Origin: Anaerococcus sp. AGMB09787 | Lineage (GTDB): Bacteria; Bacillota; Clostridia; Tissierellales; Peptoniphilaceae | Reading direction: 5' to 3' | DNA: 42,291 bases | NCBI RefSeq assembly: GCF_022808955.1 | Contig: NZ_JAKZEY010000010.1 | Coordinates: 1 to 42,291, forward strand | Shown here: positions 1-42,291 of the stretch, one piece after another | How positions within the stretch are numbered: the first letter of the stretch is position 1 | Layout of the letters: each line of letters starts with the position of its first letter | The notes under the pieces: generated by a model | What the model was told of the DNA's origin: nothing | The model's input: the letters and a program-made list of their open reading frames with translations, nothing else | Database searches by the model: none | Translations under genes and position numbers: made by a program

Positions 1-108
1 TCCTTTAGGAATATTATATTTATCAGCTACTTTCCTTATTCCTCCTATTTCTCCTGAAAGATATTCTAGTACTAATTTTATTTTTAATCCTTTTGTGTAT
101 TTTGGCAT
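1..108 (-). CDS. IS3-type transposase OrfA, N-terminal part (runs off the window)
   Basis: Thirty-six codons are visible, from the ATG at 108 down to base 1. The peptide starts MPKYTKGLKIKLVLEYLSGE and continues with GGIRKVADKYNIPKG. This is the basic start plus first helices of the HTH_Tnp_1 / IS150 OrfA helix-turn-helix that binds IS ends. No stop or frameshift occurs in the visible part. The reading frame continues past the left edge, so nothing can be said about OrfB (the DDE integrase) or about activity. Confidence 0.7.
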   Translation of the reverse strand, partial: MPKYTKGLKIKLVLEYLSGEIGGIRKVADKYNIPKG

Positions 109-112
109 ACAA

Positions 113-147
113 AAACCCCTCCATCCGTATTCCGGATTTTGGGGTTT
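113..147. repeat. Subterminal hairpin of the IS
   Basis: AAACCCC (113-119) pairs with GGGGTTT (141-147), and inside it ATCCG (123-127) pairs with CGGAT (133-137) around a TATTC loop. It lies between the IS end and the transposase start. Hairpins here commonly limit read-through transcription into the transposase; that role is inference. Confidence 0.5.
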
Positions 148-155
148 AGGTCACA

Positions 156-209
156 AATGCTGGATATGATTATTATGCTGTTCAGAAAAGAGTGAACCAA
201 CTATTATAA
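156..209 (+). pseudogene. C-terminal stub of a Cpl-7 (CW_7) cell-wall-binding repeat
   Basis: Seventeen codons and a TAA read NAGYDYYAVQKRVNQLL. This matches the end of the Cpl-7 repeat of phage and bacterial lysozymes and endolysins, where the repeat closes with a block of the form AGYDYxAVQxRVNxLL. The stub begins exactly where the IS ends, so an endolysin or GH25-type lysozyme gene was probably cut by the insertion. The rest of the gene would lie on the far side of the IS or be lost. The match is from memory of the family, not from a search. Confidence 0.6.
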
Positions 210-264
210 CGCTATAGTGAAATAAGAAACCCATATGATAATTAAGAAATCAAAGAAACTATTA

Positions 265-293
265 TTGACATTATCGATAATAAAAGTTATACT
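265..293 (+). promoter_or_regulatory. Promoter of the small HTH regulator
   Basis: TTGACA (265-270) and TATACT (288-293) are separated by 17 bp, near consensus for the housekeeping sigma factor. The start codon of the HTH gene is 38 bp downstream of the -10 box. The -10 box overlaps the left arm of the inverted repeat described next. Confidence 0.75.
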
Positions 294-310
294 ACAGTAT
301 CATAACTTTT
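282..310. promoter_or_regulatory. Perfect inverted repeat over the -10 box: likely operator
   Basis: AAAAGTTAT (282-290) and ATAACTTTT (302-310) form a perfect 9-bp inverted repeat around 11 bp that contain a second pair, ATACT and AGTAT (289-300). The left arm covers the -10 hexamer. Binding by the HTH protein encoded just downstream would block its own promoter, so autorepression is the simplest reading. Confidence 0.6.
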
Positions 311-331
311 AATTAAAAAGAGGTATTATTT

Positions 332-523
332 ATGGGTAATAACATAAAAACTATAAGAAAGCAGAAAAATATGACACAAAATGATTTAGCAAAAGCAGTT
401 GGAGTAACTAGACAATATATAGGTGATATTGAAAATTTAAAAAAAATGCCAACTATAAAAGTTGCTTTTGATTGTGCAAAAGCTCTAGATGTTGAAGTTA
501 AAGATTTATTTTATTATTTATAA
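332..523 (+). CDS. Small XRE-family HTH transcriptional regulator
   Basis: This 63-residue protein is a single Cro/C1-type helix-turn-helix domain. Residues about 5-58 carry the motif: IRKQKNMTQNDLAKAVGVTR is helix 1 to the start of the recognition helix, followed by QYIGDIENLKKMPTI. It has no sensor or dimerisation extension and belongs to the common class of 60-70-residue XRE proteins found beside mobile or toxin/bacteriocin loci. AGAGG in front of the ATG is a usable ribosome binding site. It has its own promoter with a palindrome over the -10 box, which suggests autoregulation. Whether it also controls the peptide locus starting near 766 is unknown; the gene is separated from it by a terminator at 648-678. 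Confidence 0.85.
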   Translation: MGNNIKTIRKQKNMTQNDLAKAVGVTRQYIGDIENLKKMPTIKVAFDCAKALDVEVKDLFYYL

Positions 524-647
524 TTCCAATTGTCGTCATATAATAAAATTAATATTGATGTATAGAAATTTTAATGAAAATGTAATTAATGCTATCTTAT
601 ATACAAGTTTGTATAATTCACTTTATTTACTTGAAAATAAAGCGTGT

Positions 648-678
648 CCCTTGATTAGTGTATGATTCAAGGGTTTTT
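648..678 (+). terminator. Intrinsic terminator after the HTH gene
   Basis: CCCTTGA (648-654) pairs with TCAAGGG (667-673) and is followed by TTTTT. It closes the HTH transcription unit and separates it from the peptide locus. Confidence 0.7.
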
Positions 679-765
679 AACATGTAAAAAAAGATTTTTA
701 AACTTAACTGAGAACATAGAGAAAAGCATGGGAAAAAGATTCTCTATACTTAAATGAAACTATAG

Positions 766-794
766 TTGCATTATTCTAAGAAGTATTATATAAT
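766..794 (+). promoter_or_regulatory. Probable promoter of the Cys-rich peptide locus
   Basis: TTGCAT (766-771) and TATAAT (789-794) are 17 bp apart. It is the best promoter-like pair between the terminator at 678 and the precursor gene at 1385, giving a transcript that would pass through the degraded ORF at 934-1210 before reaching the precursor. Confidence 0.55.
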
Positions 795-933
795 ATTCGT
801 AGAGGAGTGGAAGTGACTAGATAAAAATCAGACGTTTGTATTAAAAATTTTATTTTTGATCTATCTATTTTTATCAGTGTAGTTGATTATATTTAAATTT
901 AATTTATTTTAAGCTGATGTAGGAAAGGTTAAT

Positions 934-1210
934 TTGGTATATTCTAGTTATGATAACGTTATTAGGGGTGATATTAATTACGAAAATATGATTTTCTTGA
1001 AGATTATATTATTGAGAACAACTATTGTAAAATACTAGGAAAACTTTTGCTATAGATGGAAGATATTTTTTCTATGACTTAGAAACTGGAAAAATTTCAG
1101 AATGTTTTCTAGATGAATATAAAATGCTAAAAGATTTGCTAAGACTCAAAGATTTAAATCAGCTGGAGTCTTTATTTTCAAAGTTTGAAAATGAAAAATA
1201 CAGTATATAA
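934..1210 (+). pseudogene. Degraded unknown ORF upstream of the precursor gene
   Basis: AGGAAAGG at 921-928 precedes a TTG (934) opening a frame that starts MVYSSYDNVIRGDINYE. It continues in a second frame as KYDFLEDYIIENNYCKILGK, and in a third as TFAIDGRYFFYDLETG and onward to the TAA at 1208-1210, about 90 residues in all. Both frame changes lie in short A runs (near 985 and 1040) and would be repaired by one added A each. The composite looks like real protein, acidic and aromatic-rich, but I do not recognise the family. Its place directly before the precursor suggests an accessory or immunity role, which is only a guess. Confidence 0.5.
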
Positions 1211-1219
1211 GTAAGTTAG

Positions 1220-1244
1220 AACGATGGATTTCAATTTCATCGTT
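1220..1244 (+). promoter_or_regulatory. Hairpin in the leader of the precursor gene
   Basis: AACGATG (1220-1226) pairs with CATCGTT (1238-1244). There is no T run after it, so it is not a terminator. It could stabilise or process the mRNA upstream of the precursor gene; function unknown. Confidence 0.3.
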
Positions 1245-1384
1245 GCAAGAGACAATATAATGAACCGAAGAATTAGACGAATGTTGTAGTAAAGTTTTTT
1301 AAAAAAGCAAGGTTTAGTATTAGCTGGATATTGAGGTCTTATCAAAAGACTTTAATATAAATCAAACAAAAAGGAGGAACGGAA

Positions 1385-1552
1385 ATGATTAAAGCAATTA
1401 ATGAAGTAGCAGAAAAAGGTTATTGGGCAGATGCGAATGCTGGAAACTCAAATATTGATTCAAAGGATATATGTGAATTCTGTGACACTCGTGACAGTTG
1501 CACTCTGTGTGATTCAGAATGGTGTTGGCCTTTAATTAAAGACTGGGTGTAA
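1385..1552 (+). CDS. Cys-rich RiPP precursor peptide (55 aa)
   Basis: This short gene is preceded by AAAGGAGGAACGGAA, a strong ribosome binding site, and starts MIKAINEVAEKGYWADANAG. The N-terminal 29 residues have no cysteine and fit a leader. The C-terminal 26 residues hold five cysteines (30, 33, 39, 42, 47) in the pattern C-x2-C-x5-C-x2-C-x4-C, rich in Asp, Glu, Ser and Thr between them, and end in PLIKDWV. That architecture is typical of substrates of radical SAM/SPASM thioether-forming maturases (sactipeptides and ranthipeptides), and such a maturase is the next gene. A terminator follows directly, so the peptide is likely made in excess over the enzyme. The exact subfamily and the crosslinks cannot be read from sequence. 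It is too short for most ORF callers. Confidence 0.8.
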   Translation: MIKAINEVAEKGYWADANAGNSNIDSKDICEFCDTRDSCTLCDSEWCWPLIKDWV

Positions 1553-1593
1553 ACAATAATTAGCATTATGAAACTAATTATTTGAGTAACCGA

Positions 1594-1624
1594 ATATAGG
1601 AGAGAAATCCTCTCCTATATTTTT
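1594..1624 (+). terminator. Intrinsic terminator between precursor and maturase genes
   Basis: An 11-bp stem (1594-1604 with 1610-1620, arm ATATAGGAGAG) with a 5-nt loop is followed by TTTTT. It ends most precursor transcripts; read-through would supply the maturase at lower level. It also forms the hairpin against which the group II intron sits. Confidence 0.85.
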
Positions 1625-1627
1625 ATG

Positions 1628-2208
1628 GTATGACGGGCATGTTCTAATGCTGGGGTGAAAATCCCTACAGAGCGTAGTTACCGACGAATCTAATAGCGAC
1701 TTGCAAGTTTTAGATGGCGACATCTAGGAGAGAAGAAGCAATAGCGAAATCGTGGCTTGACGAACAGGAACAGAATACAAGGCGTAACAGGTGGGCAAGC
1801 TAGCCATAGATAGCAAAGACCCAAAAGGTAACCGTAAACCCAAGGCGTAAATTCTGCAATTAAACGATGAAAGTATTGGAACTTATCCCGTGAGGTCTCA
1901 CTAGCGAAATAGTAGTAACAACGAATAGTGAGAAGTCAGCAGAATCCATAGTAGCGAAGAAGTTTCTGTAATGGAAATGGAGCGAAGGGAGGAACGATAT
2001 TTATTGTAATATTTGAAAAGGATGCACTATGACTTGATGGAACACAAGTAATGACGTATTCATTCTTCAAGGTTCAGATACAAAAAGAATAAAGTTAAAT
2101 AGATACATCAGTAATAAATAATATGATACAAGAAAATATTGAACCGCCGTATGCAGAACGGTACGTACTGGTGGTGTGAGATGGGCTATGAATTAACCCC
2201 TACTCGAT
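1628..2208 (+). mobile_element. ORF-less group II intron
   Basis: The stretch has no ORF but shows group II intron hallmarks. Near the 3' end there is a domain V-like hairpin starting GAACCGCCGTATGCAGAACG and closing with GGTGGTGTGAGA (2140-2181), then a short domain VI-like stem and the end CTACTCGAT (2200-2208). The upstream 500 nt are the GC-richer, purine-rich GCGAA-containing type of sequence seen in domains I-III. The 5' end is probably GTATG at 1628, close to the GUGYG rule. The maturase/reverse transcriptase gene is absent, so splicing or movement would need a protein supplied in trans. It lies four bases after a terminator T run, a site class favoured by several bacterial group II introns. 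Boundaries are approximate. Confidence 0.75.
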
Positions 2209-2246
2209 TTCTATTCTAATAAATTAAACTATATAGGAGTTATGAT

Positions 2247-3599
2247 ATGAAAACATTAAAAGTGAAAACTCATAGACTCATTAAAAATAACGGTAAAAAT
2301 TATATTTTTATATCTGATACAGCATCTCTGTTTGAAATAGATGACTATGTTAAGAATATGATTAATGAGTCAGATGCATTATTTGCTTACGATAGCGATT
2401 CTGAAAAAGATCAGGAAATTATGCAAATTTTGGATAAAGCAGGATTTTTTTCTGATTCTTTTAAAGAGCCAGATTGGAAATCTAAAATTAATAAGTCACA
2501 ACCTTCAGCATTAGTTTTAATGTTATCTCAGGATTGCAATCTGAGATGTAATTATTGTTATGCAGGTGATGGAAAATATTGCAACAAAGGTCTAATGAAA
2601 GAATCTACTGCTAAAATGGCGATTGATTATGCTTTTGATAACTTTACCGCAGACAAAATATCAATCATTTTGTTTGGAGGAGAACCTCTTTTAAACAAAA
2701 ATTTATTTAAATTTTGCGTGGAGTATTCTAAGAAAAAAGCTGAGAAGTTAGGGAAGGAAGTAGGTTTTAGTACTACTACAAATGCAACTCTTTTAAATAC
2801 GGAGATTGCTAAATTTATAATCGAGAATAAATTCAGTGTAACCATCAGCATAGATGGTGATGCAAAAACACATAATCGAAATAGATTCTATGCTAATAAA
2901 AAGGGAACATATGATGATGTAGTGTATAATGTAAAAAACTATTTGGGATTTAAAAATGTAGCTGCAAGAGCGACTCTTACAAAATACAATCCAAAAATAA
3001 AAGATGTATACGAGCATCTTTATGGATTGGGATTTAGATCGATTCATATCTCCCCATCCATTGAATTTATGGATAAAGATGCTTATGATAAGTTAATTAT
3101 TAGTTACTTGGAACTTATTGATACCTTTGAGAAGAAACTTAAGTCAAAAGACTATGATTATTGCTTAAGGATGTCAAATATTATGGCATTTCTTAACAGA
3201 TTGAGTAGAGGTGGACTTAGAAGAAAGTTTTGTGGGGCATGCAATAATATGCTGACAGTCGATATTGACGGCTCATTCCATGGATGCCATAGATTTGTTG
3301 CTGTACCAGAATTAAGTTACGGAAATATTATGAATCATAATGTTATTGAAGATGATAGAAAAAATGGGATGCTTGAAGCTCTGATACAAACTCATGATAC
3401 GGTTTGCCGAGAGTGTTGGATATCAGGTATATGTGGAGGCGGATGTCCTGCAGAGAATATGTCTTCGAATAAAGATTTAAAAAGACCTTATGTTTTAACG
3501 TGCAATTATTTGAAAAGTATTATGCCTAGAATAATAGAACTATATATCGGATTAAGCAGTGAGGATAAGCGAATTTTCTTTTATTATGAAAAACAGTAG
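2247..3599 (+). CDS. Radical SAM/SPASM peptide maturase
   Basis: This 450-residue enzyme should modify the Cys-rich precursor encoded upstream. Residues 1-85 form an N-terminal region that may bind the leader. The radical SAM core carries C97-x3-C101-x2-C104 (SQDCNLRCNYCYAGDG) for the SAM-binding 4Fe-4S cluster, followed by LFGGEPLL and the TTTNAT and TISIDGD strands. The C-terminal SPASM domain has CGAC, GCH, CREC, CGGGC and a final cysteine near residue 423, enough to hold auxiliary Fe-S clusters. Known relatives abstract hydrogen from the peptide to form Cys thioether bonds. AGGAG lies 7 nt before the ATG. It is separated from the precursor only by a terminator and a group II intron. Substrate assignment is by neighbourhood. 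Confidence 0.88.
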   Translation: MKTLKVKTHRLIKNNGKNYIFISDTASLFEIDDYVKNMINESDALFAYDSDSEKDQEIMQILDKAGFFSDSFKEPDWKSKINKSQPSALVLMLSQDCNLRCNYCYAGDGKYCNKGLMKESTAKMAIDYAFDNFTADKISIILFGGEPLLNKNLFKFCVEYSKKKAEKLGKEVGFSTTTNATLLNTEIAKFIIENKFSVTISIDGDAKTHNRNRFYANKKGTYDDVVYNVKNYLGFKNVAARATLTKYNPKIKDVYEHLYGLGFRSIHISPSIEFMDKDAYDKLIISYLELIDTFEKKLKSKDYDYCLRMSNIMAFLNRLSRGGLRRKFCGACNNMLTVDIDGSFHGCHRFVAVPELSYGNIMNHNVIEDDRKNGMLEALIQTHDTVCRECWISGICGGGCPAENMSSNKDLKRPYVLTCNYLKSIMPRIIELYIGLSSEDKRIFFYYEKQ

Positions 3600-3609
3600 G
3601 TCTTCTAAT

Positions 3610-4280
3610 ATGTATAGTACAATATTAAAAACGATAAAATGAAATTGGCTGTATAGTGATGAGTATGATTATGAAACAGATATATCTGCAATATTTTATG
3701 GCATAAATAGAAGAGATAAATATTCGAGAATCATTAAAGTACATAAGTATGATAATGAAAGTAATAGAACTAATGTAAAATTTAATATAGTGAATAATTC
3801 ACTATATAATAGAATTAAATATATAAACCAGAGCTCTATTGATAAACTAAGTGAAAATATAGAAAACTATAATAGTATGTCCAGTGTAATTCTAGATTTA
3901 AGGAATTGTATAGGTGGCAATTTTATGCAAATAATTTGCATGATGGATGTTTTTTATAGAAGATTTAAATTTAGTCTTATAAAAAAGAGGTACAGACTTG
4001 TCTTCTAAAAATCATGATAACAAATTTTCTAGAATTGTACTATTAGTTGGGAGAGGAATTATTTCTGCAGCAGAGCTTGTAACAGGAATAGGATTGAACA
4101 ATAATAAAAAAGTTGTTATAGGTATTGAAAGCACCTTTGGTAAAAATACTGTTCAAAAAAACTTTGCATTTGGAAGATAATACTATATATGAACTTAGCG
4201 TTTCAGAATTTGAATTTGAGAGCATCATATCTAGTGGAAATGGTTTTAACCCAAATATAATAGTTAATAAATTTATTTAG
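3610..4280 (+). pseudogene. S41-family (C-terminal processing) peptidase, frame broken
   Basis: Three stretches in different frames together make a CtpA/Tsp-like protease. The first (from 3610, with an in-frame TGA at 3640) ends in VILDLRNCIGGNF, the family's DLRxxxGG block. The second (about 3988-4165) has the catalytic Ser in GRGIISAAELV and the catalytic Lys in ESTFGKNTVQ. The third, to the TAG at 4278, has LHLEDNTIYELSVSEFEFES and GFNPNIIVN. Both shifts fall in A runs (six A near 3985, seven A near 4157) and each is repaired by deleting one A. The product may have cut leader from core, since proteases of this class occur in peptide maturation loci. As read, it is not translatable as one chain. 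Confidence 0.75.
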
Positions 4281-4396
4281 GGAGACTATATAGAATTAAA
4301 TGATATTTAAAATTATTGTATTTCTGACATTAGTATTAATATTGTGAAAGATGTGTGGATTTAAATTTTATAACTACGGGATTTGGAGGAAGAAAT

Positions 4397-5101
4397 ATGA
4401 TTAGACTAGAAAACGTTAGCAAATCATACAACGATAAGATGATTTTGGAAAATATTAATTTTGAAGTTGAACAGGGAGATCGAGTAGTTATCTTAGGGAA
4501 GAGTGGTAGTGGTAAGACAACGCTATTAAATATTATAGCAACGATAGATTCTAATTATTCTGGGAATGTTTATCTTTTTAATAACTATTTAAGTAAATTA
4601 AAAAATTCTGATATAGCTAAGTTGCGTAGAGATCAATTAGGGTTTATCTTTCAAGATTTTGGACTATTAGAGAATTTTAATATTGAAGAAAACATATTAT
4701 TACCAAGTAGAAGTGCTGGAAAGGATATTAAAAAGGATGAATATTTTAACAAACTTATAGATGTGTTAAATATCGAGAATTTATTAAAAAGGTACCCATC
4801 AGAATTATCTGGTGGAGAAAAGCAGAGAGCTGCTATTGCAAGAGCGATTATAAAAAAACCAAAATTAGTGGTAGCTGATGAAATTACATCTGCACTTGAT
4901 ATTTATACATCTAAGGAGCTTATTATCTATCTGGATGATGTCGTTACAAAATTTAATATAACTTTATTAATGGTAACACATGATCTTGAAGTTGCTAGAG
5001 TATGTAATAAAGTATATTTTATTAGACATGGACATCTTATAGAATTAGATAATTTAAACAGTGCAGAAAAACTATTTTATCAAGAGAGTAATGAGGGATA
5101 A
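4397..5101 (+). CDS. ABC transporter ATPase (Bce/LolD-type)
   Basis: Starting at the ATG at 4397, with GGAGGAAG 7 nt upstream, this is a 234-residue nucleotide-binding domain (a GTG at 4355 would add 14 residues but lacks a good site). Walker A is GKSGSGKT (about 37-44), the signature is LSGGEKQRAAIARA (about 143-156), Walker B is LVVADE with the D-loop SALD, and the H-loop is MVTHD. It pairs with the FtsX-type permease that overlaps its 3' end. Such pairs pump or strip antimicrobial peptides from the membrane and commonly confer resistance. Beside a peptide maturase, self-immunity is the likely role. Confidence 0.88.
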   Translation: MIRLENVSKSYNDKMILENINFEVEQGDRVVILGKSGSGKTTLLNIIATIDSNYSGNVYLFNNYLSKLKNSDIAKLRRDQLGFIFQDFGLLENFNIEENILLPSRSAGKDIKKDEYFNKLIDVLNIENLLKRYPSELSGGEKQRAAIARAIIKKPKLVVADEITSALDIYTSKELIIYLDDVVTKFNITLLMVTHDLEVARVCNKVYFIRHGHLIELDNLNSAEKLFYQESNEG

Positions 5102-7022
5102 TATGATAGGGCAAGGAGGTAATAAAAATTATCATTATATGTTTAGTATGTCGTTAATTTTTATGTTCTTTTATGCTGTCTTAATTTTGAGCAATAGTGA
5201 AGGAATATACGAATTGGCAGAGAATATGGAAAATATGAAAGTATTCTTTTCAGTCATATTTGTTGTTTCATTTCTTGTAACAATTAAATTTGCCATTGAT
5301 GGAATAACACAAGTCATTATAGGGGAAAGAGAAAAATTAGGTATATATTCTTTAGCTGGAAATAGAATTACCTTTTTGGCTCGTATGGTAAACGTCAATT
5401 TATTAGAAAGTTTTTTTATTGCATCAATTATCGGTGTGATTTTAGGTACTATATATAGTCATTGTATTGTCATACTTTTAGAATTAATATTTGAAATATC
5501 TAATATAGAGATAGATATAATAGGATTTAAAACTTTTACGGAGTATATTTTACTGCTGTTTATGATTTTGTGTACTAACTATTTGGTTGCATGCATTATT
5601 TTAAAGAGAAAGGATGTCAAGGATTTAATATATTATGAAAATATTTTAAAGGTTGAAGATTCGATTTTAAGAGACAACAATCTTTTTAGGTACTCTGTTA
5701 TTACAGCTGGAATACTAGCTTTAACAGTTTCTTTTATTTTTTTAATTATAAAGAATATACAATATGACATTACAATATATTATATTATGGCGAGCTTAAT
5801 ATCTTGTTCTTTTCTTATATATAGATTGACTAAGATAATTATTTTGATAAGATTAAATAAAAATGTAAAATTTTCATCTAAAAGTTTTTTTAAATATGTT
5901 TTTTCACAAGAAGTTATACGAAATTGGAAAAAATATTACAGAAACCAGTGCTTATCAACGACGATTCTTTGTTTATCCTGCTTATTTTTATTTGGTTCAT
6001 TGACGATTGGATATTCATATAAAGAAAATATAGCTAAAGAAGCTCCGTTTGATCTGGCTGTATCAGTAGATGCCAAGAGTGTCGACTTTAGTAATGTGAA
6101 AGATAAAATTGATCTTAACAACGTAAATTATAAAATTGAATACAAGGTATACTCAAACGAAGATTTAAAAAAATATAATTTACCTACACAGTGTATAAAA
6201 TTAAGCGATTATAACTATTTACGTAAAATGTTGAATAAAGAGCCAATCAATTTATCTGATTACCAATACTTAGTGCAAGTAGAGGATATGGTTATTGAAA
6301 AAAGGATAAAGGATGAAGTTCAAAATACTCAAATTAGCATCAATAACAAAGACTTTTATATGGCTGAAAGTATTCAAAATTTTCCATTTCTACAATCTAA
6401 TATAAATGGAAAATTTGAGTTATTAATATTTAATGATGAAGTAATTAATGACATGCGACTTCCTGTAAAGAGGAATGTTATGATGGTAAGTTTCAAAAAT
6501 CAGCCGAAAGCTCAATTAAAAAATGAACTATATAAGACTTTAAATTCTTCAAATAATTTAGTCATGGATAATGAAAAAGAGCATATAACAATTAAAGTTG
6601 TCTTGAAAGAGTGGAGCAGACTAAATGGTCTGGTTGGTTTATCTATATTAACTATTTTTGGTATTTTTCTGTCGTCGATTTTGATATTGATCGCTATTAA
6701 TAATATCGCTTTTTATAGCATTAAAAATTTAGACAAAATCTATATAGAAAATAAAATATATTTTGATTTAGGATGGAGTCTTGAACAGATTAGTCAATAT
6801 AATGCGTTTAGGAACAAGGCGTTCTTTATAAATGCTACCGAAATGATATTGCTAAGTTTGGTTACTGGGACTGTATCAATGTATTATTTTACAAATCAAT
6901 ATTTAGATAATGATATGTACATATTTGCATTTGCTACGATTTCATTGTTATTATATTTGTTAATCATGTTTGTATATAATATAAGTCTAAATAGAATTTT
7001 ATGTAACAAAATATATGAGTAG
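5061..7022 (+). CDS. FtsX-domain ABC permease, BceB-like topology
   Basis: About 650 residues with ten visible membrane segments: near 28-47, 61-83, 110-140, 156-178, 208-230, 236-262 and 296-318, then after a roughly 200-residue polar region near 523-548, 590-612 and 620-645. A large extracellular domain between the seventh and eighth helices is the hallmark of BceB/VraE permeases, which sense and remove peptide antibiotics bound to lipid II-cycle intermediates. The start is uncertain: GTG at 5061 keeps the family-like sequence YFIKRVMRDN, and ATG at 5091 also overlaps the ATPase gene. No two-component system lies beside it, unlike classical Bce modules. Role in producer immunity is inference. 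Confidence 0.85.
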   Translation: MQKNYFIKRVMRDNMIGQGGNKNYHYMFSMSLIFMFFYAVLILSNSEGIYELAENMENMKVFFSVIFVVSFLVTIKFAIDGITQVIIGEREKLGIYSLAGNRITFLARMVNVNLLESFFIASIIGVILGTIYSHCIVILLELIFEISNIEIDIIGFKTFTEYILLLFMILCTNYLVACIILKRKDVKDLIYYENILKVEDSILRDNNLFRYSVITAGILALTVSFIFLIIKNIQYDITIYYIMASLISCSFLIYRLTKIIILIRLNKNVKFSSKSFFKYVFSQEVIRNWKKYYRNQCLSTTILCLSCLFLFGSLTIGYSYKENIAKEAPFDLAVSVDAKSVDFSNVKDKIDLNNVNYKIEYKVYSNEDLKKYNLPTQCIKLSDYNYLRKMLNKEPINLSDYQYLVQVEDMVIEKRIKDEVQNTQISINNKDFYMAESIQNFPFLQSNINGKFELLIFNDEVINDMRLPVKRNVMMVSFKNQPKAQLKNELYKTLNSSNNLVMDNEKEHITIKVVLKEWSRLNGLVGLSILTIFGIFLSSILILIAINNIAFYSIKNLDKIYIENKIYFDLGWSLEQISQYNAFRNKAFFINATEMILLSLVTGTVSMYYFTNQYLDNDMYIFAFATISLLLYLLIMFVYNISLNRILCNKIYE

Positions 7023-7037
7023 AGTAGGGAGTAGCTA

Positions 7038-8678
7038 ATGTTTGTTGATATAATAAAAGAATTTAAAAAATTTAAAAAAGAGCAAATATTATGCTTTTTG
7101 TTTTCCTTTATAAATATCGCATTAATGTTATTGCTCCCATATACTTTAAAAATGATAGTTGATAAAGGTATAGCTGCTAAAAATCAAGAAGTCTTATTAA
7201 CTTGGACTGCTTTGTATATTATTATGGTCTTTTTTCAACATATTTTTGAGTATTTAGCTAATATAAATAGGGTTAAATTAAAGAAAGAGTATTTGATAAA
7301 TAAAAGGACGCTTATACTAAACAGAATTAAGAATATTCAAGGGAACGTTCTAAAAGACTACAGCACGGGTAAGATAATTAATATCATTAGTGATGATTTA
7401 GAACAAATAGGAGCATCATTTACAACTATCTTTTTTGAACTTTTTAAAAATGTTTTAATGGGTTCTATAGCGGCTATATTTTTATTTAGAATGAACACTC
7501 TACTTTTTATGGCTGTTATACTATTACAGCTTGTGATAGTATCTATTAACAATAAGCTATCTCGTAAAGTGCAAGATAAGACAAAAGTTTTTATTAAACA
7601 AAAAGATACAAATAAACAGGTTTTATATGATTTTATTAGCGATATTGAAAATATTGTATTATCAAATGAATGTGAATATTATGCTAAGCGTTCATTGAAA
7701 GAGGAGATATGTACACAAAATAAATTTATTGATGCTATGAATTTATCATTTTTAAATGCGTTTTCTGGAAAATTTGTTAGTGCTATTTCACAGATTATTA
7801 TTTGGTTTATTGGTGGGATTCTCGTTATAAAATCACTTATGTCATTTGGAGAAATTATAGCTTTTATGTCGTATTCTTCTATGCTTTTAGGACCTATTTT
7901 AGGATTAACTAATATGAATTATGAAATTAGGTCTACTCTCATTTCTTTAGAGAGAGTAAACAATTTTGAACTTGCACTAGATAATTCCATAAATGCAAAA
8001 GAACAAATTCATACTGTTGAAACAATTGATTATAATAGTGTTAAGTTCAACTATGGTGAGTCAAAAAATATACTAAATAATATAAACTTACATTTTCAAA
8101 AAGGAAAAAAATACGGTATCATTGGGAAAAGTGGTACAGGAAAAACTACTCTATTGAAGCTTCTATTAGGGCTTTGGAATGCAGAAGATGGAGAACTTAG
8201 AGTGAATAATATAAATATAAAATATATAGATAAATTTTCGATAAGAGATAGAATTTCACTTGTCACACAAGAAATTATTATCCCTAAAGTCAGCATTAAA
8301 TCATATCTAACGCTTGATAATAATGTTGAAGAAAGAATAATCTATAAAGTTTTGGATGATGTTAATTTACTCAGTAAAATAAATCAATTAGATAACGGAA
8401 TTAATTCGGTTATAGGATCAGAGTTTTCTATGTCAGTTGGAGAAAAACAAAGATTATGTTTGGCAAAGGCATTACTTAAAGATAAGGATGTATTGATATT
8501 AGACGAGTTTACATCTAATATGGATATGGTTAATGAAGAAGAAATTATTAAGAATATTGTTACTAAATTCAATAACAAAATAATCATAGTAATTACACAT
8601 AGATTTAAAGTTTTAGAATATTGCGATATTGTTTATGAAAGTAAAGGAGATTATTTTGATATGATTTCATATAAATAA
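7038..8678 (+). CDS. One-chain ABC exporter (membrane domain plus ATPase)
   Basis: A 546-residue half-transporter. Residues 1-300 hold about six membrane helices (for example near 17-37, 54-72, 137-157 and 256-300). The ATPase domain carries Walker A GIIGKSGTGKTT (about 361-372), a variant signature MSVGEKQRLCLAKALL in place of LSGGQ, Walker B VLILDEF, D-loop SNMD and H-loop ITHR. There is no N-terminal C39 peptidase domain, so it would not cut a leader itself; the S41 protease remnant in the same locus may have done so. GTAGGGAGTAGCTA precedes the ATG, 15 bp after the permease. Probable exporter of the modified peptide, acting as a dimer. Confidence 0.85.
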   Translation: MFVDIIKEFKKFKKEQILCFLFSFINIALMLLLPYTLKMIVDKGIAAKNQEVLLTWTALYIIMVFFQHIFEYLANINRVKLKKEYLINKRTLILNRIKNIQGNVLKDYSTGKIINIISDDLEQIGASFTTIFFELFKNVLMGSIAAIFLFRMNTLLFMAVILLQLVIVSINNKLSRKVQDKTKVFIKQKDTNKQVLYDFISDIENIVLSNECEYYAKRSLKEEICTQNKFIDAMNLSFLNAFSGKFVSAISQIIIWFIGGILVIKSLMSFGEIIAFMSYSSMLLGPILGLTNMNYEIRSTLISLERVNNFELALDNSINAKEQIHTVETIDYNSVKFNYGESKNILNNINLHFQKGKKYGIIGKSGTGKTTLLKLLLGLWNAEDGELRVNNINIKYIDKFSIRDRISLVTQEIIIPKVSIKSYLTLDNNVEERIIYKVLDDVNLLSKINQLDNGINSVIGSEFSMSVGEKQRLCLAKALLKDKDVLILDEFTSNMDMVNEEEIIKNIVTKFNNKIIIVITHRFKVLEYCDIVYESKGDYFDMISYK

Positions 8679-8785
8679 TAAATTAATAGGAGATGTTCAT
8701 CCTATGTGTAAGATTATTTTAGTTAAAACTTGGATAATAAAATTAAGCTAGACATATTGAAATGATCAAAATTAAAGATTTAAGC

Positions 8786-8825
8786 AAGCATACAAGCATA
8801 TTAGAATCTTGTATGCTTATTTTTT
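8786..8825 (+). terminator. Terminator closing the peptide locus
   Basis: AAGCATACAAG (8786-8796) pairs perfectly with CTTGTATGCTT (8808-8818) and is followed by ATTTTTT. It marks the 3' end of the first peptide locus. Confidence 0.85.
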
Positions 8826-8923
8826 ACTCAAAATTACCCAACTTGTCCTAAGGAATATAGAGGAAAGAAAATTAAGGTTAAAAATAGATCTGATTTCTTT
8901 GCCTGTGATATAGGAGGTGGAAT

Positions 8924-9134
8924 ATGAAAGTAAAAAGCTTGAAAGGGAAAAGAAGTTGTAAGGACTGAATACACTGAAAGGGATTTAAAGGCAGAGCTTA
9001 ATTTCTATCTATCGGATAAATTCATCCAAGATCTATTTCTATTAAACGAAATCAGCCTTGAAGAATATAGAAAAATTAGAAGAGAAAATATTAAAAAATT
9101 AAGATCTATTCTTTCATCATTATGCTTCTTGTAG
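8924..9134 (+). pseudogene. SHOCT-like mobile-element protein remnant
   Basis: GGAGGTGG precedes an ATG at 8924 that opens MKVKSLKGK and then stops at 8966. Removing one A from the AAAA run near 8950 restores EVVRTEYTERDLKAELNFYL and, further on, FLLNEISLEEYRKIRRENIKK, ending at the TAG at 9132. A short helical domain with LxEISLEEYRKI is typical of SHOCT-type proteins encoded just before large serine recombinases in Firmicute integrative elements. No recombinase follows here. It probably marks the scar of a lost element. Upstream, 8831-8920 can be read as NYPTCPKEYRGKKIKVKNRS in another frame and may belong to the same scar. Confidence 0.5.
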
Positions 9135-9313
9135 ATAAATACATCTTGATAGATTTTATGGAACAAACTAAGCGGACTTCATATAAATTTGTAATCATGC
9201 CACTTATACTTGTAAATTTAGTAAATATAATTATTGCGATAATATCTACTGGCAAATTTTATCAAAAGCATAGCCAAAATAGTCTTGTAGATAGAATAAG
9301 AAGTTTAGAATAA
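9122..9313 (+). CDS. Possible small membrane protein, doubtful
   Basis: A 63-residue frame overlapping the tail of the SHOCT remnant. Residues 25-44 (VIMPLILVNLVNIIIAIIST) form one convincing membrane segment, followed by a basic tail ending in RIRSLE. I do not recognise it. The ATG has no ribosome binding site in front and lies inside another reading frame, so it could be a fragment or chance. Confidence 0.25.
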   Translation: MLLVDKYILIDFMEQTKRTSYKFVIMPLILVNLVNIIIAIISTGKFYQKHSQNSLVDRIRSLE

Positions 9314-9687
9314 AAATTTATAAATAATTTAAAAAAGCTATAAGGGTCTGTAAATAATTTTACTTTTCTTCTTGACTTTTGTTAGCAGGTTTTTATGGAG
9401 ATTTTTGTCAAAATATTAATTTAAAGATTCAAATTAATAAAGGAAATATACAAATTTAATCATTTATTTGTTACTAAGAAAAATGGAGTAATTTATTATT
9501 GAATTGTTATTGATTCAAAATTAGTTTAACTGTTAAATTTAATTTTATTGCTCACGGAATAAAAGGCAGTAAAATAATGATAATGTTAGTTTTTAATTAT
9601 CATGAATTTAGAAGAAGTTTAATTTATAAGAGATTATATGCATAACATATATAATATCAGACGATTAAACTAAGTTAGGTGGTTTAC
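9314..9687. other. AT-rich gap with no recognisable gene
   Basis: I see no coding frame, RNA gene or repeat in this stretch. TAGGTGG at 9676-9682 is the ribosome binding site for the broken gene that starts at 9688. Confidence 0.6.
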
Positions 9688-10605
9688 ATGGTATCAAATG
9701 AAAAAATAATCTTGAGTTTAATGATACTTTTCTTTGTCTATTCAATTTTGGGATAGATTATGGAAGTAGTTTTGAAGTTTATTAAATATGGACGATTTAT
9801 GAACAGGGGATTTTTGATAGGTCCATAGTGTCCTATTTATGGTGTAGGAGTTGTTTTGATTACAATTGTTAACTATCTTTTAGCTCCTGTAGAATCCTCC
9901 TATGGTACAACTTTCTTAATCTCCTTTATATTTTGTGGAATTTTGGAATATGTAACTTCAATATATTTTGAAAGGAAATATCATGCAAGATGGCGGGATT
10001 ATTCTAACAAACCTATGAACTTAAATGGAAGAGTTTGGATTGGAAATCTAGTAGCATTTGGTCTTGGAGGCACGATTGTGACTAGAATATTGAATCCGTT
10101 TTTCTTCAAATATATTAATAGAGTGTCTACAAATGTTTTAGTCATTATTGTTTTTATTATGTTTATAGTTTTTATTACAGATATTATTGTATCGCACTTT
10201 ATTATGAATATTCTTAAAGTTAACGTTGAACAAAGTAATTCAGATAAGAGTGAAGAGATAGCGGAGAAAGTCAGATATTTGCTGGAAAATAAATCTGTAC
10301 TACATAGAAGGTTAATAAATGCATATCCTGAGTTGATATTTAGGACTAATAAAGTAAAAGAAAGGCTTGAAAGAGTAAAGAGGGATAGTGAACAATTTAT
10401 AAAGGAAAATGAAGGAAGACTAAGCGAGCTTAATTTAAACGTCAAAGAAAAGTTTTTCCCTGAAAACCTCAAGTTATTAATTGATAGTCAAAAAGATATA
10501 ATACATATTCAAGATAGATTGATAAAGGCTCTTATAAATGATGAAATCTCTGAAAATGATATGGAAAAGTATATAAAAGAAATTGATGACAAGAAAAAAT
10601 ATTAA
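9688..10605 (+). pseudogene. PF06541-type membrane protein (putative ABC transporter permease) with two in-frame amber codons
   Basis: From the ATG at 9688 (TAGGTGG upstream) one frame runs 305 codons and is broken only by TAG at 9754 and TAG at 9826. The N-terminus reads LFFVYSILG-stop-IMEVVLKFI, where the family has Trp (LGWxxE), and FLIGP-stop-CPIYGVG, where it has Tyr or Trp. After that come four hydrophobic segments, including NYLLAPVESSYGTTFLISFI and the WRDYSNKPMNLNGR loop that marks this family. A basic, helical tail of about 130 residues rich in Lys and Glu follows, possibly coiled coil. An internal TTG at 9856 would give 249 residues lacking the first helix. Loss of function is the default reading; two substitutions to the same codon with no frameshift is notable. 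Confidence 0.65.
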
Positions 10606-10872
10606 ATAATAAATATGAATAAACTTTTAGACGTTTTATAATTAAACTAATATAATAATTTAGAATCATATAAAATATTTTATAGTTGTTTATTGAACTT
10701 GCATAAAAAGCTGCTATAGTATTATAGGCTTGAGTAACAATTTACAAATCGAGTAGGAATATCACAAGTTTTAAAAAAAGAAACTGAGATGGATTTATAC
10801 TTTTGTTGTTTTAACTATATCTCAAATCTTTTTGTGATTTTCAATAGACTTATTAATTATTAAGGATTTTAA

Positions 10873-11469
10873 ATGACAGGTAATAAAATAGTTAAGTTTT
10901 TGCCGCAAGTTATTACTGTGCTGGCAGGATCGATATCTCTAATTTTGCATACATTATTTATTAAAGTAGAATTAATTCCTTTTGTCCAAGTTATAGCCAG
11001 TGGTTGTGTAGTTATGATTTTACCTAAATTAGAATTTATGGCAGAAAAAAATTCACTTTGGTTTTTAAATTTAGTTTATGCATTTTTTATTGTTTTAGCA
11101 GTCGATTTGGGCTCCGTATTAGGTTTTTATGACTTATTTTTGTGGCGGGATACTGTGATGCACGGAGCTTTTGGTTTTATTTGTAGTGTTAGTATTTATA
11201 TATTATTTTTGAAAGATAGCTATGATTTGAAGAATCGGAGTAGATTATTGCTTATATTTCTTGCTACAATGGGTTGTGGATCCTTGTGGGAAATATTTGA
11301 ATTTTCTGTTGATAATATTTTGGGAATGGACACTCAAAGAGTGGGCGAATCGATAGCACTGGGTAAAACTCCGGTTTATGATACAATGGTAGATATAATT
11401 ATTACTATTGCTGGATTTATCGTTTTTGTGCTGATATATTCGCTTTATAAAAGAAAATTGAAAAAGTAA
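10873..11469 (+). CDS. Multi-pass membrane protein of the DUF2238/YjdF-like type
   Basis: A 198-residue protein with about six membrane helices (near 10-30, 36-52, 60-82, 95-112, 121-140 and 170-192). Conserved-looking polar motifs lie at helix ends: FLWRDTVMHGAFGF (about 90-103), GSLWEIFEFSVD (about 136-147) and VYDTMVDIII (about 168-177). The His, Glu and Asp residues in such motifs are characteristic of the DUF2238 family, whose function is not known. The ATG follows ATTAAGGATTTTAA, a weak ribosome binding site. It stands alone between the amber-interrupted gene and the aspartokinase, and may be a chromosomal gene at the island's edge. Confidence 0.6.
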   Translation: MTGNKIVKFLPQVITVLAGSISLILHTLFIKVELIPFVQVIASGCVVMILPKLEFMAEKNSLWFLNLVYAFFIVLAVDLGSVLGFYDLFLWRDTVMHGAFGFICSVSIYILFLKDSYDLKNRSRLLLIFLATMGCGSLWEIFEFSVDNILGMDTQRVGESIALGKTPVYDTMVDIIITIAGFIVFVLIYSLYKRKLKK

Positions 11470-11557
11470 AACCACATATAGTGCCTATAATGTTTTTATA
11501 ATTGTATTTTATAAATGTTGATCAGCCATATTTTTGGTAAATTTGTCAGACTAAAAT

Positions 11558-11592
11558 AGAGCCAATTATTCTAAAATAGATTTATTGGCTCT
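11558..11592. terminator. Hairpin between convergent genes, probable bidirectional terminator
   Basis: AGAGCCAAT (11558-11566) pairs perfectly with ATTGGCTCT (11584-11592). It lies between the ends of the convergent membrane-protein and aspartokinase genes. T-rich but not pure T runs follow on each strand, so termination is likely but may be partial. Confidence 0.5.
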
Positions 11593-11664
11593 AATGGTAT
11601 ATAAGTTTTTATAAGAATTAACTTACTTATTTTAAAATTATTTATTAAGATCTAAGTTAACATG

Positions 11665-13026
11665 CTATTTAAATAGCTCATTGTACAAAGCGTTTATAGC
11701 ATTTTCTTCGTATTTTTTATTTACAAAGACAAAGATTGAATTGTTGGTTGCCCCGTGGATTATTGATTCTAATTTTATTTTTTTCTCATAGAATACCTTG
11801 GATATTTTATAAAGGGTCTCGACCATAATATCTTTGAGTCCTTCTCCTACTATGGCTATGGCAGAGATATTATCCTTTACTTCAAATTCATCGAAATTAA
11901 AGTTTGACTTTATAGTGTTTATTATTGTTTGCATTTGAAATTCGCTTGTTATATATTTTTTTCTAATGATAATTGATAGGGAGTCAATTCCTGTTGGGAT
12001 ATGTTCTACAGAAATATGTTGGTGTTCAAAGATATCGAGCAATTTTTTCATATAACCTATTTCCTTATTCATCAGATACTCCGTAATGCTGAAGGATATG
12101 AAGTCGCCGACATTTGATATACCTACTATTGGATTTTGGTCTATATTATCCCTATTCCCTTCTATGATGGTGCCACCATTGTTGGGATCGTTGGTGTTTT
12201 TGATTTGTATTTTTATATCCTCTGACAAGAGGGGTGTTACTGCATCATCTTGGAAGATCTCGAATCCATTGTAGGATAGCTCTCTCATTTCTCTGTAGGT
12301 AATATTGGTGATAGGCCTAGGAGAAGCTATCAATTTAGGGTTGGCTGCGTAGATATAGTTCATGTCTGTGAAGTTTTCGTAGATATCACAGGCAAGTCCC
12401 CTAGCAAGGATAGAACCAGTTAGGTCAGACCCACCCCTCTTAAAGGTTATAATTCTTTCTTGTGGGGTATAGGCATAAAATCCTGGTACTATAAATAGGG
12501 TATCCTCATCCTTAAATTTCTTTAAATTATCATAGGTCTCATCTGAGATTATGGATTCACTAAGGGTTTGCTCGGCAATAATTCCAGCTTCCTTAGGGGA
12601 TAGGTAGCGACACTTGATGCCAAGGGATTTGATGTAGGAAGCGATAAGTCTAGCATTGAAGTCTTCCCCACAAGCCTTGATGGCATTTTCCATGTAGAAG
12701 TGATCATCAATTTCTCTAAGATTTTTTTCAAGGATTTCTCTAAAAGTGTCTAGTAGGGACTCATCTATCCCTAGATCTTTGATAATTTCTTCATACCTTG
12801 CTAAGATAGTCTTTATTGTGTCCTTGAATTTTGGGTCGGAATTTATATATTCCTGGCATAGTTCTATAAGTAAATCTGTTACTTTGATATCAGAATCAAA
12901 CCTCTTTCCTGGTGCAGATACTGCTACCGCTACTATATCTTTATCATCCAAAATAATATTGCATACTTTTTTTATTTGTGTGGCATTAGCTACAGAAGAT
13001 CCACCAAATTTTGCTATTTTTCTCAT
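11665..13026 (-). CDS. lysC: Aspartate kinase
   Basis: A 453-residue monofunctional aspartokinase, which phosphorylates aspartate to aspartyl phosphate, the entry step to lysine, threonine and methionine. The kinase domain starts RKIAKFGGSSVANATQIKKV, with the nucleotide-binding KFGGSS, and continues with EDFNARL (about 150) and FKRGGSDLTGS (about 193-203). Two ACT regulatory repeats lie in about 295-453, with VGISNVGDF and VGEGLKDI blocks. No homoserine dehydrogenase domain is fused. The start ATG follows AGAGAAAGGTTTAGA. It is divergent from the lysA operon and has no lysine riboswitch of its own, so control probably rests on allosteric feedback through the ACT domains. Confidence 0.93.
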   Translation of the reverse strand: MRKIAKFGGSSVANATQIKKVCNIILDDKDIVAVAVSAPGKRFDSDIKVTDLLIELCQEYINSDPKFKDTIKTILARYEEIIKDLGIDESLLDTFREILEKNLREIDDHFYMENAIKACGEDFNARLIASYIKSLGIKCRYLSPKEAGIIAEQTLSESIISDETYDNLKKFKDEDTLFIVPGFYAYTPQERIITFKRGGSDLTGSILARGLACDIYENFTDMNYIYAANPKLIASPRPITNITYREMRELSYNGFEIFQDDAVTPLLSEDIKIQIKNTNDPNNGGTIIEGNRDNIDQNPIVGISNVGDFISFSITEYLMNKEIGYMKKLLDIFEHQHISVEHIPTGIDSLSIIIRKKYITSEFQMQTIINTIKSNFNFDEFEVKDNISAIAIVGEGLKDIMVETLYKISKVFYEKKIKLESIIHGATNNSIFVFVNKKYEENAINALYNELFK

Positions 13027-13202
13027 TCTAAACCTTTCTCTTAATTTAATTCTAATTTTGTTTATTATTATACATTAATTCTTATAATTCAAAAGTCCAT
13101 GCAAAAATTATTTTAGAATTGTTGAAAATCAAAGGATTATTAAAGATAAAAAGCACTCTCTTTTGCGATATGAGAAAAGTTGGTTAAATATTAAAAAAAT
13201 AT

Positions 13203-13238
13203 TTGACATCTATTTACTTTAGCGTAAATTGGTATAGA
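13203..13238 (+). promoter_or_regulatory. Probable promoter of the lysine operon
   Basis: TTGACA at 13203-13208 is a perfect -35 box. The matching -10 box is less clear: TAAATT at 13225-13230 gives a 16-bp spacer, while the better hexamer TATAGA at 13233-13238 is too far away. Transcription would begin just before the riboswitch. Confidence 0.5.
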
Positions 13239-13244
13239 CAATTT

Positions 13245-13390
13245 AACAATGTAGTCAAGAGGTCGCGGTTATGATGAGTAAAGCTTGAAAGGCATAACCG
13301 CCGAAATGCCATGAGGTGTTGGTTGTATTTAGAATATGGATACAACTGTCAACAAGAGCGTGCCAATTCTTGTTGGAGGACTTACTATGT
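13245..13390 (+). promoter_or_regulatory. Lysine riboswitch (L box)
   Basis: The leader shows the conserved lysine-aptamer blocks in order: AAGAGGTCGCGG (13257-13268), GATGAGTA (13273-13280), ACCGCCGAAAT (13297-13307), GAGGTG (13313-13318), and the closing CAACAAGA / TCTTGTTGGAGGACTT arm (13350-13384). The flanks can pair as the basal stem. A terminator follows at once. It binds lysine and switches the operon off, here at the level of transcription. An ORF that could be drawn through this region from 13316 is an artefact of the RNA. Confidence 0.92.
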
Positions 13391-13403
13391 TGGGGCGAAG
13401 GGA

Positions 13404-13432
13404 ATCATGGGCCTTTTGCTCATGATTTTTTT
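13404..13432 (+). terminator. Riboswitch-controlled terminator
   Basis: ATCATGGGC (13404-13412) pairs with GCTCATGAT (13418-13426), followed by a run of T. It is the expression platform of the lysine riboswitch and lies 15 bp before the lysA start codon. Confidence 0.85.
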
Positions 13433-13447
13433 GTATTTGGAGGTCAA

Positions 13448-14752
13448 ATGTTAAAAAATAATTTTGAAAATCAAGAAGGAATTTTGTCAATTGGAGGGGT
13501 CAGCGTAGAGGATCTTGCTGATAAGTACCAAACTCCCCTTTATATATATGATCAGAAGTTGTTAAAGGAAACTATAGAAACTTTTATAGGAAATTTTAAG
13601 TCACAGGTCTTTGACACAGAAGTAGTCTATGCCACCAAGGCCTTTTCTAACCTCTATGTCCTTGGTCTTATGAAGGGCTATGACATGTACTTCGATTGTG
13701 TCTCCAAGGAAGAAATCTTTGTTGCCCTATCAGCTGGGGTAGAAGCTCAAAGGATCCACTTCCATGGCAACAACAAAACCAGAGAAGAACTATCCTATGC
13801 AGTAGATAAGGAAATAGGGCTAATAATCATAGATTCACTTGATGAGTATCATCTCTTAGATGAGCTCTTGGCAGAGAAAAATAAAAAGGTCGACGCCTTG
13901 CTTAGGATAAATCCTGATGTAAAGACTGATACCCATAAGTTTATTCAAACATCCAATGCTGATTCCAAGTTTGGTGTAAATATCAGGGATGGCGCTATGA
14001 GAGATTTGATAGGGGAGATAGTGGGAAATCCTAGGATTAACTTACTAGGCTTCCATGCCCATATAGGTAGCCAGGTAAAAAACGCAGGATTTTTTGAAGA
14101 AGAAGCTAGCATCTTACTAGACTTTACTAGGCAAATGGAAAAAGCCTTCAACTATAAATTTACCCATATCAACTTTGGTGGAGGTTTTGGTAGCAAGGAA
14201 AGTATAGAAGATGAAGACCTAGACTTGGGAGAATTTTTGAGAAATTTCGTAAAGGTTATAGAAAATCTCATAAGCAAGCACGACCTAGCTATCACAAATG
14301 TGGGAATAGAGCCAGGAAGGTCCATGATATCAAAGGCGGGATCAATTCTTTATAGGGTTGGTTCAAGAAAGAAAACCCTGGAGGGCTTGCCCCTAGTCTT
14401 TGTAGATGGAGGAATGAGTGATAATATCCGTCCTAGCCTCTATGGAGCCAAGTATTCAGCAATCATCGCCAACAAGTTAAATGAAGAAACGACCAAAGCC
14501 TATAGGGTAGGCGGTAAACTCTGTGAATCTGGAGATATTTTGGTAGAGGATGTTAAACTTCCAAGTCCAGAGAGGGATGATTTGTTGTTAATCCCTTATG
14601 CAGGGGCCTACACTTATTCAATGAGTTCAAATTATAATAAGTTGCCAAGGCCTGCTGTGGTATTTGTAGAAGATGGAAGGGATTATCTTGCAGTAAAAAG
14701 ACAATCCTTTAAAGATTTAATAATTAACGATGTAAAATTTGAGGAGAAATAA
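13448..14752 (+). CDS. lysA: Diaminopimelate decarboxylase
   Basis: This PLP enzyme of 434 residues decarboxylates meso-diaminopimelate to L-lysine, the last step of the pathway. The true start is the ATG at 13448, with GGAGG 5 nt upstream and just after the riboswitch terminator; longer versions run into the riboswitch. Alanine-racemase-like fold type III: VVYATKAFSNLYVLG carries the PLP lysine (about residue 60), FHAHIGSQ and NFGGGFGSKE bind the cofactor phosphate side, and IEPGRSMIS and GKLCESGDIL are family blocks, the latter with the catalytic Cys. It is the first gene of a five-gene lysine operon. Confidence 0.95.
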   Translation: MLKNNFENQEGILSIGGVSVEDLADKYQTPLYIYDQKLLKETIETFIGNFKSQVFDTEVVYATKAFSNLYVLGLMKGYDMYFDCVSKEEIFVALSAGVEAQRIHFHGNNKTREELSYAVDKEIGLIIIDSLDEYHLLDELLAEKNKKVDALLRINPDVKTDTHKFIQTSNADSKFGVNIRDGAMRDLIGEIVGNPRINLLGFHAHIGSQVKNAGFFEEEASILLDFTRQMEKAFNYKFTHINFGGGFGSKESIEDEDLDLGEFLRNFVKVIENLISKHDLAITNVGIEPGRSMISKAGSILYRVGSRKKTLEGLPLVFVDGGMSDNIRPSLYGAKYSAIIANKLNEETTKAYRVGGKLCESGDILVEDVKLPSPERDDLLLIPYAGAYTYSMSSNYNKLPRPAVVFVEDGRDYLAVKRQSFKDLIINDVKFEEK

Positions 14753-14753
14753 T

Positions 14754-15731
14754 ATGGAAAATGTAAATGTAGCAGTAGTAGGAGCAACGGGAGTCGTTGG
14801 TAGGAAGATAATAGAAGTTTTGGAAGAAAGAAATTTCCCAGTAAATAATTTGGTAGCTCTGGCAAGTCGAAAATCTGCAGGAACTACTATAAAATTTAGG
14901 GGAGACGATGTAGAAGTAAGGGAGCTTGATGAGAATTCCTTTGATAGTGGCATAGACATAGCCTTATTTTCTGCAGGTGGCTCAATATCAGAAAATTATA
15001 TTCCAATTGCTATTTCGAAAAATGTAAGGTGTGTCGACAACTCATCATTTTATAGGATGCACGAGGATGTTTGCTTGGTAGTACCAGAAATCAATAGCCA
15101 AGAGATTACCAAGGATACTATGCTAATAGCCAACCCTAACTGCTCAACCATCCAATCAGTCCTTGCTATAAAGCCAATCTTAGATAATTTTGAGATAAAA
15201 AGAATTGTTTATAATACCTACCAAGCTGTATCAGGTGGCGGAAAAAAGGCCCTAGATGACCTCCATAACCAAACAAATAATAAGTGGAAGTATAAGATTT
15301 TTAACAATGTCCTTCCTCAAATCGATGACTTCACAGATAATGGCTACACCAAAGAAGAGATGAAGATGATAAATGAAACTAGAAAAATCTTTGGTGATGA
15401 TAGTCTAAAAATAACAGCAACAACAGCCAGGGTTCCAGTAGAAAATTCCCATGCCGTATCAATCAACCTTGAACTAGACAGGGACTTCGACTTAGATGAA
15501 ATCAAAGCTCTCCTAGCTAAGCAAGATGGGGTAAGCCTTGTAGATGATATAGAAAATGAAGTATATCCACTTCCTACAGAAGCTACAGGTCACGATGATG
15601 TATTTGTAGGAAGGGTAAGGAGAGACTACTCAATAGAGCATGGTCTAAACCTATGGTGTGTAGCAGATAATATTAGAAAGGGAGCAGCTACCAACGCTGT
15701 CCAAAACGCAGAACTTTTATTGGAGGTATAA
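14754..15731 (+). CDS. asd: Aspartate-semialdehyde dehydrogenase
   Basis: A 325-residue NADPH enzyme that reduces aspartyl phosphate to aspartate semialdehyde. The start at 14754 follows GAGGAG and the lysA stop by one base; an upstream in-frame codon at 14739 lies inside lysA. The N-terminal Rossmann motif is VAVVGATGVVGRK, the catalytic cysteine is in IANPNCSTIQ (about residue 129), and the substrate-side blocks are YQAVSGGGKKA and TARVPVENSHAVS. It belongs to the short bacterial USG-1-like group. Its product feeds DapA, encoded immediately downstream. Confidence 0.95.
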   Translation: MENVNVAVVGATGVVGRKIIEVLEERNFPVNNLVALASRKSAGTTIKFRGDDVEVRELDENSFDSGIDIALFSAGGSISENYIPIAISKNVRCVDNSSFYRMHEDVCLVVPEINSQEITKDTMLIANPNCSTIQSVLAIKPILDNFEIKRIVYNTYQAVSGGGKKALDDLHNQTNNKWKYKIFNNVLPQIDDFTDNGYTKEEMKMINETRKIFGDDSLKITATTARVPVENSHAVSINLELDRDFDLDEIKALLAKQDGVSLVDDIENEVYPLPTEATGHDDVFVGRVRRDYSIEHGLNLWCVADNIRKGAATNAVQNAELLLEV

Positions 15732-16610
15732 ATGTTATTTGAAGGAAGTGGAGTTGCTATAATTACTCCTTTTAATGATGATGGTTCAGTTAACTATGAT
15801 GAGTATGAAAGCCTACTAGACTTTCACTTGGCAAATGGAACAGACGCTATTATTGCCCTAGGTACTACTTCTGAGGCTGCCTGCCTTAGTGAAGAAGAAA
15901 AAGTAAAGCTCGTTGATATTACTGTCAAGAAGGTAAATGGCCAAATTCCTCTAATAGTAGGAACTGGTTCAAACAATACCTATGCTGCAGCTGAATTTTC
16001 AAAAAAGATATCAGACATAGATGGAGTAGATGGTCTCTTGGTAGTAACTCCATATTATAACAAGGCAAACAAGGAAGGACTTTATAGGCACTTCGAATAT
16101 ATAGCCAACAATTCGACAAAGCCAATTATTCTGTACAATGTCCCATCAAGAACAAATGTAAATATCGATATAGACACCCTAGAAAGGCTAGCTAAAATCG
16201 ACAATATAGTTGGTATCAAGGACGCAACAGGAGATCTTGCCTATACTACAAGCATCAGGTCAAGGCTTGGAGATGACTTTGCCATCTATTCTGGAAATGA
16301 TGATTTAATCGTCCCTATGCTTAGCCTTGGGGCAAAGGGAGTTATATCAGTCCTCGCAAATATTTTACCAAAGGAAGTTCATGATATGTGTGAATATGGA
16401 CTAAGGGGCGACTTCGCTAGTGCTGCTAAGCTCCAAATCAAGCTCTATGACTTGACCAAGGCTTTGTTTAATGAAGTAAATCCAGTCTGTGTGAAGTATG
16501 CTGCTTCCCTCCTAAACCTATGCAAAAACAAGCTAAGACTTCCTCTTAGTGAAGCAAGTGATGAAAGTAGGGACCTTATAGAAAAAGCATTGGAGGAGCT
16601 AAATGATTAG
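15732..16610 (+). CDS. dapA: 4-hydroxy-tetrahydrodipicolinate synthase
   Basis: A 292-residue TIM-barrel class I aldolase that condenses pyruvate with aspartate semialdehyde. Visible signature blocks are ALGTTSEAACLS (about 42-53), VVTPYYNKANKEGLYRHF (about 103-120, with the proton-relay Tyr), YNVPSRTNVNI and VGIKDATGD, whose Lys (about 161) forms the Schiff base with pyruvate. The ATG abuts the asd stop codon with no gap, so the two genes are translationally linked. The gene overlaps dapB by 8 bp. Confidence 0.95.
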   Translation: MLFEGSGVAIITPFNDDGSVNYDEYESLLDFHLANGTDAIIALGTTSEAACLSEEEKVKLVDITVKKVNGQIPLIVGTGSNNTYAAAEFSKKISDIDGVDGLLVVTPYYNKANKEGLYRHFEYIANNSTKPIILYNVPSRTNVNIDIDTLERLAKIDNIVGIKDATGDLAYTTSIRSRLGDDFAIYSGNDDLIVPMLSLGAKGVISVLANILPKEVHDMCEYGLRGDFASAAKLQIKLYDLTKALFNEVNPVCVKYAASLLNLCKNKLRLPLSEASDESRDLIEKALEELND

Positions 16611-17361
16611 AATATTACTATCCGGTGCTACTGGCGCCATGGGAAATGTTATAAGAAATATAGTAGATACTTCTGATGAATACGAGATAGTGGCAGGCTT
16701 TGCTGATGCGGCTACAGAGGGGGAAGGCTTCAAAATCTATCAAAACATAGAAGATATAAATGAAAAAGCAGACCTTATTATAGACTTCTCATCAAAAGCG
16801 ACCCTAGGCCCTATACTAAAATACGCCCTAGATAAGAATTTGCCCCTAGTGCTAGCATCTACTGGCTACGATGAAGAGGATCTTGATGCAATAGATACGG
16901 CAAGTCACGAAATTCCTATAGTCCAAGCAGGCAACTTTTCCCTTGGAGTAAATGTTATGGTCTATATAAGCAAATTATTAGCTGAGCTTTTAGAAGGCTT
17001 TGATATAGAAATAGTCGAAGCCCACCACAATAAGAAAAAGGACGCCCCATCAGGCACTGCCAATATGCTATTTGATGCAGTGAATGAAGGACGAGGTGGA
17101 AAACTTCAAAAGGTCTATGGTAGAAGTGGCTTTACTGATAAGAGAGATCCAAATGAAGTAGGTATCCATTCACTAAGGGCAGGCACTATTAGTGGGGACC
17201 ACGAAGTGATCTTTGCAGGAGATGATGAACTTGTAAAAATCTCCCACCACGCAGCCAGCAAAAAAATTTTTGCACTAGGAGCCCTTAAAGCTGCTAAATA
17301 TATAATAAAGCAAAAACCGGGACTAATTGATATAAATGAAATTTTGAATATAGGAGAATAG
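16603..17361 (+). CDS. dapB: 4-hydroxy-tetrahydrodipicolinate reductase
   Basis: A 252-residue NAD(P)H reductase giving tetrahydrodipicolinate. The dinucleotide-binding motif is SGATGAMGNVI near the N-terminus. The substrate and catalytic block is EAHHNKKKDAPSGTA (about 140-154), with the His pair and the Lys expected for the family. GTISGDHEVIFAG is the second conserved block. The ATG lies inside the end of dapA after GGAGG, which implies translational coupling. Confidence 0.95.
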   Translation: MIRILLSGATGAMGNVIRNIVDTSDEYEIVAGFADAATEGEGFKIYQNIEDINEKADLIIDFSSKATLGPILKYALDKNLPLVLASTGYDEEDLDAIDTASHEIPIVQAGNFSLGVNVMVYISKLLAELLEGFDIEIVEAHHNKKKDAPSGTANMLFDAVNEGRGGKLQKVYGRSGFTDKRDPNEVGIHSLRAGTISGDHEVIFAGDDELVKISHHAASKKIFALGALKAAKYIIKQKPGLIDINEILNIGE

Positions 17362-17362
17362 A

Positions 17363-18319
17363 ATGATAAGAATTGGCATAGTAGGTTATGGTAACTTAGG
17401 TAAGTCAGCAGAAAAAATAATTGATAATACTCCTGATATGGAGTTAAAGGGAATCTTCTCCAGAAGAGATATCGAAGGAGATAGGTTCTATAGGCTAGAA
17501 GATATCCTCGACTACAAGGATGATATAGATGTCCTCATCCTCTGTGGTTCATCTGATAAGGATATAATGGAGCAAGGTCCAGAGCTAATAGCAAACTTCA
17601 ATACAGTTGATAGCTTCGATACCCACAAAAATATTTACGATTATTTTAACCTTATGGATAAAAAGGCTAAGGAAAATAAAAAATCAGCCTTGATAGCGAC
17701 TGGATGGGACCCAGGTCTATTTTCCCTAGTGAGGACTATAAGCGAATCTGTCTTAGCAGATGGCAATACCTACACCTTCTGGGGCAAGGGCATAAGCCAA
17801 GGCCACTCTGCAGCCGTTAGAAATATTGAGGGAATAGCAGATGTTGCCCAATACACCATCCCAAAGCATGACTTTATAGAAGAAGTTAAAGCAGGCAATA
17901 ATCCAGAATTCACTCCAGAAGCAGCCCATACTAGGGAGGTCTTTGCTGTAGCTGAAGAAGGCTATGACCCAGCTGAGCTAGAAAAAAAGATAAAAGAAAT
18001 TCCAAACTATTTTGATAAATACGAAACCACCGTTCACTTCATTAGCCAAGAAGAACTAAATGAAAACCACAAGGGTATGCCTCATGGTGGCAGGGTCATA
18101 AGGTCTGGCAAGTCACCTAATGGCTTCCAATCAAATGTAGAATTTGCCCTAGACCTTGAGAACAACCCTGATTTTACAGCAGCTGTAGATGTAGCCTATG
18201 CTAGGGCAATCTATAGGCTAAACAAGGAAGAAAGATATGGAGCCTTTACCATATTAGATGTAGCTCCATCCTACCTATCTCTTAAGGACAGAGACAGCCT
18301 ATTAAAAGAAAACATATAA
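17363..18319 (+). CDS. ddh: meso-Diaminopimelate dehydrogenase
   Basis: A 318-residue NADPH enzyme that converts tetrahydrodipicolinate, ammonia and NADPH directly to meso-diaminopimelate, bypassing the acylated intermediates, the aminotransferase and the DapF epimerase. The start is IRIGIVGYGNLGKSAEK, a Rossmann fold. Family blocks are LCGSSDKDI, ATGWDPGLFSLVR and FWGKGISQGHSAAVRNIEG. It begins one base after dapB. The presence of Ddh explains why no dapD, dapE, dapL or dapF lies here: the operon plus the divergent aspartokinase is a complete aspartate-to-lysine route. Confidence 0.94.
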   Translation: MIRIGIVGYGNLGKSAEKIIDNTPDMELKGIFSRRDIEGDRFYRLEDILDYKDDIDVLILCGSSDKDIMEQGPELIANFNTVDSFDTHKNIYDYFNLMDKKAKENKKSALIATGWDPGLFSLVRTISESVLADGNTYTFWGKGISQGHSAAVRNIEGIADVAQYTIPKHDFIEEVKAGNNPEFTPEAAHTREVFAVAEEGYDPAELEKKIKEIPNYFDKYETTVHFISQEELNENHKGMPHGGRVIRSGKSPNGFQSNVEFALDLENNPDFTAAVDVAYARAIYRLNKEERYGAFTILDVAPSYLSLKDRDSLLKENI

Positions 18320-18324
18320 TATTG

Positions 18325-18355
18325 ACTTGCTGGATTAATTTCTGGCAAGTTTTTT
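18325..18355 (+). terminator. Terminator of the lysine operon
   Basis: ACTTGC (18325-18330) pairs with GCAAGT (18345-18350), followed by TTTTT. It lies six bases after ddh. Confidence 0.75.
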
Positions 18356-18432
18356 ATTGGGAATAGTCCTCATATCAAGCCAAGAATTCTCCCATAGGGT
18401 ATAATGAAATAAAAATATACAAGAGGTGTATC

Positions 18433-19356
18433 ATGACCCTGCAACAACTTAGATATATAATAGCCATAGCCGAAGAAGGATCCATATCCAAGGCCAGTAA
18501 GAAGCTAATAGTAAGTCAGCCGTCAATCTCAAAGGCTGTCTTTGATCTAGAAAATGAACTTAATATCAAGATTTTTAATAGGACCAATAGGGGAGTTAGC
18601 CTTACAGAAGAGGGAGAAGAATTCCTTTCTTATTCTAGGTCTGTCATCGAGCAGGCTGATTTTTTGGAGTCTAAATATAAAAATGAGGGAGGAACCAAGA
18701 GGGTATTTTCTATATCTAGCCAACACTATGCCTTTGTTGTAAATGCTTTTGTATTATTAGTTAAAGAATTTGGTAAGAGGGAATATGACTTTTCCTTGAG
18801 AGAAACTACTACCTATCAGATTATAGAAGATGTCAAGAAAATAAGGAGTCAGATAGGGATTATGTACCTTTCAAATTTTAATAGGAATATCCTACTAAGG
18901 ATCCTAGAAAAGGAAGGTCTTATCTTTAATACAATCTTTAAGGCCAAGCCCCATATCTTTATTTCGAGAAACCACCCCCTTGCCAAGAAGGACGAGATAT
19001 CCCTGGAGGATCTTTCTGATTATCCGAGGCTTTCTTTTGAACAAGATGTAAATAATTCCTTTTACTTCTCTGAAGAGCTATTTCCAACAGAATCCAGTCC
19101 CAAAAATATCTATGTAACAGATAGAGCTTCGATTTTTAATCTAATAATTGGACTCGATGGCTATACCATATCTTCAGGAGTCTTGTCAGAAGACCTTAAT
19201 GGTAGCGAAATAGTTGTAAGGGCCCTCAAGGCAGAAGAAGATATGGATATAGGCTATATTACCCTAAAGAACAGGCCCCTGGACCCAGTGTCCAAGAGGT
19301 ATATAGAATTTTTGAAGGGCTATATAGATAATTTTAAACCATCAAATCTGCTATAG
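18433..19356 (+). CDS. LysR-family transcriptional regulator
   Basis: A 307-residue regulator. The N-terminal winged helix-turn-helix reads LQQLRYIIAIAEEGSISKAS and SQPSISKAVFDLE, and residues about 90-295 form the periplasmic-binding-like effector domain. AAGAGGTGTATC precedes the ATG. It lies directly upstream of metE-metF in the same direction, so control of methionine synthesis is likely, as for MetR, MtaR or HomR in other bacteria. The effector cannot be read from the sequence. A CTATAACAGTTCATAG element at 19364-19379, which contains a T-N11-A pattern, lies between the regulator and metE and could be its binding site. Confidence 0.85.
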   Translation: MTLQQLRYIIAIAEEGSISKASKKLIVSQPSISKAVFDLENELNIKIFNRTNRGVSLTEEGEEFLSYSRSVIEQADFLESKYKNEGGTKRVFSISSQHYAFVVNAFVLLVKEFGKREYDFSLRETTTYQIIEDVKKIRSQIGIMYLSNFNRNILLRILEKEGLIFNTIFKAKPHIFISRNHPLAKKDEISLEDLSDYPRLSFEQDVNNSFYFSEELFPTESSPKNIYVTDRASIFNLIIGLDGYTISSGVLSEDLNGSEIVVRALKAEEDMDIGYITLKNRPLDPVSKRYIEFLKGYIDNFKPSNLL

Positions 19357-19389
19357 AAAAAAACTATAACAGTTCATAGAAAACAAGTA

Positions 19390-19420
19390 TTAACACCTTT
19401 AGGCTTAATTGTTTTATAAT
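19390..19420 (+). promoter_or_regulatory. Putative metE promoter, nested in a terminator
   Basis: TTAACA (19390-19395) and TATAAT (19415-19420) are 19 bp apart, a long spacer that fits an activator-dependent promoter. The -10 box straddles the first arm and loop of the hairpin at 19403-19438. Transcripts starting near 19427 would contain only part of that hairpin and could not form it. Confidence 0.5.
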
Positions 19421-19447
19421 ATAAGAAAATAATTAAGCTATTTTTTT
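19403..19447 (+). terminator. Terminator after the LysR gene
   Basis: GCTTAATTGTTTT (19403-19415) pairs with AAAATAATTAAGC (19426-19438), a 13-bp stem with one G-T pair, followed after TA by seven T. It would end the regulator's transcript before metE. Confidence 0.7.
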
Positions 19448-19468
19448 ATGCTAATAAAGGAGAATACA

Positions 19469-21748
19469 ATGAAAACATCAATAATAGGATTTCCTAGAAT
19501 TGGAGAAAATAGAGAACTAAAATTTGCAACAGAAAAATATTTTAAGAATAAAATATCTTTTGAAGAACTAGAAGAAACAGCCAAAGAAATTAGGAAAAGT
19601 GCCTGGACTAAACAAAAAGAGTCAGGCCTTGACTATATTGTATCTAACGACTTTTCTTACTATGACTTGTTCTTAGATGCAGCTGTAACCTTTAATATCA
19701 TTCCAAAAAGATATAGGGAATTAAACCTTGACCCAATAGATACCTACTTTGCTATGGCAAGGGGTTACCAAAAGGATGACCTTGATGTAAAGGCCCTATC
19801 CATGAAAAAATGGTTCAATACCAACTACCACTACATGGTTGCAGAAATCGAAGACGATACAGAGATTAAATTAAATTCAACCAAGGCCTTTGATGAGTAC
19901 AAGGAAGCAAGGAAGCTTGGAATTGAAACTAAGTCTACTATAGTAGGACCTTTTACCCTACTAAAATTAATAGACTACAAGGGAGATAAGGGAATAGATG
20001 ACTTCAAGAATGACCTTGTGGCAGCCTATATAGAATATATATCTAAGTTTAACGACCTAGGCCTCAAAGTCCTTCAATTTGAAGAGCCTTATATAGTAAA
20101 AGACCTTGATAGTGATGATATAGCGTTATTTAAGGAAGTCTACAGGGAGATTTTATCTAATAAAAAAGACATCAAGGTTCTTCTACAAACCTACTTTGGT
20201 GATGTGAGGGATATCTATGAGGACCTCCAAGATTTAGACTTTGATGGTATAGGACTAGACTTTATTGAGGGAAGAAAAACTCTTGAATTAATAGAAAAAT
20301 ATGGCTTTGCTGAAGACAAGGTATTATTTGCAGGCCTCATCAATGGTAAAAATATTTGGAGAAATTCCTACAAGAAAACCCTAGAAGTCCTAGATGGACT
20401 AAAAACCAAGGGAATTAACTGCGTACTATCAACTTCTTCATCATTATTGCATGTACCATACACAATTACAAATGAAGATGAATTAGATGAAAAATATAAA
20501 AAACACTTTGCCTTTGCCTATGAAAAGTTAGAAGAGCTAGAAGAGATAAAGACAATAGCTGATACAGACTACGAAAATGAAGAAATCTTCAAGAGAAACC
20601 AAGACCTCCTAGCTAATAGGGAAGACTATTTAGACGAGTCAGTAAGGGAGAGGGTTGCATCAATTGACGATTCAATCTTTACAAGGATTGATTCCTTTGA
20701 AAAGAGAGAAGAAGTTCAAGCAGAAGAATTTGACCTTCCACTATTCCCAACTACAACTATTGGATCCTTCCCACAAACTGCTAATGTTAAGAGAAATAGG
20801 AAGAGATTTAAGACTGGCGAAATCACCAAGGAAGAATACGAAGACTTTAACCTCCAAAAGATTAAGGAATGTATAGCCCTCCAAGAAGAGATTGGCCTTG
20901 ATGTCCTAGTACATGGAGAATTTGAAAGAAATGACATGGTAGAGTACTTTGGTGAACACCTATCAGGTTATTTATTTACCAAAAAGGCTTGGGTTCAATC
21001 TTATGGTACTAGATGTGTTAAGCCACCTATAATTTGGGGAGATGTTAAGAGAAATGAACCTATTACAGTTAAGTGGTCAACCTATGCCCAATCCCTAACA
21101 GGCAAACCAGTTAAGGGAATGCTTACAGGTCCTGTTACTATCCTAAACTGGTCCTTCCCAAGAGAAGATATATCAATCCAAGAATCAACTTACCAAATAG
21201 CCCTCGCCATCCGCGATGAGGTATTGGACCTAGAAGCAGCTGGTATCAGAGTAATCCAAATAGATGAGGCTGCCCTAAGGGAAAAATTACCACTAAGAAA
21301 GACTGACTGGTATAGTGAATACTTAGACTGGGCAATACCTGCCTTTAGGATAGTACACTCTGGCTGCAAGGCTTCTACCCAAATCCACACTCATATGTGC
21401 TATTCTGAATTTGGAGATATAATCAAGGCCATTGATAACATGGATGCTGACATAATAAGCTTTGAAGCATCAAGGTCTAACCTAAAGATTCTTGACTTCC
21501 TAAAAGAAAATAACTTTAAAACTCATGTAGGTCCAGGAGTTTATGATATCCACTCACCTAGAGTGCCAAGTGTAGAAGAAATAACAACAAGCCTTAGAAA
21601 GATGATACAAAAACTAGACTATAAGAAACTATGGGTAAATCCAGACTGTGGTCTAAAGACAAGGGGAGAAGAAGAAACTGTAAAGGCCCTAAAGAACCTA
21701 GTAGAAGCAAGCTTGGAGTTAAGGAATGAATACCAAGGAAAAAACTAA
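19469..21748 (+). CDS. metE: Cobalamin-independent methionine synthase
   Basis: A 759-residue zinc enzyme that moves a methyl group from 5-methyltetrahydrofolate (triglutamate) to homocysteine. The start is the ATG at 19469 after AAAGGAGAATACA, giving MKTSIIGFPRIGENRELKFA; the in-frame ATG at 19448 sits in the terminator T run. The N-terminal barrel covers about 1-360 and the catalytic barrel about 400-755. Zinc ligands are visible in HTHMCYSEFGDI (about 635-646) and NPDCGLKTRG (about 720-729). FPTTTIGSFPQT opens the catalytic domain. The length matches the family, and metF overlaps its 3' end. Confidence 0.95.
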   Translation: MKTSIIGFPRIGENRELKFATEKYFKNKISFEELEETAKEIRKSAWTKQKESGLDYIVSNDFSYYDLFLDAAVTFNIIPKRYRELNLDPIDTYFAMARGYQKDDLDVKALSMKKWFNTNYHYMVAEIEDDTEIKLNSTKAFDEYKEARKLGIETKSTIVGPFTLLKLIDYKGDKGIDDFKNDLVAAYIEYISKFNDLGLKVLQFEEPYIVKDLDSDDIALFKEVYREILSNKKDIKVLLQTYFGDVRDIYEDLQDLDFDGIGLDFIEGRKTLELIEKYGFAEDKVLFAGLINGKNIWRNSYKKTLEVLDGLKTKGINCVLSTSSSLLHVPYTITNEDELDEKYKKHFAFAYEKLEELEEIKTIADTDYENEEIFKRNQDLLANREDYLDESVRERVASIDDSIFTRIDSFEKREEVQAEEFDLPLFPTTTIGSFPQTANVKRNRKRFKTGEITKEEYEDFNLQKIKECIALQEEIGLDVLVHGEFERNDMVEYFGEHLSGYLFTKKAWVQSYGTRCVKPPIIWGDVKRNEPITVKWSTYAQSLTGKPVKGMLTGPVTILNWSFPREDISIQESTYQIALAIRDEVLDLEAAGIRVIQIDEAALREKLPLRKTDWYSEYLDWAIPAFRIVHSGCKASTQIHTHMCYSEFGDIIKAIDNMDADIISFEASRSNLKILDFLKENNFKTHVGPGVYDIHSPRVPSVEEITTSLRKMIQKLDYKKLWVNPDCGLKTRGEEETVKALKNLVEASLELRNEYQGKN

Positions 21749-22580
21749 AGATAGGGTAGTACTAAGCTTTGAAGTCTTCCCTCCAAAGAAGACTTCTCCC
21801 ATTAGCTCAATCTATGAAACTCTAGATAAACTTATCGAACTAAAACCAGATTCCATATCAGTAACCTACGGGGCAGCTGGCAATGATACTAGTGCTAGGA
21901 CCTTTGAAATCGCAGGCCAAATCAAGGAAAGGGGAGTAGATTCTGTAGCCCACCTCATATCAATAGGACTCACCAAGGAAGACCTCCTCAAAAAACTTGA
22001 GCTACTAAAGGAAAAAAACGTCAACACTATCCTAGCCCTAAGGGGAGATAAACCAGACTTTCCTTATCCAAAGGGGGACTTTGAACACGCTTCAGACCTA
22101 GTGGCAGCCATCAAGGAAAATAGCGACTTCCACGTAATAGGAGCTGCCTATCCAGAAGGCCACTTGGAATGCCCTAGCCTAGTTGATGATATAAAAAACC
22201 TCAAGAAAAAGGTCGATGCAGGTTGTGATAGCCTCATAACTCAACTATTCTTTGATAATGAAGACTTCTATAAGTTTAGAGATATGTGCGACCTTGCTGG
22301 AATCAATGTACCAATAGAAGCAGGAATCATGCCTGTAGTAAACAAAAGGCAAATCGAAAAAATGGTATCCCTTAACAACATAAGGGTCCCTAAGAAATTT
22401 ATGAAAATCATGAACAGCTACGAAAATGACAAGATAGCCATGAGGGATGCAGGAATAGCCTATGCAGTTGACCAAATAGTTGACCTAGTATCATCAGGAG
22501 CATATGGCATCCACCTCTACACAATGAATAACCCTTACGTAGCAGAAAAAATCTTCGAAGCAGTAAAAAATATCCTATAA
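21726..22580 (+). CDS. metF: 5,10-Methylenetetrahydrofolate reductase
   Basis: A 284-residue flavin barrel enzyme that makes the 5-methyltetrahydrofolate used by MetE. Family blocks are LSFEVFPPKK with the catalytic Glu near residue 16, SVTYGAAGND, LALRGDKP and ITQLFFDNEDFY. The ATG lies inside metE with GGAG 7 nt ahead, a 23-bp overlap that couples their translation. The pair forms one functional unit for methionine formation without vitamin B12. Confidence 0.94.
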   Translation: MNTKEKTKDRVVLSFEVFPPKKTSPISSIYETLDKLIELKPDSISVTYGAAGNDTSARTFEIAGQIKERGVDSVAHLISIGLTKEDLLKKLELLKEKNVNTILALRGDKPDFPYPKGDFEHASDLVAAIKENSDFHVIGAAYPEGHLECPSLVDDIKNLKKKVDAGCDSLITQLFFDNEDFYKFRDMCDLAGINVPIEAGIMPVVNKRQIEKMVSLNNIRVPKKFMKIMNSYENDKIAMRDAGIAYAVDQIVDLVSSGAYGIHLYTMNNPYVAEKIFEAVKNIL

Positions 22581-22588
22581 AAACTCAA

Positions 22589-22615
22589 AGCCTTCCTTAT
22601 ATATAGGGAGGGCCT
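22589..22615 (+). terminator. Terminator of metE-metF
   Basis: AGCCTTCCT pairs with AGGGAGGGCCT (imperfect, with one bulge) 8 bp after the metF stop. Only a mixed T/A stretch follows, so the bidirectional hairpin at 22657 may help. Confidence 0.5.
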
Positions 22616-22656
22616 ATTTATAGGGGCTTAGGTAAAATAAAAATTGACAAGAAAAA

Positions 22657-22693
22657 ACCAGTTAACCATGGCTAGTGGCAACTGGTATTTTTT
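22657..22693. terminator. Bidirectional terminator between metF and fruA
   Basis: ACCAGTT (22657-22663) pairs with AACTGGT (22680-22686). On the plus strand it is followed by ATTTTTT, and on the minus strand by TTTTTTC, so it can end both converging operons. Confidence 0.8.
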
Positions 22694-22695
22694 GA

Positions 22696-24576
22696 TTATC
22701 TTATTTTATTGGCATCTTTTTTAACTAGTCCCAATAATAAGGCTCCCACTATAGAACCCACTAGGATTGATAGGATGTAGAATAATGGATTATCTATAAC
22801 TCCTATTACCCACATACCACCATGAGGGGCTATCAAGGCACAAGAGAAGATCATAGATAGCATACCGGATATGGCTGATCCGACTACACTTGCAGGGATT
22901 ACTCTAAGAGGGTCTGCTGCTGCAAAAGGGATAGCTCCTTCTGTTATAAAGGATAGGCCCATGATAATATTGGTAGGGATGGTTTGTCTTTCCTTGTCTG
23001 TGTACTTGTTTTTAAAGATAATCATAGATATAGCAAGGGCTAGTGGAGGTACCATTCCTCCTGCCATAACAGCTGCCATTATCATTGATGATCCTTCTGC
23101 AAGGCTTGCTGTACCAAATATATAGGCTGCCTTGTTGATTGGTCCTCCCATATCTATAGCCATCATACCCCCAAGCAATAGTCCTAGGACGATCTTGGAT
23201 GCTGATCCCATGTTGTTTAGGAAGTTAGTTATCGCAAGGTTTAGTCCTGCTAGAGGTGGATTTAGTAATAGGAGCATTATTAGACCGATTGTAAGGATTC
23301 CTACTAGTGGAAAGATTAGGATAGGTTTTAGTCCATCCATGCTCTTTGGTAGGGGCTTGGTTATTTTTCTTAATAATATTATGATTAAACCTGATAGGAA
23401 ACCTGCGATTAAGGCACCCAAGAAGCCTGCTCCACCTTCATTGGCCAAGAATCCACCTACAAATCCTACAGTAAGTCCTGGCCTATCTGCTATACTCATT
23501 GCAATAAATCCAGATAGGATAGGAAGCATGAAGCCGAAGGCAGCCCCACCTATCTTGTTGAAGATTGCTGCGATTGGGGTATTTGAACCAAAATTAGCAG
23601 GGTCTATGGTATAGTCGTCAAGCAAGAAGGCTATGGCTATAAGGATACCACCACCAACTACAAAGGGTAGCATGTGGGATACACCATTCATTAGGTGCTT
23701 ATAGATAGTTTGTCCCAGACTTGATGGAGCCTTTTCTTCCCTGATTTCGATTCTTTTATCGCTCTTATAGACTGGAGCCTTTGCATCAATTATTAGATTT
23801 ATTAGGTCTTTTGGCTTGTTGATACCATCTGATACCTTGGTTTCTACTAGCCTTTTGCCGTTAAATCTTGATTTTTCTACTCCTACATCGCTGGCTATTA
23901 TTATTCCCTTGGCCTTATCAATTTCTTCCTTGCTTAGTGCATTTTCGATACCTGTTGATCCGTGGGTTTCGACCTTGATTGTGTAGCCTAGGTCTTTGGC
24001 CTTATTTTCTAGGGCTTCCTTGGCCATAAAGGTATGGGCGATACCAGTAGGGCAGCCTGTTATAGCTAAGATATCATAAGTAGAATTGCTATCTTTAGCT
24101 TCAAAGTCATCAGGGAATTTTTCTATTTCCTTAGCTTCTATGATTTTTAAAAATTCTTCGGTATTTTTTGCCCCTAATAAGGCATTTCTAAAGTCAGCAT
24201 CCATTAGCATGGTGGATAGTCTTTGAAGTAGGACTATATGATCATCACTTGCCTTTTCTGGAACTGCTATCATAAAAAATAGGTGGGCCAATTCTCCATC
24301 TAGGGAATCAAAGTCTGCTCCTTCTTTGATGGTCATGGCTGCGAGGTGGGGTGTCTTTACTCCCTTGGACTTGGCGTGGGGGATGGCTACACCTTCTCCG
24401 ATTCCTGTTGTGCTAGATACTTCTCTCTTTAGGACATCACTTTTGTAGAGGTCCTTATCAACTAAGACTTGGCTATTGTCCATGAGGTCTACTAGTCTAT
24501 CTATTAGGTCTTCCTTGGATCCAGCTCTTGCATTTAATTCTATAGAAGACTCACTAAGTAGGTCAATTATTTTCAT
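22696..24576 (-). CDS. fruA: Fructose-specific PTS permease, IIA-IIB-IIC fusion
   Basis: A 626-residue membrane transporter that imports fructose and phosphorylates it to fructose 1-phosphate. Domains run IIA (about 1-145, phosphoryl His in GVAIPHAKSKG near 60), IIB (about 165-265, phosphoryl Cys in ITGCPTGIAHTFMA) and IIC (about 285-620, around nine to ten membrane helices rich in Gly and Ile). The start is the ATG at 24576 after AAGGAGAAGGAT; the upstream ATG at 24594 lacks a site. It overlaps fruK by 14 bp. Operon order fruR-fruK-fruA is standard for Firmicutes. Confidence 0.94.
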   Translation of the reverse strand: MKIIDLLSESSIELNARAGSKEDLIDRLVDLMDNSQVLVDKDLYKSDVLKREVSSTTGIGEGVAIPHAKSKGVKTPHLAAMTIKEGADFDSLDGELAHLFFMIAVPEKASDDHIVLLQRLSTMLMDADFRNALLGAKNTEEFLKIIEAKEIEKFPDDFEAKDSNSTYDILAITGCPTGIAHTFMAKEALENKAKDLGYTIKVETHGSTGIENALSKEEIDKAKGIIIASDVGVEKSRFNGKRLVETKVSDGINKPKDLINLIIDAKAPVYKSDKRIEIREEKAPSSLGQTIYKHLMNGVSHMLPFVVGGGILIAIAFLLDDYTIDPANFGSNTPIAAIFNKIGGAAFGFMLPILSGFIAMSIADRPGLTVGFVGGFLANEGGAGFLGALIAGFLSGLIIILLRKITKPLPKSMDGLKPILIFPLVGILTIGLIMLLLLNPPLAGLNLAITNFLNNMGSASKIVLGLLLGGMMAIDMGGPINKAAYIFGTASLAEGSSMIMAAVMAGGMVPPLALAISMIIFKNKYTDKERQTIPTNIIMGLSFITEGAIPFAAADPLRVIPASVVGSAISGMLSMIFSCALIAPHGGMWVIGVIDNPLFYILSILVGSIVGALLLGLVKKDANKIR

Positions 24577-25486
24577 ATCCTTCTCCTTTTTCATATAAGT
24601 TATAAATTTCTTCCTTGCTAGCTATAGTAGGGCTAAAGGCTGTGGCAGATCCACAAGCAACAGCGAATTTGAAGGCTTCTTCATCGGTAAATTCGTGGAT
24701 TTTACCATAAACAAATCCACCTACCATGCTATCTCCAGAGCCTACGGTATCTATAATTTTTCCCTGGTAAGCTTTTTTGAAATATTCTTCATTATCTTTA
24801 TTTATCATATAGGCCCCATCGCCACCCAGGGACACTATTACATTTTCTGCTCCCATTTCTCTAAGCTTTCTGGCGTAAGTGGCTAGGTCGTCTTTTGTAT
24901 TGATTTTAACACCAAAAATCCCTTCAAGCTCTCTTAGGTTGGGCTTTATGAGGTAGGGTCTATGGGTTAGGGTCTTGGTAAGGCTTGGGCCACTCGCATC
25001 GACTATTATCTTAATTTTTTTATCAGCTAGGCTATCCATAAGCTTTCCATAAAAATCATCTCCCAATGAGTCTGGGATTGACCCTGATAGGAAGAGGTAG
25101 TCCCCATCTTCTATAGTATTAATTATTTCAAATAACTTATCTAGGGCATCCTTATCAATATCTAGGCCTGGTCCATTGATTTCAGTCTCGACCTTGCCCT
25201 TGATTTTGACATTTATTCTTGTAAAGCCTTCCTTAACCTTGATAAATTTCTCATCTAGGCCAAGGTCATCTCTTACAAGTTGGATTAGCTCCCTTCCAGT
25301 AAATCCTCCTACAAAGCCCAGGGCAAGGCTTTCTTCCCCCAAGTTTTTGAGGAGGTTAGTCACATTGATTCCCTTGCCACCTGCCTTTATTTTTTCGTAG
25401 GTCATTCGGTTTGTTTCACCAAGTTTCAAATCACCTGTTCCTACTATATGGTCAAGAGCAGGATTCAAACTTAGAGTATAAATCAT
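24563..25486 (-). CDS. fruK: 1-Phosphofructokinase
   Basis: A 307-residue PfkB-family sugar kinase that turns fructose 1-phosphate into fructose 1,6-bisphosphate with ATP. It starts MIYTLSLNPALDHIV, has the GGKGINVTNLLKNLG substrate block (about 37-51), and ends with the catalytic GSGDSMVGGFVYG (Asp about 251). Its ATG overlaps the fruR stop codon by one base in TAATG, and the ribosome binding site AGGAGG lies in the last fruR codons, so the two are translationally coupled. Confidence 0.94.
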   Translation of the reverse strand: MIYTLSLNPALDHIVGTGDLKLGETNRMTYEKIKAGGKGINVTNLLKNLGEESLALGFVGGFTGRELIQLVRDDLGLDEKFIKVKEGFTRINVKIKGKVETEINGPGLDIDKDALDKLFEIINTIEDGDYLFLSGSIPDSLGDDFYGKLMDSLADKKIKIIVDASGPSLTKTLTHRPYLIKPNLRELEGIFGVKINTKDDLATYARKLREMGAENVIVSLGGDGAYMINKDNEEYFKKAYQGKIIDTVGSGDSMVGGFVYGKIHEFTDEEAFKFAVACGSATAFSPTIASKEEIYNLYEKGEGYENN

Positions 25487-26235
25487 TAGTCCTCCTTATA
25501 TGTTTTAATTAGAATTTCATAGGAAGTATCCTTTTTCTTGCTGGTTATAATTTTAAGCTTTGGATCTTTTGAGAAGGAAACTTGAGATACTAGACCAAAC
25601 TTAGATGAATCTGCCAGGATAAAGGCCTTCTTACACCTTGATAAAGCCTTTCTCTTGACCATGGCCTCATTGATATCTGGTGTCGAAAATCCTGTTTCCT
25701 TATGGATTCCATTGGTCCCAAAAAATCCTAGGGTAAAGTTAAAATTATCCAAGAAATCTGTAGTCGCTGGCCCAAGTAGGGACTCAGTAGGCCCCTTTAG
25801 ATTTCCAGGCAAGATAAAAACATTTTGATTAATTAAAGCAAGCTTTTTAGCACAAGTTATAGAATTAGTAACAAACTTTAGATTATTAGCCTTGATATAA
25901 GGAATCATGGCTTCTACAGAAGTACCTGAATCCAGGTAGACAAAGTCATTGTCTTTGATAAAGCTTGCTCCGTACTTACCTATAAAAACTTTTTCCTCAA
26001 TATTTAAAGTTGCTTTGGAGGTCATATCCTCTTCGGTAGTAATATATTGAGCGTTTTTGATTGAATTAGCACCACCAAAAATTTTATGAATTTTATTGAG
26101 CGAGTCAAGTTCATTCAAGTCCCTCCTCACAGTAGCCAGAGATATCCCTAGAGCCTCAGCTATCTCCCTGGTCTTTACTGTTCCTCTCTTGTTTACCAAA
26201 TCTATAATTTTACCTAATCTCTCTTCCTTTAACAT
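25486..26235 (-). CDS. fruR: DeoR-family fructose operon repressor
   Basis: A 249-residue regulator. The N-terminal helix-turn-helix is KTREIAEALGISLATVRRDL (about 20-39), followed by the GG-containing linker IFGGAN. The C-terminal DeoR effector domain has LDSGTSVEAM, FVTNS and the GFFGTNGIH block that senses a sugar phosphate, in this family fructose 1-phosphate. It is the first gene of fruR-fruK-fruA and likely represses its own promoter through the repeats at 26262-26299. Confidence 0.9.
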   Translation of the reverse strand: MLKEERLGKIIDLVNKRGTVKTREIAEALGISLATVRRDLNELDSLNKIHKIFGGANSIKNAQYITTEEDMTSKATLNIEEKVFIGKYGASFIKDNDFVYLDSGTSVEAMIPYIKANNLKFVTNSITCAKKLALINQNVFILPGNLKGPTESLLGPATTDFLDNFNFTLGFFGTNGIHKETGFSTPDINEAMVKRKALSRCKKAFILADSSKFGLVSQVSFSKDPKLKIITSKKKDTSYEILIKTYKED

Positions 26236-26255
26236 AATTCTCCCTTTCTATTACC

Positions 26256-26284
26256 ATTATAAATCAAAATAAAATCAAAGTCAA
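26256..26284 (-). promoter_or_regulatory. Promoter of fruR-fruK-fruA
   Basis: On the minus strand TTGACT (26284-26279) and TATAAT (26261-26256) are exactly 17 bp apart. The spacer itself consists of operator-like repeats. Confidence 0.75.
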
Positions 26285-26299
26285 GCAAAAACAATCAAA
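26262..26299. promoter_or_regulatory. Three AATCAAA repeats: probable FruR operator
   Basis: AATCAAA occurs at 26262-26268, 26273-26279 and 26293-26299, that is 11 and 20 bp apart, on one face of the helix. Two copies lie between the -10 and -35 boxes and one just upstream. DeoR-family repressors typically bind such direct repeats. Confidence 0.65.
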
Positions 26300-26426
26300 A
26301 TAAATCTTAACCAAAAATGTCTTATTGGATTAATTATCTAATTAATTTATTATTTTATAATGAAAATTATTTGTATTTTTTTAAAAAAAAGTGATATACT
26401 TAGGTAAAATATAAGGAGGAAGTTGT

Positions 26427-26657
26427 ATGGATGATAAGATGAAGAAAAATCAAGTTGAAGGTGTGATAATTACCAAGTGGGGCTCAATCTTTATACCAAA
26501 TGAAGAATATGAAAAGAAGGGCTTAAAAAGATTGACACGAGATGGTGACAAAGTGATACCTGTAGGTAAGAAAGAAAAAAATGGTGATTCCGTAATGGAA
26601 AATGCCATATATTATCCAGACGAAAATAAGATAGTAGTCACAATTGATTTAGATTAA
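26427..26657 (+). CDS. Small hypothetical protein, 76 aa
   Basis: AAGGAGGAAGTTGT gives a strong start at 26427 and a terminator follows the stop, so this is a genuine single-gene unit divergent from fruR. TATACT at 26395 could be its -10 box. The protein is soluble and highly charged, with many Lys and Glu. Its middle reads GVIITKWGSIFIPNEEYEKK, and it ends in an alternating strand, KIVVTIDLD. I do not recognise a family. No membrane segment, cysteine or signal peptide is visible. Confidence 0.75.
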   Translation: MDDKMKKNQVEGVIITKWGSIFIPNEEYEKKGLKRLTRDGDKVIPVGKKEKNGDSVMENAIYYPDENKIVVTIDLD

Positions 26658-26662
26658 CTTAC

Positions 26663-26706
26663 TTGGTCAATATGCATTAATAGATGTGTGTTGACCGAAT
26701 TTTTTA
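26663..26706 (+). terminator. Terminator after the small gene
   Basis: TTGGTCAA (26663-26670) pairs with TTGACCGA (26691-26698), followed by ATTTTTT. Confidence 0.75.
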
Positions 26707-26822
26707 TAATTCACTAATTTTTTCTATTAATAATCTAGGATTCTATATTTTAAATCCTCTTAGTTATAAAAGTCTTTGGAATATTTCCCTAAATAGGTTA
26801 AAATATTAGGAGAGGTGAGTGT

Positions 26823-28238
26823 ATGGTTAAGAGATTTAGATATTTATTTTTATGTTTTATTATGATATTTACTCTTGTAGCTTGTAGCTCTTCCAATTCA
26901 AATGAGGAAGAAGTAAAAATATCTACCATTGATGACTTGATGGCAAATATTGAAAGATCATCAGGAGATGAAGAAGGTGACCTAAGCCCAGTTGAGGAGC
27001 AGGCTAAAAATGATGTCAAGAAGGAAGATGCAAGAGATAAGTGGGAGAAGAGTATAGCCAGGGCCAAAAAAGAAGAGGAAGAAGCAAAGAAGAGGCGAGA
27101 GAACCTAACAAGCTTCGAAGATTCTAAGACTAGGACCAAAAGGGAAGGTAGTAAACCAACAAATGAAGAAGCTTCAGCAGATGATGCTAACGAAGAAGAA
27201 AAAACTGCTAGGATCAAATTCTTTGGGGATACCATGGCCCACTTGGGTCAAATCCAATATGCCTATAACTATGGTGGCGGAAGCTATGACTTTTCCAACC
27301 AATACTATTATATATCTGACTTTGTGAAGGATGCAGATCTAGCCATTACAAACTATGAAACAACAAGTAATCCTAATAGGCAATACGCAGGATATCCAAG
27401 GTTTAACACACCTGAGACATATCCACAGGCAATAAAGGATGCGGGTTTTGATGTAGTAACCACTGCCAACAACCACTCCCTAGATACTGATGAAGAGGGA
27501 ATCTTTACCACAATAGATGCTATAGAAAGTGCTGGTCTAGACTATGTGGGTACTCATGAAGAGGAAGGAGAAAGGATCTTATATAAGGAAGTAAATGGAA
27601 TGAAACTTGCTATTCTTTCCTACACCTATGGAACCAATGGCATAGAAGACCTCCTAACTCCAAGGGAAGAAGTCCCATATATCAACTACCTTCACGAGGA
27701 TGAAATAAAAAAAGACATAGAAGAAGCCAAGAAAAACAAGGCTGATTTCATAATAGCCTACCCTCATTGGGGGATAGAATACCAATCCTACCCAGAAGGA
27801 GAAATCATAGAACTAGCTCGTTCCATGGTAGAATGGGGAGCAGACCTGGTAATCGGTAACCACCCTCACGTTGTCCAACCTATGGAAAGATACAAGGCAG
27901 AAGATGGTAGGGAAGGATTGATTGCCTACTCCCTTGGAAACTATATATCAATCCAATCCTTAGAAAACAACAATGACATAAGGGTAGAGCAATCCGTGGC
28001 CTATGAAGTAACCTTAAAGAAAAATGGCAAGGACAAAAAAATTGCTGACGTCAAAATCCATCCCCTATGGGTAGGGTCAACCTATGATGATTATGGCCAA
28101 TCCATCAAGACCTACTTGGCTGAAGACTTCCTTGATGGTGGCAAATACTACAATGAGGTTGACGAAAACCAAAGATATAGGATCCAGCAAGCATACGATA
28201 TGACCATGGAAACAGTAACTAGTGAGGTTAGTCAATGA
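26823..28238 (+). CDS. CapA-family lipoprotein
   Basis: A 471-residue exported protein. The N-terminus is a lipoprotein signal, KRFRYLFLCFIMIFTLVACS, with lipobox LVAC and lipidated Cys near residue 21. Residues 25-130 are a low-complexity, Lys/Glu-rich spacer, probably helical. Residues about 135-440 form the PGA_cap metallophosphoesterase-like domain, with FFGDTMAH, ITNYETT, TTANNHSLD, AYPHWGIEY and IGNHPHVVQP, and SLGNYIS near the end. CapA proteins act in poly-gamma-glutamate capsule work or related wall functions, but no capB or capC is present, so the exact role is open. The PAP2 gene overlaps by 4 bp. Confidence 0.88.
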   Translation: MVKRFRYLFLCFIMIFTLVACSSSNSNEEEVKISTIDDLMANIERSSGDEEGDLSPVEEQAKNDVKKEDARDKWEKSIARAKKEEEEAKKRRENLTSFEDSKTRTKREGSKPTNEEASADDANEEEKTARIKFFGDTMAHLGQIQYAYNYGGGSYDFSNQYYYISDFVKDADLAITNYETTSNPNRQYAGYPRFNTPETYPQAIKDAGFDVVTTANNHSLDTDEEGIFTTIDAIESAGLDYVGTHEEEGERILYKEVNGMKLAILSYTYGTNGIEDLLTPREEVPYINYLHEDEIKKDIEEAKKNKADFIIAYPHWGIEYQSYPEGEIIELARSMVEWGADLVIGNHPHVVQPMERYKAEDGREGLIAYSLGNYISIQSLENNNDIRVEQSVAYEVTLKKNGKDKKIADVKIHPLWVGSTYDDYGQSIKTYLAEDFLDGGKYYNEVDENQRYRIQQAYDMTMETVTSEVSQ

Positions 28239-28804
28239 CAAACTTTGAACTAAGCATACTAAACGCCCTTCAGGGCATGAGAACAGAATTCTTGGATAGA
28301 TTTTTCGTAACGATAACTTCCCTTGGAAATCTCTCCATAATATGGATTACAATGATAGTAATCTTTATGACCACAAGACGCAACAAGTCGCTAGGCAAGG
28401 TCATGATAATAGGATTTATACTAAACCTAATCCTAGTAAACCTAATCCTAAAGGTCCTATTTGCAAGGGAAAGACCCTACGAAGTCGCACACTTTACTGG
28501 CCTACTAATCCATGGCCTAAGCGATAACTCCTTCCCATCAGGACACACTTCCTATGCCTTTACCTTTGCAACAATATTATTCCTATTGACCAAGTCAAAA
28601 TTCCTAAAGGGATATATATCACTACTGGCATTACTAATAGCCTTCTCAAGACTCTACCTCTATGTACACTTCCCAACAGATGTCATAGCAGGAGCCTTGG
28701 TAGGGATAATAATAGGAATTCTATCAATTAGAATCTACCAGTCAAAAACTTATAAAGACCTAGAAGAAAAAATCACTTTACAAGTTCTAAAAAATAAAGT
28801 ATAA
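28235..28804 (+). CDS. PAP2-family membrane phosphatase
   Basis: A 189-residue integral membrane protein with about five helices. The three phosphatase motifs are KVLFARERPYE (about 69-79), SFPSGHTSYAF (about 97-107) and FSRLYLYVHFPTDV (about 136-149), containing the phosphate-binding Arg and the catalytic His pair. Such enzymes dephosphorylate phosphatidic acid or undecaprenyl diphosphate at the outer membrane face; this short form could recycle the undecaprenyl carrier. It starts in ATGA, overlapping the CapA-like gene, which suggests both serve the cell envelope. Confidence 0.88.
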   Translation: MTNFELSILNALQGMRTEFLDRFFVTITSLGNLSIIWITMIVIFMTTRRNKSLGKVMIIGFILNLILVNLILKVLFARERPYEVAHFTGLLIHGLSDNSFPSGHTSYAFTFATILFLLTKSKFLKGYISLLALLIAFSRLYLYVHFPTDVIAGALVGIIIGILSIRIYQSKTYKDLEEKITLQVLKNKV

Positions 28805-28820
28805 TTAAATGGTAACATAA

Positions 28821-28907
28821 GCCGGTGTGTTGGAATTGGCAGACGAGACAGACTCAAAATCTGTTGTCCGCAAGGGCGTGTGGGTTCGAGTCCCACCACC
28901 GGCACCA
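28821..28907 (+). tRNA. tRNA-Leu (anticodon CAA)
   Basis: An 87-nt class II tRNA. The acceptor stem is GCCGGTG (28821-28827) with CACCGGC (28897-28903), followed by ACCA, so CCA is encoded. The anticodon stem ACAGA/TCTGT encloses the loop CTCAAAA, giving anticodon CAA. The long variable arm runs TGTCCGCAAGGGCG, and the T arm is GTGGGTTCGAGTCCCAC. It lies 17 bp after the PAP2 gene and is the last core gene before the second accessory island. Confidence 0.95.
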
Positions 28908-28917
28908 TTTATTTTTG

Positions 28918-28947
28918 AGAAATGTTGTTTTCAGCATTTCTTTTTTT
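28918..28947 (+). terminator. Terminator after tRNA-Leu
   Basis: AGAAATG (28918-28924) pairs with CATTTCT (28935-28941), followed by TTTTTT. Confidence 0.8.
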
Positions 28948-29275
28948 ATTTAAGATGATGATCTTTCTCATATTTTCTTAAAGACTGAGGTTCAAATGTT
29001 CCTTCTCTATCTCTTAGAATACTTAAATATATATTTCTATATGATGATTTAACTGTTTTTTTACTTGATCCGTTTCTTGTGTTAAGGGATAAGGGCTTTT
29101 CTCCGTATTCATAATCTAAATGTTCATCAAGTTCTGCTTTTAAAAGCTCTTACATTGTATCGCCTAAAAGATCTTTTAGTGCTTCTTGAATATCTTGTGC
29201 GCTTTGAGGCTTATATTCTTCAATTAACATTTTTGCTATTTTGCTTCTTTTTGTCTCCAGTCTTTTTCTTGGAAT
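28946..29275 (-). pseudogene. IS256-family transposase, N-terminal remnant
   Basis: About 109 codons remain of a transposase of roughly 400 residues. The frame reads PRKRLETKRSKIAKMLIEEY and then PQSAQDIQEALKDLLGDTM, is interrupted by TAA, and goes on with ELLKAELDEHLDYEYGEK, NTRNGSS and DREGTFEPQ, all hallmarks of the IS256 mutator-type N-terminus. The catalytic DDE region is absent. The expected start codon after AGGAGGAATTTTT is ATT (29275) rather than ATG. The truncation, internal stop and weak start all say it is dead. Confidence 0.8.
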
Positions 29276-29282
29276 AAAAATT

Positions 29283-29318
29283 CCTCCTGATTAGTTTGTA
29301 CTTACCCTAATCAGGAGG
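29283..29318. repeat. 12-bp inverted repeat hiding the transposase ribosome binding site
   Basis: CCTCCTGATTAG (29283-29294) and CTAATCAGGAGG (29307-29318) are perfect reverse complements. On the minus strand the second arm contains the AGGAGG that would start the transposase, so transcripts entering from outside would fold and block translation. This is a known way for insertion sequences to limit expression from neighbouring promoters; its use here is inferred. Confidence 0.75.
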
Positions 29319-29456
29319 TTTCTATACACAAAATTTTACACAGTCTCTTTAAAAGTGCTTAAAATTGTTATTTGAATTCTCAAATCACACAGTACAATCT
29401 TATTTGTTACACAGCAGACCTTTAGGTTATTTATTAAGTTTTTATAATTTTAAAAA

Positions 29457-31079
29457 TTATATTGTTTCACTCTCAATGTTATTGTAAATTGTAGCATGTT
29501 TCTCTAAATCTATGACTTGATCAAATAATTTCTTTTGTTCATCGCTAATTTTATGACTTATCATTATTAACAATATATCCATGTTAAGTAATATATCCAT
29601 AACTGACCTTGCTGACTCATCATCTAAGCTTGATGTTATTTCGTCAGCAAATATTACTTTTTTATCTCTAGCAAGCGCCCTTATTATAGATATTTTCTGT
29701 CTTTGTCCTCCAGAAAAATTTTTACCATTTTCAGATAAAATATATTCACCTTTATATTCATCGATTCCTACTAGTTTTAATAGTTTATTAGCTGTTTGTT
29801 CATCTGTATTGATATTTCTTGCTAAACTTTCATTAAATAGAAATGTATTTTGATCTATGTATGATATAGATGTAAATACATTAAAATTGTCAATTTTTCT
29901 GCCATTAATTAAAACATCGCCTTCAAAATTATTAATTTGACCTGTTAAAACTTTAATAAAGGTACTTTTTCCATACCCACTAGGTGCTTGAATTAAATAT
30001 TTTTTACCAGCTTTAAAAATCATATCATCATATGCAATTTGTTTCGCACCAAAATCTACTTTTATATTTTTGCTCTCAATAGTTTTTATTTCTACGGATT
30101 TCTCTTTGACCTCAAGTGGTGGTAATGTTTCTTTCTTTTTAAAAAATAGTGGTTTAGTATAGAAGTCTGTATATATCTCTTCAAATTCACTAAATCTATT
30201 TTCATATAAATCTAAACCTGACTTATAAAATGTTTTATCTGATACATACATAGAAATTGTCTCAGATAAGAAAGGAATTAATGATAGTGTAGAGAGCAAA
30301 TAACCAGCTTTTACTTTTCCAGTTATGACGAAGTAAGATACTAAACTTAATGAAACTAATGTGAAAATATCTCCAGCTAGAGTTAACACAGCGCTCATTA
30401 ACCCTGCAAACTTATCTGCTTCTGTAATATCATCCGCAAACTTTTCGCCAGATTTTTGACTTTTAAGAGAAAAAAATTTAAAATTATTATTTTGAACTAA
30501 TGATGTAAATCCAGACAATAGTTCTGTAATATTTTTTAAATAGCTTTCAGTTGTATCCTGTGATAGTGCTATATATTTAGATAGTTTTTTTTCAAATAAT
30601 TTAGGCAATATATACATAAATAGCATCAACACCAAACCCAATATAAATAAAAAATAATGAATTCTAAGTAAAGAAATAAGTATCAAAACTATAATTGCAG
30701 CATCGAAAGTCATATTCAAAAATCTTACCATAGTCAAGTTGATTAGCTTAGATACATCATTTACGTAAGTAGAACCTCGTGCACCTATGGGTTTTTTATT
30801 AAAATCGCCAATACTTATTTTTTTATATTTTTCATCAACCCTAAAGTAAAATTGTCTCTTTAAGTAATATTCAATTATAGATCGCTGTCTTAAATTTAAA
30901 TATTGTAATAAATCCTTAGCTAAATATATAGACAATATAATTAAAATAGATTTGTACAAATCTGAAATTGTGTCTACTACAATTAAAGAAAGAGCGTTCA
31001 TTAATAAGACATTAAGTAATGCATAAATAATAGAAAATAAAATGCCCAACTTAAAAGAATTGAATTTAAACATTTTCAT
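29457..31079 (-). CDS. ABC exporter of the tiny-peptide locus
   Basis: A 540-residue half-transporter with about six membrane helices in residues 10-280 and an ATPase domain behind. Walker A is APSGYGKSTFIK (about 354-365), the signature is FSGGQRQKISIIRALAR (about 446-462), Walker B is KVIFADE with D-loop SSLD, and the H-loop is ISHK. There is no peptidase domain. It begins in ATGA, a 4-bp overlap with the radical SAM gene, so the two are co-translated. Probable export of the modified 26-residue peptide. It is only distantly similar to the exporter at 7038-8678, so the two loci are not duplicates. Confidence 0.85.
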   Translation of the reverse strand: MKMFKFNSFKLGILFSIIYALLNVLLMNALSLIVVDTISDLYKSILIILSIYLAKDLLQYLNLRQRSIIEYYLKRQFYFRVDEKYKKISIGDFNKKPIGARGSTYVNDVSKLINLTMVRFLNMTFDAAIIVLILISLLRIHYFLFILGLVLMLFMYILPKLFEKKLSKYIALSQDTTESYLKNITELLSGFTSLVQNNNFKFFSLKSQKSGEKFADDITEADKFAGLMSAVLTLAGDIFTLVSLSLVSYFVITGKVKAGYLLSTLSLIPFLSETISMYVSDKTFYKSGLDLYENRFSEFEEIYTDFYTKPLFFKKKETLPPLEVKEKSVEIKTIESKNIKVDFGAKQIAYDDMIFKAGKKYLIQAPSGYGKSTFIKVLTGQINNFEGDVLINGRKIDNFNVFTSISYIDQNTFLFNESLARNINTDEQTANKLLKLVGIDEYKGEYILSENGKNFSGGQRQKISIIRALARDKKVIFADEITSSLDDESARSVMDILLNMDILLIMISHKISDEQKKLFDQVIDLEKHATIYNNIESETI

Positions 31080-32356
31080 ATTTTACCTCTTATACATAAA
31101 TTATGTTTATTAGTCATTTCATCAAATTTTAAAACTTCATCTATATCAACGATACCTTTATATTTGGAACATCTAGCTTGGCCATGTTTCAAATAAAATA
31201 AAGGACACGCCCCTCCTCCACAACCTGCATACATGTGACATCCTACACATTTTTCAGAAAATCGAGCTGCTTTCCAAATATTATTAAATTTATTAAATTC
31301 AATTTTTCCATCGTAATTTAATTTACCAACTATACTGAATTCATCATTCACATCAGTGCACCTTGCTACAGACATATCGGAATTTATAGAATAATGATTG
31401 TCCTTTATAGCATAGCAAAACGATGTATCCAAAGTTAAATAAGAAGATAATCTTGCAAATCTTATATTATAATTATACGCTATTTTCATTTCTTCTAAAA
31501 CATCTCTATCAGTCACATCATGGCTTAAATCACTAAAATTAACTACAGGATGAAACATTGCTATAAACCTCTTATCATCAAAAAACTCTGAAATATCTTT
31601 ATAATACCCCTCCATATTTCCGAGCATAATTTTTGATATATTACTTCTCAATATAATTTTATATTTATACCTTGTAGACTTAATATATTTTAAATTATTT
31701 ATAATTTTATCAAAAGTGCCACTACCATTCTTTAATAACCTTTGACTATCGTGGAGTTTGCTGTCTCCATCGATGGTAATTTGATATGTATTTACATAAT
31801 TTACCAACCTATTAAAATTGTTCTCATTTAAATTATAACCATTTGTTACAACACTCGATGAATAATTAATATTATTTAAATTGCTAAAATTAATAATATC
31901 TTTAGATAAACTTTCAATAAAATCTATATTTAATAAAGGTTCCCCACCAAAGAAAACGATTATCAAATTTCTAAAATTATTTTCTTTATATTTCCTTATA
32001 ATAAATTTTAATATAGCATTTTTTTCTTCCACGCCCATATTAATTACATCAAAATTTTCGTAACAATATGTACATCTAAAATTGCAATCTTTTGTAATCT
32101 TGATTATGAGTTGAAGTGTATCATCTGACTTAAGCACATTTTTATGAATCATCTTTATTTCTTCAGTTTCATTTTCAGTTTTGAAAAATAATTTTTTCTC
32201 CAAAAAATCACTAATTTTTTTATTGCTTATAAAATCATTTGTATCTTTGAAATCACTATTTGGATATTTAATAAAGAAACCATTTTTACTATTAAAAAGT
32301 ATTTTATATTCTCCATTATAACTATCTGTTACAAAAACATATTTTGATAATTCCAT
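31076..32356 (-). CDS. Radical SAM/SPASM peptide maturase, second locus
   Basis: A 426-residue enzyme. Residues 1-75 form an N-terminal domain starting MELSKYVFVTDSYNGEYKIL with the NSKNGFFI block seen in many peptide maturases. The SAM cluster motif is C91-x3-C95-x2-C98 (KDCNFRCTYCYENF), followed by FFGGEPLLNID, SSVVTNGY and YQITIDGD. The SPASM part has SFCYA, VARCTD, the dense block KCVGCHMYAGCGGGACP and a last Cys in QARCSKYKG. AGGAGAGATTT precedes the ATG. Its likely substrate is the 26-residue peptide encoded just upstream. That peptide has no cysteine, so a thioether bond is unlikely and a carbon-carbon, carbon-nitrogen or epimerisation chemistry would be expected. Confidence 0.88.
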   Translation of the reverse strand: MELSKYVFVTDSYNGEYKILFNSKNGFFIKYPNSDFKDTNDFISNKKISDFLEKKLFFKTENETEEIKMIHKNVLKSDDTLQLIIKITKDCNFRCTYCYENFDVINMGVEEKNAILKFIIRKYKENNFRNLIIVFFGGEPLLNIDFIESLSKDIINFSNLNNINYSSSVVTNGYNLNENNFNRLVNYVNTYQITIDGDSKLHDSQRLLKNGSGTFDKIINNLKYIKSTRYKYKIILRSNISKIMLGNMEGYYKDISEFFDDKRFIAMFHPVVNFSDLSHDVTDRDVLEEMKIAYNYNIRFARLSSYLTLDTSFCYAIKDNHYSINSDMSVARCTDVNDEFSIVGKLNYDGKIEFNKFNNIWKAARFSEKCVGCHMYAGCGGGACPLFYLKHGQARCSKYKGIVDIDEVLKFDEMTNKHNLCIRGKI

Positions 32357-32371
32357 AAATCTCTCCTAATG

Positions 32372-32405
32372 AGATCATTTATATAACTAGTATTTAAAAT
32401 GATCT
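32372..32405 (-). repeat. Hairpin between the tiny precursor gene and its maturase
   Basis: AGATCATTT (32372-32380) and AAATGATCT (32397-32405) are a perfect 9-bp inverted repeat in the 57-bp gap. There is no T run after it on the minus strand, so it is more likely a stabiliser, processing site or partial attenuator that keeps peptide mRNA above enzyme mRNA. Confidence 0.55.
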
Positions 32406-32413
32406 TTTACATA

Positions 32414-32494
32414 CTAATTCATATTTATTACAATATATGAATCATTTTGAACTACTATTTCTTCATCATTAAATTCAAATACTATTTCTTGCAT
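32414..32494 (-). CDS. Candidate 26-residue RiPP precursor
   Basis: A 27-codon gene, too short for usual ORF cut-offs. It has AAGGAG five bases before the ATG and a consensus promoter 50 bp upstream, and is followed directly by a maturase and an exporter. It starts MQEIVFEF and ends YIVINMN. Three similar segments can be aligned: EIVFEFND, EIVVQND and YIVINMN, with Ile-Val at 4-5, 13-14 and 21-22 and Asn-Asp at 9-10 and 17-18. It has no cysteine, three acidic residues in its first ten positions and one Tyr (20). Its size is like PqqA, the shortest known radical SAM substrate. I know of no family that matches. That it is translated and modified is inference from position and signals. Confidence 0.65.
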   Translation of the reverse strand: MQEIVFEFNDEEIVVQNDSYIVINMN

Positions 32495-32545
32495 TTTAAC
32501 TCCTTATTTGATAAATAAATTTATTTAATTCAGTATACTAATAAA

Positions 32546-32573
32546 ATTATACTTATCAATATTTTTTTGTCAA
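32546..32573 (-). promoter_or_regulatory. Promoter of the tiny-peptide locus
   Basis: On the minus strand TTGACA (32573-32568) and TATAAT (32551-32546), both perfect consensus, are 16 bp apart. The expected transcript starts near 32539 and reaches the ATG of the 26-residue gene after about 45 nt. Two short palindromes, AGTATACT (32532-32539) and AATAAATTTATT (32515-32526), lie in the leader and could be operator sites. Confidence 0.75.
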
Positions 32574-32737
32574 AATAATAATAATCAGTTTGATTTTATT
32601 CAGGTCTTTGACAGTTGAATAATAAAAGTTTTCGTGTAGTTATTGATACGCCTATATTTTTTTGTTAAATTTTTAATTTTTATTTGAGTAATGTGATGTA
32701 ATGTTTAATAATATTAATATGTCCTTGGAGGAATATT

Positions 32738-33292
32738 ATGCGAATAGCTATGTCTAAATCTACTAATACTATTAATTTTTATCTTGTAGATGATGTTAAG
32801 TTGGATAATGGGAAAAGAAAAACTATTACTATTGAAAAACTTGGTAATTCTCAATTTGTAGCTAAAAAAAACGGTACTGATGATTTTATTGATTTTCTTA
32901 AGGATTATGCTAAAGAGAATACTATTGAGCTCAATGAAGGAAATCTGGATATTTCTTTTTCTCTTTTTAATTACAAGTTGATTGATAAGGATTCTTTCAA
33001 TTCATTTAAAGGTGGTTCCTTTTTTCTTCTAGATATTTATTACAAACTTAAGGTTGATGAGATTTGTGAAGATATTTCTAAGAGGCATAAATTTTCTTTT
33101 GATTTGAATGAGTGCCTAGCTTTTATGGTTTTTGATAGGGTTATTAATCCATCTAGTAAATTGACTACTTTTGAGTCGACTTCTTCATATCTTTTAAGGC
33201 CTAAGTATGATATTCAGCATTTGTATAGAGCTTTGTCTGTCCTTGCATTGGAGTCTAAGACTCTCATTGCTTTGATACAATTTAATGTTTGA
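32738..33292 (+). pseudogene. IS1634-family transposase, N-terminal remnant
   Basis: The first 184 codons of a transposase that is normally about 550 residues. It starts MRIAMSKSTNTINFYLVDDV after GGAGG, and its tail has FDLNECLAFMVFDRVINPSS and KYDIQHLYRALSVL, both typical of the IS1634/IS4-like group. The frame ends in a stop at 33290 and the catalytic DDE core is absent, so it is dead. The 33293-33441 stretch that follows shows no gene. With the IS256 remnant at 28946 it brackets the second peptide locus. Confidence 0.75.
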
Positions 33293-33441
33293 CTTTTTGA
33301 GAGCGAATTTTATTATTTTGCACACCCCTATTTGAAAAGCGTTAAAAGGTATAAAGGCAATAAAAAAAGACGGTGATTTTACTGTCTTGGGTATGTAAAA
33401 TTATGAAATTCAAATAATAAAATCTCCCCACCCATTTCCTT

Positions 33442-33470
33442 TTGCATTATCCTCAAACTTGTATTATAAT
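33442..33470 (+). promoter_or_regulatory. Promoter of the thiamine operon
   Basis: TTGCAT (33442-33447) and TATAAT (33465-33470) are 17 bp apart, and the riboswitch starts six bases later. Confidence 0.8.
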
Positions 33471-33475
33471 ATAAG

Positions 33476-33559
33476 TAGCTAGGGGTGCTTTTTAGCTGAG
33501 AGATGGTAAAACATTAACCCTTTAAACTTGATTAGGTTAGTACCTTCGTAAGAAAGCTA
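33476..33559 (+). promoter_or_regulatory. TPP riboswitch (THI element)
   Basis: The conserved blocks appear in order: AGGGGTGC (33481-33488), GCTGAGAGA (33495-33503), ACCCTTTAAACTTGATTAGG (33517-33536) and GTTAGTACCTTCGTAAGAAA (33537-33555). TAGCT and AGCTA at the two ends close the basal stem. It binds thiamine diphosphate and represses the thiS-thiF-thiG-thiH operon. Confidence 0.95.
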
Positions 33560-33577
33560 TTTATTTTGAAGTTTAAT

Positions 33578-33604
33578 GGTCCCTGGCTTAGGGGGCTTTT
33601 TTTT
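33578..33604 (+). terminator. First leader terminator, riboswitch platform
   Basis: GGTCCCT pairs with AGGGGGC (imperfect stem), followed by eight T. It lies 18 bp after the aptamer and is the likely regulated terminator. Confidence 0.75.
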
Positions 33605-33636
33605 AATGGCTCTGTAATATTTATTTGTTGTGTTTT

Positions 33637-33687
33637 ACACGAAAGGGGCATACCACCTCGGGTATGGTTGCTCTTTTCGTGTTTTTT
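33637..33687 (+). terminator. Second leader terminator before thiS
   Basis: ACACGAAAGGGGCATACC pairs with GGTATGGTTGCTCTTTTCGTGT apart from small bulges, followed by TTTTTT. It is stronger than the first and ends only about 15 bp before the thiS start. GTGTTTTACAC just before it could compete as an antiterminator. Confidence 0.75.
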
Positions 33688-33702
33688 ATAGGAGGTGAGC
33701 TT

Positions 33703-33900
33703 TTGTTAGTTATTAATGGTAAGGAAGTTCCTTTTGAAAAAGAGAAGTCCTTGTATGAGATTCTTGTGGAGAATTTTTTTGATCCTTCTTTTGTGGCCGT
33801 TGAGGTTAATGAGAAGCTGGTTAAGCGTGAGGATTTTAGAGATTTTCTCGTAAAAGATCAGTACAAGATTGAGGTGTTTTCTTTTGTAGGAGGGGGCTGA
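33703..33900 (+). CDS. thiS: Sulfur carrier protein ThiS
   Basis: A 65-residue ubiquitin-like carrier that brings sulfur, as a C-terminal thiocarboxylate, to thiazole synthesis. It begins with TTG at 33703, with GGAGG 7 nt ahead, giving LVINGKEVPFEKEKSLYEI; a longer frame from 33625 would run through the terminator and is rejected. The C-terminus SFVGGG carries the glycines that ThiF adenylates. Length fits the family. The stop overlaps the thiF ATG by one base. Confidence 0.9.
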   Translation: MLVINGKEVPFEKEKSLYEILVENFFDPSFVAVEVNEKLVKREDFRDFLVKDQYKIEVFSFVGGG

Positions 33901-34517
33901 TGGAAGATTTAAGGAAAAAGATTTTAGCTAGGCAAAGGAATGAGGATAATGAAATTTTTAAGGAGGCTACAGTTTCTATTTTAGGATGTGGAGGTCTTGG
34001 TTCCAATATTGCCATGATGCTTGCAAGGTCTGGTATAGGTCATATCAATTTGTATGACTTTGACGTGGTTGAGTATTCTAATCTTAATAGGCAAAATTAT
34101 TCTGTCAATGAAGTTGGCCAAAGGAAGGTAGATGCTACGAAAAATAGGCTAGAGGAGACCCTTCCCTTTGTAGATGTCAAGGCCTATAATATCTACCTTG
34201 ATGATGAAAATCTCGATCAGATACTTGATGGGGCAAATTATTTTATTGAGGCCTTTGACAATAAGGAGTCAAAGATTAGGGTCTTTGATTATTTTGTAAA
34301 TAGGGAAGGTAAGTATCTTTTTACTGCATCAGGTCTTTCTGGCCTTGGTAGTCTAGAAGATGTTAAGATAAAGAATTTTGATAATATTACTATGGTTGGA
34401 GATTTTTATTCAAAACCGGAGGAAGATGGCCTGTACTTGCCTTATGTTTCTATAGTGGCAAGTCTTGAGGCTTTGGAATGTTTAAAGAAGATAAGGGAGG
34501 ATTATTATGGACGATAA
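33900..34517 (+). CDS. thiF: ThiS adenylyltransferase ThiF (short form)
   Basis: A 205-residue E1-like enzyme that adenylates the C-terminus of ThiS. The nucleotide-binding loop is [20 protein letters not shown] (about 26-45), followed by [15 protein letters not shown] with the Asp and Arg of the active site. The protein lacks the C-terminal zinc-Cys pairs of the E. coli form, as in the short clostridial family of about 200 residues. Start and stop overlap thiS and thiG, so the operon is tightly coupled. Confidence 0.9.
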
Positions 34518-35271
34518 GTTTATTTTAGGGGATAAGGAGTTTACTTCTAGGTTTATCCTTGGAAGTGGTAAGTACTCAGTAGATTTAATCGATGCGGCAG
34601 TCAAAAATGCAGGCTGTGAGATGATTACAGTAGCCCTCCGTAGGGCAAATACTAAGAATGTGGCCAATATTTTAAATTATATACCAAAGGATGTTACTAT
34701 TATCCCAAATACATCAGGAGCTAGAAATGCAGATGAAGCTATAAGGATAGCCAGGCTTGCTAGGGAGATGGGCTGTGGTAATTTTGTTAAAATCGAGATT
34801 ATGAGGGATAGTAAGTACCTCTTACCAGATAATGAAGAAACTCTAAGGGCAAGTCAAGTTTTGGCCAAGGAAGGTTTTGTAGTTCTTCCTTATATGTATC
34901 CAGATCTAAATTATGCAAGGGACCTAAGGGATGTAGGAGCTGCTGCAATCATGCCACTCGCAGCCCCAATTGGATCAAACAAGGGACTTGTTACCAAGGA
35001 ATTTATTAAGATAATTATTGATGAGGTAGATCTCCCTGTCATAGTAGATGCTGGAATTGGCGTACCTAGTCAAGCAGCCGAGGCCATGGAGATGGGAGCT
35101 GCTGCAATTATGGCCAATACTGCTATTGCCTCTGCCAAGGATATTACTTTGATGGCTAGGGCCTTCAAGCTAGGAATTGAAGCAGGAAGACTCGCCTACC
35201 TATCAAAGCCAGGAAGGGTTTTGGAAAGTGGTGCAGATCCATCATCACCATTGAGGGACTTCTTTGATTAA
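34507..35271 (+). CDS. thiG: Thiazole synthase
   Basis: A 254-residue barrel enzyme that joins deoxyxylulose 5-phosphate, dehydroglycine and ThiS-borne sulfur into the thiazole ring. RFILGSGKY is near the start, MITVALRR and [13 protein letters not shown] follow, and [20 protein letters not shown] and MANTAIA bind the phosphate. AGGGAGG lies 6 nt ahead of the ATG, inside thiF. Confidence 0.95.
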
Positions 35272-36427
35272 TATGAATATAGAGAAAGTTACAGATTATT
35301 TCCCATCAATGGAAGTAATTGATTCAGATATAAAAGATATTGTTGATAAGTCTTATGAAAATGTAAGGGAGACTAGGGTAAGTGTCGATGATATTAGGGC
35401 AAGCCTTGCCAAGGATAGCCTAAGTGATAGGGACTTCTATAACCTCCTCCAAGACGGGGGCCTAGAGATCCTTGATGAGCTAGGAGAAGTAGCTAGGGAG
35501 AAGAGGACAAGGTACTTTGGAAATAATGTGAGCCTTTTTTCTCCACTTTATATAGCAAATTATTGCGAAAATTCTTGCAGGTATTGTGGCTTTAGGGCCA
35601 AGTCTGATATCAAAAGAGCCAAGCTAACCTTTGTAGAGATAGAAGATGAAATGAAGGCTCTGGCAGCTACAGGCATAGAAGAAGTCCTAATCCTAACGGG
35701 GGAGAGTGAGAGATTTTCTTCAATAGACTATATAGCAAAGGCTTGTGAGATAGCCAAGAAATACTTCAAGACCATAGGGGTCGAGGTTTATCCAGCCAAT
35801 ACCGAAGACTATAAGAAGTTGAGGGCAGCAGGAGCGGACTTTGTTACAGTCTTTCAAGAATCCTACAATAAAAAGGCCTACGACTACTACCATCCTTATG
35901 GCCACAAGAGGTCCTATGTCTATAGGATAGAGACCCAAGAGAGGGCCTTGAGGGCAGGCTTTAGGGGAGTTGGCTTTGGGACCCTCTTTGGACTGAATGA
36001 CCCGATAGAAGAAGCCTACAAACTAGGTATCCATGCCAAGGAAGTCCAAAAGAGATATCCCCAAGCAGAGATAGCCATCTCCCTACCTAGGATTAGACCA
36101 ACCCATGGGGCAGATAAATTAGATTTTTATGAAGTTAATGACAAGAAATTCTTCCAAATAATGCTTGCGATTAGGATATTCCTGCCCTTTGCATCAATTA
36201 CCCTATCAACTAGGGAGGATAGGGACTTTAGAAACTTGGCGGTAAAATATGGAGCTACTAAAATATCAGCATCAGTTGATACCTCCATCGGTCATAGGTC
36301 CAAAAAATCTAAGGACGAAGGAGATGAACAATTCGAAATCCAAGATGGAAGGTCTTGTGATGATGTCATAAATGATTTGAAAGAAATAGGAATGAGTCCC
36401 GTTTTGACAGACTATATAAACTTATAA
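35264..36427 (+). CDS. thiH: 2-Iminoacetate synthase (tyrosine lyase) ThiH
   Basis: A radical SAM enzyme of about 387 residues that splits tyrosine into p-cresol and dehydroglycine for ThiG, the oxygen-independent route. The cluster motif is [14 protein letters not shown] (Cys about 98, 102, 105). [18 protein letters not shown] and [10 protein letters not shown] are family blocks. GAGGG lies 6 nt before TTG at 35264, which overlaps thiG; an ATG at 35273 is possible but badly spaced. It confirms an anaerobic lifestyle. No thiC, thiD or thiE is present here. Confidence 0.92.
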
Positions 36428-36436
36428 TAGATGCCA

Positions 36437-36477
36437 CCCCAAAAGGAAGGAAAGCCACCGACTTTTTGGGGATTTTT
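36437..36477 (+). terminator. Terminator of the thiamine operon
   Basis: CCCCAAAA (36437-36444) pairs with TTTTTGGGG (36463-36471), followed by ATTTTT. Confidence 0.8.
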
Positions 36478-36598
36478 GTACAAGGCTTATATTATTTTAT
36501 CTAGCAGTCTTGTCTTGATAATTGGCTACTCATTTATTAAAAAAATTAATTATCAAATATAAGGATGAAAGACTTGGTATAAGTAAGTCATAAGAAAT

Positions 36599-36943
36599 AT
36601 GAAAATAGGAATAAAAACTTCAATGATTTACACCCTATTCTCAGCCATCGTTTTTTCACTCTTGCACTCAGTAAATATCTTGGGAGGTCTTCCAATTAAC
36701 CAAGTACTTAGCCAATTTATAACTACCTTATCTTCAGGTCTATACTATGTTGTAGTCTATATGGCTGCAAAGAATATAGCCTTACCGATTATCTTCCATG
36801 GATTATGGGACTATATTTCCCTATCAGAGATAACCAAGACCTACCCTATCGTAAATTGGATAATCATCTTTCCTGTACTGGCACAATTAATAGCAAGCCT
36901 TGTCGTAATTTTTAGTCATAGGAAGTATTTTATGGACAAGTAG
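36599..36943 (+). pseudogene. C-terminal part of a CPBP (Abi/Rce1) membrane protease
   Basis: This 114-residue frame has three to four membrane helices and the second and third CPBP motifs: FSLLHSV (about 20-26) and FHGLWDYI (about 83-90), whose His residues bind the catalytic site. The first motif, a Glu-Glu pair with Arg, is missing, and family members are normally 200-300 residues, so this is the back half of a protease. No good ribosome binding site stands before the ATG and I find no matching N-terminal half upstream. Some CPBP proteins give immunity to bacteriocins; here the protein is probably inactive. Confidence 0.65.
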
Positions 36944-37016
36944 GAATATTTGATTATAGATGGTCTATATTGCAAACTTTACCTAGACAAGTATTAATAG
37001 AAGGAGGGGGTAACTT

Positions 37017-37667
37017 ATGGATAAAATTTTAATAATTGAAGATAATAAAGACCTTGCCCAACAAATTAAAAGTTATTTGGAAAAATCTGCCTATGAAGTC
37101 GATGTGGCCTACTCATTTTATGAGGCTAGCTATAAGATTAATATAGACTTTGACTTGGCTCTATTAGATATTAACCTCCCCGATAAGGATGGAGACTATT
37201 TGCTTGGAAAGCTAAAGGATAAAAATATTAGGGTAATAGTTACGACTGTGAAGGACGATGAGGACTTTATAATCAAATCCCTAGATCATGGGGCAGATGA
37301 TTATCTAACTAAGCCTTTTTCTCTAGCTATACTTAGAGCGAGGATTGATGCGGTTTTGAGGACTCTACCCCTTAGCCAGGATAAAACTATCATCTTTAAG
37401 GATATGAGGGTAGACCTCAATAATTCTAAGATTTATTATAAGGAAAGGCCAGTTGATTTAACAGCTCTCGAATATGATATCTTGTTATTTTTTATAAGAA
37501 ACCCCCACAGGGTCTATACCCGTAGGCAGTTACTGGAAGCCTTTTGGGAAGATAGGGATAGGTTTGTAAGTGATAATACCCTAACATCAACCATCAAGAG
37601 GATTAGGGGCAAGCTAGCTCCTTCTGTAATAACTACGGTTAGGGGTATTGGATACAGGATGGATTAG
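37017..37667 (+). CDS. OmpR-family response regulator
   Basis: A 216-residue two-component regulator. The receiver domain (about 1-118) has the acidic pair in IIEDNKD, the phosphoacceptor Asp in ALLDINLPDKDG (about 52) and the Lys in LTKPFS. The C-terminal winged helix (about 125-216) ends in VSDNTLTSTIKRIRGKL and RGIGYRM. AAGGAGGGGGTAACTT gives a strong start. Its stop abuts the kinase gene, and ABC genes follow, the arrangement of peptide-antibiotic response modules in Firmicutes. Confidence 0.92.
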   Translation: MDKILIIEDNKDLAQQIKSYLEKSAYEVDVAYSFYEASYKINIDFDLALLDINLPDKDGDYLLGKLKDKNIRVIVTTVKDDEDFIIKSLDHGADDYLTKPFSLAILRARIDAVLRTLPLSQDKTIIFKDMRVDLNNSKIYYKERPVDLTALEYDILLFFIRNPHRVYTRRQLLEAFWEDRDRFVSDNTLTSTIKRIRGKLAPSVITTVRGIGYRMD

Positions 37668-38528
37668 ATGGTATATATATTATGGATAATGAGCCTCATT
37701 GTTTTTTATTATTTCTTGGAAACTAGGAAGAAAAAAAGAATAGGAGAGCTTAGAGACTTGATTGATAAGTTACAACATCAAGACTATAGGCTTCCTATGA
37801 GACAAGATGACTTTTCAATATTGGAAGATGCTATTTACAAGCTTTTTATTGAAATCGTGGAGGCAAAGGAAACTACCGCTAGGTCTAGCGACAAGCAGGT
37901 GGAATATTTAGAAGATATAGCTCACCAAATAAAGACTCCCATAACAGGTATGGTCTTTTCTGTAGAAAATCTAGAATTAGACTACCCAGAAGATACTAAT
38001 ATAACCATATTGAAAAAGCAAATTTTGAGACTTAATTCCCTATCGGATATCTTGCTTAAGCTATCAAGCTTAGACGCCAATAAAAATTTGATGAAGAAAG
38101 AAGACTTCACGCTAGAGGAGCTAGTTAACTATTGTCTAGAAAGTCTTAATATGATGGGAAGTATTCAAGTGGAACTTAGTGAGAGCCTAGAAAACCATAG
38201 GGTAGTTGGTGACTTCTATTGGCTCTCGGAAGCCATTATAAATATTTTAAAAAATGCTAGTAACAGAGAGCTTTGCAGTAAAATATCAATAAAATCAACC
38301 AAAAATCCCCTCTACACAAGCCTCTTTATAGAAGATGATGGGGGAGGGATTGCTAAGGAAAATATGAGGAAAATCTTTAAAAGATTCTATAAGACACCTG
38401 ATTCCAATGGCTTTGGTATAGGTCTTGCCATGGCCAAGTCCATTGTAGAAAAAAATAATGGGGGAATTTCTGTAGAAAATACTGGTAGTGGTGCTTGTTT
38501 TATAATTAACTTCTATAATGTCACCTAA
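37668..38528 (+). CDS. Sensor histidine kinase
   Basis: A 286-residue kinase with one clear N-terminal membrane segment (about 2-18) and no extracellular sensor. The dimerisation H-box is EDIAHQIKTPITG (His about 90). The ATPase part has the N-box near residue 190 (AIINILKNASN), DDGGGIAKENM, FKRFYK and GFGIGLAMAKSIV. A kinase with almost no outside part, beside an ABC transporter, usually takes its signal from the permease. BceS-type kinases have two membrane helices; only one is visible here. Confidence 0.9.
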   Translation: MVYILWIMSLIVFYYFLETRKKKRIGELRDLIDKLQHQDYRLPMRQDDFSILEDAIYKLFIEIVEAKETTARSSDKQVEYLEDIAHQIKTPITGMVFSVENLELDYPEDTNITILKKQILRLNSLSDILLKLSSLDANKNLMKKEDFTLEELVNYCLESLNMMGSIQVELSESLENHRVVGDFYWLSEAIINILKNASNRELCSKISIKSTKNPLYTSLFIEDDGGGIAKENMRKIFKRFYKTPDSNGFGIGLAMAKSIVEKNNGGISVENTGSGACFIINFYNVT

Positions 38529-38573
38529 AAATCACTTTACTTGTATATACTTACCTTAAAGAAGGAGGCAAGT

Positions 38574-39254
38574 ATGGAAATACTAAGAGTAGAAAATTTA
38601 AGAAAAGAATATGGCGAGGGAAATTCTAAGGTAGTGGCCTTAGATGGGGTTGACCTCACAATAGAAAGAGGAGAATTTGTCGCCATTGTAGGCCCTAGTG
38701 GGTCTGGTAAATCAACCCTACTACATATCATAGGAGGAGTAGATAGTCCAGATGATGGCAAGGTTTATATAGATGGTAACGACATCTCAAAGTATTCTTC
38801 AAAAGAATTAGCATACTTCAGAAGAAGGAAAGTTGGACTTATTTATCAATTTTATAATTTGATTCCAAATTTAACAGTTAGACATAACATAGAACTTCCA
38901 CTAAAACTAGATAAAAGAAAAATAAATCAAGATGAATTTTCAGATATAGTAAAAAAACTTGGTATAGAAAGTAAACTTGACTCTTTTCCAAGTGAGCTTT
39001 CAGGAGGTCAGCAGCAGAGAGTTGCCATAGCCAGAAGTCTTATCTACAATCCATCTATTATATTGGCAGATGAACCGACTGGAAACTTGGATAGAAAAAA
39101 TTCTAAGGAAATAATTGAAATTTTTAAATATTTTAACAAGACTTTAAAACAGACGATTATCCTAATCACCCATGATGAAGAAATAGCCTTACAAACAAAA
39201 CGAATTATCACAATAGTAGATGGAAAAATTGTAGGAGATGAAAAAAATGAATAA
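38574..39254 (+). CDS. ABC transporter ATPase of the two-component module
   Basis: A 226-residue MacB/LolD-type ATPase. The ATG at 38574 has GGAGG 6 nt upstream; the earlier in-frame ATG at 38541 lacks one. Walker A is GPSGSGKST, the Q-loop YQFYN, the signature LSGGQQQRVAIARSL, Walker B IILADEPTGNLD and H-loop LITHD. It overlaps the permease gene. The pair probably expels or detoxifies membrane-active peptides under control of the kinase and regulator upstream. Confidence 0.9.
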   Translation: MEILRVENLRKEYGEGNSKVVALDGVDLTIERGEFVAIVGPSGSGKSTLLHIIGGVDSPDDGKVYIDGNDISKYSSKELAYFRRRKVGLIYQFYNLIPNLTVRHNIELPLKLDKRKINQDEFSDIVKKLGIESKLDSFPSELSGGQQQRVAIARSLIYNPSIILADEPTGNLDRKNSKEIIEIFKYFNKTLKQTIILITHDEEIALQTKRIITIVDGKIVGDEKNE

Positions 39255-41679
39255 GAAGAATTTTCCCATTTTTATTTCCTTATTTATTGTAAGTCTATTT
39301 TTCACCATTATTTTTTATTTTGGATATAGAAGCTTGACATCCAAATATGGTAATTATATGGCTTCAAGCTTTGATCATGGGGAGATTAAAGAGGAACTCT
39401 CAAGTGAAGATGTTAAAAAGTTAAAGTCCATTGAAGATATAGACCTGGTCGGGAAAATGTCCCTTAATCCTGACAACGGAAAGCTTGGAGACGATTTAGT
39501 CGTTGTCAACTACCAAGACCAAGCAATCAATAAAATGAGAGAGTATTCAAGACTTATTGAAGGCAGATTTGCTGAAAAGGAAGACGAAATTGTACTATCT
39601 AAAAGCCTCGTAGAGAAAAATAAACTTAAAATAGGCGAGCGTGTAGAACTTGATTTAGGCAAAAGGTTTTTAGATGGAGAAGAGATAGGTCCAACAAGTG
39701 CAAATACTGGCAGGGAAAAATTTGAGAGCCAAGGTTCTAAAAGCTTTAATTTAGTCGGTGTTTATGGAGACGTCTACAATAAGTACAGTAAACTAAGTTT
39801 TGCTCTAGGGCTACAAGATAAAATGACCACTTTTAGAACCTTTGTAAAATTTCATTCATTTGAAGAAGCTTACAAAAATAGAGATAAGATACAAAGTGAA
39901 ATAAACAAAATACTAGGTAAAGATGTTCATTTAGAATTTTCTGAAAGTCTCATAAACTATTATGGATTAAAAAACGAACCCTTACAAAACTTAACGAGCA
40001 AGGCAGTTCTTGTTCTTTCAGTTATTGGATGCATAGCAATATTTGTGTTTTTTATAAAAAACATCTTTTGGGTTTGGGGGCTAAGGAAGATTCGAGAGCT
40101 TTCCATTTACAAGTCTATAGGATCTACTAATGGACAAATATATCTCTTGCTCCTAAAGGAAGGACTTGTTACATCTGGAATTCCAATACTTTTAGGACAT
40201 CTTGTAGGCTTTTTCTCTATATATTATCTGTACAAATACATTCAAATAGACAAACAATTAAGTGAATTTAATCTAGTAAAGTTTAATCCCTTATTAAGTT
40301 TAGCAATAATTTTGGTTTCTTTTATTATTGTGGCACTAGCCATTAAATCCCCTGCGAAAAAGATTTCTAAAATAAACATTATAGACGGCATAAGAGGGAA
40401 TATAGATTTTTCCAAATCAAAGAAGAAAATAGCAAAAGATTTTTGGAAGGAATTAAAACTCAATAACTTAGCTTCAATAAAATCACAGAGATATATTTCT
40501 GCCATAGGGATAATAATTATTTCAGTGTTTATAATCATCATAGGCATCTCAAGTTACTACAGAGATTTTTCGTTTTACGATGATGGCTATAATTTCTCTG
40601 TTGATTATTTTAGTGAAAACAACCAAGTCCCAAAAATATTAAAAGAAATTGTAGATAAAATTCCTAACGAGAAGTCATATATTTCAAAAGATAAATATGT
40701 TCGAGTGGAAAATACTAACGAATTCTCAAAGAAAGCAAAGGCAGCAGGTTTAGATGAGGAAGCGAGAAAGAATATTAAAAAATATAAGGCAAAGGGTATG
40801 GATGGATTTATCATCGCCTTGGAAGAAAAAGACTTAAAAGAACTTGGAGGAAAGAAGGGTGAATTTATTCTCTACAATACAATTCAAGAAGATTCTTCTA
40901 TTCCAATAGCTAAGGCAAAGAGAATTCCATATTTTGAAAACCCACAGACTTTAGATATTAACTTAAATGATTATAAGAAGACGATTAAAATTTCAAAGAC
41001 TATAACAGATTTGGGGAAATTTAAGTCGAAAACAAGACCCTTCGATGTAAAAGTTTATACAGATTTTGACACTTATTTTAAACTTATGGAAGAGTCCGGA
41101 GATGAAAAAAATAAAAACTATGCCTACACTTTAAATATGAAGGTAAAAGATTCTGATACCAAAGATGTAAAAGAATATGTAGAGGCCATGATCAGGGAAC
41201 AAATTTCACCTGAAGATAGATTTAATATCACAACAGGTGAAGAGACCGCAAAAGATGAATATAATGATTTGAAAAGTCTAATAAAAATTGTAATAGGAAT
41301 TGCATCGATCATCTTTGTACTAAATATCACAAATGGCTACTCATCCATTAATTTAAGTCTTATGAGCAGAAAAAAAGAAATCGGCAGCCTTTACTCTTGT
41401 GGAATGGATGTAGATGAGTTAAAGAACATTTATCAAAAAGAATTTATTGAAGAACAGATAAAGTCCTTTATAATTTCTATTATGGTGAGCTTAGGAGTTA
41501 TGTTTGTAATATCATTAGTAGCCCCTAGTTTAAGGATGAGTACTTTAATAAAATATTATGACTACAAAAGCTTCCTAGGATTTTCATTAGTCGTCTATGG
41601 TATTAATCTAATTATCTACCACTTCTCCTTAAAGAGAATACTAGAAAGGCCTACAATAGAATTGATTAGGACAATATAA
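39247..41679 (+). CDS. FtsX-domain ABC permease, two-repeat type
   Basis: About 810 residues. The likely start is the ATG at 39247, with GGAG 9 nt ahead; an ATG at 39238 leaves no spacing. The layout is one helix (near 8-28), a 220-residue outside domain, three helices (near 258-280, 300-325 and 345-367), then the same again: a helix (near 418-440), an outside domain of about 250 residues and three helices ending at 800. This duplicated MacB/SalY-like fold differs from the ten-helix BceB permease at 5061-7022. It works with the ATPase upstream and is probably induced by a peptide antibiotic. Confidence 0.87.
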   Translation: MNKKNFPIFISLFIVSLFFTIIFYFGYRSLTSKYGNYMASSFDHGEIKEELSSEDVKKLKSIEDIDLVGKMSLNPDNGKLGDDLVVVNYQDQAINKMREYSRLIEGRFAEKEDEIVLSKSLVEKNKLKIGERVELDLGKRFLDGEEIGPTSANTGREKFESQGSKSFNLVGVYGDVYNKYSKLSFALGLQDKMTTFRTFVKFHSFEEAYKNRDKIQSEINKILGKDVHLEFSESLINYYGLKNEPLQNLTSKAVLVLSVIGCIAIFVFFIKNIFWVWGLRKIRELSIYKSIGSTNGQIYLLLLKEGLVTSGIPILLGHLVGFFSIYYLYKYIQIDKQLSEFNLVKFNPLLSLAIILVSFIIVALAIKSPAKKISKINIIDGIRGNIDFSKSKKKIAKDFWKELKLNNLASIKSQRYISAIGIIIISVFIIIIGISSYYRDFSFYDDGYNFSVDYFSENNQVPKILKEIVDKIPNEKSYISKDKYVRVENTNEFSKKAKAAGLDEEARKNIKKYKAKGMDGFIIALEEKDLKELGGKKGEFILYNTIQEDSSIPIAKAKRIPYFENPQTLDINLNDYKKTIKISKTITDLGKFKSKTRPFDVKVYTDFDTYFKLMEESGDEKNKNYAYTLNMKVKDSDTKDVKEYVEAMIREQISPEDRFNITTGEETAKDEYNDLKSLIKIVIGIASIIFVLNITNGYSSINLSLMSRKKEIGSLYSCGMDVDELKNIYQKEFIEEQIKSFIISIMVSLGVMFVISLVAPSLRMSTLIKYYDYKSFLGFSLVVYGINLIIYHFSLKRILERPTIELIRTI

Positions 41680-41695
41680 AAAAGAAAGGATACCT

Positions 41696-42064
41696 ATGAG
41701 ACTTTGGCATGAGGACTTAATAAACAAACTACCCAGACAACAACTCCTGGGCCAACACAGGGAGTGTTGCGCCCTTAGGGGCAAGGGTTGGGGGAATAAA
41801 CATTCGGTAGTCGACTATGTTTTCAAATACTCCCCCTACAAACTCTACCAATACCACACCTTAGTAATGGAAGAGATGACAAGACGAGGCTACAAGGTAA
41901 GCAAGGAATGGATAGACAAAAACTATAGGGGCAAAAACACCCCGGCCTATGAAGACCTAGAAGAAATCGCAACTACTAAACCAATTTACAAAGAACACGA
42001 CAGTGCCTACTTAAGAGAGTGCCTAGATAACCTTAGGGATAAGGGAATAGTAATTGGTGGTTGA
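41696..42064 (+). CDS. Pyrimidine-dimer DNA glycosylase family protein (TIGR02328-like)
   Basis: A 122-residue protein starting MRLWHEDLINKLPRQQLLGQ and HRECCALRGKGWGNKHSVVD, the signature of the small T4 endonuclease V-related family seen widely in Firmicutes. The opening residues, with basic and acidic side chains, match the catalytic N-terminus of the pyrimidine-dimer glycosylase fold. Whether these chromosomal members repair UV damage is not established. AAAGAAAGGATACCT precedes the ATG, 16 bp after the permease gene, so it may share that transcript. Confidence 0.75.
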   Translation: MRLWHEDLINKLPRQQLLGQHRECCALRGKGWGNKHSVVDYVFKYSPYKLYQYHTLVMEEMTRRGYKVSKEWIDKNYRGKNTPAYEDLEEIATTKPIYKEHDSAYLRECLDNLRDKGIVIGG

Positions 42065-42291
42065 TTGTAGGGTAAAAAGAATTAATTTATAAAATTCCAT
42101 AGTATAAAATATTATGTGTAAAATAGAAAAAGAGAACTCAAACTAGTAAAGTTTTGTTAAGAAATAAAATATTTTTGTGGAGGGAATTGTTATGCTGAAA
42201 GAGTTAGTGGTGGTCAATCCTAACGTTGTAATTGTGAATTTTTTAAAGAATTAATTATTTTTTCACTGTTTAATTATGATAATCAACAAAG
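42065..42291. other. Window edge, one possible small ORF
   Basis: An AT-rich stretch after the last long gene. I see no terminator with a T run and no long frame; the only candidate is the 20-codon ORF listed next. Confidence 0.5.
42192..42254 (+). CDS. Possible 20-residue peptide gene
   Basis: GGAGGG ends 8 nt before an ATG that opens MLKELVVVNPNVVIVNFLKN and then a TAA. The peptide is hydrophobic in the middle with Lys near both ends. It could be a leader or signalling peptide whose partner genes lie beyond the window, or chance. No partner is visible. Confidence 0.3.
   Translation: MLKELVVVNPNVVIVNFLKN

Follow-up and report, generated by a model that had tools for sequence, protein, structure and literature searches.

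Evidence for a radical SAM peptide operon with a very short, cysteine-free precursor in Anaerococcus sp. AGMB09787

Among the described systems compared with the locus reported here, the streptide precursor is short, the PqqA precursor carries the motif E-x3-Y, and TigE acts on Ile, with TIG as the repeat motif. The nearest solved structure is PDB 5wgg/5why, whose protein we take to be CteB; it is a thioether enzyme by its entry title and needs Cys, unlike the precursor described below, which has none. The N-terminal RRE of CteB binds the leader in beta-strand form (PMC8326336), TvgB converts Val to cyclopropylglycine (PMC9062424), and streptide, a 9-mer, comes from a radical SAM-modified precursor encoded with a transporter (PMC13361665).

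The DNA analyzed is a 42,291-nucleotide stretch of contig NZ_JAKZEY010000010.1 (hereafter the window). As a preliminary description of the sequence had stated, a 26-codon ORF, a radical SAM enzyme gene and an ABC exporter gene follow one another on the minus strand, with enzyme and exporter frames overlapping by 4 bp (Table 1). The perfect −35/−10 pair that it placed before the small gene is also present, and is the only 12/12 site among 33 promoter-like sites in 29300-32760 (the weaker ones are uninformative, because shuffles predict 30.5 sites). Just three ORFs of 20-40 aa in the entire window are preceded by GGAG-N4-9-ATG. The transposase-like fragment on one flank gave no match in a Pfam search, and the low-GC operon was probably acquired. 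A domain search of the 540-aa exporter found no C39 peptidase domain, and no Rgg-like regulator was recognized by eye among ORFs of at least 60 aa in 24000-38000. Another maturase, of the PapB family, is encoded elsewhere in the window.

Table 1. Features of the operon and its flanks (positions within the window)
Feature	Position	Strand	Basis or remark
Sigma-70-type promoter TTGACA-16-TATAAT, 12/12	32573-32546	−	51 bases 5' of precursor ATG
Ribosome binding site AAGGAG of precursor	32505-32500	−	Sequence
26-codon precursor ORF	32494-32414	−	ATG at 32494; sequence and alignment to sister peptide
Inverted repeat AGATCATTT/AAATGATCT between precursor and enzyme	32405-32372	−	Folding versus shuffles
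Radical SAM/SPASM-type peptide maturase, 426 aa	32356-31076	−	Pfam, NCBIfam and structure matches
ABC exporter, 540 aa, membrane and ATPase domains fused	31079-29457	−	ORF and domain search
IS1634-type transposase-like fragment	32738-33292	+	35.4 bits versus cut-off of 100
tRNA-Leu(CAA)	28821-28907	+	On the opposite flank

The predicted precursor, MQEIVFEFNDEEIVVQNDSYIVINMN, has 26 residues and no Cys, Lys, Trp or GG site; Glu stands at positions 3, 7, 11 and 12, and the sole Tyr at 20. Pfam and NCBIfam searches with the peptide returned nothing at E≤1, which agrees with its earlier description as a very small precursor that lacks Cys and fits no recognized family (queries as short as 26 aa seldom give domain-database matches). 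The closest enzyme found is a sister copy on another contig of the same genome (C17; 38% identity), and a 29-codon ORF related to the window precursor precedes it. The two peptides share 14 of 26 residues, a likeness equaled by none of 20,000 shuffles; in the eight-codon leader block three codons differ, two of them silently, and the precursor-to-enzyme gap is 57 bases in the window copy and 63 in the sister. We take the 26-codon ORF to be a genuine gene, because a related ORF precedes the sister enzyme and the relatedness exceeds the shuffle level; a chance ORF was rejected on the same comparison. The preliminary description had proposed looking for a related small ORF beside homologous enzymes, and the closest relative does adjoin one. 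Thus a small precursor gene conserved beside its enzyme, which is a general mark of radical SAM RiPPs, occurs in two copies. Together these form a family of two very short RiPP precursors, compared here as a pair of sequences that one genome supplies.

Overlapping the sister enzyme frame is a further frame that starts with ATG and runs on for eight codons without a stop, up to the end of C17. This fits a cut-off downstream gene; a sister exporter is out of view. A promoter-like site (TTGAAA-17-TAAAAT with TG, 10/12) lies 22 bases 5' of the sister ATG, and the scan gave 11 such sites against a shuffle mean of 15.9, so they are not above background. From the alignment of the two peptides we propose that residues 1-11, with the conserved IVFEFN(D/N)E, are likely the leader, and that residues ~12-26, with the conserved S19, I21, I23 and N24 (an S-x-I-x-I-N end), are likely the core.

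A more distant locus, in an order-level relative (G166, locus L152), has the same layout as the window operon: short precursor frames, a strong hairpin, an enzyme (32% identity) and an overlapping 539-aa ABC protein. It differs in having two precursor frames (24 and 19-25 codons), which share the core YNQPCDVNFFCKIK and have two Cys each, and its peptides do not visibly resemble that of the window operon.

The hairpin that the preliminary description placed after the 26-codon gene is there as an inverted repeat (nine pairs, −7.1 kcal/mol), but it is weak when taken alone (z −0.45; 57 of 200 shuffles as good), and we rejected it as standalone evidence. At the same position, the sister and G166 hairpins reach z −5.14 and −5.19, respectively, and in either case none of 200 shuffles does as well. 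A hairpin 3' of the frame in three loci, strong in two, is what might be expected if the frame encoded a regulatory leader peptide that attenuates the downstream genes, the true substrate lying elsewhere. However, the frame is conserved at the level of residues with silent codon changes, it lacks the single-codon run of classical attenuators, and the 500 bases 5' of the enzyme contain no second RBS-led frame of 14-130 aa; moreover, the two G166 frames encode a common core, as precursors would. We consider attenuation highly improbable and read the frame as a precursor gene, with a hairpin that may reduce read-through into enzyme and exporter.

The enzyme has the CxxxCxxC (C91/C95/C98) and C-terminal auxiliary-cluster Cys of maturases of thioether RiPPs; beyond the motif, seven Cys lie within 314-396 and an eighth at 421. 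All 10 aligned enzymes retain C91/95/98 and C314, 333, 370, 373, 379, 384 and 396. It matches Pfam Radical_SAM at E 1.2e-15, and the 426 aa gave no match to Pfam SPASM. Among the best 25 NCBIfam matches listed, none reached its cut-off. The closest models are TIGR04463 (150.9 bits, cut-off 525) and CefB (NF038107; 130.8/600), both matched near full length, followed by the Clo7bot maturases (TIGR04334; 115.8/600); PapB scores 93.5/340. TIGR04463 and CefB have model names that suggest Cys-rich substrates, unlike the window precursor. 5wgg/5why is the best solved match both by sequence (2e-20 over residues 81-289 with A1, a profile of the window and sister enzymes; 5.6e-39 over 29-401 with a wider profile, A2) and by fold (1.5e-16 with the enzyme model). 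The nearest family models and structure are thioether or Cys-rich-peptide maturases. By fold, TigE (8vpo) ranks directly behind CteB (3.3e-10; 19% identity when the folds are aligned), and it has a sequence match over residues 14-397 at 2.6e-5. A YydG/EpeE-type epimerase was also considered and rejected, the match being weak and partial (2.2e-4 over 97 profile positions). In the enzyme model, strands at 7-11, 17-22 and 27-32 are followed by helices (residues 7-74), which at low confidence (pLDDT 39-51 over residues 1-80) may be the arrangement expected of an RRE. Placement of the substrate in this model was dropped, as neither of its ends is reliable enough.

The window peptide lacks a thiol and therefore cannot form a Cys thioether within itself. 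The earlier statement that the missing cysteine does not fit thioether chemistry stands for this copy, but it does not carry over to the enzyme group, because the sister peptide has one Cys (C20) and the G166 peptides two. These residues, together with the nearest family models, the thioether-bond enzyme that is the nearest solved structure, and the second (PapB-family) maturase in the window, could mean that the system is of the thioether (ranthipeptide) type and that the window copy, having lost its Cys, is decaying or acts on another peptide. However, the window copy has an intact promoter and RBS as well as intact frames for peptide, enzyme and exporter, and the sister Cys aligns with N17, outside the conserved S-x-I-x-I-N; we regard this explanation as rather unlikely. 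The same Cys residues do make it possible that thioether formation may have been the ancestral chemistry, with the window copy a loss variant. That an enzyme lineage among thioether makers has shifted to chemistry that needs no Cys and acts on an aliphatic core of 15 residues, with the sister and G166 as intermediates, is a proposal we hold to be rather doubtful.

A different reaction, an aromatic-to-Cbeta crosslink giving a triceptide-like cyclophane, would join the Phe of F-N-(D/N), or Y20, to the residue two positions on. The F-x-(D/N) pattern is common to both peptides, and three-residue Phe-Asn, Tyr-Asp and Phe-Ser cyclophanes are known (PMC11002830). Against this, the conserved F-N-(D/N) falls within the presumed leader block, the core aromatic Y20 is replaced by Val in the sister, and among the best 25 matches listed the enzyme scores under the cut-offs of the cyclophane-forming families YhhB (78.5/445) and FxsB (50.9/370). 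Such a crosslink is, in our judgment, unlikely. For the Cys-independent reading, our guess, offered tentatively, is modification at S19, I21, I23 and N24, by Cbeta/Cgamma C-H chemistry of the kind that gives a cyclopropane, an Asn/Ser crosslink or an epimer.

Profile A1 was searched against overlapping samples of 31 genus, 130 family, 249 order and 398 phylum genomes (E limits 1e-25, 1e-44, 1e-50 and 1e-52, respectively), and the best match outside its own pair, which scores 810-822 bits, had 181 bits; in the other 30 genus genomes no match exceeded 163 bits. Absence of the operon from those genomes is judged by this search, as the loci compared for an empty site stop 1.5 kb beyond the phosphatase gene (one after ~360 bases), short of where the enzyme lies in the genome studied here. 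In 391 genomes of the class, the motif at the peptide start occurs in two places, the window and the sister (reversed control, 0). A third profile, A3, matched 15 additional loci in this sample, spread over 14 other genomes, with at least two of the loci already seen; no IVFEF-like frame is among the upstream frames listed for them, and six have no listed small frame. A motif scan across the collected loci added no precursor-like frame, judged by eye. One contig scan, with poorly chosen patterns, gave a single weak match. Because profile and motif searches found nothing near the pair, the family is either rare or has its other members outside the searched genomes. Distant enzyme relatives (~33% identity or less) do adjoin unrelated small frames (in 18 of 32 places with at least two Cys), a point against the preliminary description, which had named homologues consistently beside an unrelated precursor as contrary to its reading.

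Searches of mobile elements with the enzyme matched 75 plasmid records (best identity 34% among 30 listed) and 17 phage records (30% among 10 listed). For the Sarcina plasmid match, the transporter is of the MFS type and a related peptide is missing. Of 38 viral-contig stretches containing the peptide motif, 21 have it in frame, in unrelated and mostly phage proteins by eye, and none encodes an enzyme relative at E≤1e-6, on which ground spread of the peptide through phage was rejected.

Taken together, the evidence supports an operon in which a radical SAM enzyme is paired with a very small precursor peptide lacking Cys, and we think it probable that it is an acquired RiPP operon making a Cys-independent modified peptide, with an exporter that lacks a C39 domain. 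A single promoter would drive all three genes. The strand-like IVFEFN(D/N)E of the precursor would dock as leader on the N-terminal domain of the enzyme, which would apply 5'-deoxyadenosyl radical chemistry to the C-terminal core, and the ABC protein would export the product. Leader removal, if any, would take place elsewhere, because the exporter has no detected C39 domain and the precursor no GG site.

Peptide, enzyme and exporter occupy <3.2 kb, and as the entire substrate is 26 residues, its synthesis and direct testing are feasible. The product would reveal how one radical SAM scaffold alters its reaction, since the nearest relatives handle thioether or Cys-rich peptides and this substrate has no thiol. 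If the shift to Cys-independent chemistry were true, the result would be a new class of radical SAM-modified peptides, with a precursor among the shortest known for these enzymes. The proposed IVFEFN leader would also serve as a seed for finding further genes of a kind often overlooked in routine gene calling.

Set against known systems, the core Cys donor of ranthipeptides and sactipeptides is lacking in the window peptide (0 Cys in 26 residues), and the sister has one. There is no Glu four positions before Tyr20, as the PQQ motif would have it, and the repeated T-V/I-G (TVGG) motif of TvgB/TigE substrates is absent from both peptides. In combining a precursor, a radical SAM enzyme and a transporter, the window operon resembles the streptide/RaS-RiPP systems (PMC13361665), unlike which its peptide has neither Lys nor Trp. 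The preliminary description held that so small a substrate compares only with PqqA-like cases; this was too narrow, as the comparison extends to streptide and to the similarly short G166 precursors, which are encoded in the same layout.

A search of the organism's own genome with the radical SAM enzyme of the minus-strand operon yielded a single close relative on contig C17, with 38% identity. This sister enzyme is preceded by a frame of 29 codons, MKETIVFEFNNEKKQFVGRCFSVITINVK, that follows AAGGAGG. Its product aligns from end to end with the window peptide, MQEIVFEFNDEEIVVQNDSYIVINMN, with 14 identities in 26 residues, a score that 0 of 20,000 shuffles reached. The copies use different codons at three of the eight positions in the common IVFEFN(D/N)E stretch, at two of them without changing the residue. 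The pattern "GGAG, ATG, IVFEF" was found at the window and sister sites only (391 sampled genomes of the class), and its reversed control gave no matches. On these comparisons, the 26-codon gene is real, and with its counterpart it makes up a rare family of two very short precursors, of which one lacks Cys.

When frames and promoter were re-read, the operon coordinates in the preliminary description proved correct (see table), and its observation as a whole is confirmed; its interpretation was right in part only. The hairpin it described exists as an inverted repeat, but one that does not surpass shuffles in strength (z −0.45). In the sister, the hairpin 5′ of the enzyme is strong (z −5.14), and an ATG frame overlaps the sister enzyme frame and is open for eight codons up to the contig end. 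A promoter-like site, TTGAAA-17-TAAAAT, lies 22 bases 5′ of the sister ATG (51 bases in the window); it is weak evidence because the scan found fewer sites in total than shuffles did (11 vs. 15.9).

Features of the window, and precursor frames of the related locus in G166
Feature	Position	Strand	Basis or detail
Perfect sigma-70-type promoter	32573-32546	−	promoter scan
26-codon precursor frame with AAGGAG ribosome site	32494-32414	−	sequence
Short inverted repeat	32405-32372	−	sequence
Radical SAM enzyme, 426 residues	32356-31076	−	ORF
ABC exporter, 540 residues	31079-29457	−	ORF; 4-bp overlap with enzyme frame
Broken frame, tRNA-Leu side	28946-29290	−	resembles N-terminus of a transposase, presumably mutator-type (IS256)
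Other radical SAM enzyme	2247-3599	+	over PapB-family ranthipeptide maturase cut-off (371.5 vs. 340 bits)
Cys-rich 55-residue frame	1385-1552	+	candidate precursor for the 2247-3599 enzyme
20-codon hydrophobic frame MLKELVVVNPNVVIVNFLKN	42192-42254	+	behind GGAGGG; stops 37 bases short of contig end
G166 precursor 1, MTIVRTGKAYNQPCDVNFFCKIKK			behind AAGGAGG
G166 precursor 2, ending KKSYNQPCDVNFFCKIKG			19 codons from nearest ATG, 25 from earlier ATG; no strong ribosome site

The precursor/enzyme family appears to be rare. A profile of the two enzymes, which scores its own pair above 810 bits, found nothing near them in overlapping samples of 31 genus, 130 family, 249 order, and 398 phylum genomes, where the best other match reached 181 bits. 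In a tree of 38 enzymes, window and sister form one clade (support 100/100), adjoined with moderate support (86/85) by G166 (an order-level relative, 32% identical), G139 (another relative), and three viral-contig enzymes. The preliminary description had proposed looking for a conserved peptide beside homologous enzymes. The sister supplies one; among the 38 loci surveyed (four of them repeats), no IVFEF frame lies upstream of the enzyme at any of the 32 distinct places besides window and sister. Ribosome-site-led small frames with two or more Cys occur at 18 of those 32 places (read from the printed list), no IVFEF-like frame is among the printed frames of 15 further enzyme loci, and no convincing precursor was found in G139. 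Elsewhere, plasmid p8 of Sarcina sp. JB2 (10 kb) has a radical SAM enzyme with an MFS transporter replacing the ABC exporter (features at 2343-2414 and 2478-5053) and a possible 23-codon frame upstream of the enzyme.

The G166 locus (L152) has the window's layout of short precursors, strong hairpin (z −5.19), enzyme, and overlapping 539-residue ABC protein, but its peptides have two Cys and no resemblance to the window peptide. Its two precursor frames, ∼115-330 bases 5′ of the enzyme start at 4030 (G166:C2), share a core, YNQPCDVNFFCKIK, and differ in their N-terminal parts. L152 represents a second, as yet nameless, short-precursor family.

The operon has a G+C content of 25.0%, versus 33.8% for the rest of the window (flanks: 38.1% at 19457-28900, 35.3% at 33601-42291), and has tRNA-Leu(CAA) on one side and, on the other, a fragment similar to an IS1634-type transposase (35.4 bits, under cut-off). 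The two genes that precede the tRNA, one CapA-like and one for a phosphatase, are found together at 28 of the 30 genus loci inspected, own included, and the other 30 genus genomes hold no enzyme-pair match above 163 bits. Acquisition by transfer would be the simplest reading.

Pfam matched Radical_SAM and Fer4_12 in the window enzyme, with no SPASM match there; the own genome has ten SPASM matches, and a decayed radical SAM relative with five internal stop codons (G000:C48:62706-63464). All 10 enzymes in the alignment retain the cluster-binding Cys. Among the matches listed, the best NCBIfam models (TIGR04463, CefB, Clo7bot) score 116-151 bits; their cut-offs are 525-600, and the enzyme therefore belongs to none of the three. 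Sister and G166 enzymes are likewise far under the cut-offs listed. By both sequence and fold, the best solved relative is the thioether-bond enzyme 5wgg/5why, which we take to be CteB; TigE is next by fold, with a near-full-length sequence match (2.6e-5). Both the closest models and the closest structure are linked to substrates that bear Cys. The predicted model is modest (pLDDT 62.5, pTM 0.63); the strands and helices at its N terminus are compatible with a domain that binds leaders, but pLDDT there is 39-51. Because such a domain holds the CteB leader as a beta-strand (PMC8326336), the strand-like IVFEFN block is read as a leader.

This leader would dock on the radical enzyme, which would alter the core, and the ABC protein would export the product. 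Neither Pfam nor NCBIfam found a C39 domain in the exporter, and the window precursor has no double-glycine site. Both cores have S19, I21, I23, and N24; the aromatic Y20 of the window peptide and C20 of the sister peptide are not common to the two. If both enzymes share one chemistry, the four common residues are the likeliest modification targets.

Titles and abstracts (radical SAM/SPASM with Anaerococcus, short or Cys-free precursors, streptide, triceptides, TigE; subscription papers mostly uncovered) gave no recognizable account of this peptide/enzyme family, and no paper was found with the letters IVFEFN. The operon is interesting and easily testable; until its product is known, it is one more radical SAM RiPP. 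The window peptide has no thiol. Radical SAM reactions known for residues like those common to both cores, and thus candidates here, are cyclopropane formation from Val (PMC9062424), epimerization of Val and Ile (PMC8326336), and Cβ crosslinks (PMC11002830); PapB, by contrast, is described as linking a thiol with a residue that bears a carboxylate (PMC9413430).
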